A stretch of 64,000 nt of DNA, from IMG/VR virus record IMGVR_UViG_3300042691_028918, positions 1 to 64,000 of that record; one strand, given 5' to 3'. Positions within the stretch are counted from its first letter, which is position 1; each line of letters starts with the position of its first letter. Made by a program: the position numbers and the translations under genes. Of this stretch, positions 1 to 64,000 are shown piece by piece. Source of the stretch: a virus. Under the pieces are notes generated by a model that saw only the letters and a list, made by a program, of their open reading frames with translations, was not told the origin of the DNA and did no database searches.

Positions 1-128
1 TGATGCAATATCTTAAAACTCAATTCGATTTTATTTGGGTAATTTCCCATTTAGATGCTATGAGAGATATCGTAGATGGATTGATAGAAATAAAAAAAGA
101 AAATGGGTTTAGTAAGATTGATTTTTAA
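1..128 (+). CDS. 46: Recombination endonuclease subunit gp46/Rad50-like, C-terminal end only
   Basis: Only the last 41 or so codons are inside the window; the frame is open from position 3 to a TAA at 126-128. The peptide contains VISHLDAMRDIVD, which resembles the His-containing switch (H-loop) of SMC/Rad50-type ATPases, followed by a short strand and IKKENGFSKI as seen at the end of T4 gp46 relatives. In T4, gp46 with the gp47 nuclease resects DNA ends for recombination-dependent replication. The gene continues upstream of the window, so the ATPase head and coiled coil cannot be checked. Its last 20 bases overlap the convergent gene that follows. The identification rests on this short tail. 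Confidence 0.6.
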   Translation, partial: MQYLKTQFDFIWVISHLDAMRDIVDGLIEIKKENGFSKIDF

Positions 129-294
129 TACTTACTTTATCAGCCTTCAACACACCTGATTGTGGTTTGGAAACACCTATGTGTTTTTTGATTAAATTTT
201 CAACCAAACTACCCATTTTAAACCCATGTTCTTCACAATATCCTTTGAGAAGTTCGTGGGTTTCTTTTTTTATTTGTAACATTGCATATTTCAT
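109..294 (-). CDS. Small ribbon-helix-helix-like protein
   Basis: A 61-residue protein. Residues 5-40 read as a short strand (MLQIKKET) and two helices (HELLKGYCEEHG, then MGSLVENLIKKHI), the layout of ribbon-helix-helix DNA-binding proteins of the Arc/MetJ/CopG type. Phages often carry such proteins as small regulators. The first Met is at the genomic end 294; Met5 at 282 is an equally good start. It is convergent with the gp46-like gene, overlapping by 20 bases, and divergent from the giant fibre gene at 382. It could therefore repress that promoter region, which is inference. DNA binding itself cannot be shown from sequence. Confidence 0.65.
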   Translation of the reverse strand: MKYAMLQIKKETHELLKGYCEEHGFKMGSLVENLIKKHIGVSKPQSGVLKADKVSIKNQSY

Positions 295-381
295 AACCTT
301 TAGATTTCTTTAGTTTTTATTAGTTTTCTATATATAAATATATCACATTTAAATAAATGAATATTTATAATAAACTAATTA
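295..381. promoter_or_regulatory. Divergent promoter region with TATAAATA and ATATTTATA boxes
   Basis: This 87-bp gap separates the minus-strand RHH-like gene from the plus-strand fibre gene. It is almost pure A/T. On the plus strand it contains TATATAAATATAT (about 330-342), which includes the T4 late promoter consensus TATAAATA, and ATATTTATAA at 361-370, the motif that recurs upstream of other structural genes here. No Shine-Dalgarno sequence precedes the ATG at 382; the bases just before it are AATTA. Promoter activity is inferred from position and motif only. Confidence 0.45.
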
Positions 382-3300
382 ATGTCGATTTTAAAGAAAA
401 CATTATTTGCAGAAGATTTAGAAAAGTATAAGGTATTAATTGAAGATACCGATCCTGATAGTAGATATTTTAGAATTAGTGAACTTTCCGATACGTTTAC
501 AGGTGGAAAAAATGCATTTTTAATACAGGGTTCTCCCGAATTGGTGCAGGATACAATTGTTAAAATAGAAATAAAAGATTCATTAGGAAATGTTATCTAC
601 CACGAACCAGGAGAGGGTATACCTGAATATTATGAAGGTGTATCAAAAGTAATTGCTGTTTATATTTACCCAGATACATTATTCGGTCCTTGTACTATAA
701 CAATACTTGGTGAATTAAAAGAGTATGAAACAATAAATGGACTTAAAGTACCGGTTCCATTTGAATGGCAAAATAAGTACAATGTAAGATGGCAGAAAAC
801 TGTAAATGTAAACCCGTTACTCGCAAATACTACAAAGGTTAGGTTTTATCGTAGACCTAAAGTGGATGTAACCGAATCCATACTGCCAATATATAACAGA
901 AGTGTAACCCGAAATACAATTACAGGATCAGTTAATGGAACACCAATAAATCCCACTAATGGTGCGGATTATAAAAATTTTAAAGGTGTATTACAATATA
1001 ATTTAGAAATAACCGATACTTCAAATTTTTCACAATCAATGGAGGGTGAGGTTATTACTATAAATGGTTTATCAAAAGAATATAAACCAACAATATCGGA
1101 TATTATTACAAATAAAAAAGCATTAGTAAATGTTCCATATTTTATAACATCATCATTAGTTTCAAATTATGAAAGTGTAACAGCGTTTACATCAGCATCT
1201 TATACAATGTCTTTTGATGAAAGTGTTATTTTTTCAAACTCAAATGTAAGTTCTTCCTTTGCAAGAATAAAAATAACTGATTTAGAAACATTTGCGGGTG
1301 ATGCAAATAGGATAAAAATATACGCAAAAAGTCGTAATTCATTGGGTGATTTTGAATTGTTGGAAGATATACAATTAGAAAGTAATGAATTATTAATTGT
1401 AGATGAGTTTAATAGTGAACTAAATGTAAGAACCGGATTATTTTCACAACAGATTTTAGATAATTTTTGGTTGACGGAAAATTTAGATACGGGAGTAAAT
1501 GTTAGTTTAGATAATCAATTATTATTTCAATCTGCAAAATTAGAACCAACATCCGATATATCATCATCTACTGGATTATTTAAATTTTATTCATCACAAT
1601 CTATAGAATTTACTAAATTTACCGAATATCAATTGGATTTCACCCCACTATTGAGTTCATCTATTGGGTATGGTAAAATAGAAATATATGGAAGTGGTTC
1701 TGCATTTGTTGATACGGATGTTACTACAAATAATGGAAAATTATTAGGAACAATTGAAACTACAAAATCTTTTACAAGATTTGATAAACAACAGATAAAT
1801 TTTAATCCGGATGATAATGGATTTGGTAATTTGGTATTTTTAGTAAAAGGTGGGGATTGGCAAATATCAAATATAACATTAAGGGCCGCTCAAGAATCAT
1901 CATTTTCACCAAATGAAATAACACTAATTGCAAATGTTCCAACCAGAATAAACAATGAAACATTTGATTTTAAGATTGAAATCTATGATATTAATAACAA
2001 TTACATTCCTGTAAAAATTGAAAAAACTTACACATTTAGTGGTGGTAATGATGTTATTATCAATAGAGATTTAGAGGTAAGCGTATCTAATACATCTTTT
2101 AATTTTAATACATCATCTGCTTTTCCTAGTAGTATTCTAATTGATTATTACAAAACGGCTTTGACGGGTTCGGTAACATTTTATTCATCTGCAATTGATA
2201 CAACAGGAAATGAAATAACAGTTGGGGATTTAAATCCATCAACAAATTACCCCGGACTTCTTTACGATGTAGATTTTAATACAAAGCAACTGACCATTGA
2301 GAATTTCACCGCATCACTTTCAACAAAAACGGTTGGTGCTATATTTTATACGGCAAGTTGTGAAAATATAAATAGATATTTTACAATATTCAGAGTTGAT
2401 CAGGGTGCACCATCATATTTGTTTTATGCTACTGCTGATAAAAATAATTTTACCTTTAATCCCGATTATTATTACAAATCCGTTGTAGATGATGATTATA
2501 TCGATATCCGATTAGTACAACAAAATTTACCGGCGATTATACCGCCAAATAGTTTAACCATATATTCATCATCATTATACGGTCCGATTGTCGGTGGTAG
2601 CAGATATACCGCACCAATACACAATATTGGTGGTGTTGGAAACGCATCCATATATAGATTATATGTTACTGGATCTTCACACCAATCTTATCCAGATGGT
2701 GATGGTTTTTATTTTGATTTAGGACAATCTACCTATGATTTTGAATTAGTAACAAGTGATGGTACGTTTACTTCATCCGTAACGATAGATGCGATTGAAA
2801 GAGGAGCAACTCCACCAACTATAAATTTTTCAAATGAAAATACATCTCTACCATCATTATCAACCGGATATGTAGAACCTGCTGCTTTTTTAGCAACTAC
2901 AGGTTCAATCTCTGTTAGGGTTGTTGATAGAACAATTAATTATGCACATCCAATAATAAATAATTCATTTAGCGCATCTGTAAAATCTTATGAAGGTGTA
3001 ACAGGAGCAAATATAAATTCAAACGCACAATATTCAATAACAGGGTTGACAAATGATAGTGGTAGTGTTACTTTAGAAATTGAATATAGGAATATTAAGG
3101 GTAGTAGTAGTTTATTTCAAAAACAAATAAATTATACAAAAGCAAAAAGAGCAGTACCTAATGTAGTAATCACTGCCACTCCACAAGCACAGACCGTTCT
3201 AGCAAATGCAACTGGCACTCAAACAGGAACACTATCAAACGTAACAGTCGATGCTATTGAAGGGAGTGTTAGTAGATTCACATCAATGACAGTTGCATCC

Positions 3301-6195
3301 TATTCAGGGTTTACTGCAGAACCATCCGTTAGTGGACAAACTTTACAATTAAGTTCCGCAACTATGAATGCGGGTGAGGGTGTTGTAACATTGACCGTCG
3401 TTCATACAGATAGTGAAAATACTACCGGACAAACAAAAACGGTAGTAGTAAGAACTACAAAAGTTAATATAGGAAATGATGGTGATAATGGTTCAAATGG
3501 TATTGATGCAAAGGCGGTTGCATTGACGGCAGACCCTCAATATACAGTTATTTACGATGGTGATGGTACTAAAACTCCGGTATCTATTACTTTAACAGCA
3601 ACGGCACAAAATTTTACCGTTCCATATTATCAATTTACACAAAATGGTACAGAAAGACAGGCATACTCAACAACCGCAACCTATACTATTCCGGATGGGG
3701 AAGAGGCAGCGGCTGATAATGCTGATTTATGGCAAGTAAATGTTAAAGAAAACAATGCAGGATCAGTTCTTGCTTTTGATAATGTTGATATATTTGGTAT
3801 AAAAGCGGGTACCAATGCTATTACTGCATTTCTTACAAATGAGGCACATACATTACCAACAACAAATACAGGAGTAGTAACTTACACAGGATCTGGTACA
3901 TCCGTTGTTGTGTTTAAAGGTGCAACGGAACTTAATAGTGTTACAACAACTCCTGGGCTGGGTGAGTTTAAAGTAACAACTTCAGTTACAACAGGAACTA
4001 TAACAGTTGGTACACAAACCATATCAGGAAATCCTGCAGTATTTGCTGATCATAGCGCAATGAGTGGTGATTTGGCCATTATTGAATATACTATAAATGT
4101 AGAAAATTTAGTAACTCTTAAAAAATATCAAACACTTTCTAAATCCACACAGGGTGCGGATGGTGTTAATGGTGCAAATGCGGTTACTATAAACATAAGT
4201 CCTGCATCGCAAATTATAACAAGAAGTAATACAGGTGCATACGGAACCCCGACAGCATTTACAATTACCGTAACCGAAGGAACAACATCTTATACATATG
4301 ATGATTCATCTCCATATGCAAATTCTACATTCAGAATAGCAAATGTATCAAATGGAACTAATAATAACGATGGAACTGTAACACCAAATACTCCATCTAC
4401 GACTGCGGGTGTGACTGTTACTTTTGATGTAATTTATGTAACTTCATTGGGGGCATCGGTAACATTAGCACAAACACATAAAGTATCCGTTACATTGGAT
4501 GGTCAGACTGGACCTGGTGTTGTATTTACAGGACTTTGGGAATCAGGAAGAGCATATCAATTTAGTACAGGCGCGGGTACAGGTCGCAGGGATGTTGTTC
4601 TTTGGAGTACAAATGGAAACGCACCATATGATGTATATTATGCAGCAATTAGACAGCACACATCTGCAGGGGGTGATGTGGCAGATGGTTCACCAAATCA
4701 ACCAAGCCAAACAGGATGGGAATCGTTGGGTACTCAAGATTTTTTTGTTGCAGCTAAAATTGGTTTATTTGAAGAATCTTATGTACAAAACACCTTAAAT
4801 GTTGGTACTAATAATAATGGTGGTGTTTCATCTGCAAATATAACATTAGCCGGAGGAACTCAATATCCATATATTTCAATTGGACAATCATCGGTTGGTT
4901 ATGGTAACACAGGAATATGGATTGGTAATGATAGTGGAAATTATAGAGCATCCTTTGTAAATGGGAGTACATCATTTTTAAAATGGAATGGAACATCTTT
5001 AGATATAAAAGGTGGATTAACCGCAACATCAGGTTCTATACAAAATACATTAACAATTGGTGGGAATGGTTCTACAGGAACCGGTATAACTTTGGATGGA
5101 GTTAACCAAAAAATTTACATGGGAACGGGTGATTATGCAAATACCAATACAGCATTTTTTGTGAGTGGTTCTGGTGATTTTTCTCTAAAAAGAGCGGTAA
5201 TTTGGAATGCACTACAAAGTTTATTTAGTATCAATGATGGTATTTTAGAAATAGGAACTGAAAGTTATAGAACAACTATAAATCAATCAGGATTACTAAC
5301 TACAAGAAACGCAGAAATTCAGGGAAAAATAAATGCAACAGAGGGAAGTATTGGTGGTTGGACAATCGATAGTACAACATTATCAGCAGGACAGGCTAGT
5401 ACAAAGAATATAAAAATAAATTCATCAAGGCCGTCCGTTGAGTTTTATGATTCTGCAAATCTAGTAGTAGATATAAGTGGAGATGCTACTCTATCGGGTA
5501 CAGGAAGTACAAGTATTACAACAACTAGCCCATCACCATTTGGACAGACAATAGTTGGAAGTAGTGGTGCACAAGATGGAACTAATATTGCATCTCACTA
5601 CCCAGGAACCGTAGCATCGTATTTATCAGGATCTGGTATATTTTTAACAGGTTCCGTTAGTTCAAGTTTTAGTATATCGGCAACGCAAAATAATTCATTA
5701 GTAACTATTACATGTGATTTAGGACAAACTGGAACAGATTCCGCATCATTTGATGCTACTGTGGATCCTGGATACTATGTATCGAACGCAGCTTTTAGTT
5801 TAAGATATGGAGTTGCATTATATAGTTCATCCGAAGCGGGCGGAACCAGAACATTTGTTAGTTCATATTCAAAATCACAATTGGGTGAATCAACTTTTAC
5901 TAATTCCAATGAAACCGTTAAAAGCCAAATAAACTATACTGGATCTGCAGTAATAACTACAATTTTAAGAGAAGGGTTTTATATATTATTACCATTTGTA
6001 CAAACAATAAATGCATCAGCTACCGCAGAGGCCGATGCGGGTACTGGATGCAACTGTCCATCAGCAGGTACATTCTACGGATATGGTGATTGTGGCCCAT
6101 CTGGACAAGAAATAATAAGATATACGGGCGTATGTGATGAGTTTAGCAATTGTACTTTTTATATTGAATATTCTGGAAGAGGTGGTTGTGTATAA
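382..6195 (+). CDS. Giant modular tail fibre / adhesin-like virion protein
   Basis: A 1937-residue protein rich in Ser, Thr, Asn and Gly, with no signal peptide. Residues 1 to about 180 form a distinct N-terminal domain (YFRISE, GKNAFLIQGS, NKYNVRW, VNPLLANTT, VRFYRRP) that I take as the virion-attachment part. The middle looks like many beta-sandwich modules. Three short collagen-like Gly-X-Y stretches lie near residues 1029, 1256 and 1372. A segment near 1375-1470 resembles a carbohydrate-binding or receptor-binding module. Residues about 1480-1760 have the repeated short strands of a trimeric beta-fibre (SGSIQNTLTIGG, NAEIQGKINATEGSIGGWTID). The last 45 residues hold seven Cys (CNCP, CGPSG, GVCDEFSNC, RGGCV), unusual for a cytoplasmic protein. 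A separate S74-type chaperone gene follows after 16 bases. Likely role: host recognition; the exact tail position is unknown. Confidence 0.65.
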   Translation: MSILKKTLFAEDLEKYKVLIEDTDPDSRYFRISELSDTFTGGKNAFLIQGSPELVQDTIVKIEIKDSLGNVIYHEPGEGIPEYYEGVSKVIAVYIYPDTLFGPCTITILGELKEYETINGLKVPVPFEWQNKYNVRWQKTVNVNPLLANTTKVRFYRRPKVDVTESILPIYNRSVTRNTITGSVNGTPINPTNGADYKNFKGVLQYNLEITDTSNFSQSMEGEVITINGLSKEYKPTISDIITNKKALVNVPYFITSSLVSNYESVTAFTSASYTMSFDESVIFSNSNVSSSFARIKITDLETFAGDANRIKIYAKSRNSLGDFELLEDIQLESNELLIVDEFNSELNVRTGLFSQQILDNFWLTENLDTGVNVSLDNQLLFQSAKLEPTSDISSSTGLFKFYSSQSIEFTKFTEYQLDFTPLLSSSIGYGKIEIYGSGSAFVDTDVTTNNGKLLGTIETTKSFTRFDKQQINFNPDDNGFGNLVFLVKGGDWQISNITLRAAQESSFSPNEITLIANVPTRINNETFDFKIEIYDINNNYIPVKIEKTYTFSGGNDVIINRDLEVSVSNTSFNFNTSSAFPSSILIDYYKTALTGSVTFYSSAIDTTGNEITVGDLNPSTNYPGLLYDVDFNTKQLTIENFTASLSTKTVGAIFYTASCENINRYFTIFRVDQGAPSYLFYATADKNNFTFNPDYYYKSVVDDDYIDIRLVQQNLPAIIPPNSLTIYSSSLYGPIVGGSRYTAPIHNIGGVGNASIYRLYVTGSSHQSYPDGDGFYFDLGQSTYDFELVTSDGTFTSSVTIDAIERGATPPTINFSNENTSLPSLSTGYVEPAAFLATTGSISVRVVDRTINYAHPIINNSFSASVKSYEGVTGANINSNAQYSITGLTNDSGSVTLEIEYRNIKGSSSLFQKQINYTKAKRAVPNVVITATPQAQTVLANATGTQTGTLSNVTVDAIEGSVSRFTSMTVASYSGFTAEPSVSGQTLQLSSATMNAGEGVVTLTVVHTDSENTTGQTKTVVVRTTKVNIGNDGDNGSNGIDAKAVALTADPQYTVIYDGDGTKTPVSITLTATAQNFTVPYYQFTQNGTERQAYSTTATYTIPDGEEAAADNADLWQVNVKENNAGSVLAFDNVDIFGIKAGTNAITAFLTNEAHTLPTTNTGVVTYTGSGTSVVVFKGATELNSVTTTPGLGEFKVTTSVTTGTITVGTQTISGNPAVFADHSAMSGDLAIIEYTINVENLVTLKKYQTLSKSTQGADGVNGANAVTINISPASQIITRSNTGAYGTPTAFTITVTEGTTSYTYDDSSPYANSTFRIANVSNGTNNNDGTVTPNTPSTTAGVTVTFDVIYVTSLGASVTLAQTHKVSVTLDGQTGPGVVFTGLWESGRAYQFSTGAGTGRRDVVLWSTNGNAPYDVYYAAIRQHTSAGGDVADGSPNQPSQTGWESLGTQDFFVAAKIGLFEESYVQNTLNVGTNNNGGVSSANITLAGGTQYPYISIGQSSVGYGNTGIWIGNDSGNYRASFVNGSTSFLKWNGTSLDIKGGLTATSGSIQNTLTIGGNGSTGTGITLDGVNQKIYMGTGDYANTNTAFFVSGSGDFSLKRAVIWNALQSLFSINDGILEIGTESYRTTINQSGLLTTRNAEIQGKINATEGSIGGWTIDSTTLSAGQASTKNIKINSSRPSVEFYDSANLVVDISGDATLSGTGSTSITTTSPSPFGQTIVGSSGAQDGTNIASHYPGTVASYLSGSGIFLTGSVSSSFSISATQNNSLVTITCDLGQTGTDSASFDATVDPGYYVSNAAFSLRYGVALYSSSEAGGTRTFVSSYSKSQLGESTFTNSNETVKSQINYTGSAVITTILREGFYILLPFVQTINASATAEADAGTGCNCPSAGTFYGYGDCGPSGQEIIRYTGVCDEFSNCTFYIEYSGRGGCV

Positions 6196-6211
6196 AATAA
6201 ATGAATAAATT

Positions 6212-6742
6212 ATGAGTATTTTTACAGATTTTAGAGTTAAAGTATATACACCAAAATTAACATCGGTTAATGTCACCATACCTGTCCAAAAAACCGAAAT
6301 AAATGCAGGTGGATTTCAAGTTATATATTCGAATACAAGGTATGTAATAATTCCAAGGGTAAGTAATGGTGCCATGTTAAGAGTTGGTGGAGATATTACT
6401 GCTACTGGAAATATAACCGCATATTTTTCTTCGGATAAAAGATTGAAAGAAAATATTAAACCAATAGAAAACGCATTAGATAAAATTGAAAAAATTAATG
6501 GTGTAGAATTTGATTGGAAAGATTCTTTTATTGAAGAAGCTGGTGGGGAAGATGGTTATTTTATAAGAAAGCATGATGTGGGTGTTATTGCGCAAGAAAT
6601 AAATGAAGTATTACCTGAAGTTGTTGCAGAACGGAAAGAAACGGGTATGTTAGCAGTAAAATACGATAGAATTGTACCACTATTAATACAATCTATAAAA
6701 GAACTTAAAAAAGAAATAGAAGAATTAAAACAAAATAAATAA
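6212..6742 (+). CDS. Fibre tip with S74-type intramolecular chaperone domain
   Basis: A 176-residue protein. Residues 1-72 are a beta-rich fibre segment (MLRVGGDITATGNITAYF). From residue 73 it has the hallmark start of the peptidase S74 / endosialidase chaperone domain: SSDKRLKENIKPIENAL, then KINGVEFDWK, DVGVIAQEINEVLPEVV and AVKYDRIVPLLIQSIKEL, ending in a charged coiled coil. In known family members this domain trimerises a beta-helical fibre and then cuts itself off at a Ser-Asp bond; Ser74-Asp75 fits. It is usually fused to a long fibre, but here it is a separate gene just behind a 1937-residue fibre. It may cap its own short fibre or act in trans. The next gene's ATG overlaps its stop (TAATG). 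Confidence 0.85.
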   Translation: MSIFTDFRVKVYTPKLTSVNVTIPVQKTEINAGGFQVIYSNTRYVIIPRVSNGAMLRVGGDITATGNITAYFSSDKRLKENIKPIENALDKIEKINGVEFDWKDSFIEEAGGEDGYFIRKHDVGVIAQEINEVLPEVVAERKETGMLAVKYDRIVPLLIQSIKELKKEIEELKQNK

Positions 6743-7260
6743 TGGCATTACCAAGTAGTGGTCAAATATCATTTTCCGATTTAAATGTAGAAAGAGGATT
6801 ATCGGCAACTGCGGAAGCAGATATGGCAACTGCGGGAGATGATTTTGCAGTTTCGTATGCTACAGATGGAACCGATGTTTTATCGATGGATGAATTTTAT
6901 GGTTTATCCTATGGTGGAGGATCAGGTCCTTCATTGACTGTTTATATGAAGGATGTTGCAACCGTAAAAAAACATTTCATTCTTTATGCGGCAGTCAATG
7001 GGGGTTCTCCGGTGGATGTATATAATACAAATAGTAGTGGTCTTTTAGATGGTACCTGTACGCAAAGATTCACAATAAGTTCTGGTCTTGCAGCTGGCAA
7101 TACCGTTACATTTTCAACAAGTACTACCATTACTATGGCAGGTTTGACTGCACCATCTTGTCCAAATGTGTTGGGCAGCGCAACTACATATACTACGGTG
7201 GGATTGGTAACAGGTGCAAATTCAGTTTATTTAACAGTAAAAAGTGATACCAACGTATGA
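6742..7260 (+). CDS. Small virion/tail-associated protein
   Basis: A 172-residue protein beginning MALPSSGQISFSDLNVERG. This N-terminal pattern (SSGxISxxDLNxE, later LSMDEFYGLSYGG) is common in small tail or fibre-associated proteins of marine T4-like phages, where it probably binds a partner fibre. Residues about 70-172 are Thr/Ser/Gly-rich beta-strand sequence with three Cys. It starts at the TAATG overlap with the S74 gene and ends four bases into the next gene (ATGA overlap), so it is translationally coupled to both. Virion location is inferred from neighbours and composition. Confidence 0.55.
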   Translation: MALPSSGQISFSDLNVERGLSATAEADMATAGDDFAVSYATDGTDVLSMDEFYGLSYGGGSGPSLTVYMKDVATVKKHFILYAAVNGGSPVDVYNTNSSGLLDGTCTQRFTISSGLAAGNTVTFSTSTTITMAGLTAPSCPNVLGSATTYTTVGLVTGANSVYLTVKSDTNV

Positions 7261-8237
7261 TTGTATTTATTACAACAGGTTATGGAAAAAATGTTATTGG
7301 AGGTGCCGATATATGGTGTAACAATTTCATTGAAAATATAATTCCACTTTTAAAAACGGAATATAAAATAATAGTAGATAACCGGCCCTTTGAAAAAAAT
7401 CCGGATGTTATTTACACTTACGAAAACGATGAAGAAATTGATGAGATTTTAGAACAATGTGATAAGATTATTTTTTTGCATCACTCTTATAGAGAAAATC
7501 TAACAATTAAAAAATGGTTACATAAAACGGATACTACGTTTGTACATGCATTTATTCCTGATATGGTGGGGTTGAAAGATGAGTATGAAAATATAATGAC
7601 ACGATTGGATTGGCATTGGCAAAAAGATATATTGGATAATTCCCAAAATATTGTTTGGATTGGGTACGAAAACGATTCAATACATACGTACTATCCAAAA
7701 ACAAAAAATATTACAAACTATTATGAATGGAAAAATAATAAACCATTTACAGAAATAGTTACAAATAGAATAGGTTATGCTGCGAGATGTGAGACCCGTA
7801 AAAATGCGGATTATTTGGATGGTTTACCTGCATTTGTTTTTTCAAATGAATATGATTATAAAAGAATGGTTGAAGCATCAAAAATAAATGCACAATCACA
7901 TATGTTTCAAAAATTTGATTATAGATTTCATAATAGATTTTTTGATAAAAATTTTCAAATATTTCATGGAGCTTATACAAAAGAACCATTTGGTTATGCA
8001 ATATTTGATGCAATAGATAATGGAAAATTACCAATACTACACTCCGATTGGATGCGAGGAATAAAATATAGATACCGTGCAATGAATAAACAACAATTTC
8101 ATTACCAATGGTTGAGGATATTGGAAGATGGGTTTGAAAAAAATAAAAAACAATTTGATAGATTGAAGGCAGGACTTCAAAAATATACAGATAAACAAAA
8201 ATGGGTTACCGAAATATGCAAAGTCTTATCAATTTAG
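7257..8237 (+). CDS. GT-B glycosyltransferase-like protein (GT4-type C-terminal half)
   Basis: A 326-residue protein. The start MIVFITTGYGKNVIGGADIWCNNFIENI is the glycine-rich N-terminal loop typical of GT-B retaining glycosyltransferases. The C-terminal half has FHGAYTKEPFGYAIFDAIDNGKLPILHSDW (split here by domain: KEPFGYAIFDAID, then GKLPILH), which resembles the conserved donor-binding E-P-F-G-x-x-x-x-E region of GT4 enzymes, with Asp where GT4 enzymes usually have the second Glu. It is slightly shorter than typical GT4 proteins (350-400). It opens the carbohydrate island and overlaps the upstream gene by 4 bases. Donor and acceptor cannot be read from sequence. Confidence 0.6.
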   Translation: MIVFITTGYGKNVIGGADIWCNNFIENIIPLLKTEYKIIVDNRPFEKNPDVIYTYENDEEIDEILEQCDKIIFLHHSYRENLTIKKWLHKTDTTFVHAFIPDMVGLKDEYENIMTRLDWHWQKDILDNSQNIVWIGYENDSIHTYYPKTKNITNYYEWKNNKPFTEIVTNRIGYAARCETRKNADYLDGLPAFVFSNEYDYKRMVEASKINAQSHMFQKFDYRFHNRFFDKNFQIFHGAYTKEPFGYAIFDAIDNGKLPILHSDWMRGIKYRYRAMNKQQFHYQWLRILEDGFEKNKKQFDRLKAGLQKYTDKQKWVTEICKVLSI

Positions 8238-8977
8238 ATAGAGTAAAAGAATTTATTACCAACAATACACATTTGGATGAAAATGGTAATAAAATACATA
8301 CACCTGTTAGTTACAGATGGACACATGGTGCAACTGATTTACATATGGGTGATGGGTTATTAATTTATTCATTAATACAACTCAATAGGTCAAAAACCTG
8401 CGTTTGTATAGGAACAGGTGGAGGATATATTCCACGTATTATGACGCAAGCTAGATATGATTTGTGGGAGCAAAAAATATTTGAAGGAAATCCACAAAAT
8501 GAGTGGGGTGATATTGGAACTACCATCATCGTTGATGCTAATAATGGAATTGGTGGTAATACCGATTGGACTGAACCGGATTCTTTTTTACAATACAATT
8601 TTCAACCAAAAATAATTTTAGAAACATCAGAAAGAGCATTTTATGATTACTTTGTTAGGCAGGATATTAAAATAGATTACTTACATATAGATGGTGACCA
8701 TTCTTATGAAGGAGTAAAAAAAGATTTTGAATTGTACTCAACAATAATGAGTGAAAGTGGTATTATTACAATACACGATACGGATCAAACATATCACGAT
8801 ACATTTATTGTAACAGAAAATGATAAAAAAGATTTTCAAAAATTTGATGGCCCTGCAAAATTTATTAAGGACTTACAAAACAATACCGCCTGGAATTTGG
8901 TAAATTTAAAAAATTTTTGTATGTTTGATTCAAAAAGACCAACAACAACAGGAATAGCAATACTTACAAAAAAATAA
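8201..8977 (+). CDS. Class I SAM-dependent methyltransferase
   Basis: A 258-residue protein. The SAM-binding motif I region is CVCIGTGGGYIPRI near residues 66-79. Later, IDYLHIDGDHSYEGVKKDFELY is the signature of the Methyltransf_24 type (DGDHSYEGVxxD), followed by SGIITIHDTD. Such enzymes methylate sugars or other small hydroxylated groups in capsule and glycopeptide clusters. The frame can start at 8201 (37-base overlap with the glycosyltransferase) or at Met6, 8216 (22-base overlap); I cannot choose firmly. The neighbours on both sides are glycosyltransferases, so sugar O-methylation is the most likely job. The stop overlaps the next ATG (TAATG). Confidence 0.75.
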   Translation: MGYRNMQSLINLDRVKEFITNNTHLDENGNKIHTPVSYRWTHGATDLHMGDGLLIYSLIQLNRSKTCVCIGTGGGYIPRIMTQARYDLWEQKIFEGNPQNEWGDIGTTIIVDANNGIGGNTDWTEPDSFLQYNFQPKIILETSERAFYDYFVRQDIKIDYLHIDGDHSYEGVKKDFELYSTIMSESGIITIHDTDQTYHDTFIVTENDKKDFQKFDGPAKFIKDLQNNTAWNLVNLKNFCMFDSKRPTTTGIAILTKK

Positions 8978-9834
8978 TGAAAGATAAAAAAATAAGATTA
9001 GTTACAGTTACAGGAAGTAGAACAAACATACTACCACATATGTTAGATTACTATACATCTATTGTAGATGAAATTTATATTGTAGTTTATGAGTGGGAAG
9101 GTTTTTCTACATTCGATGCTGTCGAAGAAATTAGTGCTGTATTTGAAAATGTAAAAATAGTAAGAAGAGAAACAAAAGAAAAATATAATTGGGAATATGT
9201 AACACAGTTATATAATGAAATAAAAATGTTACATCCAGAAGATTGGTGGATAGTAGCAGATGATGATGAGTTTCATATATACTCAAAACAATTATCTGAA
9301 ATTATACATGATTGTGAAGAAAATGGGTGGGATTTGGTAAGAGGTGGATTTATTGATAGAATAGGTGAAGATGGTACTTTTCCAGAAATTATAAATAATA
9401 AGAATATTTTCTTACAGTTTCCAATAGCAGGATTTTTTAGATATCCAATGAGTGAAGCATGTCCTAATAAAGTTTGTATAATGAAAGGATATGTGGAATT
9501 GACTCCAGGACAACATTACGCAAAAATAGATGGACAAACAACTTGGCGTTGGCAAGGGTGGAATCACCCATTAATAGCACCTGTAAATGATTATAATGTT
9601 CAGGTACATCATTTTAAATGGGATAGTACTTGTGCTGATAGGATTAGAGAAGTAGCTAATATAAATAAAGGATATGCATATTCAGAAGAATACAGAAAAA
9701 TGTATAGAGAATTAGCAAAATGTAGATTTAAATTAGATATTAATAATTCGGAATATATGTTTGAAAATATTGGTGATGATTATGATGGATATTCAAATTG
9801 GAAAAAACTATTTAAAAAAATTATATCAATATAA
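8977..9834 (+). CDS. GT-A glycosyltransferase-like protein
   Basis: A 285-residue protein. RLVTVTGSRTNILPHMLDYYTS is the usual first strand and helix of family 2-like GT-A enzymes that act on a remote acceptor. DWWIVADDDEFHIY near residues 88-101 supplies an acidic DDD cluster expected to bind the metal and nucleotide-sugar phosphate. C-terminal HHFKWD resembles the late His motif of GT2/GT92-like proteins. The stop codon is followed by 60 non-coding A/T-rich bases before the next small gene. The sugar is unknown. It probably belongs to the same island as the flanking enzymes. Confidence 0.7.
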   Translation: MKDKKIRLVTVTGSRTNILPHMLDYYTSIVDEIYIVVYEWEGFSTFDAVEEISAVFENVKIVRRETKEKYNWEYVTQLYNEIKMLHPEDWWIVADDDEFHIYSKQLSEIIHDCEENGWDLVRGGFIDRIGEDGTFPEIINNKNIFLQFPIAGFFRYPMSEACPNKVCIMKGYVELTPGQHYAKIDGQTTWRWQGWNHPLIAPVNDYNVQVHHFKWDSTCADRIREVANINKGYAYSEEYRKMYRELAKCRFKLDINNSEYMFENIGDDYDGYSNWKKLFKKIISI

Positions 9835-9895
9835 TTTGGAAATTAATAAAAAAAATACTATATTAGTAAACAAGGTTAAATGTAAAAAATAATTT

Positions 9896-10111
9896 ATGGC
9901 AGCAACAACAACAACTAAAAGAAACGAAGAAAAAGAACAAGAACTTTTACTTCTTGAAACAAGAAAAGTAAAAGCTTTAGAAAAAATTGCCAATTCATTA
10001 GATGCGCTAACAATTTGGTTTGAAGAAATCGAAAAAGATGAGTGGTCTGAAAGACTACAATGGTATCTGTACGAATGGCATAGCAAAAAGATAGCAGATA
10101 AAGATAAATAA
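9896..10111 (+). CDS. Small charged helical protein
   Basis: A 71-residue, strongly charged protein. After a short Thr-rich start (MAATTTTKRNEE), residues 12-45 are predicted to be a continuous helix with a heptad-like pattern (LLLLETRKVKALEKIANSLDAL). A Trp-rich end follows (IWFEEIEKDEWSERLQWYLYEW). Its stop overlaps the ATG of the first GT7-like gene (TAATG), so the two are coupled. I do not recognise a family. It could be a small partner of the adjacent glycosyltransferases, but nothing in the sequence proves it. Confidence 0.5.
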   Translation: MAATTTTKRNEEKEQELLLLETRKVKALEKIANSLDALTIWFEEIEKDEWSERLQWYLYEWHSKKIADKDK

Positions 10112-11544
10112 TGCAAAAACAAAAATTAGGAATAGTTGTACCATATAGAAATAGGAATCAACATTTATCTGAATTTTTACCTGCTATTAAAAAATACTTA
10201 AACAATTCACAAATTGTTTATGAAATCATTGTAGTTGAACAAGCCGATGAAAAACCTTTTAATAGAGGTAAATTATTAAATATCGGTACAAAAAAAGCCA
10301 TAGAGTTAGGTTGTAATTATTTAGTACTACATGATGTAGATATGCTACCTGTTGATGTTGATTACTCATATTCAACACGACCAACACATCTTGCGTACAA
10401 TTTTATATCGGAAAATACGGAAAAAAATATAGTTTTTGATGAATATTTTGGAGGAGTTACATTATTTCCTATAAGTGATTTTTTAAAAATAAACGGTTAT
10501 TCAAATGAATACTGGGGGTGGGGGTATGAAGATGATGATTTATTATTTAGATGTAAAGAAAATCTTATAGAATTAGATACAAAATATTATCCTGTAAAAA
10601 CAAGAAACTCCGCAGGGTTATACTTTAATGGTAAAGATTCCTATATCAAATGTCCAAAACCGTTTGCATTTGATAAAAATTATACAATATATGCATCCTT
10701 TGAACCGGATGAAATACAATGTGATTCTCAATATGATTTTGATGAATACGTTGTTTTTTCTGTTCCTGGATATGATACGGTGATAACATATGATTCCTTT
10801 AAAAGATATAAATTTGAAACTTGGTCTAAAAATAAAAAATTATATACACTAAAATCGAGTATAACACCAAAATTAAGAACCGTAATTGCAATCACAGTTG
10901 ACCAATATAACAGAATTATAAAAATGTATCAAGATGGTATTTTAGTTGATGAAACTCATATAGATGAAAAAGATCGATTGATGCCATACTATAATCAAGA
11001 ATTTTTTTATTTAGGAAAAACAACAACATCCGAATACAATAAAAAAAGACCATATAAAGGTGTAATAGATTATTTTGCAATATTTAATCACTCTTTAGAA
11101 GAAGGTCAAATACAAGAAATTTCAAATAATAAATATTTAGGATTAATTGAAAGTTATGGTAATTATACAACTCCGCATTGTTTAGAAGTTTGTTATGATA
11201 TGAAAATAAGTAAAAAATCTAAACTAATAGATTTATCAACACAACAAAATGATGCAATAATAAATAATTGTAAAAGAGTACCAATAATTGATAATGAATC
11301 AATTCAAGAGGTAAAAATCCCATCTAGAAGAAAGTGTACTTTTAAATTATTACCACATCCTGAAAATGGATTTTTTGAAAATAAATGGTTATATACCGAA
11401 ACAAGAAAAAATCAAATTAGATTTTACAATGAAGTTTTAGGAGGAAAAACAAATTGGAGAAGGGATGGATATGATACTTTAGAATACAAAGAATTAAGTT
11501 ATACAAATATGATTGATTACCATTTTATATCAGCCGAATTATGA
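10111..11544 (+). CDS. GT7 (beta-1,4-galactosyltransferase-like) enzyme with inserted LamG domain
   Basis: A 477-residue protein. The N-terminal half has the GT7 hallmarks in order: GIVVPYRNRNQHL (7-19), FNRGKLLN (50-57), HDVDMLP with metal-binding D75-V-D77, FGGV (113-116) and NGYSNEYWGWGYEDDDLLFRC (128-148). The remaining catalytic part, LLPHPENG with His416 and RRDGYDTLEYKEL, lies at the C-terminus and matches the metal-binding His loop and DGLNSLTY-type segment of beta-4-galactosyltransferases. Between them, residues about 168-375 form a LamG/concanavalin-like sandwich (GLYFNGKDSYIKC; FYLGKTT; YKGVIDYFAIFN). The LamG-like domain is therefore nested inside the GT7 fold, probably to hold the acceptor. 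The next gene is a paralog with the same layout, overlapping by 4 bases. Confidence 0.85.
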   Translation: MQKQKLGIVVPYRNRNQHLSEFLPAIKKYLNNSQIVYEIIVVEQADEKPFNRGKLLNIGTKKAIELGCNYLVLHDVDMLPVDVDYSYSTRPTHLAYNFISENTEKNIVFDEYFGGVTLFPISDFLKINGYSNEYWGWGYEDDDLLFRCKENLIELDTKYYPVKTRNSAGLYFNGKDSYIKCPKPFAFDKNYTIYASFEPDEIQCDSQYDFDEYVVFSVPGYDTVITYDSFKRYKFETWSKNKKLYTLKSSITPKLRTVIAITVDQYNRIIKMYQDGILVDETHIDEKDRLMPYYNQEFFYLGKTTTSEYNKKRPYKGVIDYFAIFNHSLEEGQIQEISNNKYLGLIESYGNYTTPHCLEVCYDMKISKKSKLIDLSTQQNDAIINNCKRVPIIDNESIQEVKIPSRRKCTFKLLPHPENGFFENKWLYTETRKNQIRFYNEVLGGKTNWRRDGYDTLEYKELSYTNMIDYHFISAEL

Positions 11545-13001
11545 AATTAGGAGTTTGCGTACCATACAGAAATAGAGAAGCACATTTAAAAAGATTTGTA
11601 CCTGAAGTTACAAAGTTTTTAAAAGAGGCCGGAATAGAACATACCATCTATATAGCACATCAATGTGATGATAGGTTATTTAATAGAGGATTGATGAAAA
11701 ATATAGCAGCAAAGTATGCATTCGAAGATGGATGTGATTATATTGTTTGGCATGATATTGATATGATTCCTGAAGATAATAGTTGTGATTATTCATATCC
11801 TAAAAATAATCCCGTACACATAGCAGTTAATATATCTCAATCGGATTATATGTTAAAGTACGAAGAATACTTTGGTGGTGCCGTATTGTTTACAAAAAAA
11901 CAAGTAGAAAAAACAAATGGATATTCAAATGATTATTGGGATTGGGGCATGGAGGATGATGATCTTTTTTGGAGATGTGTTAGAGAAGATATGGTAGATA
12001 GAACAACTCTTAATTATAATAGGAAAAAAATGGTTGGGGTTTTTGATGGTAAAGCATCTTATATGGAAATCCCAAACTCATTTGGGCATATATTAAATAA
12101 CTCACATACCGTTTCGATTTTGGTAAAAGCGGACCAGCAAATTGAAAAAGTTCCTATTTGGTTAATAGGTGATAGTGAGAGAAGATTTGTAGAATATCCT
12201 ATTTTGAGAAAACCTGGTTATGATTGGGGTATATCTTTTAATAATAGTAGAGCATATACTGCAATGTTGTGGAACAATAATAAAGAACAAATATACCAAT
12301 GGTTTAAACGATATGAAAATGAGTGGACATGGGTCACTATGGTAGTAGATACTATTGATAAAAAAATGCATTGGTATTTAAATGGAAGAGAGAGTTCTGC
12401 AAGAAACGGAACAGGTACCGAATCTCCAATAACATATACAGGATCGTTAAAGAGATATGGTTCTGAACCGTTTTATATAGGATATACGCCTAGTATTAAT
12501 GCAGATGAACCAAATACATTTTTTAAAGGTCAGATTTCTGATATAAAAATTTGGGATAGAGCATTAACTTCAAATGAAGTTAAAAATTTACATGAAACAC
12601 ATCCATTGGATAGTTTAATAATTCACTACGATTTTGAAAATATAGATAGAATAAATAGACAAGTAGTGGATTGCGTAACAGGTAATCACGCATACATATC
12701 AAGAGTTTCTTTTAAAACGGAAGATATAAAAATACCATATGTTGCATTACCTTATAGAAAAAACGGAAGATTTTATTGTTTACCACATAAGACGGAGGGT
12801 TTGATAAATGAAGGTGGAATGGAGAAGTGGGCAAAGGGTGAAACGACTGCAAGAAATGAAAGAAGATATGTGTTGGAAATGCAGCAAGGAAAAATAGATT
12901 ATAAAAAGGATGGAATGTCAAATGTTGATGAAAAATTTGAATTAATCGATATAGAAACAATATATTCCGAACATAAAATGATAAATGTAAAAGTTAAATA
13001 A
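11541..13001 (+). CDS. Second GT7-like enzyme with inserted LamG domain
   Basis: A 486-residue paralog of the preceding protein. GT7 motifs: CVPYRNREAHL (6-16), FNRGLMKNI (47-55), HDIDMIP with D72-I-D74, FGGAVLF (111-117) and NGYSNDYWDWGMEDDDLFWRC (126-146). The LamG-like insert occupies about 165-385 (GVFDGKASYMEIPN; FYIGYTPS; FKGQISDIKIWDRAL). The catalytic fold then resumes with FYCLPHKTEG, whose His416 has the same number as in the paralog, and KKDGMSNVDEKFELID. The identical nesting in both copies argues for duplication of one ancestral chimera. The two copies may add successive sugars or recognise different acceptors. It is followed after one base by the first radical SAM gene. Confidence 0.85.
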   Translation: MKLGVCVPYRNREAHLKRFVPEVTKFLKEAGIEHTIYIAHQCDDRLFNRGLMKNIAAKYAFEDGCDYIVWHDIDMIPEDNSCDYSYPKNNPVHIAVNISQSDYMLKYEEYFGGAVLFTKKQVEKTNGYSNDYWDWGMEDDDLFWRCVREDMVDRTTLNYNRKKMVGVFDGKASYMEIPNSFGHILNNSHTVSILVKADQQIEKVPIWLIGDSERRFVEYPILRKPGYDWGISFNNSRAYTAMLWNNNKEQIYQWFKRYENEWTWVTMVVDTIDKKMHWYLNGRESSARNGTGTESPITYTGSLKRYGSEPFYIGYTPSINADEPNTFFKGQISDIKIWDRALTSNEVKNLHETHPLDSLIIHYDFENIDRINRQVVDCVTGNHAYISRVSFKTEDIKIPYVALPYRKNGRFYCLPHKTEGLINEGGMEKWAKGETTARNERRYVLEMQQGKIDYKKDGMSNVDEKFELIDIETIYSEHKMINVKVK

Positions 13002-13002
13002 T

Positions 13003-14394
13003 ATGTTAAACGAAGCCATTTATTTTGAAAAAACAAAAAATCAACTTAATTCAGTTGGGTGTGGTTTCTGTTTAGCAAAGTGGACGCAAGTTACTATGCA
13101 TTTGGGTATTGGACTTACACATTCTTGTCACCATCCGGTCCAACATAAAATACCACTATCCGAAATAAAAAGAGATCCATCATCATTACATAATACGCGG
13201 TATAAAAAAACCCAAAGAAAAGAAATGCTTGAGGGTGGCAGGCCAAAGGAGTGTAATTATTGTTGGAACATAGAGGATAACTCAAATTCATTTTCAGATA
13301 GGATATTTAAATCTGCCGAACCGTGGTCTGCACCATATTTTGAACAAATAAAAGATTCACATTGGAGAGAAGAATTTAATCCAAGATATGTTGAAGTAAG
13401 TTTTTCAAATACGTGTAACTTTAAATGTGCATACTGCGGCCCACAATACTCATCTAAATGGGTAGAAGAAATTGAAAAATTTGGTGGATACAAAACATCA
13501 ACAAATTATAATAATATAGAAGAATTGTCCGCCAAAAATGAAATGCCATATAAACATTCGGAAGAAAATCCATATGTAGATGCATTTTGGGAGTGGTGGC
13601 CAGATTTATACAAAGACCTACATACATTCCGAATTACAGGTGGAGAACCCCTACTATCAAAAGATACTTTCAAAGTATTGGAATATATACAAACTCATTG
13701 GGAAGAAAATCCAAATTTATCATTAGCAATTAATAGTAATTTGGGAGTGCCTGATGCATTGGTAGATAAGTTTATTGAAATAGCAAAGGATTTATGTGAA
13801 AATAATAAAGTTAGAGAATTGATAATATTTACTTCCGTTGAAGCAAAAGGAAAACAAGCAGAGTATGTTAGATTTGGTTTGGATTATAATAGGTTTTGGA
13901 ATAATGTAGATAAAATATTGACAGAATTACCAAAAGTAACTATAAACATAATGGCAACATTCAATGCATTATCTGTTTTCACTTATTCGGAATTGATAGA
14001 TAAGATTTTTAAAATGAAAAAGAAACATGCCAATGATTATAGATATTGGGTATCGGCAATACAATTGGATACCTCATATTTAAGGCATCCATCACACTTA
14101 TCAGTAAAAATATTAGAAAAAGAACATAAAGAATTAATATTAGATTGTGCAAAAAAAGCACTATATTATGGAATGACAGAATTCGTTAGAGGTGCATATG
14201 GATTCTCAAATACCGAAATACAAAAAATAAAAAGATTATATGATTATGCAATATCTGAAGATAGTTTTGATATTGAAAAAAATAGAATAGATTTTATTAA
14301 ATTTGTAGATGAATACGATGAAAGACGCGGAACGAATTTTTTAGAAACCTTTCCAGAACTAAAAAATATATATGATACATATAGAAAAGGGTAA
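13003..14394 (+). CDS. Radical SAM protein, paralog 1
   Basis: A 463-residue protein. The 4Fe-4S/SAM motif CNFKCAYCGP supplies C138, C142 and C145 (CxxxCxxC), and FRITGGEPLL is the GGE motif that contacts SAM. A further set of cysteines precedes it: C20 and C23 (CGFC), C42 (HSCHHP), C84 and C87 (CNYCW), all conserved in the two other paralogs, which suggests an additional Fe-S or metal site. Similar phage proteins are annotated only as twitch-type radical SAM proteins of unknown function. Radical SAM enzymes perform C-H chemistry such as epimerisation or methylation on peptides or sugars. Substrate unknown; the sugar island context suggests a glycan or glycoprotein. Overlaps the LamG gene by 23 bases. 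Confidence 0.85.
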   Translation: MLNEAIYFEKTKNQLNSVGCGFCLAKWTQVTMHLGIGLTHSCHHPVQHKIPLSEIKRDPSSLHNTRYKKTQRKEMLEGGRPKECNYCWNIEDNSNSFSDRIFKSAEPWSAPYFEQIKDSHWREEFNPRYVEVSFSNTCNFKCAYCGPQYSSKWVEEIEKFGGYKTSTNYNNIEELSAKNEMPYKHSEENPYVDAFWEWWPDLYKDLHTFRITGGEPLLSKDTFKVLEYIQTHWEENPNLSLAINSNLGVPDALVDKFIEIAKDLCENNKVRELIIFTSVEAKGKQAEYVRFGLDYNRFWNNVDKILTELPKVTINIMATFNALSVFTYSELIDKIFKMKKKHANDYRYWVSAIQLDTSYLRHPSHLSVKILEKEHKELILDCAKKALYYGMTEFVRGAYGFSNTEIQKIKRLYDYAISEDSFDIEKNRIDFIKFVDEYDERRGTNFLETFPELKNIYDTYRKG

Positions 14395-14971
14395 ACCATG
14401 GATGTTTCATCCAAAGTGTTTGTGTGAAACATTTCCAGAAAATGCAGCAACAAAAATATTAAGTGGAGAATATAATTTTCAAATTGAAATGAAAATGACT
14501 CTACTGGATACATCATCTGGAAACGGTACAATATTTTGCATACTACCAAAATACACAGGACTTGATATTCATAAAAACATGCTTTTTTTTACTGTAAAAT
14601 ATGAGGATGAATCATCAAAATTTTATCAATTTCCATTTACAATAAGTGATGGTATACATATTCATTTAAAGATGATACATGTAGCTAAAAAATATTTAAA
14701 AATACTTATAAATGAGGAAGAACAATTGAATTTAAATTTAGAAAATTTGGGGTTATATAGTTGTGATAATTCGTGTATAGTATTCGGCGCAAACAGATAT
14801 ACTGAAATTGATGAAAATGCCAATTTAGCAGAATTTCATTTGTATGAGTTTAAACTCTATGAGAAAACAAATCTATTAGCACATCATACTTTTGATGAAT
14901 TTATTTTTAATAAATCCGTTGATAAGACCGGCAATTTGAACTTTATACATCATAAAATATTAGAATGTTAA
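14372..14971 (+). CDS. Stand-alone LamG-like (concanavalin A-like) protein 1
   Basis: A 199-residue protein with the strand pattern of a LamG-like sandwich: YNFQIEMKMTL early, IFCILPKYTG, KYLKILINEEEQLNLNL, then AEFHLYEFKLYE (the usual late strand before the final DF/ANNxGN-type segment) and HHTFDEFIFNKSVDKTGNLNFIHH. LamG-like domains bind glycans or proteins. It resembles the inserts in the two GT7 enzymes and the protein at 16353. It overlaps the first radical SAM gene by 23 bases and the second by 7, which places it between the two as a coupled unit. Met11 at 14402 is an alternative start. It may be a targeting subunit for the radical SAM protein; that is inference. Confidence 0.6.
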   Translation: MIHIEKGKPWMFHPKCLCETFPENAATKILSGEYNFQIEMKMTLLDTSSGNGTIFCILPKYTGLDIHKNMLFFTVKYEDESSKFYQFPFTISDGIHIHLKMIHVAKKYLKILINEEEQLNLNLENLGLYSCDNSCIVFGANRYTEIDENANLAEFHLYEFKLYEKTNLLAHHTFDEFIFNKSVDKTGNLNFIHHKILEC

Positions 14972-16356
14972 ACGAGGTATTTGAAAAGACTAGGGATAAG
15001 TTAAATAATGTTGGTTGTGGTTTTTGTTTAGCTAAATGGACACAAGTTACAATGCATTTACACAATGGAATGACGCACTCATGTCATCATCCAACTGCAC
15101 ATAAAATACCTTTAATTGAGATACTTGAAAATCCCACCGCATTACATAATACAAACTTTAAGAAACAAGTTCGTAAAGAAATGTTGGAAGGAAAAAAGCC
15201 AAAAGAATGTGATTATTGTTGGAACATAGAAAATAATTCAAATGCATTTTCCGATAGAACCTATAAATCATCTGAACCTTGGTCGGCACCATATTTTGGT
15301 GATGTTTTAAAATCTGGATGGCAAGGAAATTTTAATCCAAAATATGTTGAGGTTAGTTTTTCGAATACTTGTAATTTTAAGTGTTCTTATTGTGGCCCTC
15401 AATTTTCTTCTAAATGGGTAGAAGAGATTGAAAAATATGGCGGATACAATACATCTACAAATTTTAACAATATAGATTATTTTAAAAAACAGGGAACAAT
15501 GCCATATTTGGCATCCGAACATAATCCGTATGTAGAAGCGTTTTGGAAATGGTGGCCGGATTTATATAAAGATCTACATACATTCAGAATTACGGGTGGT
15601 GAACCTTTACTGAATAAAGATACTTTTAAAATATTAGATTATATTATAGAAACCGATACACCCAATAAAAATTTAAGTTTGTGTATTAATAGTAATTTGG
15701 GAATACCTAAAAAATTATTTAATGAGTTTGTTTCAAAAATAGAAAAAATATTAGAAAAGGAATTGGTTTATGAATTTATAATATTTACATCATGTGATAC
15801 TTACGGCAAGCAGGCGGAATATATACGAAATGGATTTGAATACAATTTGTTTAAAGAAAGGATTGATTTTCTTTTAGATAAATTTCCAACTTTGACCATT
15901 GATATAATGTCTACATATAATGCGTTATCCGTTCCAAATTATAAATTACTAATGAATGATGTTATTGAGTTAAAAAAGAGATACCATAATCCGTATAGAT
16001 ATTGGGGATCATCTATCTTATTAGATTCATCTTATTTACGTTGGCCGGATCATCAATCCGTTAAAATATTAGAAAAACAATGGGTTAATGAAATAGATGA
16101 ACAAGCAAAATTAGCAGACTTTCACGAACAAGTTAGAATAGGAGTTGATGATGGGTATGGGTTTACTGATATGGAAATAAATAAGATAAAAAGAATAAAA
16201 GATTGGTTTGAATCTGATGTTGATACGCAAGTACTTAATAGAAATAGAAAAGATTTTTTCACATTTGTAGCCGAACATGATAAAAGACGTGGAACTGATT
16301 TTTGTAAAACTTTTCCTGAATTAGAAGAATTTTATTATAAATGTAAATTGTTATGA
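14965..16356 (+). CDS. Radical SAM protein, paralog 2
   Basis: A 463-residue close paralog of the protein at 13003, the same length and alignable throughout. CNFKCSYCGP gives C136, C140 and C143; the N-terminal cysteines are C18, C21, C40, C82 and C85; FRITGGEPLL is the SAM-contacting GGE motif. The C-terminal region (FVAEHDKRRGTDFCKTFPEL) matches FVDEYDERRGTNFLETFPEL of paralog 1. The gene overlaps the preceding LamG gene by 7 bases and the following one by 4. The repeated radical SAM-LamG order looks like a cassette duplication. Two parallel enzymes probably act on related substrates. Confidence 0.85.
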   Translation: MLNEVFEKTRDKLNNVGCGFCLAKWTQVTMHLHNGMTHSCHHPTAHKIPLIEILENPTALHNTNFKKQVRKEMLEGKKPKECDYCWNIENNSNAFSDRTYKSSEPWSAPYFGDVLKSGWQGNFNPKYVEVSFSNTCNFKCSYCGPQFSSKWVEEIEKYGGYNTSTNFNNIDYFKKQGTMPYLASEHNPYVEAFWKWWPDLYKDLHTFRITGGEPLLNKDTFKILDYIIETDTPNKNLSLCINSNLGIPKKLFNEFVSKIEKILEKELVYEFIIFTSCDTYGKQAEYIRNGFEYNLFKERIDFLLDKFPTLTIDIMSTYNALSVPNYKLLMNDVIELKKRYHNPYRYWGSSILLDSSYLRWPDHQSVKILEKQWVNEIDEQAKLADFHEQVRIGVDDGYGFTDMEINKIKRIKDWFESDVDTQVLNRNRKDFFTFVAEHDKRRGTDFCKTFPELEEFYYKCKLL

Positions 16357-17024
16357 TTTTTAAAAATAAACATGCATATTTTGTAAAAAATAATACTAAT
16401 AATAATACAAATACTAAAAATTTTGAATTATTAAATAATGATTTTATAATAGAAGCTACATTCAAATTTGAAGAAGATACGAATCTGATACAAAGAGAAT
16501 ATTGTGTGGTTGGCAGAGTTGGTTATACTATGGGAATTTTTGTAGATTCTTATAAGAATATAAAATGGGAATGGTGGGAAACCAACGATGATGGTGAACA
16601 ATTGTATCGTGATATTTATGTAACAAATGTGGATGTGTTTAACTATAATACGATAAAAGTAATAAAAGAAAAAAATAGTTTTACATTATATGTAAATGAT
16701 AGAAAATACGAATCCGTTGAAGTAAATAATAAATTATACGATTATTCATCTAGTATAATATACATAGGAGCATCAAATCCATATTGCGAAAACAATGATG
16801 AAAATTGGTTCACAGGAGATATTTCAGATATTAAGATATATAATAGTAGTAATGAAACATTTGATGATTTATATTTGTGGTTCGATTTTAAAATAAATTC
16901 AAACTTTAAAACATTTGACAAATCAGGAAATGGAAATCATGGAGAAATATTTGAATCAAATGAAATAAAAAAAGATAAAAATATAGAATATAATAAATTT
17001 GCAAGACCTCCAAAAATAGTATAA
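16353..17024 (+). CDS. Stand-alone LamG-like protein 2
   Basis: A 223-residue protein with a clear LamG-like profile: FIIEATFKFEED, YTMGIFVDSYKNI, FTLYVNDRKYESVEVNN, IIYIGASNP, FTGDISDIKIYN and finally WFDFKINSNF with FDKSGNGNHGEIF, the typical closing D-x-S-G-N-x-N-G of bacterial LamG_3-type domains. It lacks a signal peptide, so it acts in the cytoplasm or in the virion. It overlaps the second radical SAM gene by 4 bases and is followed by a methyltransferase after 6 bases. Glycan or glycoprotein binding next to the modifying enzymes is the likely role. Confidence 0.75.
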   Translation: MIFKNKHAYFVKNNTNNNTNTKNFELLNNDFIIEATFKFEEDTNLIQREYCVVGRVGYTMGIFVDSYKNIKWEWWETNDDGEQLYRDIYVTNVDVFNYNTIKVIKEKNSFTLYVNDRKYESVEVNNKLYDYSSSIIYIGASNPYCENNDENWFTGDISDIKIYNSSNETFDDLYLWFDFKINSNFKTFDKSGNGNHGEIFESNEIKKDKNIEYNKFARPPKIV

Positions 17025-17030
17025 TATATT

Positions 17031-18137
17031 ATGCAAAGTAGAAAAAAATGTATTTTGTGTGGGTCTAAAATTGTAAATAAATATACAACTAAAATGCCCG
17101 TATTTATGGGTACTATTCAGTATATTTCTGATTATAAAGTAAATTCATATACCATATGCGAATGTTCGAAATGTGGTGAAATATTAATCAAAGAATTATT
17201 GGATTTCAAAGATGTATATTTAAATAATCATAATGTTGATATTGTAGGAGATTTGTGGATTAATCATTATGAAAAATTTTCTAATTTTATTTCAAATGAT
17301 ATTGAAAATGGGGTAGTGTTGGAAATTGGTGATCCTTCTGCAAAAATTGCAAAAAAAGTAGATAAATTTAAAAAATGGTATATCGTAGAACCCAATGCAT
17401 ATAAAACAAATGATGGGAATATTATTTTTATAAATAGTTTTTTTGATGAATCATTTGTGGATATAAAAGATGTTGATGTTATTGTACATTCGCACTATTT
17501 TGAACATTCATATGAACCAAATCAATTTTTAAAAAAATGTAATAAAATCTTAAAAAAGGGTGGAATTATGTTTATGAGTATTCCAAATATGGAGTATCTC
17601 TTAAATAGTAAAAAATCAATAGCATCTATACTTCATTTTGAACATACGTTTTATTTAAATGATGAAATTATTACTTATTTATTAAATAAAAATGGATTTT
17701 CAATTGAATTAAAAGAGAATTATAAAAATCATTCTATTTTTTATAAAATTAAAAAATCTAAAAAATCAATAAAAGACATAAAATTAAAAATTTCAGACAA
17801 ATTTAATTCCATTTGGGATAGAACGCTCACCAAAATCCAGAGTATAAATAACATATTAAAAAATACCAATCATACGGATATTTATATTTATGGTGCACAT
17901 GTAAACACACAATTTTATTTATATAATGGAATTGATAATAATAAAATAAAAGGAATTATAGATAATTCAAAAAACAAAAAAAATCAAATACTTTATGGAA
18001 CTGATAAAGTAGTTAATACTCCCGATATAATTAGAAATATGGATGAATGCATTGTTATTTGCAGTCATACTGGTGTATATTATAATGAAATATCAAAACA
18101 ATTAAAAAAACTAAATAAAAAAATAGAAATATTATGA
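17031..18137 (+). CDS. C-methyltransferase-like three-domain SAM methyltransferase
   Basis: A 368-residue protein. The N-terminus carries a zinc-binding pattern CILCGSK and CECSKCGE, as in the Methyltransf_13 domain of sugar C-methyltransferases such as TylC3. The central domain has VVLEIGDPSAKIA (SAM motif I, partly degraded), VDVIVHSHYFEHSYEPNQFL and KILKKGGIMFMSIPN. The C-terminus (IYIYGAHVNTQFYLY, IKGIIDNS, GTDKVV, ECIVICS) matches the Rossmann-like Methyltransf_14 domain. Family members add a carbon methyl to keto-deoxysugar nucleotides, which would fit the RmlC-type epimerase and SDRs encoded nearby. Overlaps the third radical SAM gene by 4 bases. Motif I lacks the usual GxGxG, so activity is uncertain. 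Confidence 0.7.
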   Translation: MQSRKKCILCGSKIVNKYTTKMPVFMGTIQYISDYKVNSYTICECSKCGEILIKELLDFKDVYLNNHNVDIVGDLWINHYEKFSNFISNDIENGVVLEIGDPSAKIAKKVDKFKKWYIVEPNAYKTNDGNIIFINSFFDESFVDIKDVDVIVHSHYFEHSYEPNQFLKKCNKILKKGGIMFMSIPNMEYLLNSKKSIASILHFEHTFYLNDEIITYLLNKNGFSIELKENYKNHSIFYKIKKSKKSIKDIKLKISDKFNSIWDRTLTKIQSINNILKNTNHTDIYIYGAHVNTQFYLYNGIDNNKIKGIIDNSKNKKNQILYGTDKVVNTPDIIRNMDECIVICSHTGVYYNEISKQLKKLNKKIEIL

Positions 18138-19582
18138 CAGAAGAATTAGCTAAATGGAGAGATGAAAATTTAAACAAAATAAGTTGTACTTTTTGTGCAG
18201 CAAAATGGTATAATGCAAGTTTGCATCTTGGGCATGGTTATACGAATTCGTGTCACTTACCACTTCCACATCCAATAGATCCTGAAGAAATAAAATCAAA
18301 TCCTTCAGCATTACATAATACTAAATTAAAGAAAGAAGCAAGAAAACTTATGTTGGAAGGCAAAAGACCGGCCGAATGTTCGTATTGTTGGAAAGTTGAG
18401 GATATTGGCAGAAATAATATAGCTGATAGAGTTTTTAAAAGTAAGATTTATAAAGAAGAAGATATCGCAGCTTTAAAAAACTTACCATGGGATGCGGATG
18501 TTATGCTTAAAACTGTAGAAGTATCTTTTGATAGAACTTGCAATTTTGCTTGTTCATATTGCAATGCCGGATACTCAACCACATGGGGGAAAGATATTAA
18601 ACAAAACGGGCCATACCAAAGATTTAAATCTTCTTCGGCCGGAGCATACTATGCAGATGGTTCTTGGTCTGAAATATATGGTAAATACAATGAAAACAAT
18701 CCATACGTCAATGCCTTTTTAGAATGGTGGCCTGAATTATCTCAACATTTAGAAGAAATACGTGTTACCGGCGGCGAACCATCACAGAGTAGAAATTTCT
18801 GGCAGTTTATAGAGTTGATGAAGAAATATCCATCACCAAATTTAAGACTTGCCGTTAATTCTAATTTGGGAACTAGTGAAAAAACTTTACAAAAACTTAT
18901 AGATGCTACCTATGATGTTGATATAAAAGAATTTGATTTATATACATCAAATGAAGCTTTTGGAGCTGCAGCGGAATACATTAGAGATGGAATAGATTAT
19001 AAACAATGGAGGGAAAATATGTGTACGTTCATCGAAAACGCAAACCCCAAAACCTTCAGGGCTTTGACTATAATGATGACCATAAACAGTTTGTGTTTAT
19101 ATAGCATAGTTGATTTCTTTGAAGATATGAAAGAATTAAAAGCAAAGTACGGACATCATAGACCTAATTTGGATTTAAACTTGTTAAGATGGCCGGCGTT
19201 CATGTCACCACTTGCATTGCCTGATGATCAAAAAATAAAATTGAGAGGAGAGTTACAAGGTTGGTATGAAAAAAACAAAGATAGTAACTTATTTGTTGTA
19301 GGAGAAAAGGCACAAATAGAAAGATTAATTGATTATCTTGATGTTGTAGAAAAGGGACACAATTCTACTGAATCTGATAAATCTTTATTACATCATGATT
19401 TTAAATCTTTTTATGAACAATACGATGTTAGACGTCATAAAGATTTTAGAAAAACTTTTCCTGATTTGGTAGAGTGGTATGATTCAATTGAAGTTGACAA
19501 TACCATTCACAAAGTAAAGGTGAATGATGGTAGATTGAGTAATTGGGAGATGGGTGAATATGTTTCTGATAAAATTGATTAA
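18134..19582 (+). CDS. Radical SAM protein, paralog 3
   Basis: A 482-residue, more diverged paralog of the proteins at 13003 and 14965. CNFACSYCNAG gives C136, C140 and C143; IRVTGGEPSQS is the GGE motif. The N-terminal cysteines C18, C21, C40, C82 and C85 have exactly the same numbering as in paralog 2, so the extra metal site is strongly conserved. The C-terminus is longer by about 20 residues. Unlike the others, it is followed not by a LamG gene but by a convergent operon: its TAA overlaps the stop of the minus-strand gene by two bases. Catalytic substrate unknown. Confidence 0.82.
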   Translation: MTEELAKWRDENLNKISCTFCAAKWYNASLHLGHGYTNSCHLPLPHPIDPEEIKSNPSALHNTKLKKEARKLMLEGKRPAECSYCWKVEDIGRNNIADRVFKSKIYKEEDIAALKNLPWDADVMLKTVEVSFDRTCNFACSYCNAGYSTTWGKDIKQNGPYQRFKSSSAGAYYADGSWSEIYGKYNENNPYVNAFLEWWPELSQHLEEIRVTGGEPSQSRNFWQFIELMKKYPSPNLRLAVNSNLGTSEKTLQKLIDATYDVDIKEFDLYTSNEAFGAAAEYIRDGIDYKQWRENMCTFIENANPKTFRALTIMMTINSLCLYSIVDFFEDMKELKAKYGHHRPNLDLNLLRWPAFMSPLALPDDQKIKLRGELQGWYEKNKDSNLFVVGEKAQIERLIDYLDVVEKGHNSTESDKSLLHHDFKSFYEQYDVRRHKDFRKTFPDLVEWYDSIEVDNTIHKVKVNDGRLSNWEMGEYVSDKID

Positions 19583-20337
19583 AAATTAGGATCTCCCAAT
19601 CTGGAATCACTTAATCTTAAACATTTTATCGGATAATCATTATACCAATCTCTATCACTAAAATCGGAATTAATTTCTTGTGAATGTATAATATAATTGT
19701 TTGTTATTTGATTTTGTTTTTTGCATAAAAGACTTAACACAGATTGTTCATATCTGTGTGTAACAAATTCGGGATGTTCGGGATTATATGAGTTTTCCCA
19801 ATTAACAGCATGATGTATACTGCATACATTGTACCATTCTTGCATTAAATCTTTTGCAAATTGGTTATTTTTTATAATCCAAAGACCACACCATAATTGT
19901 GGAGTTTGTAAATATTCATCCGAATCACAACCTAATAGTATTAGTGTATCTCTTTTACTATATTGTATTTCTTTGGGCCCCTCCCCCCTAAATATTACAA
20001 TTCCTGGACCCGAATCACATAGTTCAGCATATTGAAAAAATCTTTCTTTTGATTTTTCATTATTAATGATAGAATTTCCCGCATCTAAAAAAAATAAAAT
20101 TGAGTCTTTTTCAATTTCATTAAGTATTTTTAATGCCAGAGCAGGCTTCCAAAACCAATAACCTATTCCTGGACAACGTTTATCATTTGGAAATTGTTCT
20201 ATATCTGTTCTATCAAAACAAAAAAAATCATTAAACCAACCCGTATCTATTGCTTCTTTTTGTAATCTGAATTTAGTTTTTCTAAAATCACTAAATTGGC
20301 CTATATCACCAAAAGTAAATCCGTATATTTTTTTCAT
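19579..20337 (-). CDS. Putative GT-A-like transferase, tandem paralog A
   Basis: A 252-residue protein. Conserved pieces with its neighbour are IYGFTFG, FRLQKEAIDTGWF, GIGYWFWKPALALKIL, ILFFLDAGNSI, KRDTLILLGCDS, WIIKNNQFAKDLMQEW and EHPEFVTHRYEQSVLSLLCKK. The GxWFWKPxxxLxxL and FLDAG pair is seen in uncharacterised glycosyltransferase-like proteins of capsule and LPS clusters, where the D of DAG could be the metal ligand. It is the last gene of the eleven-gene minus-strand operon, 11 bases after its paralog. I infer a glycosyltransferase role from context; substrate unknown. Confidence 0.55.
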   Translation of the reverse strand: MKKIYGFTFGDIGQFSDFRKTKFRLQKEAIDTGWFNDFFCFDRTDIEQFPNDKRCPGIGYWFWKPALALKILNEIEKDSILFFLDAGNSIINNEKSKERFFQYAELCDSGPGIVIFRGEGPKEIQYSKRDTLILLGCDSDEYLQTPQLWCGLWIIKNNQFAKDLMQEWYNVCSIHHAVNWENSYNPEHPEFVTHRYEQSVLSLLCKKQNQITNNYIIHSQEINSDFSDRDWYNDYPIKCLRLSDSRLGDPNF

Positions 20338-20348
20338 CTCCCAACGTA

Positions 20349-21110
20349 TTATAACATTGAATCATCCAACCGCATTGCTTTTATAGGAAAGTTCAAATTT
20401 GGGTCTATATTGGTAATATCATGTGATATTTCATGTGCATTTAAAAAACAATTATTTAATAGATTTCTTCTTTTTTTACATAACACACTAAATACACCTT
20501 GATCGTGTTTGTGTGATATAAATTCTGGATGTTCCTCATTATAGGATTTTTCCCAATTTATTAAATGATTTATTTGGCATGCGTTGAACCAATCTTCCAT
20601 TAAATTTCTTCCAAATTGATTATTTTTTACAAACCAAATTCCAGATGAAATTTGAGATGTATACCAATAATCCGAATTATCACATCCTAATAATAATAGA
20701 GTATCTCTTTTGGTATATTGTATTTCCAATGGAACATTACTATCTCCTCCACCAAAACCAACAAATCCTGGTCCTTTATCACATAATTCTACATATTCAA
20801 AAAATCTTTTTTCGGAAGAATCCGTTTTATATATAGAACATCCGGCATCCATATATACAATAATATCATCCGGGGAACTATTATTCATAGTTTCTAGTGC
20901 CAGAGCAGGCTTCCAAAACCAAAATCCAACCCCGGCACCTTTTTGTGAATTATCAAACTTATTTATAAATTCTTGGTCATATGCAATAAAATTACCAAAC
21001 CAACCGGTATCAATTGCTTCTTGTTTTAATCTTAATTTACTTTTTGTAAAATCTTTATGAATCCCCTTCCCACCAAAAGTAAAGCCAATTGGTTTTTTAA
21101 TATTATTCAT
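20349..21110 (-). CDS. Putative GT-A-like transferase, tandem paralog B
   Basis: A 253-residue paralog of the protein at 19579. The same blocks occur in the same order: IGFTFGGKG, LRLKQEAIDTGWFGN, GVGFWFWKPALALETM, IIVYMDAGCSIY, KRDTLLLLGCDNSDYWYTSQISSG, WFVKNNQFGRNLMEDWF and EHPEFISHKHDQGVFSVLCKK. Aligned ends and equal length show a recent tandem duplication. It overlaps the E1-beta-like gene by 8 bases. The two copies may add the same sugar to different acceptors, or sequential units. Identification as a glycosyltransferase is by context and the WFWKP/DAG pattern. Confidence 0.55.
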   Translation of the reverse strand: MNNIKKPIGFTFGGKGIHKDFTKSKLRLKQEAIDTGWFGNFIAYDQEFINKFDNSQKGAGVGFWFWKPALALETMNNSSPDDIIVYMDAGCSIYKTDSSEKRFFEYVELCDKGPGFVGFGGGDSNVPLEIQYTKRDTLLLLGCDNSDYWYTSQISSGIWFVKNNQFGRNLMEDWFNACQINHLINWEKSYNEEHPEFISHKHDQGVFSVLCKKRRNLLNNCFLNAHEISHDITNIDPNLNFPIKAMRLDDSML

Positions 21111-21639
21111 TATATAATTCTGGATATTCGATGATACAATTTATTCCACCATTATCTATTGCATATAGGTATGCAAGTTCTAAATCTATTTTATTTTTAC
21201 AATCGTGAAAACTTATATTTTTACAAATTGATTTAAATTCATCAAAATAGTTTCCTTTATGTTGATGACCTGGGTCTAGAGGTTTATCACTTCCTTTCCC
21301 TAAACGAATTATCATATTTGGAATCCACTCATCGTTACTCATTAATTTTATTTTATCAATATGATTAACCAATTGATTTGTAGCACAAATAAGAAAATCC
21401 CATCTTGGATAAAAAGTAACTACAAACTTTCCGGCCATGGCCATACCCAAAGATATTCCCATTTGAGATTCTTCCATAACAGGAAGTTCTATCATTTTTT
21501 CTTTTGGAACGTATTCTAAAGTTGTACTCATTGGATTTCCTCTCCAAATAATTTGTTGTCCTATAAAAATTGATTCATCTTTTTCCGCTAATAATTTCAT
21601 AGAATCTATTAACACTTGTTTATACGATTTTTCTATCAT
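21103..21639 (-). CDS. Thiamine-diphosphate enzyme, beta-like (pyrimidine-binding) subunit
   Basis: A 178-residue protein corresponding to only the pyrimidine-binding domain of E1-beta/transketolase-like enzymes. ELPVMEESQMGISLGMAMAG (51-70) contains the Glu that activates thiamine diphosphate; VVTFYPRWDFLICATNQLVN is the following strand-helix. The usual C-terminal transketolase domain (about 130 residues) is absent. The matching alpha-like subunit is encoded five genes upstream in the same operon (26923-27555). Together they could form a minimal two-subunit C2-transferring or decarboxylating enzyme, perhaps for a branched or modified sugar. The reaction is not determinable from sequence. 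Confidence 0.75.
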   Translation of the reverse strand: MIEKSYKQVLIDSMKLLAEKDESIFIGQQIIWRGNPMSTTLEYVPKEKMIELPVMEESQMGISLGMAMAGKFVVTFYPRWDFLICATNQLVNHIDKIKLMSNDEWIPNMIIRLGKGSDKPLDPGHQHKGNYFDEFKSICKNISFHDCKNKIDLELAYLYAIDNGGINCIIEYPELYNE

Positions 21640-22477
21640 TTATTATTATTTTTTTATTTTTATCTTTATTGATTCTGTTTATAATATTGTTTGCTATTAT
21701 TTCATGGCATTTTTTTGAAGGATGATGATCTTTTGGAGTTTCTATAAAATACTCATAATCAGAATTTATATGTAATTCTATATTTTCATTCATTAAATTT
21801 CTAATTGTATTGTACTGCACATTATTATACTCAATCGGAATAAACCTATCCATAAACCAATCATCATCTCCAAAAAATTTTAAATAATCATTTTCCCAAC
21901 ATAAAAGTAAAACTTTTATACCTTTAGATTCATAAAATTGAAGTTCAGATTTTAATTTATTAAATACATTTGTATAATGCATTAATTCCCATTCCTCAAA
22001 CAAAATATTATTTTCTAATAACCACTCATAAAACATTTTTGATTCTTCTTCTTCCCAAGGTAAAAATACCCACTTCCGTCCTTTGTGTTCAAACTGAAAT
22101 TGATTTCTCACAATTTGAGATGTTTGTAAAACTATATATTCTATTTCATCATAAGAAAAAAAATCATCTATTAGATGTGTATGTGCGGTTTGTATACCAA
22201 AACATCTTTGCAAATAAACTATACTTGTATCTTCTGATCCCCCATTTTGTTTTGAAACAACTTCAAATGTATTAAAGTGATTAGCAACCAATCTGGGATA
22301 TCGTAGTGTAGCACCGTATCTTTTATGTGCATCGGTTAATAATGCCGGATTATACGCATCAGGAGGAGGTTCTTTTAGTGTAAATAAATTTGAATAATAA
22401 TACAAACCCTGTCCCCATGTAAAAGAACATCCTGCAAAAATAATTCCTTTTGTTATATTATCGTTTATAAACTCCAT
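21620..22477 (-). CDS. SGNH hydrolase-like protein
   Basis: A 285-residue protein. The N-terminal GIIFAGCSFTWGQGLYY is a GxSxTxG-like block I of the SGNH/GDSL superfamily (Cys-Ser with Ser as candidate nucleophile). NGGSEDTSIV is a plausible block with Gly and Asn, and near the end a D-H-H pair (TPKDHHPSKKCHEII) gives the expected catalytic His region. The family removes or transfers acyl groups on carbohydrates and lipids. In this operon it most likely acetylates or deacetylates a sugar, or acts on the linked glycan. It shares one base with the SDR stop and overlaps the beta-like subunit gene by 20 bases. Confidence 0.6.
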   Translation of the reverse strand: MEFINDNITKGIIFAGCSFTWGQGLYYYSNLFTLKEPPPDAYNPALLTDAHKRYGATLRYPRLVANHFNTFEVVSKQNGGSEDTSIVYLQRCFGIQTAHTHLIDDFFSYDEIEYIVLQTSQIVRNQFQFEHKGRKWVFLPWEEEESKMFYEWLLENNILFEEWELMHYTNVFNKLKSELQFYESKGIKVLLLCWENDYLKFFGDDDWFMDRFIPIEYNNVQYNTIRNLMNENIELHINSDYEYFIETPKDHHPSKKCHEIIANNIINRINKDKNKKIIINDRKIV

Positions 22478-23454
22478 TATTTATTAAATTCCATTTTATG
22501 TTCTAAATACCATTCGTATGCTAATTTTAAACCATCTTCCAGAGAGGTAGATGATTTCCAACCCAACTTATCATAAATCTTATTTGAATCGATTCTACGT
22601 ATCGGTATCATCGAAGGTTTACCTTTTATGAATTCTATTGGAGCATCATAATTAGCAATCTGTTTCATTTTATCCAATACATCTAAAACCGAATACACAT
22701 CATTGCAGCCAATATTATAAATCTCAAACATTTCAGTTTCCCTTTCCATTACAATTTGTAATGCTTCAACAAAATCTTCAATATAAAGTAAATCTCTCAA
22801 TTCAGTACCATCACCCCAAATCGGAATAGGATTCATCTTATCGGCAACTTTACGAATTGTTGCAGGAGTAACGTGACATTTATCAAAATCGTATTTATCA
22901 TGTGGACCAAATAAATTTGCCGGCCTGATTACCGTGCATTTCATTTTTTCTGGTAAGTATTTTGCATATAATTCACATTGAACCTCTGCGTATCTTTTCA
23001 TCCAACCAACTGGAAAATAAACAGGATATGGCGCATCAAATAAGAAATCTTCTTCAGATACAGCCACATCTCCCTTTGGTGGATATACGGTATTTGATGA
23101 TAAGAAAATGTAATGTTGAACTTTATTTCTCCAACTGGCATCAATTAAGAAATTATTCATTGCTACATTTGGAGTAACATGTGCCAATGGGTCAACTACG
23201 GTATCTACTGCGTTTGATGTACTTGCAGCACAATGGTAAACTACATCTATTCCTTTGGTTGCTTCCAAACATCCATCATATGTTTTTAAATCAAAATTAA
23301 CGTATTCTACATCATCGATTGGATTTCTTACACTTCTTTTATGCAAATTAACTCTAATGTGTTTATATCCTTCTTTATATAATCGGTTTGTTAAGTTTTG
23401 TCCTACTAATCCGGAACCACCTGTTATTAGTATTTTTGAATCTTTATTTATCAT
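22477..23454 (-). CDS. NAD-dependent epimerase/reductase-like SDR, catalytic Tyr replaced
   Basis: A 325-residue extended SDR. The nucleotide-binding motif TGGSGLVG (11-18) and the late motifs RPANLFGP, WGDGTELRDLLYIEDF are those of GDP-fucose synthase-like and 4-ketoreductase enzymes. The YxxxK motif reads V149-G-W-M-K153, so the catalytic Tyr is Val (codon GTT checked on the sequence) while Lys is kept. FLSSNTVYPP supplies the usual Ser/Thr. The overlap with the next SDR gene is 4 bases (ATGA). It may be inactive as a classical SDR, may use another acid, or may act on a substrate that needs none. Confidence 0.75.
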   Translation of the reverse strand: MINKDSKILITGGSGLVGQNLTNRLYKEGYKHIRVNLHKRSVRNPIDDVEYVNFDLKTYDGCLEATKGIDVVYHCAASTSNAVDTVVDPLAHVTPNVAMNNFLIDASWRNKVQHYIFLSSNTVYPPKGDVAVSEEDFLFDAPYPVYFPVGWMKRYAEVQCELYAKYLPEKMKCTVIRPANLFGPHDKYDFDKCHVTPATIRKVADKMNPIPIWGDGTELRDLLYIEDFVEALQIVMERETEMFEIYNIGCNDVYSVLDVLDKMKQIANYDAPIEFIKGKPSMIPIRRIDSNKIYDKLGWKSSTSLEDGLKLAYEWYLEHKMEFNK

Positions 23455-24386
23455 AAATTGTTTTTATAATGTTTATATGTTATTTTTAATGCATCTTTAA
23501 ATCCTGTGTTTGGTAATAATCCTATTTGTTTTTGTTTCGTAGTATCCATCTGTCTACGAGTATCACCATTTGGTTTTGTACTATCCCATACTATTTCTAA
23601 TTTTTTATCACTAATTTCAATTACATTTTCTATCATAGATTTTATTGTAATTTCTTCACCACTTCCAAAGTTAATTACATCGTGTATTTTATTTTCGTAT
23701 AATTTTAATATCGCATCGGCAACATCGCCAGCATATACAAAATCCCTAATTGGTGAACCATCACCCCATGCTTCTATAAAATCTTTATCGGATTCATATA
23801 CCTTTTTAATAGTTGAAGCAATTACAGTACCATTTCCACTAAAATCATCATATTCACCAAATATATTGGCAGGTCTTAATATAGCATAGTTTTTATAATT
23901 ATATTGTATTTTAGATGCTTCTAACAATAGTTCACTCATTCGTTTACTCCAACTAGGATACCAATCTGCATCAGAAGGTAAAGTTTTCCAAACACTATCC
24001 TCAATAAATTTTTCAGCTGGGGAGTATACTCCAACGGAACTAACAAATATCAACCAAATATTATTTTTTGCACACTCATTTATAATCTCCGTATTTATTT
24101 TAAAAGATGGATATAAAAAATCGTATGGTTCATTTTTTGCACGCATAGGTGAACCCTTTATACCAAATGCATTAAAAACTACATCGGGACTTTCAAAAAA
24201 GAATAAATTTTTTATATTATCCGATAAAGTCAAATCCATTTCGTAGAATGTAAATTTTTCCGAAATGGGTAAATGCTTTGAATGCCTAATATCTGCACCA
24301 ATCACTTCATAACCTTTTTCTAAACATTTTTTAACCAAATGAATACCAACTAATCCACTACATCCTGTTATTAAAACTTTTTTCAT
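23451..24386 (-). CDS. NAD-dependent epimerase/reductase-like SDR, displaced catalytic Tyr
   Basis: A 311-residue extended SDR. TGCSGLVG (7-14) is the Rossmann loop; FVSSVGVYSP, RPANIFGE and WGDGSPIRDFVYAGDV are the family motifs. In the YxxxK region it reads Y143-P144-S-W-S-K148, so Tyr is one residue too far from Lys and Pro sits at the standard place. It is a paralog of the adjacent SDR, sharing the W-x-K-R core. It most likely binds NAD(P) and a nucleotide sugar, but its catalytic acid is uncertain. One-base overlap with the 858-residue gene upstream. Confidence 0.75.
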   Translation of the reverse strand: MKKVLITGCSGLVGIHLVKKCLEKGYEVIGADIRHSKHLPISEKFTFYEMDLTLSDNIKNLFFFESPDVVFNAFGIKGSPMRAKNEPYDFLYPSFKINTEIINECAKNNIWLIFVSSVGVYSPAEKFIEDSVWKTLPSDADWYPSWSKRMSELLLEASKIQYNYKNYAILRPANIFGEYDDFSGNGTVIASTIKKVYESDKDFIEAWGDGSPIRDFVYAGDVADAILKLYENKIHDVINFGSGEEITIKSMIENVIEISDKKLEIVWDSTKPNGDTRRQMDTTKQKQIGLLPNTGFKDALKITYKHYKNNL

Positions 24387-26962
24387 TATATTAATTTTAT
24401 TTTATGAGGTGTTCCATTATCAAAATTCATAAGACTCAATATCCAATCTCTATCTGATGTATCTTTTGTAATATCAATTGAATATTGATGATTTTTTTGA
24501 AACCTATCTCTATTATTTTTATAAAAATCAATAAAGAATTGTTTATTATCATTTATACGTTTTATTTCTTTTACAAATGCAATAAGCCTTTCTTTATGAT
24601 CTTCTATTGAATCGTAACTGTGATCTATAACATCATCAAAAAAATCAAAATTGTAATGTTTTTTAATTTCTCTTATATGATGTGGTGATGCCAATATTAA
24701 TGGAAATTGAAAAGCAACAAAGGGTTTAAAGGATTTTTCAGAAATATGTATTTCGGTTGTATCAAACTCCGTTTCTGTTGTTATATTTACATATGAGTTT
24801 TTATAACTCAATGATTCATATGTTTCTCCCCAATTGACATAATTAACATTATCTTCTCTGAACCAATTTTTATCTTCTTCATAAAAACTTTTCTTTTGAT
24901 TAATGTTTATAAAATACATCATATCATCCAACATATCAACCATATCTTCTTTGCTCAAACATGCACCATATAATCCTTCCGGATCATTTAAAAATCTTTC
25001 CTTTGCATCCCAACCATTTACTAAAGACCAATCCACATTATCCAATATGTTATATTTTTTTAAAAATGCTAATAAAGAATATCTGTGTGGTCTTACTCTT
25101 CTATTGTGACATAAGAAAAATTTACCGTTTTTATTTGGTTCATATTTTAAATCTGGCATAACACCCATCATTGCCAATGCAATATGTGTTCTAACCTTTG
25201 ATGTAGAAAAAACATTTATATCACTTTGTAATTCATTTTTATAATCATTCATTCTAATATTATTATTTGCCATGAATAATTGTTTTTGATTCAAATTATT
25301 AAATTGTGTCCAAAGATGAACAGTTCTAAAACATTTGAAACTTTCCCACTCTTGTTCGTTGGCAACTACTACATTAAAATTACGATTTGATTTCCACAAG
25401 TCTATAACCTGTTGTGGCATTGGTAAATTATGATCTCTAATTTTATCACCTATTTTGTTCGGAGTTAAAGTTATAAAATAATAAAACTTTCTATTAGGAT
25501 AATTTACAACATCATTTAGATGGTAACGTTTTATTCTATCTTCAGGAAACCCCAACGATCTAACAAATGAATCCAAATTCATAAGAAAAGAATCTGTATA
25601 AATTTCTTTACAATTCATGTGTGCAGGATATTGTAACTCATCATCCCAATTATCATATACTAAATGTAAAAAATCAGATTCGGTTTGTGGATTTATTGAT
25701 GCCAACGATTTGAAAAAATCATAATCATACTTATTAAAGTAATTTGAAAGTATTTCAAAATTTTTTACAAATCTATCTTTATTGTTTTTATAGAATTCAA
25801 TAAAAAACTCTTTATTATCATTTATACTTTTTATTAACTCTACAATTTTAAATAATCTGGTTCTATTATCTCGTATATCATCGTAACTGTGATCTATAAC
25901 ATCATCGAAAAAATCAAAATCTGGATAAGCTTCTCTAAAATATTTTATATGATTGTAAGAAGCAACAAATATTGGAAACTGATAATAAAAAAATGGTTTA
26001 AATGATTTTTCTGTTATATGAATATCCTCACTTTCAAAATTTGTTTCAGTTGTAATATTAAAATATGAATTTTCATATGTATTTGCTACAACGGGCAATC
26101 TTTGTACAACTCTATCATCCAATTCTTCATATTCCGTTTCGTATTTACTTTTTTTAATTTCTATTGATAGTAAATGATTTATTTCTTTTATATGATTTAA
26201 AATATCATCTACGTTAAAAATATTTTTGAGACTGTATATGTTGTTAAAATACCATCCGCCAATTAAAGACCAATTTATATCGGCATCTAATAATTTTTCT
26301 TTCATTAAAATACTTAATAAACAATATCTGTGACTTCTTGGTGTCCTATTATGGCATAAGAAAAATGGACCATTTTTATGTGATTTGTATCTTATTCTAT
26401 CACTGGCTCTTAACGATACGGACATTGAACGACTTGTGTGAATGTTTATACTTGCATTCAATTCATTTTTATATTCTAATAATTTTTCGTTATTATTTAT
26501 AAACCAAACTTGTTTTGGATTTATTCCTAAATTTTTAACTATTTCATCCAAATATTGCAAAGAACGTTTTTCTTCAAATTCGCACTCATTCATTAATAGT
26601 AAATGAAAATTACTATTTGTTTTTAACAGATTGATTATTTTTTTATCAATTGGTAAAATTCCGTTTGCAAAAAATCTATTTAATAAAGAATTTCTATTCC
26701 AAACATGGTAGTAAAATATTTCATTTGGATTATCTATTACATCTTGTATTTTTCTTGGATTGATTACTACACCATCAAATACTCCCATTGGACTAGTCGA
26801 TATCACCCAAGATGAATTTATATCATCATATGGTAATTCATAATCCTTAAATCTATTTGGATTGGGAGTATTTGTTTCAATATCCCAATCATCAAATACG
26901 AAATTGATTTTAAAATTTTCTACTAAAATACTACCCATTTTCCTGTTCCGTAATGCGGCCAT
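24386..26962 (-). CDS. Internally duplicated putative glycosyltransferase-like protein
   Basis: An 858-residue protein made of two homologous halves of about 420 residues. Shared blocks: FFLCHNRTPRSHRYCLL and FFLCHNRRVRPHRYSLL; INWSLIGG and VDWSLVNG; NSYFNITTET and NSYVNITTET; ITEKSFKPF and ISEKSFKPF; DFFDDVIDHSYD in both; INDNKEFFIEFYKNNKDRF and INDNKQFFIDFYKNNRDRF. The TEKSFKPF followed by a hydrophobic strand and DHSYD resembles the nucleotide-binding region of fucosyltransferase/exostosin-type GT-B proteins, but I do not recognise a named family. It overlaps the alpha-like subunit gene by 40 bases; Met9 at 26938 would cut this to 16. A bifunctional or pseudo-dimeric transferase is plausible. 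Confidence 0.55.
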   Translation of the reverse strand: MAALRNRKMGSILVENFKINFVFDDWDIETNTPNPNRFKDYELPYDDINSSWVISTSPMGVFDGVVINPRKIQDVIDNPNEIFYYHVWNRNSLLNRFFANGILPIDKKIINLLKTNSNFHLLLMNECEFEEKRSLQYLDEIVKNLGINPKQVWFINNNEKLLEYKNELNASINIHTSRSMSVSLRASDRIRYKSHKNGPFFLCHNRTPRSHRYCLLSILMKEKLLDADINWSLIGGWYFNNIYSLKNIFNVDDILNHIKEINHLLSIEIKKSKYETEYEELDDRVVQRLPVVANTYENSYFNITTETNFESEDIHITEKSFKPFFYYQFPIFVASYNHIKYFREAYPDFDFFDDVIDHSYDDIRDNRTRLFKIVELIKSINDNKEFFIEFYKNNKDRFVKNFEILSNYFNKYDYDFFKSLASINPQTESDFLHLVYDNWDDELQYPAHMNCKEIYTDSFLMNLDSFVRSLGFPEDRIKRYHLNDVVNYPNRKFYYFITLTPNKIGDKIRDHNLPMPQQVIDLWKSNRNFNVVVANEQEWESFKCFRTVHLWTQFNNLNQKQLFMANNNIRMNDYKNELQSDINVFSTSKVRTHIALAMMGVMPDLKYEPNKNGKFFLCHNRRVRPHRYSLLAFLKKYNILDNVDWSLVNGWDAKERFLNDPEGLYGACLSKEDMVDMLDDMMYFININQKKSFYEEDKNWFREDNVNYVNWGETYESLSYKNSYVNITTETEFDTTEIHISEKSFKPFVAFQFPLILASPHHIREIKKHYNFDFFDDVIDHSYDSIEDHKERLIAFVKEIKRINDNKQFFIDFYKNNRDRFQKNHQYSIDITKDTSDRDWILSLMNFDNGTPHKIKLI

Positions 26963-27555
26963 TTGTTTGAATAATTATACCATATAACATCTCCCGGTAC
27001 TTCTCTTTTTTTACCACCCCAAGTATCTATTGTTGGTGTATATGTTGATACTCCGTTATCTTCTACAACAAAAGTTATTGGCAAATTTAAATTAGAAACG
27101 TATTTATGCATTTCATAAAACCCACCCGTTTCAAATGCCATATCACCAATAAAACACCAAACCCTATCATCTTTACCATCTTTTTTATTTGCAATGGCAA
27201 CACCAACTGCAATTGGAATAATTGCACCAACGATGGCACTTGCATAAAATTTATCCGATTTATTAACAATTGTTATACTTCTACCAGCTAATATTTCATC
27301 TTCTAACCATTTTGGAGAAATACCTTTTAACAATGCATGATAGTGGGATCTCCATGTAGAAAAAACCCAATCAGTCGATTTAACTCTTTTAAATATTTCA
27401 ATTAACTGTTCTTCGTTTCCGTTTGATAAATGAACAGGTCCTTGTATTTTTCCACTTTCCCAATGTTCAGCTATTAGATTTTCAAAATCAATTAAATTTT
27501 GTTTTGTTAAATCTATATCTCTTACTATCGGATATTGTTCTAAATTTTTAATCAT
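26923..27555 (-). CDS. Thiamine-diphosphate enzyme, alpha-like (TPP-binding) subunit
   Basis: A 210-residue protein with the diphosphate-binding core of E1-alpha subunits: HYHALLKGIS (71-80, the conserved His-containing entrance), GAIIPIAVGVAIANK (110-124), then GDMAFETGGFYEMH (137-150) and VVEDNGVST, a GDx-N motif for Mg-thiamine diphosphate with N167. Full-length E1-alpha subunits are about 330-360 residues, so this is a truncated form without the C-terminal part. It pairs with the beta-like subunit at 21103. It shares one base with the RmlC-like gene's stop. Similar split forms occur in some marine T4-like phages; the substrate remains unknown. Confidence 0.75.
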   Translation of the reverse strand: MIKNLEQYPIVRDIDLTKQNLIDFENLIAEHWESGKIQGPVHLSNGNEEQLIEIFKRVKSTDWVFSTWRSHYHALLKGISPKWLEDEILAGRSITIVNKSDKFYASAIVGAIIPIAVGVAIANKKDGKDDRVWCFIGDMAFETGGFYEMHKYVSNLNLPITFVVEDNGVSTYTPTIDTWGGKKREVPGDVIWYNYSNKWPHYGTGKWVVF

Positions 27556-28100
27556 TATCTATCTCTTTTTTGTAATATTGGTTTATTCGTCGGCCATTCT
27601 ATTTGAAATTCTGGATCGTTCCATTTCACTACCTTTTGACCATCTACATCTATATATGTTCCATTATAAAATAAATTATAATGAAATACACAATCCGTTA
27701 GTGCATAGTGTCCATTTGCAAATCCCGGAGGAACTATTACCTGGTTTCTCAATCTTTCCGATATTATGAAAGATTCCCATTCACCATATGTAGGCGAATC
27801 TAATCTCATATCTAGAACTACTAAATATATATCACCAACTACTGCCTGTACTAGTTTCCACGTTTTATAATCGTAATGTAATCCTCTCAATACTCCTTTA
27901 TATGAACGAGAAAATCTACCATGAATTGATAATTCTTCTTTACTGTGGTGAACTTGATTCATTACGGGATGTTCTTCGGATTGAAAAGTTGTCCATATTT
28001 CACCTCTATATTCTCTAAATACAGATGGTTGATATATTGAAACTTCATATCCAAACTTTTTTGATGGAGTTATTTGAAACTCATTCCATTTATTACTCAT
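27555..28100 (-). CDS. rmlC: dTDP-4-dehydrorhamnose 3,5-epimerase-like protein
   Basis: A 181-residue cupin, the standard size for RmlC. YKGVLRGLHYDYKTWKLVQAV carries the catalytic His of the RGLH motif and the Lys of the KLV strand. GDIYLVVLDMRLDSPTYG is the next hallmark, and IVPPGFANGHYALTDCVFHYN has the PPGFAHG-like loop with Asn in place of the usual His. The enzyme epimerises C3 and C5 of a 4-keto-6-deoxy nucleotide sugar. No RmlA or RmlB gene is visible in the window, so the substrate would come from the host. It overlaps the next gene by 4 bases. Confidence 0.85.
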   Translation of the reverse strand: MSNKWNEFQITPSKKFGYEVSIYQPSVFREYRGEIWTTFQSEEHPVMNQVHHSKEELSIHGRFSRSYKGVLRGLHYDYKTWKLVQAVVGDIYLVVLDMRLDSPTYGEWESFIISERLRNQVIVPPGFANGHYALTDCVFHYNLFYNGTYIDVDGQKVVKWNDPEFQIEWPTNKPILQKRDR

Positions 28101-28708
28101 ATAAAAGATTTTTCTTTTTTTGAATTAAAAAAATTAGAATTTTTACATATTTCTTCACATATTAAATTTGCAAAGTGATTATATTTTTCTAAATTTATAT
28201 GTGGAATATTATATGGATTCCAATTTATACCTTCCGATATAAAATTCCATTCCGCCAACATTCTATTCCCATTATCGGATATTTTATGCTTTATTGTTTT
28301 TAAATAATTAGCAGCTGCCCACCAAAAATTTCCACCATAAATATATTCACTCCAAAATGGTATACCCATAAGACATCCTGATGTATTAAATCCGTTTTTT
28401 AGAATTTTTAAATGAAATTTATAATTATCAATAACTTCCGTTTCCATCACTTCTCTCCATTCGGTTTTTCCTATTCTAGTATCAGATGCACCTTTTGTGT
28501 GAATATATAATATTGTATCATTATCATCAAAACTTTTTACTTTACTTTGTAATAATTTAAGAGTTGTTAATTCATTTTGGCTTTGTAAAACTTGAGATTT
28601 TATGTAAATAAATTCATCATTTATTTTATTATAAATTCTATTTTTTTGCTCCTTTGCAATTTTTATTCCAGCTGAAGAAGGCCATATGTGATGAAATATA
28701 TAAATCAT
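28097..28708 (-). CDS. Putative glycosyltransferase-like protein
   Basis: I use the ATG at 28706-28708, four bases after the SDR stop; this gives 203 residues beginning MIYIFHHIWPSSAG. A longer reading to 28777 would overlap the SDR by 65 bases and adds a low-complexity start. Features: NDTILYIHTKGASDTRIG (the IHTKG motif is typical of rhamnan/O-antigen synthesis proteins of the RgpF-like group), EWREVMETEVIDNY, GCLMGIPFWSEYIYGGNFWWA and RMLAEWNFISEG. The FWWAxxxYLK pattern occurs in uncharacterised GT-A-like proteins with the same IHTKG motif. The function is a contextual guess: transfer of a sugar. Confidence 0.55.
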   Translation of the reverse strand: MIYIFHHIWPSSAGIKIAKEQKNRIYNKINDEFIYIKSQVLQSQNELTTLKLLQSKVKSFDDNDTILYIHTKGASDTRIGKTEWREVMETEVIDNYKFHLKILKNGFNTSGCLMGIPFWSEYIYGGNFWWAAANYLKTIKHKISDNGNRMLAEWNFISEGINWNPYNIPHINLEKYNHFANLICEEICKNSNFFNSKKEKSFI

Positions 28709-28712
28709 TATT

Positions 28713-29684
28713 TTAAAAATTTTGCGCATAACCCAGAGGAAATCCATTTCTAAATTCTGCTCCCATTTTTGGAACAATCATTTGATATCCTTGGATTAAT
28801 TGTTTAATACCTTTATCTAAATCCCACATAGGCATCCACCCAGTTGCTTCTATTTTCTCATTAGAAACAATATAGTTGCGTTTATCCGGGTCTTCATAAT
28901 AATCGTTATAAGATATTGCGAAATCTTTCACATGTGTTTGTATCTTCTCTAATAACTCCTGCTTTGAAAGATTTGCGGAACTCAACCCCACATTAAACAC
29001 TTCGCACTTATATTTTTGATAATTTTCTAACATAAAAAGAAATGCAGATGCCACATCTTCGACGTGAATAAAATTTCTTTTAAAATTCTTTTCAAAAACA
29101 ACAATGTATTTATCGGTGATTGCTTTATAAGTAAAATCATTAACCAATAAATCCGTTCTCATTCTTGGTGAAACGCCGAACACGGTTGCTAAACGGAATA
29201 TGATTGCATCGGTTGTTGTTCTCAAAAAGTTTTCAGCATCGCATTTTGTTTGCCCATAAACGGATATCGGTGTTAGTGGTGATTCTTCGGTACATTCAGT
29301 TTGCCCTTCTGCAATTCCATACCCGCTATTTGTATTTGGGTATAATATTTTTTTATTTTTACCGTTTGTAAACTTAACTATATTTACGATTTGGTCAAAG
29401 TTTATTTCCTTTGCTAATTTTGGATCAGATGCACATGCTGGAAATCCAACAATTGCTGCAAGTGGAATTATTACATCACACTCATTACATAATTTTTCTA
29501 ATAAATGCGAATCACGCACATCACCATAAATAAAAGTAAAATTAGGATTTGATGTGTATTGTAAAAGGGATGTTTGATTAAATAAAAGTTTATCTAGTAC
29601 TACGACTTCATAACCTTCATTTAACATTTTACCAACAATAACAGAACCCAAATATCCGGCCCCACCTGTAATTAAAATTTTCAT
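28713..29684 (-). CDS. NAD-dependent epimerase/dehydratase SDR
   Basis: A 323-residue extended SDR and the first gene of the minus-strand operon. GGAGYLG (7-13) binds NAD(P). YPNTNSGYG, then Y143-G-Q-T-K147 is a standard YxxxK, unlike the two SDRs further down. RLATVFGVSPRMRTDLLVNDF and NFIHVEDV are motifs of nucleotide-sugar epimerases and 4-ketoreductases. The TDE motif of 4,6-dehydratases is not present. The likely substrate is a nucleotide-linked sugar. The gene starts 74 bases from the divergent plus-strand gene. Confidence 0.8.
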   Translation of the reverse strand: MKILITGGAGYLGSVIVGKMLNEGYEVVVLDKLLFNQTSLLQYTSNPNFTFIYGDVRDSHLLEKLCNECDVIIPLAAIVGFPACASDPKLAKEINFDQIVNIVKFTNGKNKKILYPNTNSGYGIAEGQTECTEESPLTPISVYGQTKCDAENFLRTTTDAIIFRLATVFGVSPRMRTDLLVNDFTYKAITDKYIVVFEKNFKRNFIHVEDVASAFLFMLENYQKYKCEVFNVGLSSANLSKQELLEKIQTHVKDFAISYNDYYEDPDKRNYIVSNEKIEATGWMPMWDLDKGIKQLIQGYQMIVPKMGAEFRNGFPLGYAQNF

Positions 29685-29758
29685 AACCTATTAAAATACT
29701 TTTTGTACTATAATATAATTATATATATTAGTTATTAAGTAAATAAATGTAAAAAAGT
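29685..29758. promoter_or_regulatory. Divergent promoter region
   Basis: This 74-bp, nearly pure A/T gap lies between the first gene of the minus-strand sugar operon and the plus-strand SGNH gene. On the plus strand it contains TATAATATAATTATATATATTAG (in two parts: TATAATATAATT, then ATATATATTA at 29721-29730). The ATATATATTA part recurs upstream of 34944 and 45368. On the minus strand similar TATA-like boxes are present. No Shine-Dalgarno sequence precedes 29759. It must hold promoters in both directions; the exact start sites cannot be read. Confidence 0.45.
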
Positions 29759-30499
29759 ATGAACAAAAAAAAGGTTTTGGTAGCTAGTGGATGTAGTTTT
29801 ACAGCATACCCCGATTGCTGGCCATCCCAAATAAAAGAAAAATATAATTTAGAATTGGTAAATGGTGGAGCCGGGTCACAAGGAAATGCATTGATTGCTA
29901 GAAAAGTAATTGCATATGTGCAAGATTTAATAAATATAAAAGGATATCATCCGGATGAAATTATAGTAGGTGTAATGTGGTCTGGAATAGATAGAGCAGA
30001 TAGATATGTTGATGGTGGTGATATGTTTATAGGTCCACCATTTACCCCCGAAAGTCCAACCGCAATAATCGATAATAGGAGAAATTGGAGAATTATGAAT
30101 GTACATTGGCAAACATCGGAAGATTGTAAACAATGGTATAGGATATTTAATCATGGCGTATCATCAATGGTATATACATTAGAACACATATTAAGAGTAC
30201 AGATGTATTTGGATAAATTGGGTATAAAATATTTTATGACAACGTATATGGATATGTGGATACATGATTTTATTAGACATGCTGAAGTGGCCTATTTGTG
30301 GGATATGGTGGATTGGAAAAAGTTTTTACCTGTAAAAGGGTGTTATGAGTGGGTAGATGAAAATTATCCAATTGATGGATTTAAACCTGCGGAACCAAAT
30401 GGTTGGAGAGATCAACATCCAACTCCGTTTGGACAAGAAAGATTTGCACATGAAGTTATAGTACCATTTATTGAAGAAAATAAATTAATAAACAACTAA
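29759..30499 (+). CDS. SGNH hydrolase-like protein
   Basis: A 246-residue protein. KVLVASGCSFTAYPDCWPSQI is block I with GxS (Ser after Cys); VNGGAGSQGNALIARKV supplies the Gly/Asn block; VGVMWSGIDRADRY is a block III-like segment; and DQHPTPFGQERFAHEVI near the C-terminus gives the D-x-H pair (Asp and His of the triad, DQHPTPFGQ). It resembles the SGNH gene at 22477 in its start (GCSFT). It may deacylate or acylate a carbohydrate. It is transcribed away from the sugar operon and could be either its last functional member or part of the late region. Confidence 0.6.
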   Translation: MNKKKVLVASGCSFTAYPDCWPSQIKEKYNLELVNGGAGSQGNALIARKVIAYVQDLINIKGYHPDEIIVGVMWSGIDRADRYVDGGDMFIGPPFTPESPTAIIDNRRNWRIMNVHWQTSEDCKQWYRIFNHGVSSMVYTLEHILRVQMYLDKLGIKYFMTTYMDMWIHDFIRHAEVAYLWDMVDWKKFLPVKGCYEWVDENYPIDGFKPAEPNGWRDQHPTPFGQERFAHEVIVPFIEENKLINN

Positions 30500-30500
30500 T

Positions 30501-30626
30501 ATGAAGAAAATTTTTATAGTTTCTTTTTTTATAAATTTATACAAAAAGTATAAATTAAAACAAGAGTTTAAAAAAAAGTTAAAAGAATTAAAAAAAAGAG
30601 ACCCATTCGTTTATAAAAATTTCTAA
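30501..30626 (+). CDS. 41-residue basic microprotein
   Basis: The ATG follows the SGNH stop after one base (CTAATATG), and the frame runs 41 codons to TAA at 30624-30626. The first dozen residues are hydrophobic (MKKIFIVSFFIN), followed by a strongly basic helix (LYKKYKLKQEFKKKLKELKKRDPFVYKNF). A tail of the type LKKRDPFxY occurs in small proteins of many T4-like marine phages. Possible roles are membrane association or nucleic-acid binding. Its tight spacing and conserved-looking tail support it as a real gene. Confidence 0.5.
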   Translation: MKKIFIVSFFINLYKKYKLKQEFKKKLKELKKRDPFVYKNF

Positions 30627-30635
30627 AATTTTAGG

Positions 30636-30645
30636 ATATTTATAT
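30636..30645 (+). promoter_or_regulatory. TATATTTATA-like box upstream of the 1416-residue gene
   Basis: ATATTTATAT lies three bases before the ATG at 30648. It is one of nine plus-strand copies found just ahead of late genes (361, 30636, 37871, 40819, 48298, 49291, 53442, 56511, 62939). It is so near the start codon that a leaderless or very short-leader mRNA would result if it is a promoter box. Alternatively it is only an A/T-rich start-codon context. Confidence 0.3.
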
Positions 30646-30647
30646 GT

Positions 30648-33600
30648 ATGAATTTAATAAACGAAATAGATAAACCAGAAGTAAAGAAAACTGTTGTAGT
30701 ATTTTCAGGCAGATTTCAACCATTTCACAGAGGACATTACGCAACCTACTCCCATTTAGTTTCTAAATTTGGAGAAGGAAATGTCTATATAGGAACATCA
30801 AACGACCAGTCTGGTCCCAAATCTCCATTTTCATTTAAAGAAAAGAAGGAAATAGCAACAAAAATGTTTGGTATTCCTTCTAATAAATTTATACAAGTTC
30901 GTAATCCATACCAGCCTGTAGAAATACTTAAAAAATTTGATGGAGAAACCACACAATACATTGCTGCGGTTGGAGAAAAAGATGCAACTAGATTGCAAGG
31001 TAAATATTTTAAACCATATAAAGGAAAAGCCGGATATGGATACGATGAAATCGGTTATGTTTACCCAGTTCCTGCGGAACAAAATCCAATAAGTGGTACG
31101 GATGTTCGTAATAATTTGGGAGGTGGTGATTCTGAAAAAGCAAAAAAGTTTTTCCTAAAAGCATACCCTAAATTTGATAAAGAAATTTTTAAAATGATAA
31201 CAAGCAAACTTAATGAGAATTTTATAAAGGGGTATCCATCGAAAGAAGATGTAACAAAAATACAAAAGAAAAATGATGATATACGTGCTGCAGCAACGAC
31301 AGATGATTCCTATGTATATGACCCTATAAATGAATTAATAGGTAGAATCGCAGCAGAAGAAATATTTAATGAATTTATAGAAAATTATTTAGGAGAAGCA
31401 CCAAATACCGCATTGGATAGAGATATTACATATACAAATGCAAAAGGTAAACAAAAGAAAATAAAAGCAAGAGATGCTTTGAGATTACCGAAAGATCATC
31501 CAGCACATATTCAGGCAGCAAAATTAGCAGCAACGGATAAAACGGCAGCTATGGCAAAAGGACCATCAGATGCACCTGCAAACGAACCAAATAAAAAACC
31601 GGATGTAACTATTCCTGGTCAAAAACCCGGAACAGTTGTTAAAAAAAGTGATGGTAAGCCTGATTTGGCAATACCATCCAATTCAAAACAAAAAACATCA
31701 AAAGAACCATCTGCAGCACCTCCACTTCCTGAACCACAAAAATTAAGTGGTGCAGAATTAAAATCAACTGCAGAAACCGGCCCAAAAGACGAAAAAGCTG
31801 AAAAAGTAAAACAGGCATTAGATAATGCAAGAAAAGGTTTATCCGATGAAGATAATCAAACTATTGATAAAGTAAATAATCCAGATTCGCCTGAAAGAAA
31901 AGGCATGATGAATAGTGTTAAAAGTGGTTTAAAAAAGTTTGGTAAAGGTATTCTAAATTGGGGAAAACATCAGGCAGAGATGGTTGGTGGAAGCATATCG
32001 GCCGTCAAAGATTTGGCAACAACTGGTAAATTAGGGGCAGTTAAAGATAAAGAAGGAAAAAATAGACATTGGAGTGAATTTGCACAAGTTGGAAGAGGAG
32101 GCGGCCCGGATTATGAAGAAGTTGAAGTTGATGTAACAGACAATCATGGACATCCAACCGGAAAAAAGAAAACCGAAAAAAGACCAAAGATATCGGAATA
32201 TGCTTCCGATGAAGAAAAAGAATTGTTTAATCAATCTTGGGAAAAAAGCAAAAAGCAAAAGAAAGATTGTAAAAACTTTGCAATAAATGCCGGATTATTA
32301 TTAGGTTCTCTGGCAGTAGGTGCTGCGGGAGTAGGAGCTGTAAAAGCAGCCATGGCCGGTGCATCGACAGCTAGTGCAATTGGATCAGCTGCAGCAAGTG
32401 GTGTATCGGGTGCTTTTACACATGGAGCAGTTGGGTTTGGTGCTCACCTTGCTAAAGATATAGGAAAACATGCAGCATTGGAAGCAATGGGAATGGGTGG
32501 TGTATCCGCAGCAAGTACTGGAGCAGCTTTGTCAACTGCCACATTGGGTATTTTAGAAAATATTGATGATAACGGTGAAAATAATAAATTTCTTATTAAT
32601 GTAATTAAGAAGGCCGTAGAAAAAATGGAAAAATATAAACTTTCCGATGAACAACTTCTTAAATCAATTGAAAATTATAAAAAAAATAAACCAAAACAAG
32701 ATGCTGCCGATTTATTAAAAGAAAACCTAACAGAAACAAAACAAAAATCAATTGGACATTTTGTAGAGTGGGCAACGCAAAGATTAAAATTAAAAGAAGC
32801 ACCAAAAGTAAATCTAGTAGGTGGTGGAGAGTTTGCAGAAATAAAAACATCACTTGGAGGATTTGACCCTGAAACGAAGGAAATATATGTTGCAACCGAA
32901 GGTAGATTAACTGCGGATATATTGAGAACTCTTGCACATGAGATGGTTCACAGGAAGCAAGATGAGATGGGATTGGTCAGAAACTCAATGCAGGATGGTG
33001 CAGATGGTTCACCGATAGAAAACCAAGCACATGCAGTAGCAGGAATCCTAATGAGAGAATATGGTAGAATAAATAAACAAATTTTCAAAGAAGATATTAA
33101 TATAGATGTTGATAAAGGTGATACCGTATTGATGGGTAAATTTAAAAACAAAAAAGTTGATGTAAAAGATATTGGAAAAGATACTCATGGTATGCCGACT
33201 ATAAATGGAAAACAAGCAACAACATTTAGAACGATTGGAGAAATGGGTGTTAAAGACATCCATTTCAAAAATATTATAAAATTATACAGAGACTCAAAAT
33301 TTAGAAAAAGAATAAACGCATATTTGTTTGGAAGAGTAAATATGCCACCAAACCCTTCCGCAGTTGTAAAAGCATTACGTGGAATGGATTACGATGAAAT
33401 TACGCAAATGGAAAAGGATTTAAATATCCAATCAAATATAGCTGAAGTAAGTACGGTAACGGTATCTAACACAGCCGATATACCAGATGGTTCTTTTATT
33501 GCAAAGGGAAAAAAGAGAAAACTTAATTCCGATAAAGGTGAAGATTGGTATGTTAATGGTGGATATACTCAAACTGATTTTCCAAAAGCGGATCCAATAT

Positions 33601-34898
33601 TTGGTGATGAAGATGCAGATGAAAGAATTGTAAAATATACAATAGATAATTTACCAAGAGTTGCATTTACTCCTACAAAATTTATTAAAGAAGAATTACT
33701 ATTGGAGGGTGGTGCGTATGGACATATGTCACATCCGTTTGATGATATGGATTTAACATTTGGAGACCTTAAAAACATAATTACAGGAGCACTTAATGGT
33801 GATTTAGGAGTAGTTAGAGAAAAAACCGATGGACAGGCATTGGCAATTAGTTGGAAAAATGGTAGATTAATTGCAGCTAGAAACAAAGGACATTTGGCAA
33901 ATGCAGGAGCAAACGCAATGGGAATTGAAGGTGTTGCATCTAAATTTTCCGGCAGAGGTGGATTAACAGATGCATATAACTTTGCAATGAGAGATTTAAC
34001 CGCAGCAATTTCATCTTTATCACAAAAGCAAAGGGATAAGATATTCAATGAAGGTAAGTGTTTTATGAACATAGAAGTAATATGGCCAGAATCCGTAAAT
34101 GTCATACCATATGGGCAGGCTCTATTAGTTTTTCATAATACAACTTGTTATGATGAAAGTGGAAATGCCGTAGGCGCTGACCAAAGTGCAGCAAGAGTAT
34201 TGGCCGGGATGATTAAACAAGTAAACGCAGATATCCAATCAAAATATACAATACAGGGACCACCAATAACATCAATCCCAAAAAATGAAAATCTTTCTGC
34301 AAAGCAAGGAAAATATTTATCAAAATTAAATAGATTACAATCGCAATTTGGATTAGGAGATGGTGATACGGTTGCACTATATCATCAAAGCTGGTGGGAA
34401 AACTTCATAGATACTAAAGCGCCTGTTAAGGTTGATAAAATTACAAAAGAAGCATTGGTGAGAAGATGGGCATTTGGTGATAAATCTTTTAGATTAAATA
34501 CAATATCAAATCCTGATTTACAAAGTTGGGCAATGGATAACGATAAAGTAAATGTTGTAAAACAACAAAAAGATAACATTAAACCATTTGAAGAAATATT
34601 TTTGGGAGTAGGTGCGGATGTATTAGATTTTGTTAGCTCTGTTTTGACCGTTCATCCTGATAAGGCTATTAGGTCTATGAAAGATAAGTTAAAACAAGTT
34701 GCATCACAAATAAAAACATCTGGTGATGCAACAAAAATACAAAAATTTAAAACAGAATTAGCAAGGTTAAACTCTTTAGGTGGTATCAATAGAATTGTTG
34801 CAGCTGAGGGACTTGTATTTTTTTATAATGGTAAAACGTACAAATTAACCGGAACATTTGCACCATTGAATCAGCTGCTTGGTATTTTTTACGAATAA
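30648..34898 (+). CDS. Multidomain enzyme: HxGH nucleotidyltransferase, HExxH peptidase-like, KxDG ligase-like
   Basis: A 1416-residue protein. Residues 1-190: cytidylyltransferase/NMNAT-like domain with GRFQPFHRGH (FHRGH) and ISGTDVR. Residues 250-450: charged, Pro/Lys-rich linker. About 545-640: Gly/Ala-rich hydrophobic stretch (LLLGSLAVGAAGVGAVKAAMAG). About 700-840: gluzincin-like domain with AHEMVHRKQDE (His764, His768) and a following Glu in GSPIENQAHAVAGILMREYG. About 1025-1416: a domain with KTDG (Lys1059), RLIAARNKG, CFMNIEVIWPES, EGLVF (Glu1387) and YKLTG (Lys1399), in the order of ATP-dependent ligase/capping nucleotidyltransferase motifs I, Ia, III, IV and V; it resembles the DUF6267 type. 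LxE/IxE sequences at E6, E250, E696 and E1020 sit at domain edges and match gp21 cleavage sites. It lies just before the head genes; a packaged, protease-matured enzyme set is likely but unproven. Confidence 0.75.
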   Translation: MNLINEIDKPEVKKTVVVFSGRFQPFHRGHYATYSHLVSKFGEGNVYIGTSNDQSGPKSPFSFKEKKEIATKMFGIPSNKFIQVRNPYQPVEILKKFDGETTQYIAAVGEKDATRLQGKYFKPYKGKAGYGYDEIGYVYPVPAEQNPISGTDVRNNLGGGDSEKAKKFFLKAYPKFDKEIFKMITSKLNENFIKGYPSKEDVTKIQKKNDDIRAAATTDDSYVYDPINELIGRIAAEEIFNEFIENYLGEAPNTALDRDITYTNAKGKQKKIKARDALRLPKDHPAHIQAAKLAATDKTAAMAKGPSDAPANEPNKKPDVTIPGQKPGTVVKKSDGKPDLAIPSNSKQKTSKEPSAAPPLPEPQKLSGAELKSTAETGPKDEKAEKVKQALDNARKGLSDEDNQTIDKVNNPDSPERKGMMNSVKSGLKKFGKGILNWGKHQAEMVGGSISAVKDLATTGKLGAVKDKEGKNRHWSEFAQVGRGGGPDYEEVEVDVTDNHGHPTGKKKTEKRPKISEYASDEEKELFNQSWEKSKKQKKDCKNFAINAGLLLGSLAVGAAGVGAVKAAMAGASTASAIGSAAASGVSGAFTHGAVGFGAHLAKDIGKHAALEAMGMGGVSAASTGAALSTATLGILENIDDNGENNKFLINVIKKAVEKMEKYKLSDEQLLKSIENYKKNKPKQDAADLLKENLTETKQKSIGHFVEWATQRLKLKEAPKVNLVGGGEFAEIKTSLGGFDPETKEIYVATEGRLTADILRTLAHEMVHRKQDEMGLVRNSMQDGADGSPIENQAHAVAGILMREYGRINKQIFKEDINIDVDKGDTVLMGKFKNKKVDVKDIGKDTHGMPTINGKQATTFRTIGEMGVKDIHFKNIIKLYRDSKFRKRINAYLFGRVNMPPNPSAVVKALRGMDYDEITQMEKDLNIQSNIAEVSTVTVSNTADIPDGSFIAKGKKRKLNSDKGEDWYVNGGYTQTDFPKADPIFGDEDADERIVKYTIDNLPRVAFTPTKFIKEELLLEGGAYGHMSHPFDDMDLTFGDLKNIITGALNGDLGVVREKTDGQALAISWKNGRLIAARNKGHLANAGANAMGIEGVASKFSGRGGLTDAYNFAMRDLTAAISSLSQKQRDKIFNEGKCFMNIEVIWPESVNVIPYGQALLVFHNTTCYDESGNAVGADQSAARVLAGMIKQVNADIQSKYTIQGPPITSIPKNENLSAKQGKYLSKLNRLQSQFGLGDGDTVALYHQSWWENFIDTKAPVKVDKITKEALVRRWAFGDKSFRLNTISNPDLQSWAMDNDKVNVVKQQKDNIKPFEEIFLGVGADVLDFVSSVLTVHPDKAIRSMKDKLKQVASQIKTSGDATKIQKFKTELARLNSLGGINRIVAAEGLVFFYNGKTYKLTGTFAPLNQLLGIFYE

Positions 34899-34943
34899 TT
34901 TTGATATATATTAAGAAACAATTAGTTACATAAATAAATTAGT

Positions 34944-35615
34944 ATGGCAAAAAGAAAAAGCTTTGATGAAAAATCAAAAGGGATGCATAAATCCCGTAAA
35001 CTTATCATAGATACCGTATTTGGTAGAGAAGATAATACGCAGAGAGTTTTTGGTTATGAAAAATCAGAAGATACAACAAAAAGAGAAGTTGGTGATAGGT
35101 GGGTAGATGGTGATGGTAAGGAGTGGGAACAAAAAGATGGATTTAAAGTATCCGTTAGTCAAATGGATGATGTCAGACAGTTTTTACAAAAATTAAGTAC
35201 ATGTCATTCCGAAAATTGTGAGACCAAACAATATAGTAGAGCCGATAAAAAATTGATAGTAAAAACGGGATATTGTATAGTTTGTTTAGCAAAACTAGAA
35301 GCAAAATTAAAAGCAGATGGAACTTATCCATTTTATGAAGATTATAAAATAACTTTGAATAAATTAGGATTTATAAGAGATTTCAAACAAAAATGCGAAG
35401 ATAGTTTGAATTCTTTAAAAAAGGATTTCCAAATGGTAACAGAAGATGGTAGGATAGAAAACTGGACTTGGGAAGTAGATATTGATCAGGTTAAAAAAGA
35501 TTTACAATCAGATATAGATAACTCTTATGAATCTATAGAATTACTATTGGAAAGAAGAAAAGTATTAGAAGAAAAATTATTAGAATTGAATCATCCAGAA
35601 CTGATTAAAAAATAA
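34944..35615 (+). CDS. Hypothetical zinc-binding-like protein upstream of terminase
   Basis: A 223-residue protein. It starts with a Lys/Arg-rich segment (MAKRKSFDEKSKGMHKSRKL), then DRWVDGDGKEWEQKDGF, a Cys set CHSENCETKQYSR and TGYCIVCLAK (two CxxxxC/CxxC pairs that could hold Zn), and ends in a long charged helix (ESIELLLERRKVLEEKLLELN). It lies two genes ahead of the large terminase. A small-terminase function is possible because of the position and coiled coil, but the T4 gp16 pattern is not evident. The upstream gap holds ATATATATTA at 34904-34913. Confidence 0.5.
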   Translation: MAKRKSFDEKSKGMHKSRKLIIDTVFGREDNTQRVFGYEKSEDTTKREVGDRWVDGDGKEWEQKDGFKVSVSQMDDVRQFLQKLSTCHSENCETKQYSRADKKLIVKTGYCIVCLAKLEAKLKADGTYPFYEDYKITLNKLGFIRDFKQKCEDSLNSLKKDFQMVTEDGRIENWTWEVDIDQVKKDLQSDIDNSYESIELLLERRKVLEEKLLELNHPELIKK

Positions 35616-35618
35616 ATT

Positions 35619-36257
35619 ATGAAAAAATTTTTAAATGTAAAAAATATTATAATAGCAATACTTTGTATTGTACTTTTATTTAACTACCTAAAGGGATGTG
35701 TAGGAAAAAAAGAAGAAAAACCAACCGAAACCATAAAAATAGATGGTAAAAAGTATGAAGTTATAAAAAAAGAAATAGATACATTCTATTTAGAAAAAAC
35801 AAAGGTAGTAAAGAAACCAGGGAAAGATATATACCATGACACAACGATATATGTATCAGTTCCGCAAAACGTAGATACTGCAAAAATTTTATCACAATAC
35901 TATGCTAAAAATGTATATAAAGATACATTGAAATTGGATGATAGTCTTGGTTTTGTTTCGGTAATAGATACTATAAAAGAAAATACAATTCATTATAGAA
36001 CTTTTAATGCAAAGGTTAGAGAAAAAATTGTTGAACAAAAAATATATTTAAAAGAACCACCAAAAAGACAATTGTATTTTGGATTTGAAGGCACTTTTGA
36101 TAAAGCAGAAGTATTTAGAGGTGTTGGAACCGGTGTTGTTTATAAAACAAAATCTGATAAATTATATAAAGCAAATATTGGCGTTTTGAATTTACAAAAT
36201 GATTTATCACCATATCTGAATGTGGGTATGTATTGGAAAATCAAATTAAAAAAATAA
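35619..36257 (+). CDS. Membrane-anchored, possibly lipid-modified protein
   Basis: A 212-residue protein. Residues 8-25 are a transmembrane or signal segment (VKNIIIAILCIVLLFNYL) followed by KGC, a loose lipobox with Cys27. The rest is outside the cytoplasm: a charged stretch (KYEVIKKEIDTFYLEKTKVVKK), a region of short strands (DTTIYVSVPQNVDT), and a C-terminal beta-rich part (LYFGFEGTFD, GVGTGVVYKTKSDKLYKANIG, YLNVGMYWKIKLKK). Phages with Bacteroidota hosts often encode such proteins; a spanin-like lysis role would fit the topology but is speculative. The terminase ATG overlaps its stop (TAATG). Confidence 0.55.
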   Translation: MKKFLNVKNIIIAILCIVLLFNYLKGCVGKKEEKPTETIKIDGKKYEVIKKEIDTFYLEKTKVVKKPGKDIYHDTTIYVSVPQNVDTAKILSQYYAKNVYKDTLKLDDSLGFVSVIDTIKENTIHYRTFNAKVREKIVEQKIYLKEPPKRQLYFGFEGTFDKAEVFRGVGTGVVYKTKSDKLYKANIGVLNLQNDLSPYLNVGMYWKIKLKK

Positions 36258-37867
36258 TGGCGGTACAAGGTGCACCAAAAAAAAATTTAAAAGAACTAAT
36301 ATCGGATGAATATCGTAAATGTGCGGGAGACCCCATTTACTTTATGAAAAAATATTGTATAATTCAACATCCGACTAGAGGAAAAATCCCATTTCATTTA
36401 TACCAATTTCAGCAAGAATGCCTAACTGATTTTAAAGAAAATCGTTTTAATATTATTCTTAAAAGTAGGCAGCTTGGATTATCTACACTTTCAGCTGGAT
36501 TTATTCTTTGGAAAATGTTATTCAATCAGGATTTTAATGCATTGGTTATTGCAACTAAAGTAACGGTAGCAAAAAATCTTGTAGAAAAAGTTAGAGTAAT
36601 GCATGATTTACTTCCTGTTTGGTTAAGAGATGGTGGTAATTCTTCTGTTGAGGATAACAAACTTTCTCTTAAATTAAAAAACGGTTCGCAAGTAAAAGCA
36701 ATCGCATCTTCTCCAGATGCAGGACGTTCTGAAGCACTATCACTATTGGTAGTAGATGAGGCGGCATTCATTAGAGATATTGATGAAATTTGGTTATCAG
36801 CACAATCAACTCTATCAACGGGTGGTTCGGCAATCGTATTATCTACACCAAATGGTGTTGGTAATTGGTTTCATAAAATGTGGGTAGAAGGAGAAAATGG
36901 TTCAAATGGATTTAATACCATAAAATTACATTGGACTGTACATCCTGAAAGAAATCAAGAGTGGAGAAACGAACAGACACGTATATTAGGAATTAAAGGT
37001 GCATCGCAAGAGTGTGATTGTGATTTCGTTGGATCCGGTGATACTGTGATTGATCCACAACTATTAATGTGGTATAAGGATACATACGTTATGGAGCCAG
37101 TAGAGAAGAGAGGATTCGATGGCAATCTTTGGATATGGGAACATCCAAATTATAATAGGCAATATATGGTTGTTGCAGACGTAGCGAGAGGTGATGGATC
37201 CGATTATTCAACGGCGCAAATAATTGATATAGAAGATTGTTCACAAGTTGGAGAATATAGAGGCAAAATTGATACAAAAGATTTTGGAAACTTCCTAACC
37301 GCATTAGCAACGGAATATAACAACGCATTACTTGTAGTAGAAAACTCAAACGTAGGTTGGGCAGCAATACAGCAAGTTATAGATAGGGGGTATCCTAATT
37401 TATTCTATATGAGTAATGATCTTAAATATGTTGATGTTGAAAAACAAATGTCTAACAAATATTATAGAGATGAAAGGCAAATGGTAGCCGGATTTTCTAC
37501 CACAACAAAGACACGACCTCTTATCATTTCTGCATTGGACACTTACTTAAATGAAAAGGAAATATTAGTTAGATCATCAAGATTAATAGAAGAATTATTT
37601 ACATTCATATGGAATGGTGGTAGAGCGGAAGCAATGAAAGGGTATAATGATGACCTTACGATGGCATTGGCAATTGGATTGTGGGTAAGAAACACCGCGT
37701 TAAGATTAAAGCAAGAGGGAATTGACTTAACGAAAGCAATGTTAGGATCTTCACAAATAAAAAAATACGAAGGAGTATATACTCCCGCATCTCATTTAAA
37801 ACAAAATCCATATGAAATGGATATGGGTAAAGGAGAAAAGGAAAATTTACATTGGTTATTGGGATAA
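36257..37867 (+). CDS. 17: Terminase large subunit (T4 gp17-like)
   Basis: The ATG at 36257, overlapping the upstream stop, gives 536 residues starting MAVQGAPKKNL; an in-frame ATG at 36233 adds eight residues inside the upstream gene. ATPase motifs: LKSRQLGLST (69-77, Walker A-like) and LLVVDEAAFI (163-172, Walker B plus catalytic Glu168). The nuclease domain has MVVADVARGDGSDYS, LLVVENSNVGWAAI and YNDDLTMALAIGLW, which supply the acidic RNaseH-like residues. It cuts and pumps genomic DNA through the portal (gp20-like, next but one gene). The length is slightly shorter than T4 gp17 (610). Confidence 0.95.
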   Translation: MAVQGAPKKNLKELISDEYRKCAGDPIYFMKKYCIIQHPTRGKIPFHLYQFQQECLTDFKENRFNIILKSRQLGLSTLSAGFILWKMLFNQDFNALVIATKVTVAKNLVEKVRVMHDLLPVWLRDGGNSSVEDNKLSLKLKNGSQVKAIASSPDAGRSEALSLLVVDEAAFIRDIDEIWLSAQSTLSTGGSAIVLSTPNGVGNWFHKMWVEGENGSNGFNTIKLHWTVHPERNQEWRNEQTRILGIKGASQECDCDFVGSGDTVIDPQLLMWYKDTYVMEPVEKRGFDGNLWIWEHPNYNRQYMVVADVARGDGSDYSTAQIIDIEDCSQVGEYRGKIDTKDFGNFLTALATEYNNALLVVENSNVGWAAIQQVIDRGYPNLFYMSNDLKYVDVEKQMSNKYYRDERQMVAGFSTTTKTRPLIISALDTYLNEKEILVRSSRLIEELFTFIWNGGRAEAMKGYNDDLTMALAIGLWVRNTALRLKQEGIDLTKAMLGSSQIKKYEGVYTPASHLKQNPYEMDMGKGEKENLHWLLG

Positions 37868-37870
37868 TCT

Positions 37871-37881
37871 TATATTTATAT
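37871..37881 (+). promoter_or_regulatory. TATATTTATAT box upstream of the DUF5872-like gene
   Basis: The box lies just behind the terminase stop and 17 bases before the ATG at 37898. It matches the recurring late-gene motif of this window. Confidence 0.35.
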
Positions 37882-37897
37882 GTTGAAAGTATAACAA

Positions 37898-39013
37898 ATG
37901 AACGAAGATTTGAATAAATGGTTTAAAGAAAAATGGGTAAACATTGGCAAAAAAGTCGATGGTAAGCACCCACCATGTGGAACTTCGGGAGAAAAAAGTG
38001 GTTATGCTAAATGTGTTCCTGCAGCAAAAGCAGCGGGGATGAGTAAGAAGGAAAAAGAAAGTGCAACTCGTAGAAAGAGAGCGGCACAAAATGATGCAGA
38101 TAGGGGTGGTAAGAATAGTAGTGGACAAGGCAAAACACCTATATATGTTTCTACTAAACCAAAAAATGAAGATTGGAGTCAGAAATATAAAAATAGTATA
38201 GATTGTAATAACCCAAAAGGGTTCTCTCAAAAAGCACATTGTGCTAAAAAAAAGAAAAATGAAATTATGACTATAGAAGAAAAAATGGAATTATTTTTGG
38301 AAAAGAATTGCCCAACTGATCCAGGTAAATGGTCGGCATCTAAAGCGGCAGCAAAATCTAAATTTGATGTATACCCATCAGCTTACGCAAATGGTTGGGC
38401 TGCAAAAAATTATAAATCAAAAGGTGGTGGTTGGAGAACTTGTAAAGAAAGTGTTCAATTAGATGAAGGTTGTTGGGATGGGTATCAACAGGTCGGAATG
38501 AAAGAAAAAAATGGTAAAATGGTTCCTAATTGTGTACCAATAAACGAAAATATAAATGAAATGAAACTTATTAACTTATTACCTGTAAATTTACATAAAG
38601 AAGATAACCATATGCCAAATCATCCTGAAAGAAGAGATGATGATAGTGAAATAAACTATGGTACAGTTGAACCTGATGAATATGATGTAGAAGATGAAGA
38701 TATGGAAGATTTCATATCCTTTATGCGTACATACTCAAAGGAATTAAACGAAGCAACTTGTCCTTGTTTATTAGAAGCAGAATATCAAGGTAGAGATGTT
38801 CCATTGGGAAAACCAATGAGAGGAGATGTTAAAAAATTTAAAGTATACGTAAAAAACCCAGCTGGTAATGTGGTTAAGGTAAACTTTGGTGACCCTAATA
38901 TGAGGATTAAAAAATCAAATCCTGATAGAAGGAGAAGTTTTAGAGCAAGACACAATTGTGATAATCCTGGCCCAAGAACTAAAGCAAGATACTGGAGTTG
39001 CCGTAAGTGGTAA
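37898..39013 (+). CDS. Three-module protein with DUF5872-like N-terminus
   Basis: A 371-residue protein. Module one (1-65): KWVNIGKKVDGKHPPCGTS, GYAKCVPAAKAAGMSKKEKESATRRKR, which I recognise as the DUF5872-like element of phages and giant viruses. Module two (about 135-185): CPTDPGKWSASKAAAKSKF, VYPSAYANGWAAKNYKSKGGGWRTC. Module three (about 295-371): GKPMRGDVKKFKVYVKN, VVKVNFGDPNMRIKKSNPDRRR, SFRARHNCDNPGPRTKARYWSCRKW, a module found in T4-like marine phages. No enzymatic motif is obvious. Position between terminase and portal suggests a head or packaging role. The domains are usually found apart or in other combinations. Confidence 0.65.
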   Translation: MNEDLNKWFKEKWVNIGKKVDGKHPPCGTSGEKSGYAKCVPAAKAAGMSKKEKESATRRKRAAQNDADRGGKNSSGQGKTPIYVSTKPKNEDWSQKYKNSIDCNNPKGFSQKAHCAKKKKNEIMTIEEKMELFLEKNCPTDPGKWSASKAAAKSKFDVYPSAYANGWAAKNYKSKGGGWRTCKESVQLDEGCWDGYQQVGMKEKNGKMVPNCVPINENINEMKLINLLPVNLHKEDNHMPNHPERRDDDSEINYGTVEPDEYDVEDEDMEDFISFMRTYSKELNEATCPCLLEAEYQGRDVPLGKPMRGDVKKFKVYVKNPAGNVVKVNFGDPNMRIKKSNPDRRRSFRARHNCDNPGPRTKARYWSCRKW

Positions 39014-39062
39014 TTTGGTAAACCCAAAAAAATTTCGTATATTAAAAAAAATTTTACACTAA

Positions 39063-40805
39063 ATGGCAGATAAATCTATATTCGGCAGGTTACAAAAACT
39101 ATTTTCAACAAACACTATAATTCGTAAAACTCCAGATGGGGTAAAGGTTGTAGATACGGATGAGTATCAATCTATGACAACCAATCTTGTTGATCGTTTT
39201 ATGAAATTAAAGGTTAGTAATTATGCAGGCGGAGTAGAATCCGGATTGGCATATCAACAAGTCCGTATTGATCTTTTTAGAGATTATGATTCAATGGATA
39301 TGGATCCAATCATTAGTGCCGCACTTAATGTATATGCGGATGAGTGTACTGCTAGAAATGAATTTGGAAATGTTTTAAAAATTCATCATGAAGATGATAA
39401 TATAAAACAAATTTTAGAAAACTTATTTTACGATATTCTAAATATAGAACATAATTTGTGGATGTGGAGCCGTAATTTGGTAAAATACGGTGATTTTTAT
39501 TTACAATTGGAGATGGCAGAAGGATTGGGTATTGTAAATGTTTTACCATTATCAACGTATGAAATGAGTAGAATTGAAGGATTTGATCCACAAAATCCAC
39601 AAAGAGTTAAATTTGTTTACGCTCCATATCAAAATCCATATAATGCAGTTGGACAAAGTGCAAAAAAAGAATACGAAAATTACGAGATTGCACACTTTCG
39701 TTTGAATGGTGATGCAAACTTTTTACCATATGGTAAATCAATGATAGAGGGCGGCCGCCGAGTTTGGAAACAATTATCACTTATGGAAGATGCAATGCTA
39801 ATTCATAGAGTGATGCGTGCACCGGAAAAAAGAATATTCAAAGTTGATGTAGGTAATATTCCCCCAAATGAGGTTGATAATTACATGCAGAAAATTATAA
39901 ACAACTCCAAAAAAGTACCATTTGTTGATGAGAGAACAGGCGAATATAACTTAAAGTATAATATTCAAAACCTTATCGAAGATTATTATATGCCAGTTCG
40001 TGGTAATGATAGTGGAACATCAATTGATACCCTAAAGGGGTTGGAATATAATATGATTGATGATATCAACTATTTAAAAGGAAAAATGTTAGCCGCACTT
40101 CAAATTCCAAAAGCATTTATAGGATATGAAGAAGAAACAAATGGTAAAGCTACTTTAGCGGGAATGGATGTTCGTTTTGCAAAAACGATTGAGAGAATCC
40201 AAAGAACTATGATTTCCGAATTGACAAAAATAGCTATAATTCATTTATATGCACAAGGAATAAACGATGAGAGATTGACTAATTTTTCTTTAGAATTAAC
40301 CATTCCTTCAAAAATATATGAGCAAGAAAAAGTTGAATTGTATACTGCAAAAGTACAACTAATAACATCCATGCAACAAACAAAGATGTTCTCTAAAGAA
40401 TGGATGTATGAAGCAATTATGGGAATGGCCAAAGATGAACAAGATCAACAAACATTGGCCGTATTGGAAGATACAAAACAACAATTCCGTTTAACATCTA
40501 TCGAAACGCAAGGTGTAGATCCTGCGAAAGAAACAGGAACAGAAGCACCTACAAACGTTGAAGAAGAAATTGCAAAAATAAAAGCTGAATTGGAAGAAGA
40601 TGGTGTTGGTAGACCTAAAGATTCTGTTAGATATGGTAAAGATGACCATCCGGAGGGAAGAGACCCATTAGGAATTAAAACTCTTAAACAAAAGGAAGGA
40701 TCGGTAAAATATAAACCAAGAAAAACACCATATTTAGAAATATTCAAAGATATGAATGGAAATAAAAAGAGAATTTTGACAGAGGATATAACAAAAGAGC
40801 AATAA
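39063..40805 (+). CDS. 20: Portal protein (T4 gp20-like)
   Basis: A 580-residue protein, near the usual gp20 size (T4 524). DMDPIISAALNVYADECTARNEFG, NLFYDILNIEHNLWMWSRNLVKYGDFYL, LPLSTYEMSRIEGFDPQ, GKSMIEGGRRVWKQLSLMEDAMLIHRVMRAPEKRIF (given in parts: GGRRVWKQLSLMEDA, HRVMRAPEKRIF), YYMPVRGNDSGTSIDTL and MLAALQIPKAFIGYEEE are hallmark regions. It forms the dodecameric ring through which DNA enters the prohead and nucleates head assembly. The C-terminus is Glu/Lys-rich and probably flexible. Terminase and gp21-like protease neighbour it as in T4. Confidence 0.95.
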   Translation: MADKSIFGRLQKLFSTNTIIRKTPDGVKVVDTDEYQSMTTNLVDRFMKLKVSNYAGGVESGLAYQQVRIDLFRDYDSMDMDPIISAALNVYADECTARNEFGNVLKIHHEDDNIKQILENLFYDILNIEHNLWMWSRNLVKYGDFYLQLEMAEGLGIVNVLPLSTYEMSRIEGFDPQNPQRVKFVYAPYQNPYNAVGQSAKKEYENYEIAHFRLNGDANFLPYGKSMIEGGRRVWKQLSLMEDAMLIHRVMRAPEKRIFKVDVGNIPPNEVDNYMQKIINNSKKVPFVDERTGEYNLKYNIQNLIEDYYMPVRGNDSGTSIDTLKGLEYNMIDDINYLKGKMLAALQIPKAFIGYEEETNGKATLAGMDVRFAKTIERIQRTMISELTKIAIIHLYAQGINDERLTNFSLELTIPSKIYEQEKVELYTAKVQLITSMQQTKMFSKEWMYEAIMGMAKDEQDQQTLAVLEDTKQQFRLTSIETQGVDPAKETGTEAPTNVEEEIAKIKAELEEDGVGRPKDSVRYGKDDHPEGRDPLGIKTLKQKEGSVKYKPRKTPYLEIFKDMNGNKKRILTEDITKEQ

Positions 40806-40818
40806 ACTAATACAAAAG

Positions 40819-40829
40819 TATATTTATAT
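40819..40829 (+). promoter_or_regulatory. TATATTTATAT box behind the portal gene
   Basis: Eleven-base copy of the recurring late-gene motif, 21 bases before the ATG at 40850. Confidence 0.35.
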
Positions 40830-40849
40830 CTGATTAATTGTACAAATTG

Positions 40850-41722
40850 ATGAAAAAAATAAAACATTCAAAATTTAAAAATACAGGATTCATTTTTGAA
40901 TTGCTTGTAAGGCAGGTTACATCCGAAATACTTTCGTCCAACAAATCAATAGCAGAAATTATTTTAAAAGAATTTTTTAATTCTAAAAAAGAATTATCAA
41001 AGGAATTGAAGTTATATCAATACCTTATAAATGAAAAGTATAATTCAGAAGCAAAGGCTGAAAAGTTTATTGATACAATATGCGAAGCTAGAAAAAGATT
41101 GGATGAAAAAAAATTAATAAAAGAAAAATATTCTTTAATTAAAAAAATAAAAGAAAACTATAATATAGATGATTTTATAAAATCACCAATATCAAACTAT
41201 AAATCGTTGGCATCAATATATAAGATATTTGAAGTTGTTACAACAAACGAACAATACGATCCAACTGATATAGTAAGTTCTAGATTTACAATTACGGAAA
41301 ATATAATAAACACATCTATTCAAAATAAAGATGCAAAAATAAAAGATGCTGTTTTAGAAGAATATAAAAAACAAGATGAAGATTTAAGAGCGGTTTCTTA
41401 TAAACTGCTTGTAGAATCCTTCAATAACAAATATAAAAATTTATCATCTGAACAAAAATTATTATTGAAAGAATATATTAATAATATTAATAACACAGGT
41501 AAATTAAACGATTTCGTTGCAACCGAAGTTACAAAATTATTAGAATCTTTGAAAGAAGTTGGATCTAAAATTTCCGATAAAGTTACAAAGATAAAATTGG
41601 CAGAAACAATATCAAATATTAAAAAGATAAAATCTGTTAAAAAAATAAAAGAACAACATCTATCAGCCATGATGATGACATATGAACTATTAACCGAATT
41701 AAAAAATAGTTTAAATAAGTGA
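40850..41722 (+). CDS. Helical head-region protein, unknown
   Basis: I use the ATG at 40850; a TTG at 40838 could add four residues but is less likely. 290 residues, almost entirely helical and Lys/Glu-rich: KHSKFKNTGFIFELLVRQV, KELKLYQYLINEKY, SSRFTITENII, KLLLKEYINNINNTGKLNDFV, ending AMMMTYELLTELKNSLNK. It sits where T4 has gp67/gp68 prohead core genes. The N-terminal pattern FKNTGFIFELLVRQVTSEI is common in a phage family of unknown function near the portal. It overlaps the next GTG by 4 bases. A core or scaffold role is likely. Confidence 0.6.
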   Translation: MKKIKHSKFKNTGFIFELLVRQVTSEILSSNKSIAEIILKEFFNSKKELSKELKLYQYLINEKYNSEAKAEKFIDTICEARKRLDEKKLIKEKYSLIKKIKENYNIDDFIKSPISNYKSLASIYKIFEVVTTNEQYDPTDIVSSRFTITENIINTSIQNKDAKIKDAVLEEYKKQDEDLRAVSYKLLVESFNNKYKNLSSEQKLLLKEYINNINNTGKLNDFVATEVTKLLESLKEVGSKISDKVTKIKLAETISNIKKIKSVKKIKEQHLSAMMMTYELLTELKNSLNK

Positions 41723-42150
41723 AAAATATAGATATCAATAGTATAAAAGAAATCATAAGACAAATCATCAGAGAAAAGATGATTGATGAAATGAATAGTA
41801 CTGCGAATGCACAGGGGTATAATACACCAAAAGCATTTGGTAAGCCTGGAAATGAAAAAAAGAAAGGAAAAAGATTAGCAGATTTAACCGGATATTCGGT
41901 TGTTAGTGAAAATCGTTGGCTAGAGTTAAAAAGAGATGAATCAACCGCACAGGCAAAAATAGGTAGAGGAATTTCCAATATCAACAAACAATTAAAAGAA
42001 ATGGAAAGGTTTCTTAATTGGTATGGTAAGATTAAAAACGAAAGTGGTGTAGATAACAAATCTTATTGGAAAAGAACAAATAATCATATTTATGCTATAA
42101 AAGAAAGATTATTAAAATTAGACCAAAAAATAAGACAAATATCCGAATAA
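41719..42150 (+). CDS. Small prohead core-like protein with IxE leader
   Basis: Starts with GTG at 41719 (GTGA overlap with the upstream stop). 143 residues. The N-terminal amphipathic stretch IKEIIRQIIREK contains I17-R-E19, a gp21-type site. Then comes AQGYNTPKAFGKPGNEKKKGKRLADLTGYSVV and a helical second half (INKQLKEMERFLNWYGKIKNES). A leader of the form IKEIIRxIIRE recurs in the following gene. I infer an internal head protein trimmed by the protease. Family not recognised by name. Confidence 0.55.
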   Translation: MKNIDINSIKEIIRQIIREKMIDEMNSTANAQGYNTPKAFGKPGNEKKKGKRLADLTGYSVVSENRWLELKRDESTAQAKIGRGISNINKQLKEMERFLNWYGKIKNESGVDNKSYWKRTNNHIYAIKERLLKLDQKIRQISE

Positions 42151-42151
42151 A

Positions 42152-42454
42152 ATGAATATAAATCAATTAAAAGAACTTATTAAGGAAGTCATTAAAGAGG
42201 AGCAAGATTATCAACAATTATTTAAAACTATGTTAGATAAAAGTGGTAAATCTATAGAATCCATGTCCGATGAGGAAAAAAAGAAATTTTTCAATGCAGT
42301 TGATAAGGCATATAAAGCAAAGCAAGAGGGAAAGTTGAGAGGATATAATGAATTGACTGATAAGCAAAAACAAATTGATGTTGATAAGGATGGTGAAATT
42401 GAAGGATCAGACTTAGCAACATTGAGAGCAAAAAACGAAGAAAAAAAAAAGTAA
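42152..42454 (+). CDS. Small core-like protein with EF-hand-like loop, probable frameshift partner
   Basis: A 100-residue protein. MNINQLKELIKEVIKEEQ is an amphipathic leader with the IxE site I14-K-E16. Near the end is a calcium-loop-like D76-x-D78-x-D80-G-E-I-E84 followed by GSDLATLRAKN; DVDKDGxIEGSDLAxLR segments recur in small core proteins of marine T4-like phages. The frame ends in GAA AAA AAA AAG TAA right inside an A10 run. A shift by -1 on this run would continue without a stop into the hydrophobic frame that follows to 42864, which lacks its own ATG. See the slip site entry. Confidence 0.65.
   Translation: MNINQLKELIKEVIKEEQDYQQLFKTMLDKSGKSIESMSDEEKKKFFNAVDKAYKAKQEGKLRGYNELTDKQKQIDVDKDGEIEGSDLATLRAKNEEKKK
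42441..42450 (+). other. A10 slippery run at the junction of two core genes
   Basis: Ten A bases follow GAAG. In the upstream frame the run is read as GAA-AAA-AAA-AAG and then TAA. Slipping by one base back gives AAA-GTA-AAT-GAG-AAC-TTT and leads straight into the open downstream frame (VNENFAVGLLSVLGSIIIG). Programmed ribosomal frameshifting, transcript slippage, or a homopolymer sequencing error would all fit. Confidence 0.5.
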
Positions 42455-42486
42455 ATGAGAACTTTGCCGTAGGATTATTATCCGTT

Positions 42487-42864
42487 TTGGGTAGTATCAT
42501 TATTGGTAAAGTTGTTTTTTATTATTTATATGATTTAGTTAGAAGGGGAATGAGTTATTTCTCCGGAAAACCAAATTACAAAGATGCGGTTAAAAAAGTT
42601 TTAGATTCAATGGCAAACAATAAAAGAGTTGCGGATGATATATCTAAAATAATTGACCCAGAAAGAGGAATGGATAATGGAACGACTGATAAAATTGTGA
42701 AGATGGGGTACGTTCAAAATAGTATTCAAAAAGTTATAGATAAAAATAAAGATGGATTGGATAAGACGGAATTGGAAAATCAATTAAAAATTATAATTTC
42801 CAAGTCTTGGGATGATTTAGGTGATAAGGCGGTAGATAAAGTAAAAAATGATTTAAAAAAATGA
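42487..42864 (+). CDS. Membrane-segment protein, likely C-terminal part of a frameshift fusion
   Basis: The first usable start codon after the A run is a TTG at 42487, which lies in the middle of a hydrophobic segment; the frame itself is open upstream through the A run, reading VNENFAVGLLSVLGSIIIGKVVFYYLYDLV. There is no ATG in frame before the hydrophobic part. Residues after it are charged and helical (GMSYFSGKPNYKDAVKKVLDSM, DKNKDGLDKTELENQLKIIISKSWDDL), with a DKNKDGLDKTEL EF-hand-like loop. As a fusion with 42152-42454 the product would have about 237 residues with a leader, EF-hand-like loop, membrane segment and second EF-hand-like loop. It overlaps the protease ATG by 4 bases. Confidence 0.55.
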   Translation: MGSIIIGKVVFYYLYDLVRRGMSYFSGKPNYKDAVKKVLDSMANNKRVADDISKIIDPERGMDNGTTDKIVKMGYVQNSIQKVIDKNKDGLDKTELENQLKIIISKSWDDLGDKAVDKVKNDLKK

Positions 42865-43451
42865 ATAAGAATCTTCTGATAGAAACACACCTTTTTGAAG
42901 CAAAGCTTGTAAAAGAAGAGAATGGAACTTATTTAGTTTCTGGTATCTTACAAAGAGCCGGTGCTCCAAATCAAAATAATAGAAGATATCCAAAAGAAAT
43001 TCTTGAAAGAGAGTGTAAAAAGTATAATCAACTAATTAAAGAAAGAAGAGCATTGGGTGAATTGGATCATCCAGATTCCCCAGTAATAAATTTAAAAAAC
43101 GTATCACACAATATCAGAGAAATTTGGTGGGAGGGTGATGATGTTATGGGAAAAGTTGAAATATTATCAACACCATCCGGCAATATCCTAAAAGAACTAT
43201 TAAAGAATAATATTCGTTTGGGAATTTCATCAAGAGGATTGGGTTCTGTAAAAGAACTTAATGATGGAACTGTTATGGTACAAGAAGATTTTGAATTGGT
43301 AGGGTGGGATTTTGTTTCAAACCCATCAACACATGGAGCATTTATGGCACCATTACAGGAGAGTAAGCAGTGGGCAAAAATAGCAGAAGAATGTGGAAAA
43401 TGGTGTAGAGCACAAGACCTTATGAGAGAAATTATAATTGAATTAAATTAA
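42861..43451 (+). CDS. 21: Prohead core protease (T4 gp21-like)
   Basis: A 196-residue serine protease of the U9/S80-like herpes-assemblin type. GELDHPDSPVINLKNVSHNI has the catalytic His70; GISSRGLGSVKEL carries the nucleophile at Ser123/Ser124; EDFELVGWDFVSNPS is the conserved C-terminal motif. In T4 it cleaves head proteins after (L/I)xE and then destroys itself. Candidate self-cut sites LIE and LFE lie at residues 6-13. Many neighbours carry matching sites. The stop is followed after five bases by the next ATG. Confidence 0.92.
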   Translation: MNKNLLIETHLFEAKLVKEENGTYLVSGILQRAGAPNQNNRRYPKEILERECKKYNQLIKERRALGELDHPDSPVINLKNVSHNIREIWWEGDDVMGKVEILSTPSGNILKELLKNNIRLGISSRGLGSVKELNDGTVMVQEDFELVGWDFVSNPSTHGAFMAPLQESKQWAKIAEECGKWCRAQDLMREIIIELN

Positions 43452-43456
43452 TATAA

Positions 43457-43987
43457 ATGGCAAAGTTAGTAAATTTTATACCTGGTAGACAAATCCAAAA
43501 AGAAGCATTGGATGATATGGATGCTCCATTACCGGCCCAAATGGAACGGTTTTTGGATAGAGCCATAAGAGTAATTAGAGGATATAATTTATCTAGAAAA
43601 AAAGAACAATTTGTGATAGCAAAGATTATTGATGCATTGGGATTAAGCCCGGCTGAATTATCGCAAGCAGTTCAAAAATTGAAAAAAAATAAAGTAGTAA
43701 GTAGATTAAATGAAGCTTCTGATATGGATATTTCATCGTTGGTTAAAAAAATAGAAAAACATACCGATAGAAATGCACATACCGATGCAGTAATTGAATT
43801 GGCAAAGTTTTTAAAACAAAAAAAGTTTGAAAATATTTTAAATTCAATTATGGATATTCATCTTGAAATGGGTAGTATGCCAGCAGAACTTTCAAAATTA
43901 AGAGGACAAATATTGGATGAACTTATGAAGATGGTAAGAAATAAGTACGGAAACGATATTTATAAACAAATAAATTCGGTATACTAA
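43457..43987 (+). CDS. Helical head-region protein with LNE-A site
   Basis: A 176-residue, mostly helical protein. MAKLVNFIPGRQIQKEALDDM is followed by MERFLDRAIRVIRGYNLSRKKEQF and LGLSPAELSQAVQKLKK. The sequence RLNE86-A87SDMD matches the gp21 cut pattern, with a small residue after Glu. Between protease and scaffold, it probably is an internal core protein. The next ATG overlaps its stop (TAATG). Not recognised by name. Confidence 0.55.
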   Translation: MAKLVNFIPGRQIQKEALDDMDAPLPAQMERFLDRAIRVIRGYNLSRKKEQFVIAKIIDALGLSPAELSQAVQKLKKNKVVSRLNEASDMDISSLVKKIEKHTDRNAHTDAVIELAKFLKQKKFENILNSIMDIHLEMGSMPAELSKLRGQILDELMKMVRNKYGNDIYKQINSVY

Positions 43988-44517
43988 TGATAAAATTAAA
44001 ACATATATTAAGAGAAACTGAAGAGTTTCAACAATTACCATCGGAAGTTAAAAAACACTTTTTAGAAATAATTTCAACGTATGGTCAGCATAGAGAAAGT
44101 ATGCAAAGAAAATCTGATATTAGACAGATTGCAGAAACTTTGGGAGCAATTGCAGATGCCGCACAAGAATACACTTTAAGAGAAGGCGGTGATTGGTTTG
44201 ATAGAGTGACCATTAAGAGAAATATGAATGAACTTAAAAAATTACAATCTGCATTCGAAAAGGAATCGGTAGAAGCAAAAGCACAAGAACAAAGATTGGA
44301 AGCTCTTTACGAAGATATGGGGCATGTGTTAGGTAGATACTTTGAAATAGCAGAAATAACTGAAGAGCAAATGCACCAAAGATTGGGATTACAGGAAAAA
44401 GCACCTGAAGGGTGGGAAAAAACAGTAAAGGCAATGAAAGATGAGCCAGAAGTAGATAACCCATGGGCATTGGCACATTGGATGAAAGGACAAGGATATA
44501 AATCTCACAAAAAATAA
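43987..44517 (+). CDS. Helical head-region protein with LRE leader
   Basis: A 176-residue charged helical protein. The N-terminus MIKLKHILRETEEF has L8-R-E10, a candidate gp21 site. The rest alternates helices (EVKKHFLEIISTYGQHRESMQ, QIAETLGAIADAAQEYTLREGG, MNELKKLQSAFEKESVEAK) and ends NPWALAHWMKGQGYKSHKK, a Trp/His-containing tail that occurs in several T4-like phage proteins of unknown function. Likely a core protein. Two bases separate it from the next ATG. Confidence 0.55.
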   Translation: MIKLKHILRETEEFQQLPSEVKKHFLEIISTYGQHRESMQRKSDIRQIAETLGAIADAAQEYTLREGGDWFDRVTIKRNMNELKKLQSAFEKESVEAKAQEQRLEALYEDMGHVLGRYFEIAEITEEQMHQRLGLQEKAPEGWEKTVKAMKDEPEVDNPWALAHWMKGQGYKSHKK

Positions 44518-44519
44518 TT

Positions 44520-44891
44520 ATGGAACAATTAGCATCACTTTTATTACATAGTAGAACACAGGCACACACATTTCATTTAGGTGTGAAGGGTGTAGGTGCA
44601 TTATCTGCACATTTGGCATTAGGTCACTACTATGATACAATTGGTGGTATGGTTGATGGGTTAGTAGAGGTTTATCAAGGTAAAGAAGGATTGATTAAAT
44701 TACAACCTATAAGTGGGTTGGATACAAATTGTGATATAAAAAATATCATTTCATATTTTGATAAACTATGCAAAATTGTTGCAAAGTTACGTCAGGATGA
44801 AAAACTACAAGATAGTTGGATTCAGAATGATATTGATACGGTAGTTTCGTTACTTTATTCTACAAAGTACAAACTAACCTATCTTCAATAA
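44520..44891 (+). CDS. DUF5856/Dps-like four-helix protein
   Basis: A 123-residue helical protein. SRTQAHTFHLGVKGVGALSAHLALGHYYDTIGGMVDGLVEVYQG has the H-x-x-H ... H-x-x-L-x-x-Y-Y-D ... D-x-L-V-E pattern that I associate with the DUF5856/Dps-like phage proteins. The spaced His, Asp and Glu residues resemble ferritin-like metal ligands. A role in binding iron or in structural helix packing in the head is possible, not shown. It overlaps the next ATG by one base (TAATG). Confidence 0.55.
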   Translation: MEQLASLLLHSRTQAHTFHLGVKGVGALSAHLALGHYYDTIGGMVDGLVEVYQGKEGLIKLQPISGLDTNCDIKNIISYFDKLCKIVAKLRQDEKLQDSWIQNDIDTVVSLLYSTKYKLTYLQ

Positions 44892-45163
44892 TGCCCCTAT
44901 CAGAAAAGCAATCTAGTTTTATATCTAATAATTGGAGTATCATTGTAGGTATTCTCACAGTAGCATTTGCTGCGGGTGGTATATTTAGCGAATTTCGTTT
45001 GATGCATAAGGAAATTGATGAAATAAAAAAAGAAACCGATTCAAAGGTGCAACAAATTATAGAAGAAAGAGAAAGAAAGAATAATTGGTTACAAGAACAA
45101 GAAGAAAGAATTGATGAATTAGAAGAGTGGAAATCATTTGAAGATGGCAGAAAATCAAAATAA
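44891..45163 (+). CDS. Single-span membrane protein with coiled coil
   Basis: A 90-residue protein with one transmembrane segment at residues about 15-33 (WSIIVGILTVAFAAGGIF), followed by a long charged helix (EIDEIKKETDSKVQQIIEERERKNNWLQEQEERIDELEEW). Size and topology fit a holin-like or a holin-partner protein, but T4-like head clusters also have small membrane proteins of other kinds. Nothing in the sequence decides between these. Confidence 0.5.
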   Translation: MPLSEKQSSFISNNWSIIVGILTVAFAAGGIFSEFRLMHKEIDEIKKETDSKVQQIIEERERKNNWLQEQEERIDELEEWKSFEDGRKSK

Positions 45164-45367
45164 TTTCTAAAAATTAGTATTTTCTTTAGTTTTCTAAAAA
45201 ATTTTTATATATATTATCAAATATCCCATTACATATGGGATTTCTACATTTAGACATAGTTGATTAATGAATACCCTTCTCTTATAAGGTGTGACCGAAC
45301 AATCAGCATAATTACATTGGAGTTTCCTACGAAATAACTTCACTAACAAAATTAAGGAGAAAACAAA
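45164..45367 (+). promoter_or_regulatory. Long leader of the scaffold-capsid operon
   Basis: A 204-bp gap. It has T-rich ATTTTTATATATATTATC at about 45201-45217 (TATATATATTA at 45206-45216), then an inverted repeat ATCCCAT-TAC-ATATGGGAT near 45224-45242 (arms ATCCCAT and ATGGGAT), and CCCTTCTCTTATAAGGTGTG near 45284-45303 with a weaker pairing. It ends with AAGGAG 12 bases before the ATG at 45368, a good Shine-Dalgarno sequence, which most genes here lack. It probably holds the promoter and a structured untranslated leader for the most strongly expressed proteins. A small RNA is possible. Confidence 0.5.
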
Positions 45368-46579
45368 ATGGCAAATTCAAAATTGTTAAAAGAAGCAATT
45401 GCCGATGCTAAAGCCGTAAAAGAAACCGCATTAGCAAACGCAAAACTCGCTCTTGAAGAAGCATTCACTCCAAGACTTCAATCTATCTTATCTCAAAAAT
45501 TGAGAGCAGAAGCTGAAGAAGAAAAGGATAATGAAGCTAAACCAGTAGACGAGGAATTGGATTCTACAGGCATTGGTTCTTCTACTTCTAATCCTAAATT
45601 AGATGCTCATACTGAATTTGAGGCTGGCTCTACTGAAACATCTTCCGCTGCACCAGGTGCAGAAGTTGATGATTACAAAAAGGTAGCAGACATCAACGAA
45701 GAAGAAGGTATGGAAATGGGTGATGACGAAGCTGAAAAGCAAAACGAAATCGCACAATTAAAAGCTAGATTAGCAGAATTAGAAGCTGGAGAAGGTGATG
45801 ATGAAGAAAATCCAATGGGAATGGATGATATGGGTTCAGAAGATGAATTCAATTTCGATTCCGAAGAAGGTGGTGGTGAAGAATTCGATGCATTGGGTTC
45901 CGAAGAAGGTTCGGATGAAGATGACTTGGATTTGGAAGCTATTATCAGAGAACTTGAAGCACAATTAGGTGATGAAGAAGGTTCTGAAGAAGTACCTGCA
46001 GAAGAAGATCCAATGGCTGAGAATTTAGCAGATGGTTCAGAAGCTGGTACTGATAAAGGTGAAGATCCTAAAGTGGTTGTAACCAACGAAGAAGAAATGA
46101 AAGATGACGAAGAGAAAAACGAAGTTATCGATTTAGAAGAAATTCTTCGTGAAATGGAAGCAGATATGAAAGGTGATGAAGAAGAAATGAAAGATGAAGC
46201 TATTAAAGCTGAATTGAATGAAGCTTACAAAACCATCAAATCTCTTCAAAAAACAATCAACGAAGTGAACTTATTGAACGCTAAGTTGTTGTTTGCAAAC
46301 AAATTATTCAGAGCTCATAACATGACCAACGAACAGAAGGTTAAAGTTATCGAAACTTTGGATAGAACAAAATCAGTTAGAGAAGTTAAATTGGTATACT
46401 CTACATTAGCAGAGAATTTCAAATACTCTACTTCTAACAAATCTACTAAAAAATCTATTTCCGAAGGAATCGCTAGTAAAGTGGTTAAATCAACCGCTCC
46501 TAAAGCAGCTAAGCAAGTAATTGCAGAATCTGCAGATTTCGCAGACAGATTTAGAAAGTTGGCAGGTATTATTAAGTAA
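45368..46579 (+). CDS. 22: Prohead scaffold protein (T4 gp22-like)
   Basis: A 403-residue, extremely acidic protein directly upstream of the capsid gene, as gp22 is in T4. N-terminal ANSKLLKEAIADAKAVKETALANAKLALEEAF, a long Glu/Asp/Gly/Met-rich middle, then a helical C-terminus (IKSLQKTINEVNLLNAKLLFANKLFRAHNM, EQKVKVIETLDRTKSVREVKLVYSTLAENF). The last half resembles gp22-like scaffolds with NLLNAKLLYxNKLLR. It uses many TTC, AAC and GAA codons and a strong ribosome site, unlike neighbours. It is degraded after assembly in T4. Confidence 0.85.
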   Translation: MANSKLLKEAIADAKAVKETALANAKLALEEAFTPRLQSILSQKLRAEAEEEKDNEAKPVDEELDSTGIGSSTSNPKLDAHTEFEAGSTETSSAAPGAEVDDYKKVADINEEEGMEMGDDEAEKQNEIAQLKARLAELEAGEGDDEENPMGMDDMGSEDEFNFDSEEGGGEEFDALGSEEGSDEDDLDLEAIIRELEAQLGDEEGSEEVPAEEDPMAENLADGSEAGTDKGEDPKVVVTNEEEMKDDEEKNEVIDLEEILREMEADMKGDEEEMKDEAIKAELNEAYKTIKSLQKTINEVNLLNAKLLFANKLFRAHNMTNEQKVKVIETLDRTKSVREVKLVYSTLAENFKYSTSNKSTKKSISEGIASKVVKSTAPKAAKQVIAESADFADRFRKLAGIIK

Positions 46580-46607
46580 TTAACAAAATAATTAAAAATT
46601 AATTAAA

Positions 46608-48215
46608 ATGGATTTAAAACAAATTATGCAAGGGAAAAACCCACAAAACATAATGCTTGAGCAAACCAGAGGTTTGAAAAGCAAGTGGGAAAAAACAGGA
46701 TTACTCGAAGGAGTTGGTTCTGAAACGCAAAAGCATGGTATGGCAGTAATGCTTGAAAACCAGGCAAAGCAATTACTTGATGAAGCTACTAGAACAGGTA
46801 CTTCAGCAGGTTCAGAAGAGTGGGCAGGTGTAGCTCTTCCATTGGTTAGACGTATCTTTGGTTCAATCGCAGCTAAAGAGTTCGTTTCTGTACAACCAAT
46901 GAACTTACCATCAGGTCTTATTTTCTATATGGATTTCAAATATGGTACTAACACTACATTAGGTAGACCAGCTTCTGGTTCTTCTATGTTCGGTAACGGT
47001 GGCGGATTTGGTAAAGATAATTTAGCTCCTTCTGGAAACAAACTTGGTTCTACTCAAGAAACTGAAGGTGGTCTTTACGGTGCAGGTAGATTCGGATATA
47101 CAATCAACGATACTACTGCAACAGTAACCGCAACTGTAACTACAGCTTCTTGGTCTGATGTAAATTTTGATAATGATTTATCAGCATCTATTGCATCTGC
47201 TAATTCAAGAGTAATGAAAGTTAAAGTTGGTTTACCAGCTGATGCTGATTGGCAAGGTGTTAGAGCATTCAAAATTTCAGGTTCTGCAACTACAACGTTG
47301 TTCCCAGAATATACTATCGTTGATAGTTATGGTTCTGCATCATTCGTACTTTCTGGATCTGCAGTTACCGATACAAACGTTGCAACGCAAGTATTGACTT
47401 ATCATTTACAACCAACAGATTACAACAGAGGTGATTTCGAAGATAAAGGTTCTGACCTTCCAATTCCTGAAATCGAACTTGAATTGAAATCTGAACCAAT
47501 CGTTGCAAAAACTCGTAAGTTAAAGGCTATCTGGACTCCAGAATTGGCACAAGACTTGAACGCATACCATTCAGTAGATGCGGAAGCTGAATTAACTCAA
47601 ATGCTTTCTGAATATATCTCTCTTGAGATTGATTTGGAAATCCTTGAAATGCTTCAGCAAAATGCATTCACTACTGATTACTGGTCTGCAAGAGTTGGAT
47701 ATGATTGGAACGGTTCTGGTTTCGCAATCGATGCAAACGCAGCAGCAGCATCTGCTTACACAAAGAGCACTTGGTATCAAACTTTGGGTATCAAATTGCA
47801 GAAAGTTTCTAACAAAATTCACCAATTGACTATGAGAGGTGGTGCAAACTTCTTGGTTGTATCTCCAAACGTAGCAACAATTCTTGAATCTATGAACGGA
47901 TTCTCTGCAAACCCAGGTAAAGATGCTTTACAGTTCGCAGCAGGTGTTACTAACATTGGTTCAATCTCTAACAGATATGATGTGTATAAGAATCCTTATA
48001 TGACTGAAAACGTAATCTTGTTAGGTTTCAAAGGTTCTAACTTCTTCGAAACAGGAGCAGTTTACGCACCTTATGTACCATTGATTATGACTCCGTTAGT
48101 TTATGACCCAACCAACTTCACTCCAAGAAGAGGTGTGATGACTAGATACGCTAAGAAAATCGTAAGACCAGAGTTTTACGGTAAGATTATCGTTGAAGGT
48201 TTACACTCTCTCTAA
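46608..48215 (+). CDS. 23: Major capsid protein (T4 gp23-like)
   Basis: A 535-residue protein, near T4 gp23 (521). Hallmarks: EWAGVALPLVRRIFGSIAAKEFVSVQPMNLPSGLIFYMDF, KTRKLKAIWTPELAQDL, AEAELTQMLSEYISLEIDLEIL, GANFLVVSPNVATILESM and the C-terminal YVPLIMTPLVYDPTNFTPRRGVMTRYAKKIVRPEFYGKI (long motifs, quoted by key parts: APYVPLIMTP, RRGVMTRYAKK). The likely maturation cut is QLLDE59-A60TRTG, matching LxE. Codon use is biased to TTC, AAC and TCT, typical of strong expression. A rho-independent terminator follows. Confidence 0.93.
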   Translation: MDLKQIMQGKNPQNIMLEQTRGLKSKWEKTGLLEGVGSETQKHGMAVMLENQAKQLLDEATRTGTSAGSEEWAGVALPLVRRIFGSIAAKEFVSVQPMNLPSGLIFYMDFKYGTNTTLGRPASGSSMFGNGGGFGKDNLAPSGNKLGSTQETEGGLYGAGRFGYTINDTTATVTATVTTASWSDVNFDNDLSASIASANSRVMKVKVGLPADADWQGVRAFKISGSATTTLFPEYTIVDSYGSASFVLSGSAVTDTNVATQVLTYHLQPTDYNRGDFEDKGSDLPIPEIELELKSEPIVAKTRKLKAIWTPELAQDLNAYHSVDAEAELTQMLSEYISLEIDLEILEMLQQNAFTTDYWSARVGYDWNGSGFAIDANAAAASAYTKSTWYQTLGIKLQKVSNKIHQLTMRGGANFLVVSPNVATILESMNGFSANPGKDALQFAAGVTNIGSISNRYDVYKNPYMTENVILLGFKGSNFFETGAVYAPYVPLIMTPLVYDPTNFTPRRGVMTRYAKKIVRPEFYGKIIVEGLHSL

Positions 48216-48257
48216 TCTTTGAGAAGATTGGATAAGTAATAAACTTACAATAAACTA

Positions 48258-48290
48258 AAAGGGGGAAGTATTTACTTCCCCTTTTTATTT
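48258..48290 (+). terminator. Rho-independent terminator behind the capsid gene
   Basis: GGGGAAGTA and TTTACTTCCCC form a stem of nine or more pairs with a small A/T loop, followed by CTTTTTATTTT. It ends the scaffold-capsid transcript. Confidence 0.85.
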
Positions 48291-48297
48291 TATATTG

Positions 48298-48307
48298 ATA
48301 TTTATTT
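48298..48307 (+). promoter_or_regulatory. ATATTTATTT box after the capsid terminator
   Basis: A copy of the late motif with one change (T for A at the end), 12 bases before the ATG at 48319 and just after the terminator, where a new promoter is expected. Confidence 0.35.
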
Positions 48308-48318
48308 AAAAAGATAGA

Positions 48319-49263
48319 ATGCCAAATCCCGGAGATATTATAATATTTAAAGCGTGGGAACTTAATAAATCAACTGTATTAGATAGTTCCGATGTACTTG
48401 TCAAAAAAAATGACGGGGATTTTGGTTATGTAAATATGTTGGATGTTGTAAATACAACTGCAACAACAGGTTCAATCTATATGACAGGAAGTATAGAAAC
48501 CGTTGACCACATTGATTTTTCTTTAACAGCAACACCACCACACAAAGAGGGTAGAATACATTGGGATGCTGATAGAAAAACTTTAGAAATTGATACGGAG
48601 ATAAATAATTTTATGATTTCCGCAGGACACGTTAATGTTGTTCGTGGAAAAAATACTACAACAGGAACGTTAACAAAAGGAACGGTTGTTTATATAACAG
48701 GCAATTCCGGTCAATTCGCAACATTTGGAACTGCAAGTTGGGATAGTGAAACAAGGTCTGCAATTACATTTGGAATACTTCCACAAGATATAGCACAAAA
48801 TAATAGTGGGTATGCTGTAACTTTAGGAGAAGTAACGGGCATAAACACAAATGGGTTTACACCGGGTACTTTATTATATTTAGGAGCAAACGGTACATAT
48901 ACGGCAACAAAACCACAAGCACCTTTACACCAAGTTCGTTTAGGGCAAGTTGTTGTAGCATCTACAAATGGTATCCTACAAGTAAAAATCGATAACGGCT
49001 GGGAATTGGATGAATTGCACGACGTTAGAATTAATACAGGTTCACTAAAAGATGCCGAAACAAATAATGGTGGAAGTACCTTATATCGCACAGGTTCATT
49101 GTGGAAAAATAACGATGAAGTCCGATTAGTACAATCTACTATGATACTTGCAACGGTTTCCCAATCATTAAATTTTGCAGATGATAATTCCGCAGCATTA
49201 GGAGGTGTTCCAGCCGGAGGATTGTATCATACAAATGGTACAATCAAAATTAGATTAGTTTAG
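48319..49263 (+). CDS. Head-decoration or fibre-like virion protein
   Basis: A 314-residue beta-rich protein. The central region TPPHKEGRIHWDADRKTLEI, VNVVRGKNTTTGTLTKGTVVYITGNSG, TFGILPQDIAQNNSGYAVTLGEVTGINTNGF, GTLLYLGANGTYTATKPQAPLHQVRLGQVV (given in pieces) has the layout of trimeric phage surface proteins with a DUF2190-like flavour. No enzymatic motif. It follows the capsid gene as its own transcription unit. The final part TLYRTGSLWKNNDEVRLV occurs in fibre-like proteins. Virion exposure is likely. Confidence 0.5.
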   Translation: MPNPGDIIIFKAWELNKSTVLDSSDVLVKKNDGDFGYVNMLDVVNTTATTGSIYMTGSIETVDHIDFSLTATPPHKEGRIHWDADRKTLEIDTEINNFMISAGHVNVVRGKNTTTGTLTKGTVVYITGNSGQFATFGTASWDSETRSAITFGILPQDIAQNNSGYAVTLGEVTGINTNGFTPGTLLYLGANGTYTATKPQAPLHQVRLGQVVVASTNGILQVKIDNGWELDELHDVRINTGSLKDAETNNGGSTLYRTGSLWKNNDEVRLVQSTMILATVSQSLNFADDNSAALGGVPAGGLYHTNGTIKIRLV

Positions 49264-49290
49264 TAAAAAATTTACCCCTATTTTTTATTC

Positions 49291-49302
49291 TTATATTTAT
49301 AG
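49291..49302 (+). promoter_or_regulatory. TTATATTTATAG box upstream of the neck gene
   Basis: Copy of the recurring motif, 28 bases before the ATG at 49331. A weak AAAAAATTTACCCCTATTTTTT sequence just before it may end the previous transcript. Confidence 0.35.
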
Positions 49303-49330
49303 TAGTATAACTCTATAAAATAAAATAATA

Positions 49331-50539
49331 ATGTCTGTAAATACGTATTGGTCAGGCTCAACCGCAAGTGCATTTTTAATAGCATCGGCATCCGGTGAGG
49401 CAACTCCATTTGGAATATATGATAATGATTCCGATTTTAAATCCGATGCACCGAAAACAGCAGTTTGGGTTGCAAAAAGATTAGGATATCCAATTATTAA
49501 TATAGAATTGGATAATCCACAAATATGGGCATGTTTTGAAGAAGCAACCTCTGAATATTCTGCACAAATAAATCAATTCAATTTAAGAAATAACCTCGAT
49601 ATATTGAGAGGTCAACCGAAAGGAAAAGTTTCAAGTTATTCACAAACATTGGTTGATGGTTCATTTTTACCAACTGCAATCCGTATGTCACAACAATACG
49701 GAACACTTGCAGGAGTTGGAGGAACGACTAGAATAAAGAGGGCATATGTAAATTTAACATCTTCGGTACAAACTTATGGTTTGATGCAAGCGGCCATCGA
49801 TGTTGAAAGTTCACAATCATTTCAAAGTTTATATACGGGCAGCTCAACTATTGATGTTGTTCGTGTTTATCACGAAGCAGTTCCGGCAATTACAAGATTT
49901 TTTGACCCATATTCGGTGGGTGCACAGGGAACTTTGAATTTAATGAGCGAATTGGGATTTGGTAATTATTCACCGGCCGCACAATTTTTAATGATGCCTA
50001 TATATGAGGATTTATTAAGAATGCAGCATATTGAATTTAATGATACTATTAGAAAATCTGCGCACACATTTAACATTGTAGATAATCATTTAGAAATATT
50101 TCCTGTTCCAACGGCAAGGGGCCCGCAAAAAATATACTTTGATTATATGAGTAGGGATGAATTTGAGCATGATTCGCAAACGATTCAGGCAGATTCCCTT
50201 TCCGATTATTCTGATATACCATATGATTTTATCCAATATTCAAACATAAATGATGTTGGTAAGCAATGGATAAGGAAATATACTTTAGCATTGGCAAAAG
50301 AACTATTGGGAGCAATTAGAGAAAAATATAATTCAGTTCCAATTCCAGATGGTGAGGTAACATTGGATGGTGCAGCATTAAGAGCAGAGGCACAAGTTGA
50401 AAAAGATGCATTGATAACTCAATTGAGAGAAAATTTGGAAGAATTGAGTAGAAAAAATGTAATGGAAAATAAAGCACATGAGGCGGATCACCATCAACAA
50501 ATGTTACAAAAAGTACCTTTAAAAATATATGTAGGATAA
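49331..50539 (+). CDS. 13: Neck protein (T4 gp13-like)
   Basis: A 402-residue protein. KTAVWVAKRLGYPIINIELDNPQIWACFEEATSEYSAQINQFNL has the layout of the gp13 start (W-x-x-x-R-L-G-x-P-x-x-x-x-E-L, then a Glu-rich helix). Later blocks are AVPAITRFFDPYSVGAQGTLNLM, MMPIYEDLLRMQHIEFNDTI and YDFIQYSNINDVGKQWIRKYTLALAKELLGAIREKY. T4 gp13 (309 residues) with gp14 forms the collar that closes the filled head. It is longer here by about 90 residues. It is followed one base later by the next neck-like gene. Confidence 0.75.
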   Translation: MSVNTYWSGSTASAFLIASASGEATPFGIYDNDSDFKSDAPKTAVWVAKRLGYPIINIELDNPQIWACFEEATSEYSAQINQFNLRNNLDILRGQPKGKVSSYSQTLVDGSFLPTAIRMSQQYGTLAGVGGTTRIKRAYVNLTSSVQTYGLMQAAIDVESSQSFQSLYTGSSTIDVVRVYHEAVPAITRFFDPYSVGAQGTLNLMSELGFGNYSPAAQFLMMPIYEDLLRMQHIEFNDTIRKSAHTFNIVDNHLEIFPVPTARGPQKIYFDYMSRDEFEHDSQTIQADSLSDYSDIPYDFIQYSNINDVGKQWIRKYTLALAKELLGAIREKYNSVPIPDGEVTLDGAALRAEAQVEKDALITQLRENLEELSRKNVMENKAHEADHHQQMLQKVPLKIYVG

Positions 50540-50540
50540 T

Positions 50541-51008
50541 ATGCCAAAGTTTATGCTAGATAGGGACTTGCAACTTTTTAGAAGTGTAGCAAGAGAGTTG
50601 GTAGATACGGTGATACAAAATACTTGCGTTTTATTTAAAATAAATTTAAATGAAACAAAAGTAAATATCTATGGTGAATCTGTAAATAAAACTTGGTATC
50701 CTGGAGTTGAGTTATATGTTTTAATTGATAAGGAGCCTGAAACTGCCGTATATGAGGGGTTTGGTTCTGACAACCAACAGAATATAACTTTTAAATTTGA
50801 TAGATTATTATGTGAAGAACGAAATGTTTATCCTGAAATAGGCGATGTTATTTATTTCGATAATTCTTATTATGAAATAGATAATACAAATGAGGTACAA
50901 TTTATTGGTGGATTACCTGGAGAAAATAGTGATAGAAATTGGAGTATTGTATGTTCTACTTTTATGGTAAACAAAGCAACATTAAATATAGAAGAAAGAA
51001 TTAATTAA
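50541..51008 (+). CDS. Neck or head-tail connector protein (gp14-like)
   Basis: A 155-residue protein. It starts MPKFMLDRDLQLFRSVARELVDTV, with KFDRLLCEERNVYPEIGDVIYFDNSYYEIDNTNEVQFIGGLPG at about 90-130; the pattern GDxIYFxxxYYEIDN..E.Q..GG is the typical core of the connector that follows gp13 in T4-like phages. T4 gp14 is longer (256). I therefore call it gp14-like by order and core motif, not by full-length match. Confidence 0.55.
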   Translation: MPKFMLDRDLQLFRSVARELVDTVIQNTCVLFKINLNETKVNIYGESVNKTWYPGVELYVLIDKEPETAVYEGFGSDNQQNITFKFDRLLCEERNVYPEIGDVIYFDNSYYEIDNTNEVQFIGGLPGENSDRNWSIVCSTFMVNKATLNIEERIN

Positions 51009-51013
51009 AAAAG

Positions 51014-52132
51014 ATGTCTACAAATCCATTAAGAAATAATACAAGAATAAATCAAATCAAAGTAAATAAGCAAGATTTGAAACAAAGTGTAACTCTATTT
51101 GATATAGATTATGCAATGATGTCTTATTTGGAAGATACAGTTTTACCTAATTTGGATGAAAACGGAACGGTTTTAAAAATACCTGTAATATATGGTAACT
51201 CGGAAAGATGGAATGGTGCAAGGAGACAGGGCGTATATAGGGATGCAAAAGGAAAAATACAACTTCCTTTAATGATGATTAGGAGAACAAGTGTTGCTAA
51301 AAACGAAGCAATGTCTATGTTAAATAGGCATGTTTCATATGCAACAATACGAAAATATTCACCTGAAAACAGATATGATAGATTTAGTTTATTAGGATCA
51401 AATACGAAACCGAAATACGAATTATATAACGTAACTATGCCGGATTATGTAGAAATAAACTATGATTGCATGGTTTGGACAAACTTTACAGAACACTTAA
51501 ATACGGTTATTGAGCAACTACAATTTGCAGGATCATATTGGGGTGATAAAGATAAGTTCAAATTTAACACATCGGTTGGGGAATTCAATGTTGTTAATGA
51601 GGTTGGAGAAGGAACGGAGAGAATTAATAGAGTTGAGTTTTCATTAAATGTAAAGGCATATTTACTTCCTGAAACATTTGATGGAGAAGCAACTACTAAA
51701 AAATCAATATCAGTAAATAGATTTGTAGTATCAACGGAAACCGATATGACCGGAAATGGTAGACTTGAAGGATTACTCACAACACCTTCACCATACTATG
51801 ATAACAAAGACCTTATAGATTTCTTATCATTGAATAATAGTAGAGTTGAGACTCCCGTAGCAAATAATACAATAACATTTGCAGGCATCAAACCAATAAA
51901 GGCCCCACCACTATTATCATCGGTAATATCGGGTACAATAACATTAAGTGGTGAACCGTATGATATTAAAGTTTATATAAATGGTGTTAGATACTATTAT
52001 GGTACTCACTTTGGAGTATCCTATGCAACTGCGCCGGGAAACTTAACTATAACATTTTTACCATTGATTTTAGGATTCGATGTTGATACGGAAGATGAAA
52101 TAACTATAACAGGTAAATTTATTGATATATAA
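51014..52132 (+). CDS. Virion structural protein, tail or neck region
   Basis: A 372-residue protein. Blocks: QSVTLFDIDYAMMSYLEDTVLPNLDENG, KIPVIYGNSERWNGARRQGVYRDAKGKIQLPLMMIRRTSVAKNE (in parts: PVIYGNSERWNGARR, IQLPLMMIRRTS), NVTMPDYVEINYDCMVWTNFTEHLNTVIEQL and RVEFSLNVKAYLLPE. The first blocks recur in T4-like marine phages next to gp13/gp14. The C-terminus is a beta domain (INGVRYYYGTHFGVSYA). I recognise it as a structural family but cannot name the position; gp15-like tail completion is a possibility. It shares one base with the next gene. Confidence 0.5.
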   Translation: MSTNPLRNNTRINQIKVNKQDLKQSVTLFDIDYAMMSYLEDTVLPNLDENGTVLKIPVIYGNSERWNGARRQGVYRDAKGKIQLPLMMIRRTSVAKNEAMSMLNRHVSYATIRKYSPENRYDRFSLLGSNTKPKYELYNVTMPDYVEINYDCMVWTNFTEHLNTVIEQLQFAGSYWGDKDKFKFNTSVGEFNVVNEVGEGTERINRVEFSLNVKAYLLPETFDGEATTKKSISVNRFVVSTETDMTGNGRLEGLLTTPSPYYDNKDLIDFLSLNNSRVETPVANNTITFAGIKPIKAPPLLSSVISGTITLSGEPYDIKVYINGVRYYYGTHFGVSYATAPGNLTITFLPLILGFDVDTEDEITITGKFIDI

Positions 52133-52461
52133 TGAAAAGAACTTTACTTGATATAACTCAAAAAATATCTAGAAAAATAACGGGAGTATATTTAACACCC
52201 AAAAATTTAAATGATTCAAACTATTATATATTTGAAGCCAAAAATTATAGATTTGTAGAAATTTTAAGAGAAGTTGAATATAGAAAGGTGCAAGATAGAG
52301 TTACCATTCGTATAAATACACAAAATATTTCTAATAGAGATTTTTTGATAGAAGATGGTGTAGATGGGATTGTTGTGAAGTTTATAAAAAATAATTTCCA
52401 ATATGAGTTGGATACAAATGATGAAATTTATTTAAAAGGAGATATAGAACAATATGCTTAA
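52132..52461 (+). CDS. Small structural protein, unknown
   Basis: A 109-residue protein starting at the TAATG overlap with the upstream gene. Two parts: a positively charged start (MKRTLLDITQKISRKITGVYL) and a beta-like rest (FVEILREVEYRKVQDRVTIRINTQNI, GVDGIVVKFIKNNFQYELDTNDEIYLKGDIE). No family recognised. It overlaps the next gene by 8 bases, so it belongs to the same translational block. Confidence 0.5.
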   Translation: MKRTLLDITQKISRKITGVYLTPKNLNDSNYYIFEAKNYRFVEILREVEYRKVQDRVTIRINTQNISNRDFLIEDGVDGIVVKFIKNNFQYELDTNDEIYLKGDIEQYA

Positions 52462-52942
52462 TAGATTTAATTCAAATGCCAGAAAACTCAATAGAGTTTT
52501 ACCGAAAATAAATACAAATAATTTAAATGATGATTTGTATTTAACGGGTAGTTTATTGAATATAGATATACCATCCACACAATCATATCAATCAAACGTA
52601 AGAGTACAAACTACTACAACAAAAATAACAAATAATAAAAATACTATAAATGAATTTCATAATGAAATTTTACAATATAGTGGTAGGTTGATTAAAAAAT
52701 CGGTTGATTCGTATAGTAATGATGGATTTGGAAAACTTATTTTAAATAATACTGTACTTGATTACGGCACAGAGGGTGCATCTCCTGATAATTTCGAAAT
52801 AATAGTTGGCGGATTGCATATTCCTGGAAACTATACAATTAAAGAAGTTGGAACAGATGTTGTTATAACATTGAACGATTCGTATATAGATTTTGATTCA
52901 CAACACATAAATGATATTTATGTTATAGGTAAATTTAAATAA
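52454..52942 (+). CDS. Fibre-base or connector-like protein
   Basis: A 162-residue protein. The start MLNRFNSNARKLNRVLPK is basic; VRVQTTTTKITNNKNTINEFHNEIL is Thr/Asn-rich. The C-terminal half (KLILNNTVLDYG, FEIIVGGLHIPGNYTIKEVGTDVVITLNDSYIDFDS) reads as a compact beta domain such as those found in fibre connectors. It is followed immediately by a small fibre-type gene. Function uncertain. Confidence 0.45.
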   Translation: MLNRFNSNARKLNRVLPKINTNNLNDDLYLTGSLLNIDIPSTQSYQSNVRVQTTTTKITNNKNTINEFHNEILQYSGRLIKKSVDSYSNDGFGKLILNNTVLDYGTEGASPDNFEIIVGGLHIPGNYTIKEVGTDVVITLNDSYIDFDSQHINDIYVIGKFK

Positions 52943-53428
52943 ATGGCAACACTAATACAAATAAAACAAATAGAGAGTAGTTCGTTCTTAATACAGGCAG
53001 CAGTACTTGCACAAACATTTACCGAATCTGTAACGGCTGTAGTTGATTATATTGGAGTGGTATCCGCATCATCGCAATTGACCGGTGCATATGATTTAAG
53101 ATATGCGCTTAGTGGAACAGTTGGAGGTGGGGCATCCGATTGGAATAATCTAACAGGAATACCACAAGGATTGATATCATCATCAGCTCAATTGGATGGA
53201 ACAACTCTTAAAAATATCACAATATCTACTGCTGATGCTGATTCTTACTCATTAATAGTGAGTGGTGCTATGGGTGTCGTGGATGCAAATAACTTACCAG
53301 AAGGACCTAATGCGGATGATACAAATGTTCCTGCACAGATTTATTTAGCAGGAGGAACTGTTCTTCCGGCAGACCCATCGGCTAGTGGAAGTGCGGATGC
53401 AAATATTATAGATCAAGGAGAGTGGTAA
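52943..53428 (+). CDS. Small fibre-like protein
   Basis: A 161-residue protein. MATLIQIKQIESSSFLIQAAVLAQTFTESVTAVVDYIGVVSASSQLTG is followed by YDLRYALSGTVGG and WNNLTGIPQGLISSSAQL, pieces typical of fibre stalks; the end is Asp/Pro-rich and acidic (VLPADPSASGSADANIIDQGEW). It opens the fibre block; probably binds the next giant protein. An A10 stretch at 53431-53440 follows the stop. Confidence 0.5.
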   Translation: MATLIQIKQIESSSFLIQAAVLAQTFTESVTAVVDYIGVVSASSQLTGAYDLRYALSGTVGGGASDWNNLTGIPQGLISSSAQLDGTTLKNITISTADADSYSLIVSGAMGVVDANNLPEGPNADDTNVPAQIYLAGGTVLPADPSASGSADANIIDQGEW

Positions 53429-53441
53429 TCAAAAAAAAAAT

Positions 53442-53453
53442 GATATTTATATA
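53442..53453 (+). promoter_or_regulatory. GATATTTATATA box upstream of the first giant stalk gene
   Basis: Copy of the recurring motif, 46 bases before the ATG at 53499. A Shine-Dalgarno-like ACGGAG lies 13 bases ahead of that ATG, another exception to the usual lack of such sites. Confidence 0.4.
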
Positions 53454-53498
53454 TTGAATAACCATAATTAATTAATTTTAACGGAGAATAACTAAAAT

Positions 53499-56450
53499 AT
53501 GGCACAAATAATTAAGCACAGGCGTGGTAGTTTAGAAGCACTATCAAACGTAACCGCATCACTATCAAAGGGTGAAATAGTAATAGCATCGGGTTCATCC
53601 AATATATCACCTACTAATGGATCATCCATTGTATTTGCAGCAGTTGAAAATGGACAAGTACAGGCTGTAAACAGAGTATTGCGTGGAACAACCGTACCCA
53701 ATACATTTTCAAACGCAGCTTATAATGGATTAGTTAATGGTGTTCCATATTATGTTAGTGCATCAAACGTTACACCAACTTTATATTTGTTGGGAACCGA
53801 TGCAAATGAAGCCATAAATTTAATAGGTAACATACAACCATTCTCCCAATCGGTTGATACAAGATTGGATGCATTGGAACAATCAATTGGAGCAGGCGAT
53901 GTTGGAACAAGTATAAATTTCTTAAACGCATATACTGGATCTAATAATGCTAGACTTAATGCAATTGAAGTATCTACAGGATCTATAAACAATTTTACCG
54001 CATCGACTGCAGCAAGCTTAACTAACTTAAACGTATCATCCGCATCACAGCAGACCAGTATTAACGCAATAAATGTTAGTACGGGTTCATTAAATACATT
54101 TACCGCATCCGCTGCAAGTAGATTAACTAATTTAGAATTAGATTCGGCAAGTAACGATGCAAGTGTTGCAAGTTTAAATTCATACACTGCATCGGTGAGC
54201 GCCAGCTTGTGGAATTTGAATACATATACTAACTCCGTAAGTGCGAGTATATTGAATTTAAACATCAGTTCGGGTTCACAACAGGCATCTCTAAACGCAT
54301 TGAGTGTAAGTACCGGATCGTTAAACACATATACGGCATCCGCAACTAGCAGATTTAATAATTTAGAATTAACTTCAGCAAGCGTAAATGCAAGTGTTGC
54401 GGCATTAAATATCAGTACATCATCTTTGAATGGTTTTACTGCATCAACTGCTGCAAGTTTGACTAACTTAAACGTATCATCCGCATCGCAGCAGGCTTCA
54501 ATAAATGCGATAAATGTTAGTACAAGCTCATTAAATACATTCACAGGATCTGCAGCAAATAGATTGAGCAGTTTGGAATCCAAAACTGGATCATACGCAA
54601 CTACCGGATCAAATACATTTAACGGTACACAGGTCATTAGTGGATCTGTATATATAACGCAAGATTTAATAGTAATAGGTTCATCATCTATTTCAAATAT
54701 TAGTGCTAGTGTTCTTAACATTGGTGATAATCAAATAACATTAAATACATTCACACCTGCAATTAGGTTTGGTGGTATAAGTGTTATTGATTCGGGATCA
54801 ACGGGTGGAACGGGTTCATTGTGGTGGGATAGTGTGAATAATCACTGGATATATGAACATCCAGCTGATTCGGAAGATCCTTATAATTCTGCAATGCTTA
54901 TCTCCGGCCCTAAAAACACCGGAACATTAGGAAATGAAGTTGGATTGACAAGTGGTTCGTTCCCAATGGCAATTGGTGATGACCATATATCAAGTTCAAT
55001 AATGTCACAGGCTACTGATAATACAAAAGTTATTATAGCAGGTGGTTTGGATGTTCTGGCTGAATTAAGTGCATCCACTATTACGGGTATTGGAAATGTT
55101 ACATCATTCTCCCAATCAGTTGATAGTAGGTTGGATGCAGTTGAGGCATCAATTGGTGGTGGTTCTGTAACATCTGCAATCAATGCATTGAATGCAAGTA
55201 CCGCATCATTAAATGCATCCAGCGCATCCCAACAGACTAGCATAAACGCATTAAATGCAAGTTCCGCATCGCTCAATACATTTACAGCATCTGCAGCGAG
55301 TAGATTAAGTAATCTTGAAACAAAATCGGGAAGTGTAGATAGTAGTGTAAGTAATTTAAACTTATACACTGCATCTGTAAGTGCTAGTTTGTGGAATATT
55401 AATACCTACACAAATTCAGTTAGTGCAAGTGTATTAAACCTCAACATCAGTTCTGGTTCACAACAAGCTTCAATTACTGCATTGAGTGTGAGTACGGGAT
55501 CCATAAACACATTCACATCATCCACAACTAGTAGATTAAACAATTTAGAATCTACATCTGCAAGTTCAACTGCGGGATTAACGGCAATAAACGCATCGAC
55601 AGCATCACTAAACTCATATACAGCATCTGTAAGTGCTAGTTTGTGGAATATAAACACTTATACCAACTCTGTAAGTGCAAGTGTATTAAACCTCAATATA
55701 AGTTCTGGTTCACAACAGGCAAGTATTAGTGCATTGAGTGTGAGTACAGGTTCTTTAAATACATTTAGTGCATCAACCGCTGCATCATTAACAAACTTAA
55801 ACACATATACGGCGGCGGTAAGTGTAAGTGTATTGAATTTAAATATCAGTTCGGGTTCGCAACAGACAAGCATTAATGCATTGAATGTCAGTACAGGATC
55901 TATTAATACATTTACTGCATCGGCATCTAGTAGATTAAATAATTTGGAATTAGATTCCGCAAGTGCAGATGCAAGTATCGCTGCTTTAAACGTATCTACG
56001 AGTTCAATAAACTCATATACATCATCATTAAAATCTGCAATATCTGTAAATGGAACCAACCTTACAGTTATAGGAGATTTGACTGTACAAGGTAGTACCG
56101 TAACATTAAATACAACCGAACTTGTTGTAGAAGATAAGTTAATAGTATTGGCATCGGGATCAACGACATCATTGCAATCCGATGGTGCAGGTATATACAT
56201 ATCTGGATCTGGAGCAACATTTACCTACGCAAATACAGGCGACGCGTGGACAGCAAATAGACCTTTTAGCGGTTCAGCATTTACCGGATCATTCAATTTA
56301 CCAACGGGTGGTTCAAGTAAAAGAATTGTTTTTAGAGAAACAACGGGTAATTTGGATTTGGTCATTGCACCTACCGTTGATGGTGATTTCTTACAATGGA
56401 ACGGAAGTGCATTTACAATGAGTAATGTTATAGATGGTGGTTCGTTTTAA
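53499..56450 (+). CDS. Giant repetitive trimeric fibre/stalk protein A
   Basis: A 983-residue protein. The N-terminus MAQIIKHRRGSLEALSNVTASLSKGEIVIASGS is the virion-attachment type (K-R-R-G..L..GEI). From about residue 160 it consists of repeats such as LNVSTGSLNTFTASAASRLTNLELDSASNDAS, of 35 residues, and a longer variant with ASLWNLNTYTNSVSASIL, of 42. Both are multiples of seven with Leu/Ile/Val at spaced positions, as in a Ser/Thr-rich trimeric coil. Two beta modules (KTGSYATTGSNTF; ASVLNIGDNQITLNT, WWDSVNNHWIYEH; about 360-480) interrupt it, and the end (VQGSTVTLNTTELVVEDKLIVLASG; MSNVIDGGSF) is a fibre cap. Likely a long host-binding fibre or its shaft. Confidence 0.75.
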   Translation: MAQIIKHRRGSLEALSNVTASLSKGEIVIASGSSNISPTNGSSIVFAAVENGQVQAVNRVLRGTTVPNTFSNAAYNGLVNGVPYYVSASNVTPTLYLLGTDANEAINLIGNIQPFSQSVDTRLDALEQSIGAGDVGTSINFLNAYTGSNNARLNAIEVSTGSINNFTASTAASLTNLNVSSASQQTSINAINVSTGSLNTFTASAASRLTNLELDSASNDASVASLNSYTASVSASLWNLNTYTNSVSASILNLNISSGSQQASLNALSVSTGSLNTYTASATSRFNNLELTSASVNASVAALNISTSSLNGFTASTAASLTNLNVSSASQQASINAINVSTSSLNTFTGSAANRLSSLESKTGSYATTGSNTFNGTQVISGSVYITQDLIVIGSSSISNISASVLNIGDNQITLNTFTPAIRFGGISVIDSGSTGGTGSLWWDSVNNHWIYEHPADSEDPYNSAMLISGPKNTGTLGNEVGLTSGSFPMAIGDDHISSSIMSQATDNTKVIIAGGLDVLAELSASTITGIGNVTSFSQSVDSRLDAVEASIGGGSVTSAINALNASTASLNASSASQQTSINALNASSASLNTFTASAASRLSNLETKSGSVDSSVSNLNLYTASVSASLWNINTYTNSVSASVLNLNISSGSQQASITALSVSTGSINTFTSSTTSRLNNLESTSASSTAGLTAINASTASLNSYTASVSASLWNINTYTNSVSASVLNLNISSGSQQASISALSVSTGSLNTFSASTAASLTNLNTYTAAVSVSVLNLNISSGSQQTSINALNVSTGSINTFTASASSRLNNLELDSASADASIAALNVSTSSINSYTSSLKSAISVNGTNLTVIGDLTVQGSTVTLNTTELVVEDKLIVLASGSTTSLQSDGAGIYISGSGATFTYANTGDAWTANRPFSGSAFTGSFNLPTGGSSKRIVFRETTGNLDLVIAPTVDGDFLQWNGSAFTMSNVIDGGSF
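53970..56040 (+). repeat. In-frame 105/126-bp repeats in fibre gene A
   Basis: Repeats encoding ALNVSTGSLNTFTASATSRLNNLELDSAS-type units recur in frame. Most are 105 bp (35 codons); some are 126 bp with the SLWNLNTYTNSVSASILNLN insert. Copies differ at synonymous and conservative positions, so they are old or recombining. The same units occur in the gene at 56574. Ends are approximate. Confidence 0.7.
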
Positions 56451-56469
56451 TCAATAAATAATATAAAAA

Positions 56470-56498
56470 TAAAAACCCTTCTTCGGATGGGTTTTTTT
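56470..56498 (+). terminator. Rho-independent terminator with C(UUCG)G loop
   Basis: AAAAACCCTTCTTCGGATGGG followed by seven T bases: stem AAAACCC/GGGTTTT with a T-T mismatch and a CTTCGG tetraloop, which is known to be exceptionally stable. It separates the two giant fibre genes. Confidence 0.85.
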
Positions 56499-56510
56499 AT
56501 TTAAATAAAT

Positions 56511-56520
56511 TATATTTATT
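56511..56520 (+). promoter_or_regulatory. TATATTTATT box between terminator and giant stalk gene B
   Basis: A copy of the recurring motif, 13 bases behind the terminator and 53 before the ATG at 56574. The 53-base leader also contains AAAGGA 13 bases before the ATG. Confidence 0.4.
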
Positions 56521-56573
56521 CTGGTAGTATATACTACTCTGTTGTTATATAACTTTTAAAGGATACCATAGAT

Positions 56574-59500
56574 ATGGCTCAAAGTATTATTCTGAAACGC
56601 TCGGCGTTGTCGGGCAAAGTTCCTACTACATCTTCTCTTGCTATTGGTGAAATTGCAATCAATACATTTGATGGTAGGGTATTTTTGCACGTCTCTTCAT
56701 CAACAACGCAATCCATTCAACACATTGTAACAACAAATAGTATAACAACGGGATCAATTACGTTGACAAGAACGGGATCCTTTGGAGAAATAGTAGTAAC
56801 ACAGGATGGTAATTTCCAACGAGATATTTTTGTAACAAGAGATATAGTTGGAAACGGTGATTTGGATATTGGTGGGTCAATAACGGCATCTTTACAAAAT
56901 GGATATATTTGGGTAGGAAACGCATCGAATGTAACCAAATTATTAGCAACATCATCTCTTGTACCTGGAAACATATACATAACATCATCAGCAAATGCAC
57001 CATCTACCACATATGATAATATGATATGGTATGATAGTGATACTGGAAAATCATATATAAGATATAATGATGGGATATCCACACAATGGATACTACAATC
57101 TGATCCAACGGTAAATACAGGCCCAACTCTATTATCACTACAAGATGTAACGGATATTGGATATACAACCGATAATCCAATTATAATAACAAATACTACA
57201 AACGCAACCTCATCGGGTTCAGGTGCACTCATCATAAGTGGTGGTGCAGGATTTATGATGGATGTGTGGGCTAGAAAGTTCTATGGTGACGGTAGCGGAC
57301 TTACGGGAGTAGTGGCAAGTTATACGGAAACTGATACTTTAGATTCTGTATTGGGAAGAGGAAATTCATCTGCAAATTCGATAGTATTAACGGGTACTAC
57401 AAACGCAACATCAAAAGCAACGGGAGTAATCAGAGTTGCGGGTGGTATTGGAGTACAAAAAGATATATGGGCAGAAAATTTAATATTAGTCGGTACTTTA
57501 ACTGCATCCTTACAGAGTGGATATGCTTGGGTTGGTAACTCCGTTGGTAGTGCTAGTGCGGTTGCAACATCAAGTTTCTCCACACTATTACCATCCGGAA
57601 TACTATCTTCATCAAACGCAACATTTAGTAGTTATACATCATCAATAAACACATTTACAGCATCTACTACAAGTAGGCTTAATAATATAGAATTAGAAAC
57701 TGCGAGTGCGGATGTGAGTATTTTTGCATTGAATGTTAGTACGGGATCGTTAAATACATTCACAGGATCAACAAATAATAGATTAAATAATATAGAACTT
57801 ACATCCGCAAGTTTAAATGCAAGTAGGTTGGCTATAAATGCAAGTACGGGTGCACTTAATACGTACACTGCATCTGTTAGTGCAAGTTTATGGAATTTGA
57901 ACACTTACACTAATTCTGTAAGTGCTAGTATATTCAATCACAATATAAGTTCTGGTTCACAACAGGCAGCAATTGCAGCATTAAGTGTAAGTACGGGATC
58001 AATAAACACATTTACAGCATCTACAAATAGTAGATTAAATAATTTAGAATTAACATCGGCAAGTACTAATGTTAGTTTGGTAGCACTAAATACTTCAAGT
58101 GGTTCATTAAATACGTATACTTCATCGGTTAGCGCTAGTTTATGGAACTTAAATACATACACAAATTCTGTTAGCGCTAGTATATTGAATCATAATATTA
58201 GCTCTGGTTCACAACAGGCAGCAATTGCGGCATTAAGTGTAAGTACGGGATCACTAAATACCTTCAGTGCATCAGCAACTAGCAGATTTAATAATTTAGA
58301 ATTAACATCGGCAAGTACAAACGCAAGTTTGGCAGCACTAAATGCAAGTACAGGGGCACTTAATACATATACTGCATCTACAAATAGTAGGTTAAATAAT
58401 TTAGAATTAACTTCAGCAAGCGTAAATGCAAGTTTAACAAACCACAATATATCATCAGCATCACAACAAGTCAGTATAACTGCTATTAATGTATCTACAA
58501 ATTCATTAAATACTTTTACATCATCCGTAAATAACGCAGTAATATTTAATGGTTCTGATTTGATAGTTAAAGGTAATTTTTATGTTAGTGGATCAACTAC
58601 ATATATAAGTTCATCCGTTTTAAATATTGGTGATAACATAATTGAATTGAATTATGGTGGTACGCAGACAATTGCCGGTATATATGTTAAAGATGCAACG
58701 GTATCATCCTTAATTTCAGGATCACTTTTATGGGATGGAACAAACGATTATTGGATAGCTGGAAAATCCGGATCAGAAAGTAGGATATTATTAGCAAATT
58801 CTGATAATGTTTTATCAAGTTCAATAAGTTTCAACACATATACAGGATCAGTTGATTCTAGGCTAAATAATTTAGAACTAACATCTGCTAGTGTAAATGT
58901 TAGTAGATTGGCATTAAACGTTAGTACATCTTCTATAAATGTAAGTACATCATCGCTTAATACCTATACCGCATCGGCAACAAGTAGGTTTAATAATTTA
59001 GAATTAAATTCAGCTAGTGTAAATGTAAGCGTATCTGCATTGAATGTTAGTACAGGATCACTTAATATATTTACCGCATCAACAACGAGTAGATTAAATA
59101 ATATAGAACTTACATCAGCAAGTACAAACGCAAGTTTATCAACACTCAATGCAAGTACAGCATCACTAAATTCTAAAACGGGGTCATACGCAACAACGGG
59201 ATCAAATACTTTTGTTGCAAATCAAATAGTATCAGGTAATTTGGATTTATCTGGATCATTTACTGCATCTCTACAAAAAGGATATGTGTGGGTAGGTGAT
59301 GCAAATAATAGAACAATACTTACTGCAACATCATCTTTTGGTGGTGGAGGTGCAATTTCTTATGAAAATACATTTGATTTTAATTTAGATCCATCGGTTG
59401 GTGTAATTGGATATATAGAAAGCGCTAATTTACAAAATAGAGTATACGCAAATAATACGAATATAGTATTCCAAAGTACTAATACAGATTTTGCAACATT

Positions 59501-61889
59501 TACAACACAATCATCATATATATCATCATCATTCACTGCATCGTTGCAACAAGGATACGTTTGGGTGGGAGATGGAGTAGGAAAATCAATAGCATTCTCC
59601 ACGTCATCATTAGTTGCGGGGGGTAATTCATTTGGAACAATTGCAGTATCGGGTCAATCGAACGTGATTGCAAACGGAGCGGGTTCTACCTTAACTTTAG
59701 TGGCGGGATCTAATATATCAATAACAACGGATGCTACGGGAGATACGGTAACGATAAATTCAACGGCAGGAGGTTCAGGAGATACATCGGCATTGAATGT
59801 AAGTACGGCATCCTTGAACACATTTACGGCATCTGCAAACAGTAGATTAAATAATTTAGAACTGACAAGTGGGAGTACAAATAATAGTATTTCCGCACTA
59901 AATGTGAGTACGGGTTCATTGAATAGTTACACCGCATCGGTGAGTGCAAGTTTATGGAACATTAATACATATACAAACTCCGTAAGTGCAAGTGTACTTA
60001 ATCTAAATATTAGTTCTGGTTCGCAGCAGGTAGCAATTGTAGCATTGAGTGTGAGTACGGGATCAATAAACACATACACCGCATCGGCAACAAGTAGATT
60101 AAACAATTTAGAATTAGATAGTGCAAGTGCCGATGTGAGTATTGCTGCATTAAATGTTAGTACATCATCTTTAAATTCATATACAGCATCAGCAACAAGT
60201 AGGTTAAACAATTTGGAACTCACATCTGCGAGTGTAAATGCAAGTGTTGTGGCATTAAATAATTATACCACATCCACAAGTGCAAGTTTATGGAACATCA
60301 ATACTTATACCAATTCTGTTAGCGCAAGTGTACTAAACTTAAATGTTAGTTCGGGATCTCAACAGGCATCCATTGTAGCATTAAGTGTAAGTACAGGATC
60401 ACTTAATACATTTACGGCATCTGCAACAAGTAGACTCAATAATTTAGAATTAGATAGTGCAAGTACCGATGTGAGTATTGTGGCAATTAATGTGAGTACA
60501 GGTTCATTGAATACGTATACTGCATCGGCAACAAGTAGATTTAATAATTTGGAATTAACTTCGGCGAGTGTAAATGTGGGATTATCGGCATTAAATGCAA
60601 GTACTGCATCATTAAATTCCAAAACAGGATCTTACGCAACTACCGGATCAAATATATTCTTTGGGCTACAAACCATATCAGGAGCATTAGATGTTTCACA
60701 ATCAATAAGCTCATCTATACCACAAGGACACGTATTGGTTGGTAATGGTATTAATAGAACCGTAGTTGTAGCAACATCATCTTTCGGAGGTGGACAAACC
60801 ACAGATATAGGTGCATTAAATGCAAGTACTGCATCATTGAATACGTTCACATCATCAACCGCAGTTAGTTTAACTAACTTAAACTTATCATCGGCATCGC
60901 AACAAACCGCTATTAATGCAATAAACATCGGTACGGGTTCATTAAATGCCTATACTGCATCTGCAAATAGTAGATTTGGTAATTTAGAACTAGAAAGTGC
61001 AAGTATTGATGTGAGTATTGCGGCAATCAATGCAAGTACTGCATCATTAAATTCTAAAACAGGATCATATGCTATAACGGCATCCAATACGTTTGTTGGA
61101 TTACAAACTATTTCTGGTTCATTAGATGTTTCACAATCGATAAGTTCATCTATACCGCAAGGACATGTATTGGTCGGTAATGGTATTAATAGAACGGTGG
61201 TTGTGGCTACATCATCTTTTGGCGGAGGACAAACGACAGATATAAGTGCATTAAATGCAAGTACTGCATCATTGAATACTTTTACGGCATCTGCTGGAAT
61301 TAGATTAAATCATTTAGAAATAGATTCCGCAAGCCAAGATGCATCGGTTTTGGCAATCAATGTTAGTACAGGATCACTTAATACATTCACCGCATCCGCT
61401 GCAAGTAGATTAACTAATTTAGAAACAACATCAGCATCGGTAAATGTTAGTATAGATAATTTAGAATTATTCAGTTCATCGGTAAATACCAAATTTGCAA
61501 CTATAGGAACGCAATCTGGATCTTGGGGTGGCGGAGGAGGTAGTTCTAATCCAAATAACTATATAAAGGGAATATCAATATACGATCCAACCAACGCAGA
61601 AGATGTTACTATTATGTATACATCCGCAAGTTTGGAAATACAAGGAGTACAGGCGGTTTTAAGGGGTACTGCCGGACAATCGGTAACCGTAACATTAAGA
61701 TATAATGCCGATAGAAGTGCAGCAGGAACGACAATAGTGAGTGCACAGGCAGTAACATCCACAACTACTGCAACTGCGGTAACATTGGCGGGAAATAATT
61801 CTGTACCTGCAAACAACTTTATATGGTTAGAAACAACTGCAACCGCAGGAACGGTAAACGAATTATACATACAATTTGAATACGCATAA
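56574..61889 (+). CDS. Giant repetitive trimeric fibre/stalk protein B
   Basis: A 1771-residue relative of fibre protein A. MAQSIILKRSALSGKVPTTSSLAIGEIAINTFDGRVFLHV is a classic fibre attachment start (K-R-S-x-x-P-x-x-S-L-x-x-GEIAxNT-DG). It then has beta modules with TASLQNGYIWVGNASNVTKLLATSS (the SLQxGYxWVG theme appears about four times), two long 35/42-residue repeat regions (about 350-640 and 1070-1340), and a near-duplicate module SKTGSYATTGSNxFxGLQTISG with SIPQGHVLVGNGINRTVVVATSSFGGGQ at about 1350 and 1500. The last 120 residues form a compact beta domain (VLRGTAGQSVTVTLRYNADRS) likely to be the tip. Probably a second long fibre or a section of the same fibre. Confidence 0.75.
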   Translation: MAQSIILKRSALSGKVPTTSSLAIGEIAINTFDGRVFLHVSSSTTQSIQHIVTTNSITTGSITLTRTGSFGEIVVTQDGNFQRDIFVTRDIVGNGDLDIGGSITASLQNGYIWVGNASNVTKLLATSSLVPGNIYITSSANAPSTTYDNMIWYDSDTGKSYIRYNDGISTQWILQSDPTVNTGPTLLSLQDVTDIGYTTDNPIIITNTTNATSSGSGALIISGGAGFMMDVWARKFYGDGSGLTGVVASYTETDTLDSVLGRGNSSANSIVLTGTTNATSKATGVIRVAGGIGVQKDIWAENLILVGTLTASLQSGYAWVGNSVGSASAVATSSFSTLLPSGILSSSNATFSSYTSSINTFTASTTSRLNNIELETASADVSIFALNVSTGSLNTFTGSTNNRLNNIELTSASLNASRLAINASTGALNTYTASVSASLWNLNTYTNSVSASIFNHNISSGSQQAAIAALSVSTGSINTFTASTNSRLNNLELTSASTNVSLVALNTSSGSLNTYTSSVSASLWNLNTYTNSVSASILNHNISSGSQQAAIAALSVSTGSLNTFSASATSRFNNLELTSASTNASLAALNASTGALNTYTASTNSRLNNLELTSASVNASLTNHNISSASQQVSITAINVSTNSLNTFTSSVNNAVIFNGSDLIVKGNFYVSGSTTYISSSVLNIGDNIIELNYGGTQTIAGIYVKDATVSSLISGSLLWDGTNDYWIAGKSGSESRILLANSDNVLSSSISFNTYTGSVDSRLNNLELTSASVNVSRLALNVSTSSINVSTSSLNTYTASATSRFNNLELNSASVNVSVSALNVSTGSLNIFTASTTSRLNNIELTSASTNASLSTLNASTASLNSKTGSYATTGSNTFVANQIVSGNLDLSGSFTASLQKGYVWVGDANNRTILTATSSFGGGGAISYENTFDFNLDPSVGVIGYIESANLQNRVYANNTNIVFQSTNTDFATFTTQSSYISSSFTASLQQGYVWVGDGVGKSIAFSTSSLVAGGNSFGTIAVSGQSNVIANGAGSTLTLVAGSNISITTDATGDTVTINSTAGGSGDTSALNVSTASLNTFTASANSRLNNLELTSGSTNNSISALNVSTGSLNSYTASVSASLWNINTYTNSVSASVLNLNISSGSQQVAIVALSVSTGSINTYTASATSRLNNLELDSASADVSIAALNVSTSSLNSYTASATSRLNNLELTSASVNASVVALNNYTTSTSASLWNINTYTNSVSASVLNLNVSSGSQQASIVALSVSTGSLNTFTASATSRLNNLELDSASTDVSIVAINVSTGSLNTYTASATSRFNNLELTSASVNVGLSALNASTASLNSKTGSYATTGSNIFFGLQTISGALDVSQSISSSIPQGHVLVGNGINRTVVVATSSFGGGQTTDIGALNASTASLNTFTSSTAVSLTNLNLSSASQQTAINAINIGTGSLNAYTASANSRFGNLELESASIDVSIAAINASTASLNSKTGSYAITASNTFVGLQTISGSLDVSQSISSSIPQGHVLVGNGINRTVVVATSSFGGGQTTDISALNASTASLNTFTASAGIRLNHLEIDSASQDASVLAINVSTGSLNTFTASAASRLTNLETTSASVNVSIDNLELFSSSVNTKFATIGTQSGSWGGGGGSSNPNNYIKGISIYDPTNAEDVTIMYTSASLEIQGVQAVLRGTAGQSVTVTLRYNADRSAAGTTIVSAQAVTSTTTATAVTLAGNNSVPANNFIWLETTATAGTVNELYIQFEYA
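57620..58530 (+). repeat. First repeat array in fibre gene B
   Basis: In-frame units of 105 and 126 bp encoding LNVSTGSLNTFTASTNSRLNNLELTSAS and SASLWNLNTYTNSVSASIFNHNISSGSQQAA types. Two consecutive 126-bp copies near 57870-58240 are nearly identical. Ends approximate. Confidence 0.7.
59790..60640 (+). repeat. Second repeat array in fibre gene B
   Basis: Same units as in the first array, here with the ILNLN/VLNLN variant used in fibre gene A. The 35-residue period is clear at ALNVSTSSLNSYTASATSRLNNLELTSASVNAS and the following 42-residue block. A third short stretch lies near 60820-61470, after the duplicated module. Confidence 0.7.
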
Positions 61890-61900
61890 AAATAATTAAA

Positions 61901-62248
61901 ATGCCAGAATTGACATACATAGAAGATGAAACAATATACTGGGTAGATCCAATTAATGGTGATATATGGGAAAGAACAGGGGGATGTTCACAATGTGGTG
62001 ATTGTTGTGATGATGATCCAGTAGATCATTTATTTAAAAACCAAGATGGTAACTGGGTACAAGGTCAAGGATTAAATCCTGTTGTACATGGTAAATGTGC
62101 ATATTTTAGATTGACGGAAGATGGTAAGGGATTATGCACAGGTAGAGATACCACATATTATTTAACAGGTTGTAAATTTCAACCATCAAAACCCAATCAT
62201 ATTACTAATTGGCCAAATTGTACATATAAGTTTACGAAGATTAATTAA
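61901..62248 (+). CDS. YkgJ-like CxxCxxCC metal-binding protein
   Basis: A 115-residue protein. GGCSQCGDCCDDDPV has C29-x2-C32-x2-C35-C36, followed by C66 (GKCAYF), C79 (GLCT) and C91 (TGCKFQPSKPNH). CxxCxxCC plus three downstream Cys is the signature of the YkgJ-type Zn/Fe chelating family. The start (YIEDETIYWVDPINGDIWERT) is unlike typical YkgJ and resembles a fibre-associated segment. It lies among fibre genes, 11 bases after fibre B and two before the next gene. Possible roles are a metal-bound fibre fold or a modifying enzyme; the sequence does not decide. Confidence 0.65.
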   Translation: MPELTYIEDETIYWVDPINGDIWERTGGCSQCGDCCDDDPVDHLFKNQDGNWVQGQGLNPVVHGKCAYFRLTEDGKGLCTGRDTTYYLTGCKFQPSKPNHITNWPNCTYKFTKIN

Positions 62249-62250
62249 GT

Positions 62251-62937
62251 ATGGCGGTAAAAACATGGTCATTAAGACAAGTAACAACAAATGGAACACC
62301 TGCGAGTGTTTTGTGGTGGGATGAAGCTGCAGCCGCAACCGCCGCAACATCCGTAACGGGATGGACAGTCGCAAAAACTGCAGCCGGTAACTATCGTGAT
62401 TTATCAAACGGGTCGGAAGTTGCAGGTTTTTCTGCAACAATATCTCCCGCAGCTGCAGTACCAACATCGGATGCAAACTATCCATCGGCAACAACTTATG
62501 CACCACCAACGTTAATTAACAGTACCGATAGTATTTCTACTCTATATGAATATAATGGTGTATTTCCTGCTGGTACATGGACATTTAGCTTTCCTGTTAT
62601 TGCAGTAGGTGCAGGTGGTACGCAGGATGGAAGGATTGGTATACGTGTTTATAGAGGATTAAGAAGTGGTACTGCATTTGCGAGTGTAACGCAAATAACC
62701 TCTGCACGTTTGGTTGGTACTACTGTAACAAACCTAGCAACCGCAACTGCACAAACAAGTACGGTAACATGGGCAGCACCCGCATTTGATTTACAAAATG
62801 AATTCCTAATTGTTAAAATTGGTTGGGAAATAACAGGTGCAACTAATAATAATGCTAGTGACGTATTGTTGAGATGGGGAGCAGGTGCAACTATTGTATC
62901 ACCAACTTTTAAAAAATTCAGACATATAATTACATAA
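62251..62937 (+). CDS. Beta-rich fibre or receptor-binding protein
   Basis: A 228-residue protein with no signal peptide. It is Ala/Thr/Val-rich and beta-like: WSLRQVTTNGTPASVLWWDEAA, LYEYNGVFPAGTWTFSFPVIAVG, GRIGIRVYRGLRSGTAFASVTQI, NEFLIVKIGWEITGATNNNASDVLLRWG. The final strands resemble a jelly roll of the kind used by small virion adhesins. It follows the Cys-rich gene after two bases. Function inferred from location. Confidence 0.5.
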   Translation: MAVKTWSLRQVTTNGTPASVLWWDEAAAATAATSVTGWTVAKTAAGNYRDLSNGSEVAGFSATISPAAAVPTSDANYPSATTYAPPTLINSTDSISTLYEYNGVFPAGTWTFSFPVIAVGAGGTQDGRIGIRVYRGLRSGTAFASVTQITSARLVGTTVTNLATATAQTSTVTWAAPAFDLQNEFLIVKIGWEITGATNNNASDVLLRWGAGATIVSPTFKKFRHIIT

Positions 62938-62938
62938 T

Positions 62939-62950
62939 TTATATTTATAC
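62939..62950 (+). promoter_or_regulatory. TTATATTTATAC box upstream of the C1q-like gene
   Basis: Copy of the recurring motif, two bases before the ATG at 62953 and one base after the previous stop. Confidence 0.35.
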
Positions 62951-62952
62951 AT

Positions 62953-63915
62953 ATGGCATTGAATTTTCCAACATCACCGACAAATGGACAACAATACACA
63001 GATGGAAATGGTATTGTATGGGAATACTCGTCTACAAAAGGAGTATGGAATAAAAAAAGTGATGTTAACATTAAAGAATTTTCAGGAGCAAAACTATCAT
63101 TATCTGCAAATTTGGGATTAACTTCAACTACTACTCAAGTAGCATTTGATACGGTTGATTTTGATACGGATTCATATTCAAATATAGGAACGAATTCATC
63201 GAGACTCACAATATCTATAAATGGATATTATCGAATAAGTGCATTGTTTGAATCCGGCCCATTAGGTGCAGGTTCCACTTATAATTTTATTATAAAAAAG
63301 AATGGTATAACTGAACTTGCAAATTCAACGGCATCACCAAATCAATTCATAGCATATGATGAGGTATTACAATTGGTTTCTGGAGACTACATAGAATGTT
63401 ATATCCACGAAGATGATGGTATAGGTACTATATTGACAACTTCATTTTTTGAAATATATAGAGTAGGATATTCAATAGGTTCATCATTTTTACCATTAGA
63501 TTCTTTTAGTGGAGTAAAACTGAATTTATCTGCAAACGAAAGTATGACATCCACTCCAACTGCAATTCCATGGGATTCCGCAGATTATAATATAAATGCT
63601 GATATAAATGGTAATGTTTATTGGTCGGCAGGAACTGCACAAAAGGTATCCATATATACTGATGGGTATTATAGATTAAAATCATCTTTTGTTGCAAATA
63701 CCATAGGTGGTGCAAATTCGTATAATATTAATATAAAAGCAACCGGAAGTGCAACAATAGAAAGTGCATCTTTTGGTGCATTGGAAAATATAGAATTGGA
63801 TGAAACGTATTATTTCGCATCTGGAACCTATTTGGAAGCATATGCAAGTAATACAGGAAGTGTTGGACAATTAACAACGGATACGTATTTACAATTAATA
63901 AGAATAGGAGTATAA
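62953..63915 (+). CDS. Tandem C1q/TNF-like jelly-roll fibre tip protein
   Basis: A 320-residue protein. The first 40 residues (MALNFPTSPTNGQQYTDGNGIVWEYSSTKGVWNKK) are the common short fibre-attachment segment. Two similar domains follow, about 45-175 and 185-320. Each has GAKLSLSANLGLTSTTTQVAF / GVKLNLSANESMTSTPTAIPW, then ...RLTISINGYYRISALF / KVSIYTDGYYRLKSSF, AGSTYNFIIKKNG / GANSYNINIKATG and GDYIECYIH / GTYLEAYAS, the strand order of C1q/TNF-like trimers. Such domains are receptor-binding tips in many phages. It is the last complete gene; another short fibre gene follows. Confidence 0.7.
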   Translation: MALNFPTSPTNGQQYTDGNGIVWEYSSTKGVWNKKSDVNIKEFSGAKLSLSANLGLTSTTTQVAFDTVDFDTDSYSNIGTNSSRLTISINGYYRISALFESGPLGAGSTYNFIIKKNGITELANSTASPNQFIAYDEVLQLVSGDYIECYIHEDDGIGTILTTSFFEIYRVGYSIGSSFLPLDSFSGVKLNLSANESMTSTPTAIPWDSADYNINADINGNVYWSAGTAQKVSIYTDGYYRLKSSFVANTIGGANSYNINIKATGSATIESASFGALENIELDETYYFASGTYLEAYASNTGSVGQLTTDTYLQLIRIGV

Positions 63916-63926
63916 AATATAAAATT

Positions 63927-64000
63927 ATGGCATTTATAAAATCTACAAGTATAGTAACTGATACTGCAATCACAGTACCTGGATTATCGGGAGGAACCGA
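63927..64000 (+). CDS. Start of a further gene, truncated by the window end
   Basis: ATG at 63927 opens a frame to the last base: MAFIKSTSIVTDTAITVPGLSGGT. Eleven bases separate it from the preceding stop, with TATAAAATATAAAATT ahead. The fragment is too short to name; its composition resembles the other fibre-region genes. Confidence 0.5.
   Translation, partial: MAFIKSTSIVTDTAITVPGLSGGT

Follow-up and report, generated by a model that had tools for sequence, protein, structure and literature searches.

Several described systems resemble parts of the locus analysed here. In pelagimyophages and cyanomyophages, radical SAM cassettes have been noted in the host recognition cluster, and a role on host glycans has been proposed for the glycosyltransferases of the same island (PMC7029224); the portions of that paper considered here do not describe LamG domains, GT7-LamG enzymes or a fixed module order. 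Phage glycosyltransferases decorate virion proteins, for example in mycobacteriophages, where there is no LamG partner (cited in PMC11256854 and PMC12619734), and others hypermodify DNA (reference cited in PMC12619734). RRE-dependent radical SAM maturases rely on a small recognition partner, discrete or fused to the enzyme (PMC7470986). Among single enzymes, the closest known counterparts are the galactosyltransferases B4GalT7 and B4GalT1 (GT7), the sugar-acting radical SAM enzyme DesII, which has no LamG partner, and the members of NF033640 (N_Twi_rSAM), a widespread radical SAM family with no assigned function. Radical SAM enzymes also take part in other phage base modifications; to our knowledge, no radical SAM step has been described in virion glycosylation, and no description of LamG paired with radical SAM cassettes of the present kind was found in the literature.

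Results

Gene order and the conserved module

The window, a 64,000-nucleotide stretch of the virus record IMGVR_UViG_3300042691_028918 (positions 1 to 64,000), takes in structural genes of a T4-like phage, with a giant tail fibre and a Peptidase_S74 chaperone (382..6742, plus strand; S74 Pfam E 2e-19) upstream and genes for TerL, the portal and a T4-type head protein downstream. As in the pelagimyophage-type host recognition cluster, fibres, glycosyltransferases and radical SAM genes form an island. The pelagimyophage-type cluster is bounded by VrlC and the neck gene gp14; in the window, gene 34944 had no PHROG match. Comparison of related loci gave a conserved phage module with the order (fibre)-GT-MT-GT2-GT7/LamG-GT7/LamG-rSAM-LamG, a fibre or S74 homologue lying no more than two genes ahead of it in 37 of 65 loci.

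All genes of the module are on the plus strand. The first (7257..8237) is glycosyltransferase-like by family comparison across GT7 loci and has no Pfam name; in 44 GT7 loci a member of its family occupies the third position before the first GT7, with more copies one or two positions off. It is followed by a class I methyltransferase (8201..8977; Methyltransf_24, E 1.6e-9; same family at the -2 position in 63 loci), a GT2-like glycosyltransferase (8977..9834; Glyco_tranf_2_4, below threshold at E 4e-5; directly before GT7 in 70 loci) and two GT7 enzymes of the beta-1,4-galactosyltransferase type (10111..11544, Glyco_transf_7N/7C and Laminin_G_3 above thresholds; 11541..13001, matching beta-4-galactosyltransferase 7 with E 3e-29). 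The catalytic part, with its W(G/D)WGxEDDD motif, is like that of B4GalT7/B4GalT1, whereas LamG follows it in every full-length phage GT7 homologue (243/243). No galactosyltransferase was matched when a profile of 11 GT7 C-terminal tails was searched against the PDB; LamG is therefore said to lie after the catalytic part and before a conserved C-terminal tail, and its description as a true insertion into the GT7 domain was dropped. In a hydropathy scan, signal peptides and transmembrane segments were absent from the module's proteins.

The region 13003-19582 encodes, in order, a radical SAM protein, a LamG protein, a second radical SAM protein, a second LamG protein, a methyltransferase and a third radical SAM protein, all on the plus strand, and ORF coordinates confirmed the tight packing described in the original prediction: neighbouring genes overlap by 23, 7, 4 and 4 bases, and the single gap, of 6 bases, precedes the methyltransferase. 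The first radical SAM gene (13003..14394; 338 bits, invariant cysteines, tree) and the second (14965..16356; NF033640, tree) belong to the same GT7/LamG-linked clade and are 61% identical. They are not sisters, and the stand-alone LamG genes behind them (14372..14971, divergent, and 16353..17024) come from different subfamilies, so that the apparent repetition of the cassette is not a tandem duplication.

The two remaining genes had been counted as parts of the same system, and are better described as accessory. The sugar C-methyltransferase-like gene (17031..18137), an insertion particular to this phage, scored above the Pfam threshold for Methyltransf_11 and matched phrog_24523 (function not assigned; E 6e-37), with a weak match to the C-methyltransferase C-terminal domain PF08484 (18.4 bits vs. 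a cut-off of 23.5; E 0.002); no similar gene turned up among the first 160 loci. The third radical SAM protein (18134..19582; NF033640) belongs to a different clade of the tree, which occurs without LamG as well.

Radical SAM proteins

All three radical SAM proteins in the window were members of NF033640, well above the curated cut-off of 170 bits (337.6, 336.4 and 283.2 bits), and carried an N-terminal twitch; the radical SAM motif CxxxCxxC at 138-145 (C138/C142/C145) and the N-terminal auxiliary-cluster cysteines C23, C42, C84 and C87 were invariant in 16/16 aligned members. The first two belonged to a single GT7-linked clade (32 leaves, support 0.998), distinguished from the wider family by its association with GT7-LamG and with a downstream or fused LamG. 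Many N-twitch radical SAM proteins do without LamG, cellular members in Bdellovibrionota among them (in cellular loci, none of 701 neighbouring genes encodes LamG); these Bdellovibrionota homologues are also near glycosyltransferases and sugar epimerases. The possibility that such genes are widespread without LamG or glycosyltransferase neighbours was thus realised, as regards LamG, for the wide family and not for the clade of the first two window proteins. No isolated named phage carried the module, and only two Vibrio phages had a 23% identical radical SAM protein. The nearest solved folds included peptide enzymes (SkfB, Z 14.1; SuiB; anSME), nucleotide enzymes (MoaA, viperin) and a sugar enzyme (DesII, Z 12.3); the fold thus points to no single substrate class.

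LamG proteins

LamG assignments were above the PF13385 gathering threshold (27.6 bits) for both GT7-borne domains (44 and 58.8 bits; genes 10111 and 11541), bearing out the observation that LamG modules are common to the GT7 enzymes upstream, and for the second stand-alone protein (gene 16353; 32.4 bits; Laminin_G_3 E 1.2e-7; 73 bits against an HMM of GT7-borne LamG). Gene 14372 had no Pfam sequence match and is a LamG protein by predicted fold: its AlphaFold2 model was an all-beta sandwich (pLDDT 78.6, pTM 0.81) matching LamG/pentraxin domains (PAPP-A, Z 15.2; laminin, neurexin and agrin, Z 13-14), and its relatives also matched the LamG HMM. In Foldseek, the LamG models matched botulinum neurotoxin binding domains best (TM ~0.5, 15% identity); this reflects a shared concanavalin-like jelly roll, and VIA placed ordinary LamG domains first, so no toxin relation is proposed. 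Direct searches of viral contigs with both LamG proteins returned no relatives; LamG probably changes too quickly to be caught by pattern seeds. When the HMM was built from GT7-borne LamG alone, stand-alone LamG was enriched beside radical SAM genes (25 of 179 adjacent genes vs. 6 of 1298 genes at least 3 positions away; p 1e-18).

Linkage of radical SAM and LamG

The anticipated co-occurrence of radical SAM with LamG and GT7-LamG genes was borne out: a reverse search from GT7-LamG located a gene for this radical SAM protein in all of the best 80 relatives in viral contigs (80/80), adjoining GT7 in nearly all. A recognised LamG directly followed the radical SAM gene in 51 + 3 of 78 loci, and in the other 22 loci nearly all were LamG-like by eye. 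In one lineage (at least 12 contigs) LamG was fused to the radical SAM N-terminus, the fused part having a predicted LamG/pentraxin fold (stand-alone LamG rows were left out of the AlphaFold2 alignment, as MAFFT misplaced them), and one GT7-LamG-rSAM triple fusion was identified.

Among 42 dereplicated loci, the radical SAM protein and its downstream LamG co-diverged strongly (Mantel r 0.79, bootstrap CI 0.73-0.85; 0.73 as a partial r that corrects for genome relatedness), whereas other pairs of separate genes reached 0.31-0.60, including 0.58 for the equally adjacent rSAM-GT7 pair. The rate of change in LamG is roughly double that of the enzymes: mean divergence was 0.79 for LamG vs. 0.40 for radical SAM, and 0.48 for the LamG of GT7 vs. 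0.24 for the GT7 core. The presence of LamG in every full-length GT7, its fusion to radical SAM and its co-divergence with it make GT7-LamG, radical SAM and LamG one system, as had been suggested from this locus.

Downstream, convergent sugar-synthesis and glycosyltransferase genes occupy 19579..29684 (minus strand): NAD-sugar epimerases, a split TPP enzyme (26923 and 21103), a dTDP-rhamnose-epimerase-like protein (27555) and a GT34-like protein (19579), the epimerase names resting on a reading of the sequences. The content of these sugar genes covaried with radical SAM (r 0.59) and LamG (r 0.56); covariation fell off with gene distance and could reflect recombination linkage. Nothing in the island was recognised as a membrane flippase, polymerase, ligase or export protein.

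Discussion

We tentatively propose, as the most plausible reading, a two-part radical SAM enzyme that tailors a sugar or glycoconjugate produced by the island itself, with LamG as the variable subunit responsible for targeting. As a glycan-tailoring module, the locus would belong to the hypervariable host-recognition island that lies close to the tail fibre in large T4-like phages, and its GT7 and GT2 enzymes may build a glycan from NDP-sugars supplied by the downstream genes. Together with the LamG encoded directly behind it, each N-twitch radical SAM protein of the GT7-linked clade would form a cognate enzyme, sometimes as a single chain, the variable LamG carrying a conserved radical-chemistry core to the acceptor for C-H chemistry (putatively epimerisation, dehydrogenation, deoxygenation or crosslinking). 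This acceptor would be handled in the cytosol and would most likely be a virion glycoconjugate. The constant co-occurrence, the LamG in all GT7 homologues, the fusions, the single clade, the co-divergence, the faster change of LamG than of the catalytic cores and the invariant cluster cysteines are points in favour, together with the covariation with sugar genes, the lack of signal peptides and transmembrane segments, and the sugar-gene neighbours in Bdellovibrionota. The mixed nearest folds, the LamG-less N-twitch proteins, the linkage-type decay of covariation with sugar genes and the behaviour of the fibre count against it: in 24 loci fibre and LamG did not covary (r 0.08 for the whole fibre, 0.14 for the last 500 aa). 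The fibre, tested as a common target, is thus unsupported as such, and is not claimed here as the target specified by LamG.

A possible but rather unlikely alternative moves the target to the host surface: the island would remodel O-antigen or capsule during infection and block competing phages, LamG being a lectin on the host glycan. The role proposed for island glycosyltransferases in pelagimyophages and cyanomyophages (PMC7029224) agrees with this, as do the downstream deoxysugar genes and the polysaccharide-type contexts of cellular homologues, but the island lacks any recognised machinery for polymerising, ligating or exporting such a glycan, and the hydropathy scan revealed no segment directing the module to the membrane. 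A lytic phage, moreover, has little time in which to gain from such remodelling.

That the stand-alone LamG proteins are themselves the substrates, modified by the radical SAM and glycosyltransferase enzymes to become virion or secreted components, is improbable. One LamG gene directly behind each GT7-linked radical SAM gene would suit this, co-divergence is expected of enzyme-substrate pairs too, and fast divergence would fit an exposed protein; the occurrence of LamG within all full-length GT7s, and of fusions between LamG and radical SAM, is however more in keeping with a docking domain than with a substrate.

Quite improbable, too, is a LamG that binds a peptide or protein modified by the radical SAM enzyme, as RRE domains do for RiPP maturases. 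The discrete-or-fused pattern is the same (PMC7470986) and the nearest fold is that of the RiPP maturase SkfB, but RRE domains are winged helices (PqqD-like) and not beta sandwiches, the context is one of sugar genes, and 13001-19582, where genes overlap or lie at most 6 bases apart, has no precursor peptide gene and no space for one. LamG would at most work like an RRE, without being a member of that group. Decoration of phage DNA bases against restriction is very improbable despite the precedents for both enzyme types (for the glycosyltransferases, the reference cited in PMC12619734), as the module adjoins the fibre and not replication genes and GT7 is a protein/glycan enzyme family. Thymidylate-synthase family proteins (PF00303, a match that does not tell their type) were present in 5 of 10 related records.

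Under the two-part tailoring enzyme, these results suggest that in large aquatic phages the pairing or fusion of enzymes with LamG is a way, not described before, of making unusual sugar modifications, and a fast-changing LamG probably steers both the sugar-transferring and the radical enzymes. A bolder version seems doubtful: a lectin-fold-guided class of radical SAM enzymes in which LamG, discrete or fused, delivers the radical core and the sister GT7s to the same virion glycoconjugate, virion glycans being edited by radical C-H chemistry after assembly with LamG setting the specificity. The module, the fusions and the covariation open one clade of NF033640 to experiment: which partner it needs and where to seek its substrate. 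A docking role for LamG would amount to a modular means of directing radical reactions to sugars, of use in glycan engineering, and would add radical editing to the means by which abundant aquatic phages vary their own or the host surface.

The radical SAM/LamG module and its conservation

The six genes at 13003-19582 lay where the original prediction had placed them, with a single gap of 6 bases and otherwise overlapping by 23, 7, 4 and 4 bases: the radical SAM genes 13003, 14965 and 18134 (named by start position), the LamG genes 14372 and 16353, and the C-methyltransferase-like gene 17031. All three radical SAM proteins far surpassed the cut-off of NCBIfam NF033640 (N-terminal-twitch radical SAM, N_Twi_rSAM). 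In an alignment of 16 members the motif cysteines were invariant, and so were C23, C42, C84 and C87, which would be expected to ligate an auxiliary cluster. LamG 16353 was above the Pfam threshold, and both upstream GT7 (beta-1,4-galactosyltransferase-like) genes, 10111 and 11541, also had Pfam LamG domains. LamG 14372 was below detection in the Pfam search; its AlphaFold2 model was a LamG/pentraxin beta sandwich and the LamG profile also matched its relatives.

Gene order was mapped in 160 viral loci from two radical SAM searches (several on shared contigs), many of which had the order glycosyltransferase, methyltransferase, GT2, GT7/LamG, GT7/LamG, radical SAM, LamG, radical SAM. The predicted co-occurrence with GT7-LamG was borne out by a reverse search seeded with GT7-LamG, without selection for radical SAM: all of the best 80 loci (57-87% identity) contained radical SAM, adjoining GT7 in nearly all. 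The gene after the first radical SAM, present in 78 of the 80, was LamG in 51, of the 14372 subfamily in 3, radical SAM in 2 and unassigned in 22, nearly all of these with a LamG-like C-terminal signature by eye (exception L231). LamG was present in all 243 unique full-length phage GT7s and, using a profile trained on GT7-borne domains only, stand-alone LamG was found in 25 of 179 genes adjoining radical SAM vs. 6 of 1298 genes at least three positions away (p 1e-18). The module is real and conserved. The radical SAM family and radical SAM cassettes in this phage region were already known; the module as such is apparently undescribed, and no description of the LamG partnership, fusions or co-divergence was found in the open-access literature searched.

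Fusions and co-divergence

A LamG of 215-235 residues was joined in-frame to the radical SAM N-terminus in at least 12 contigs (including L012, L084, L092-L098, L140, L146 and L154), followed by a second LamG. The AlphaFold2 model of the L094 fusion had one LamG/pentraxin and one radical SAM part, the latter nearest to the solved structures of SkfB, BlsE, MoaA, SuiB, DesII, anSME and viperin. One 914-aa reading frame (L265:4175-6919) comprised GT7, LamG and radical SAM; being the sole case, it may have arisen by a chance, apparently short, deletion at the junction.

Pairwise distances in 42 loci dereplicated by radical SAM correlated at r 0.79 between radical SAM and the LamG directly downstream, vs. 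0.58 between radical SAM and its other neighbour, GT7, 0.31-0.60 for the remaining pairs of separate genes and 0.84 for the two domains of one GT7 chain; physical linkage inflates such correlations, and adjacency alone yields 0.44-0.60 in this set. The difference between the two radical SAM pairs stayed positive in the bootstrap (0.09-0.34), and the radical SAM-LamG partial correlation was 0.73 (p 0.001) after removal of GT7, GT2 and methyltransferase distances. LamG diverged much faster than radical SAM (mean distance 0.79 vs. 0.40), and inside GT7 the LamG domain diverged at twice the rate of the catalytic part (0.48 vs. 0.24). Steady catalytic cores with variable LamG are the pattern expected if LamG were a subunit for specificity or targeting.

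Core and accessory genes

In a tree of 236 dereplicated radical SAM sequences, every one that immediately follows GT7-LamG or has a fused LamG fell in one clade (32 leaves, support 0.998), including 13003 and 14965, which were not sisters. Closest to 14965 was the radical SAM of locus L114, which there too is followed by LamG and a radical SAM of the same type as 18134. Gene 18134 was in a different clade whose members also occur without LamG, and no C-methyltransferase homologue was found at any other of the first 160 loci; both are therefore accessory to a core of 13003/14372 and 14965/16353.

Candidate target

We infer both the reaction and the target molecule of the module, tentatively placed by the original prediction in glycan or protein modification. 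A simple hydropathy scan found no signal peptide or membrane segment in any module protein, which makes the cytosol the probable place where the acceptor is reached. In 37 of 65 loci a fibre homologue lay upstream at a distance of at most two genes, but no fibre-LamG covariation was found. The content of downstream sugar-synthesis genes covaried with radical SAM (0.59) and LamG (0.56), which may be linkage, since it drops with gene distance.

Phage setting

The window covers 64 kb of a linear IMG/VR virus record of 65,337 bases. The virus is a tailed phage whose T4-type traits include a terminase (36233-37867), a portal protein (39063-40805) and a phrog_138 major head protein. Upstream of the sugar island (7257-29684) lie a giant fibre (382-6195) and a chaperone with Peptidase_S74. 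A different environmental genome of T4-like type carries 12 radical SAM genes (PMC5332604).

The island also encoded a split TPP-dependent enzyme, its E1/TPP and transketolase pyrimidine parts being separate genes (26923-27555 and 21103-21639, both minus strand), perhaps for two-carbon branched sugars; at many loci the TPP part was again encoded downstream of the module. An 858-aa protein (24386-26962, minus strand), seemingly of two similar halves, had relatives frequently near N_Twi_rSAM genes without LamG. A 1416-aa protein (30648-34898, plus strand) combined an N-terminal cytidylyl/nucleotidyltransferase domain (phrog_395) with a remainder of no recognised identity. Shine-Dalgarno-like sequences were scarce window-wide and A/T-rich TAAATA-like stretches preceded most start codons, which may hint at the host group.

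Relatives outside the module

The close cellular relatives found were mostly on Bdellovibrionota chromosomes; the others were largely on short marine contigs, which may be phage. None of their 701 neighbouring genes was LamG; neighbours included glycosyltransferases, sugar epimerases and other radical SAMs. Among the cellular genome contigs (L166-L226), N_Twi_rSAM homologues were concentrated in Bdellovibrionota, some near the ribosomal gene rplU; a frequent neighbour was a 315-aa protein that had a nucleotidyltransferase-like SDLD motif but matched nothing in Pfam. A family of about 280-310 aa with a 'YDEP' N-terminus and no Pfam match (L053:7465-8394, L181:7159-7995), possibly a glycosyltransferase, lay upstream of N_Twi_rSAM at many phage loci that lack LamG and in one Bdellovibrionota chromosome. 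One N_Twi_rSAM (L053:9431-11365) carried another N-terminal domain of about 190 aa, not LamG, and two proteins of about 840 aa (L069:14604-17129 and L077:12683-15223) each comprised a tandem pair of SPASM/radical SAM units.
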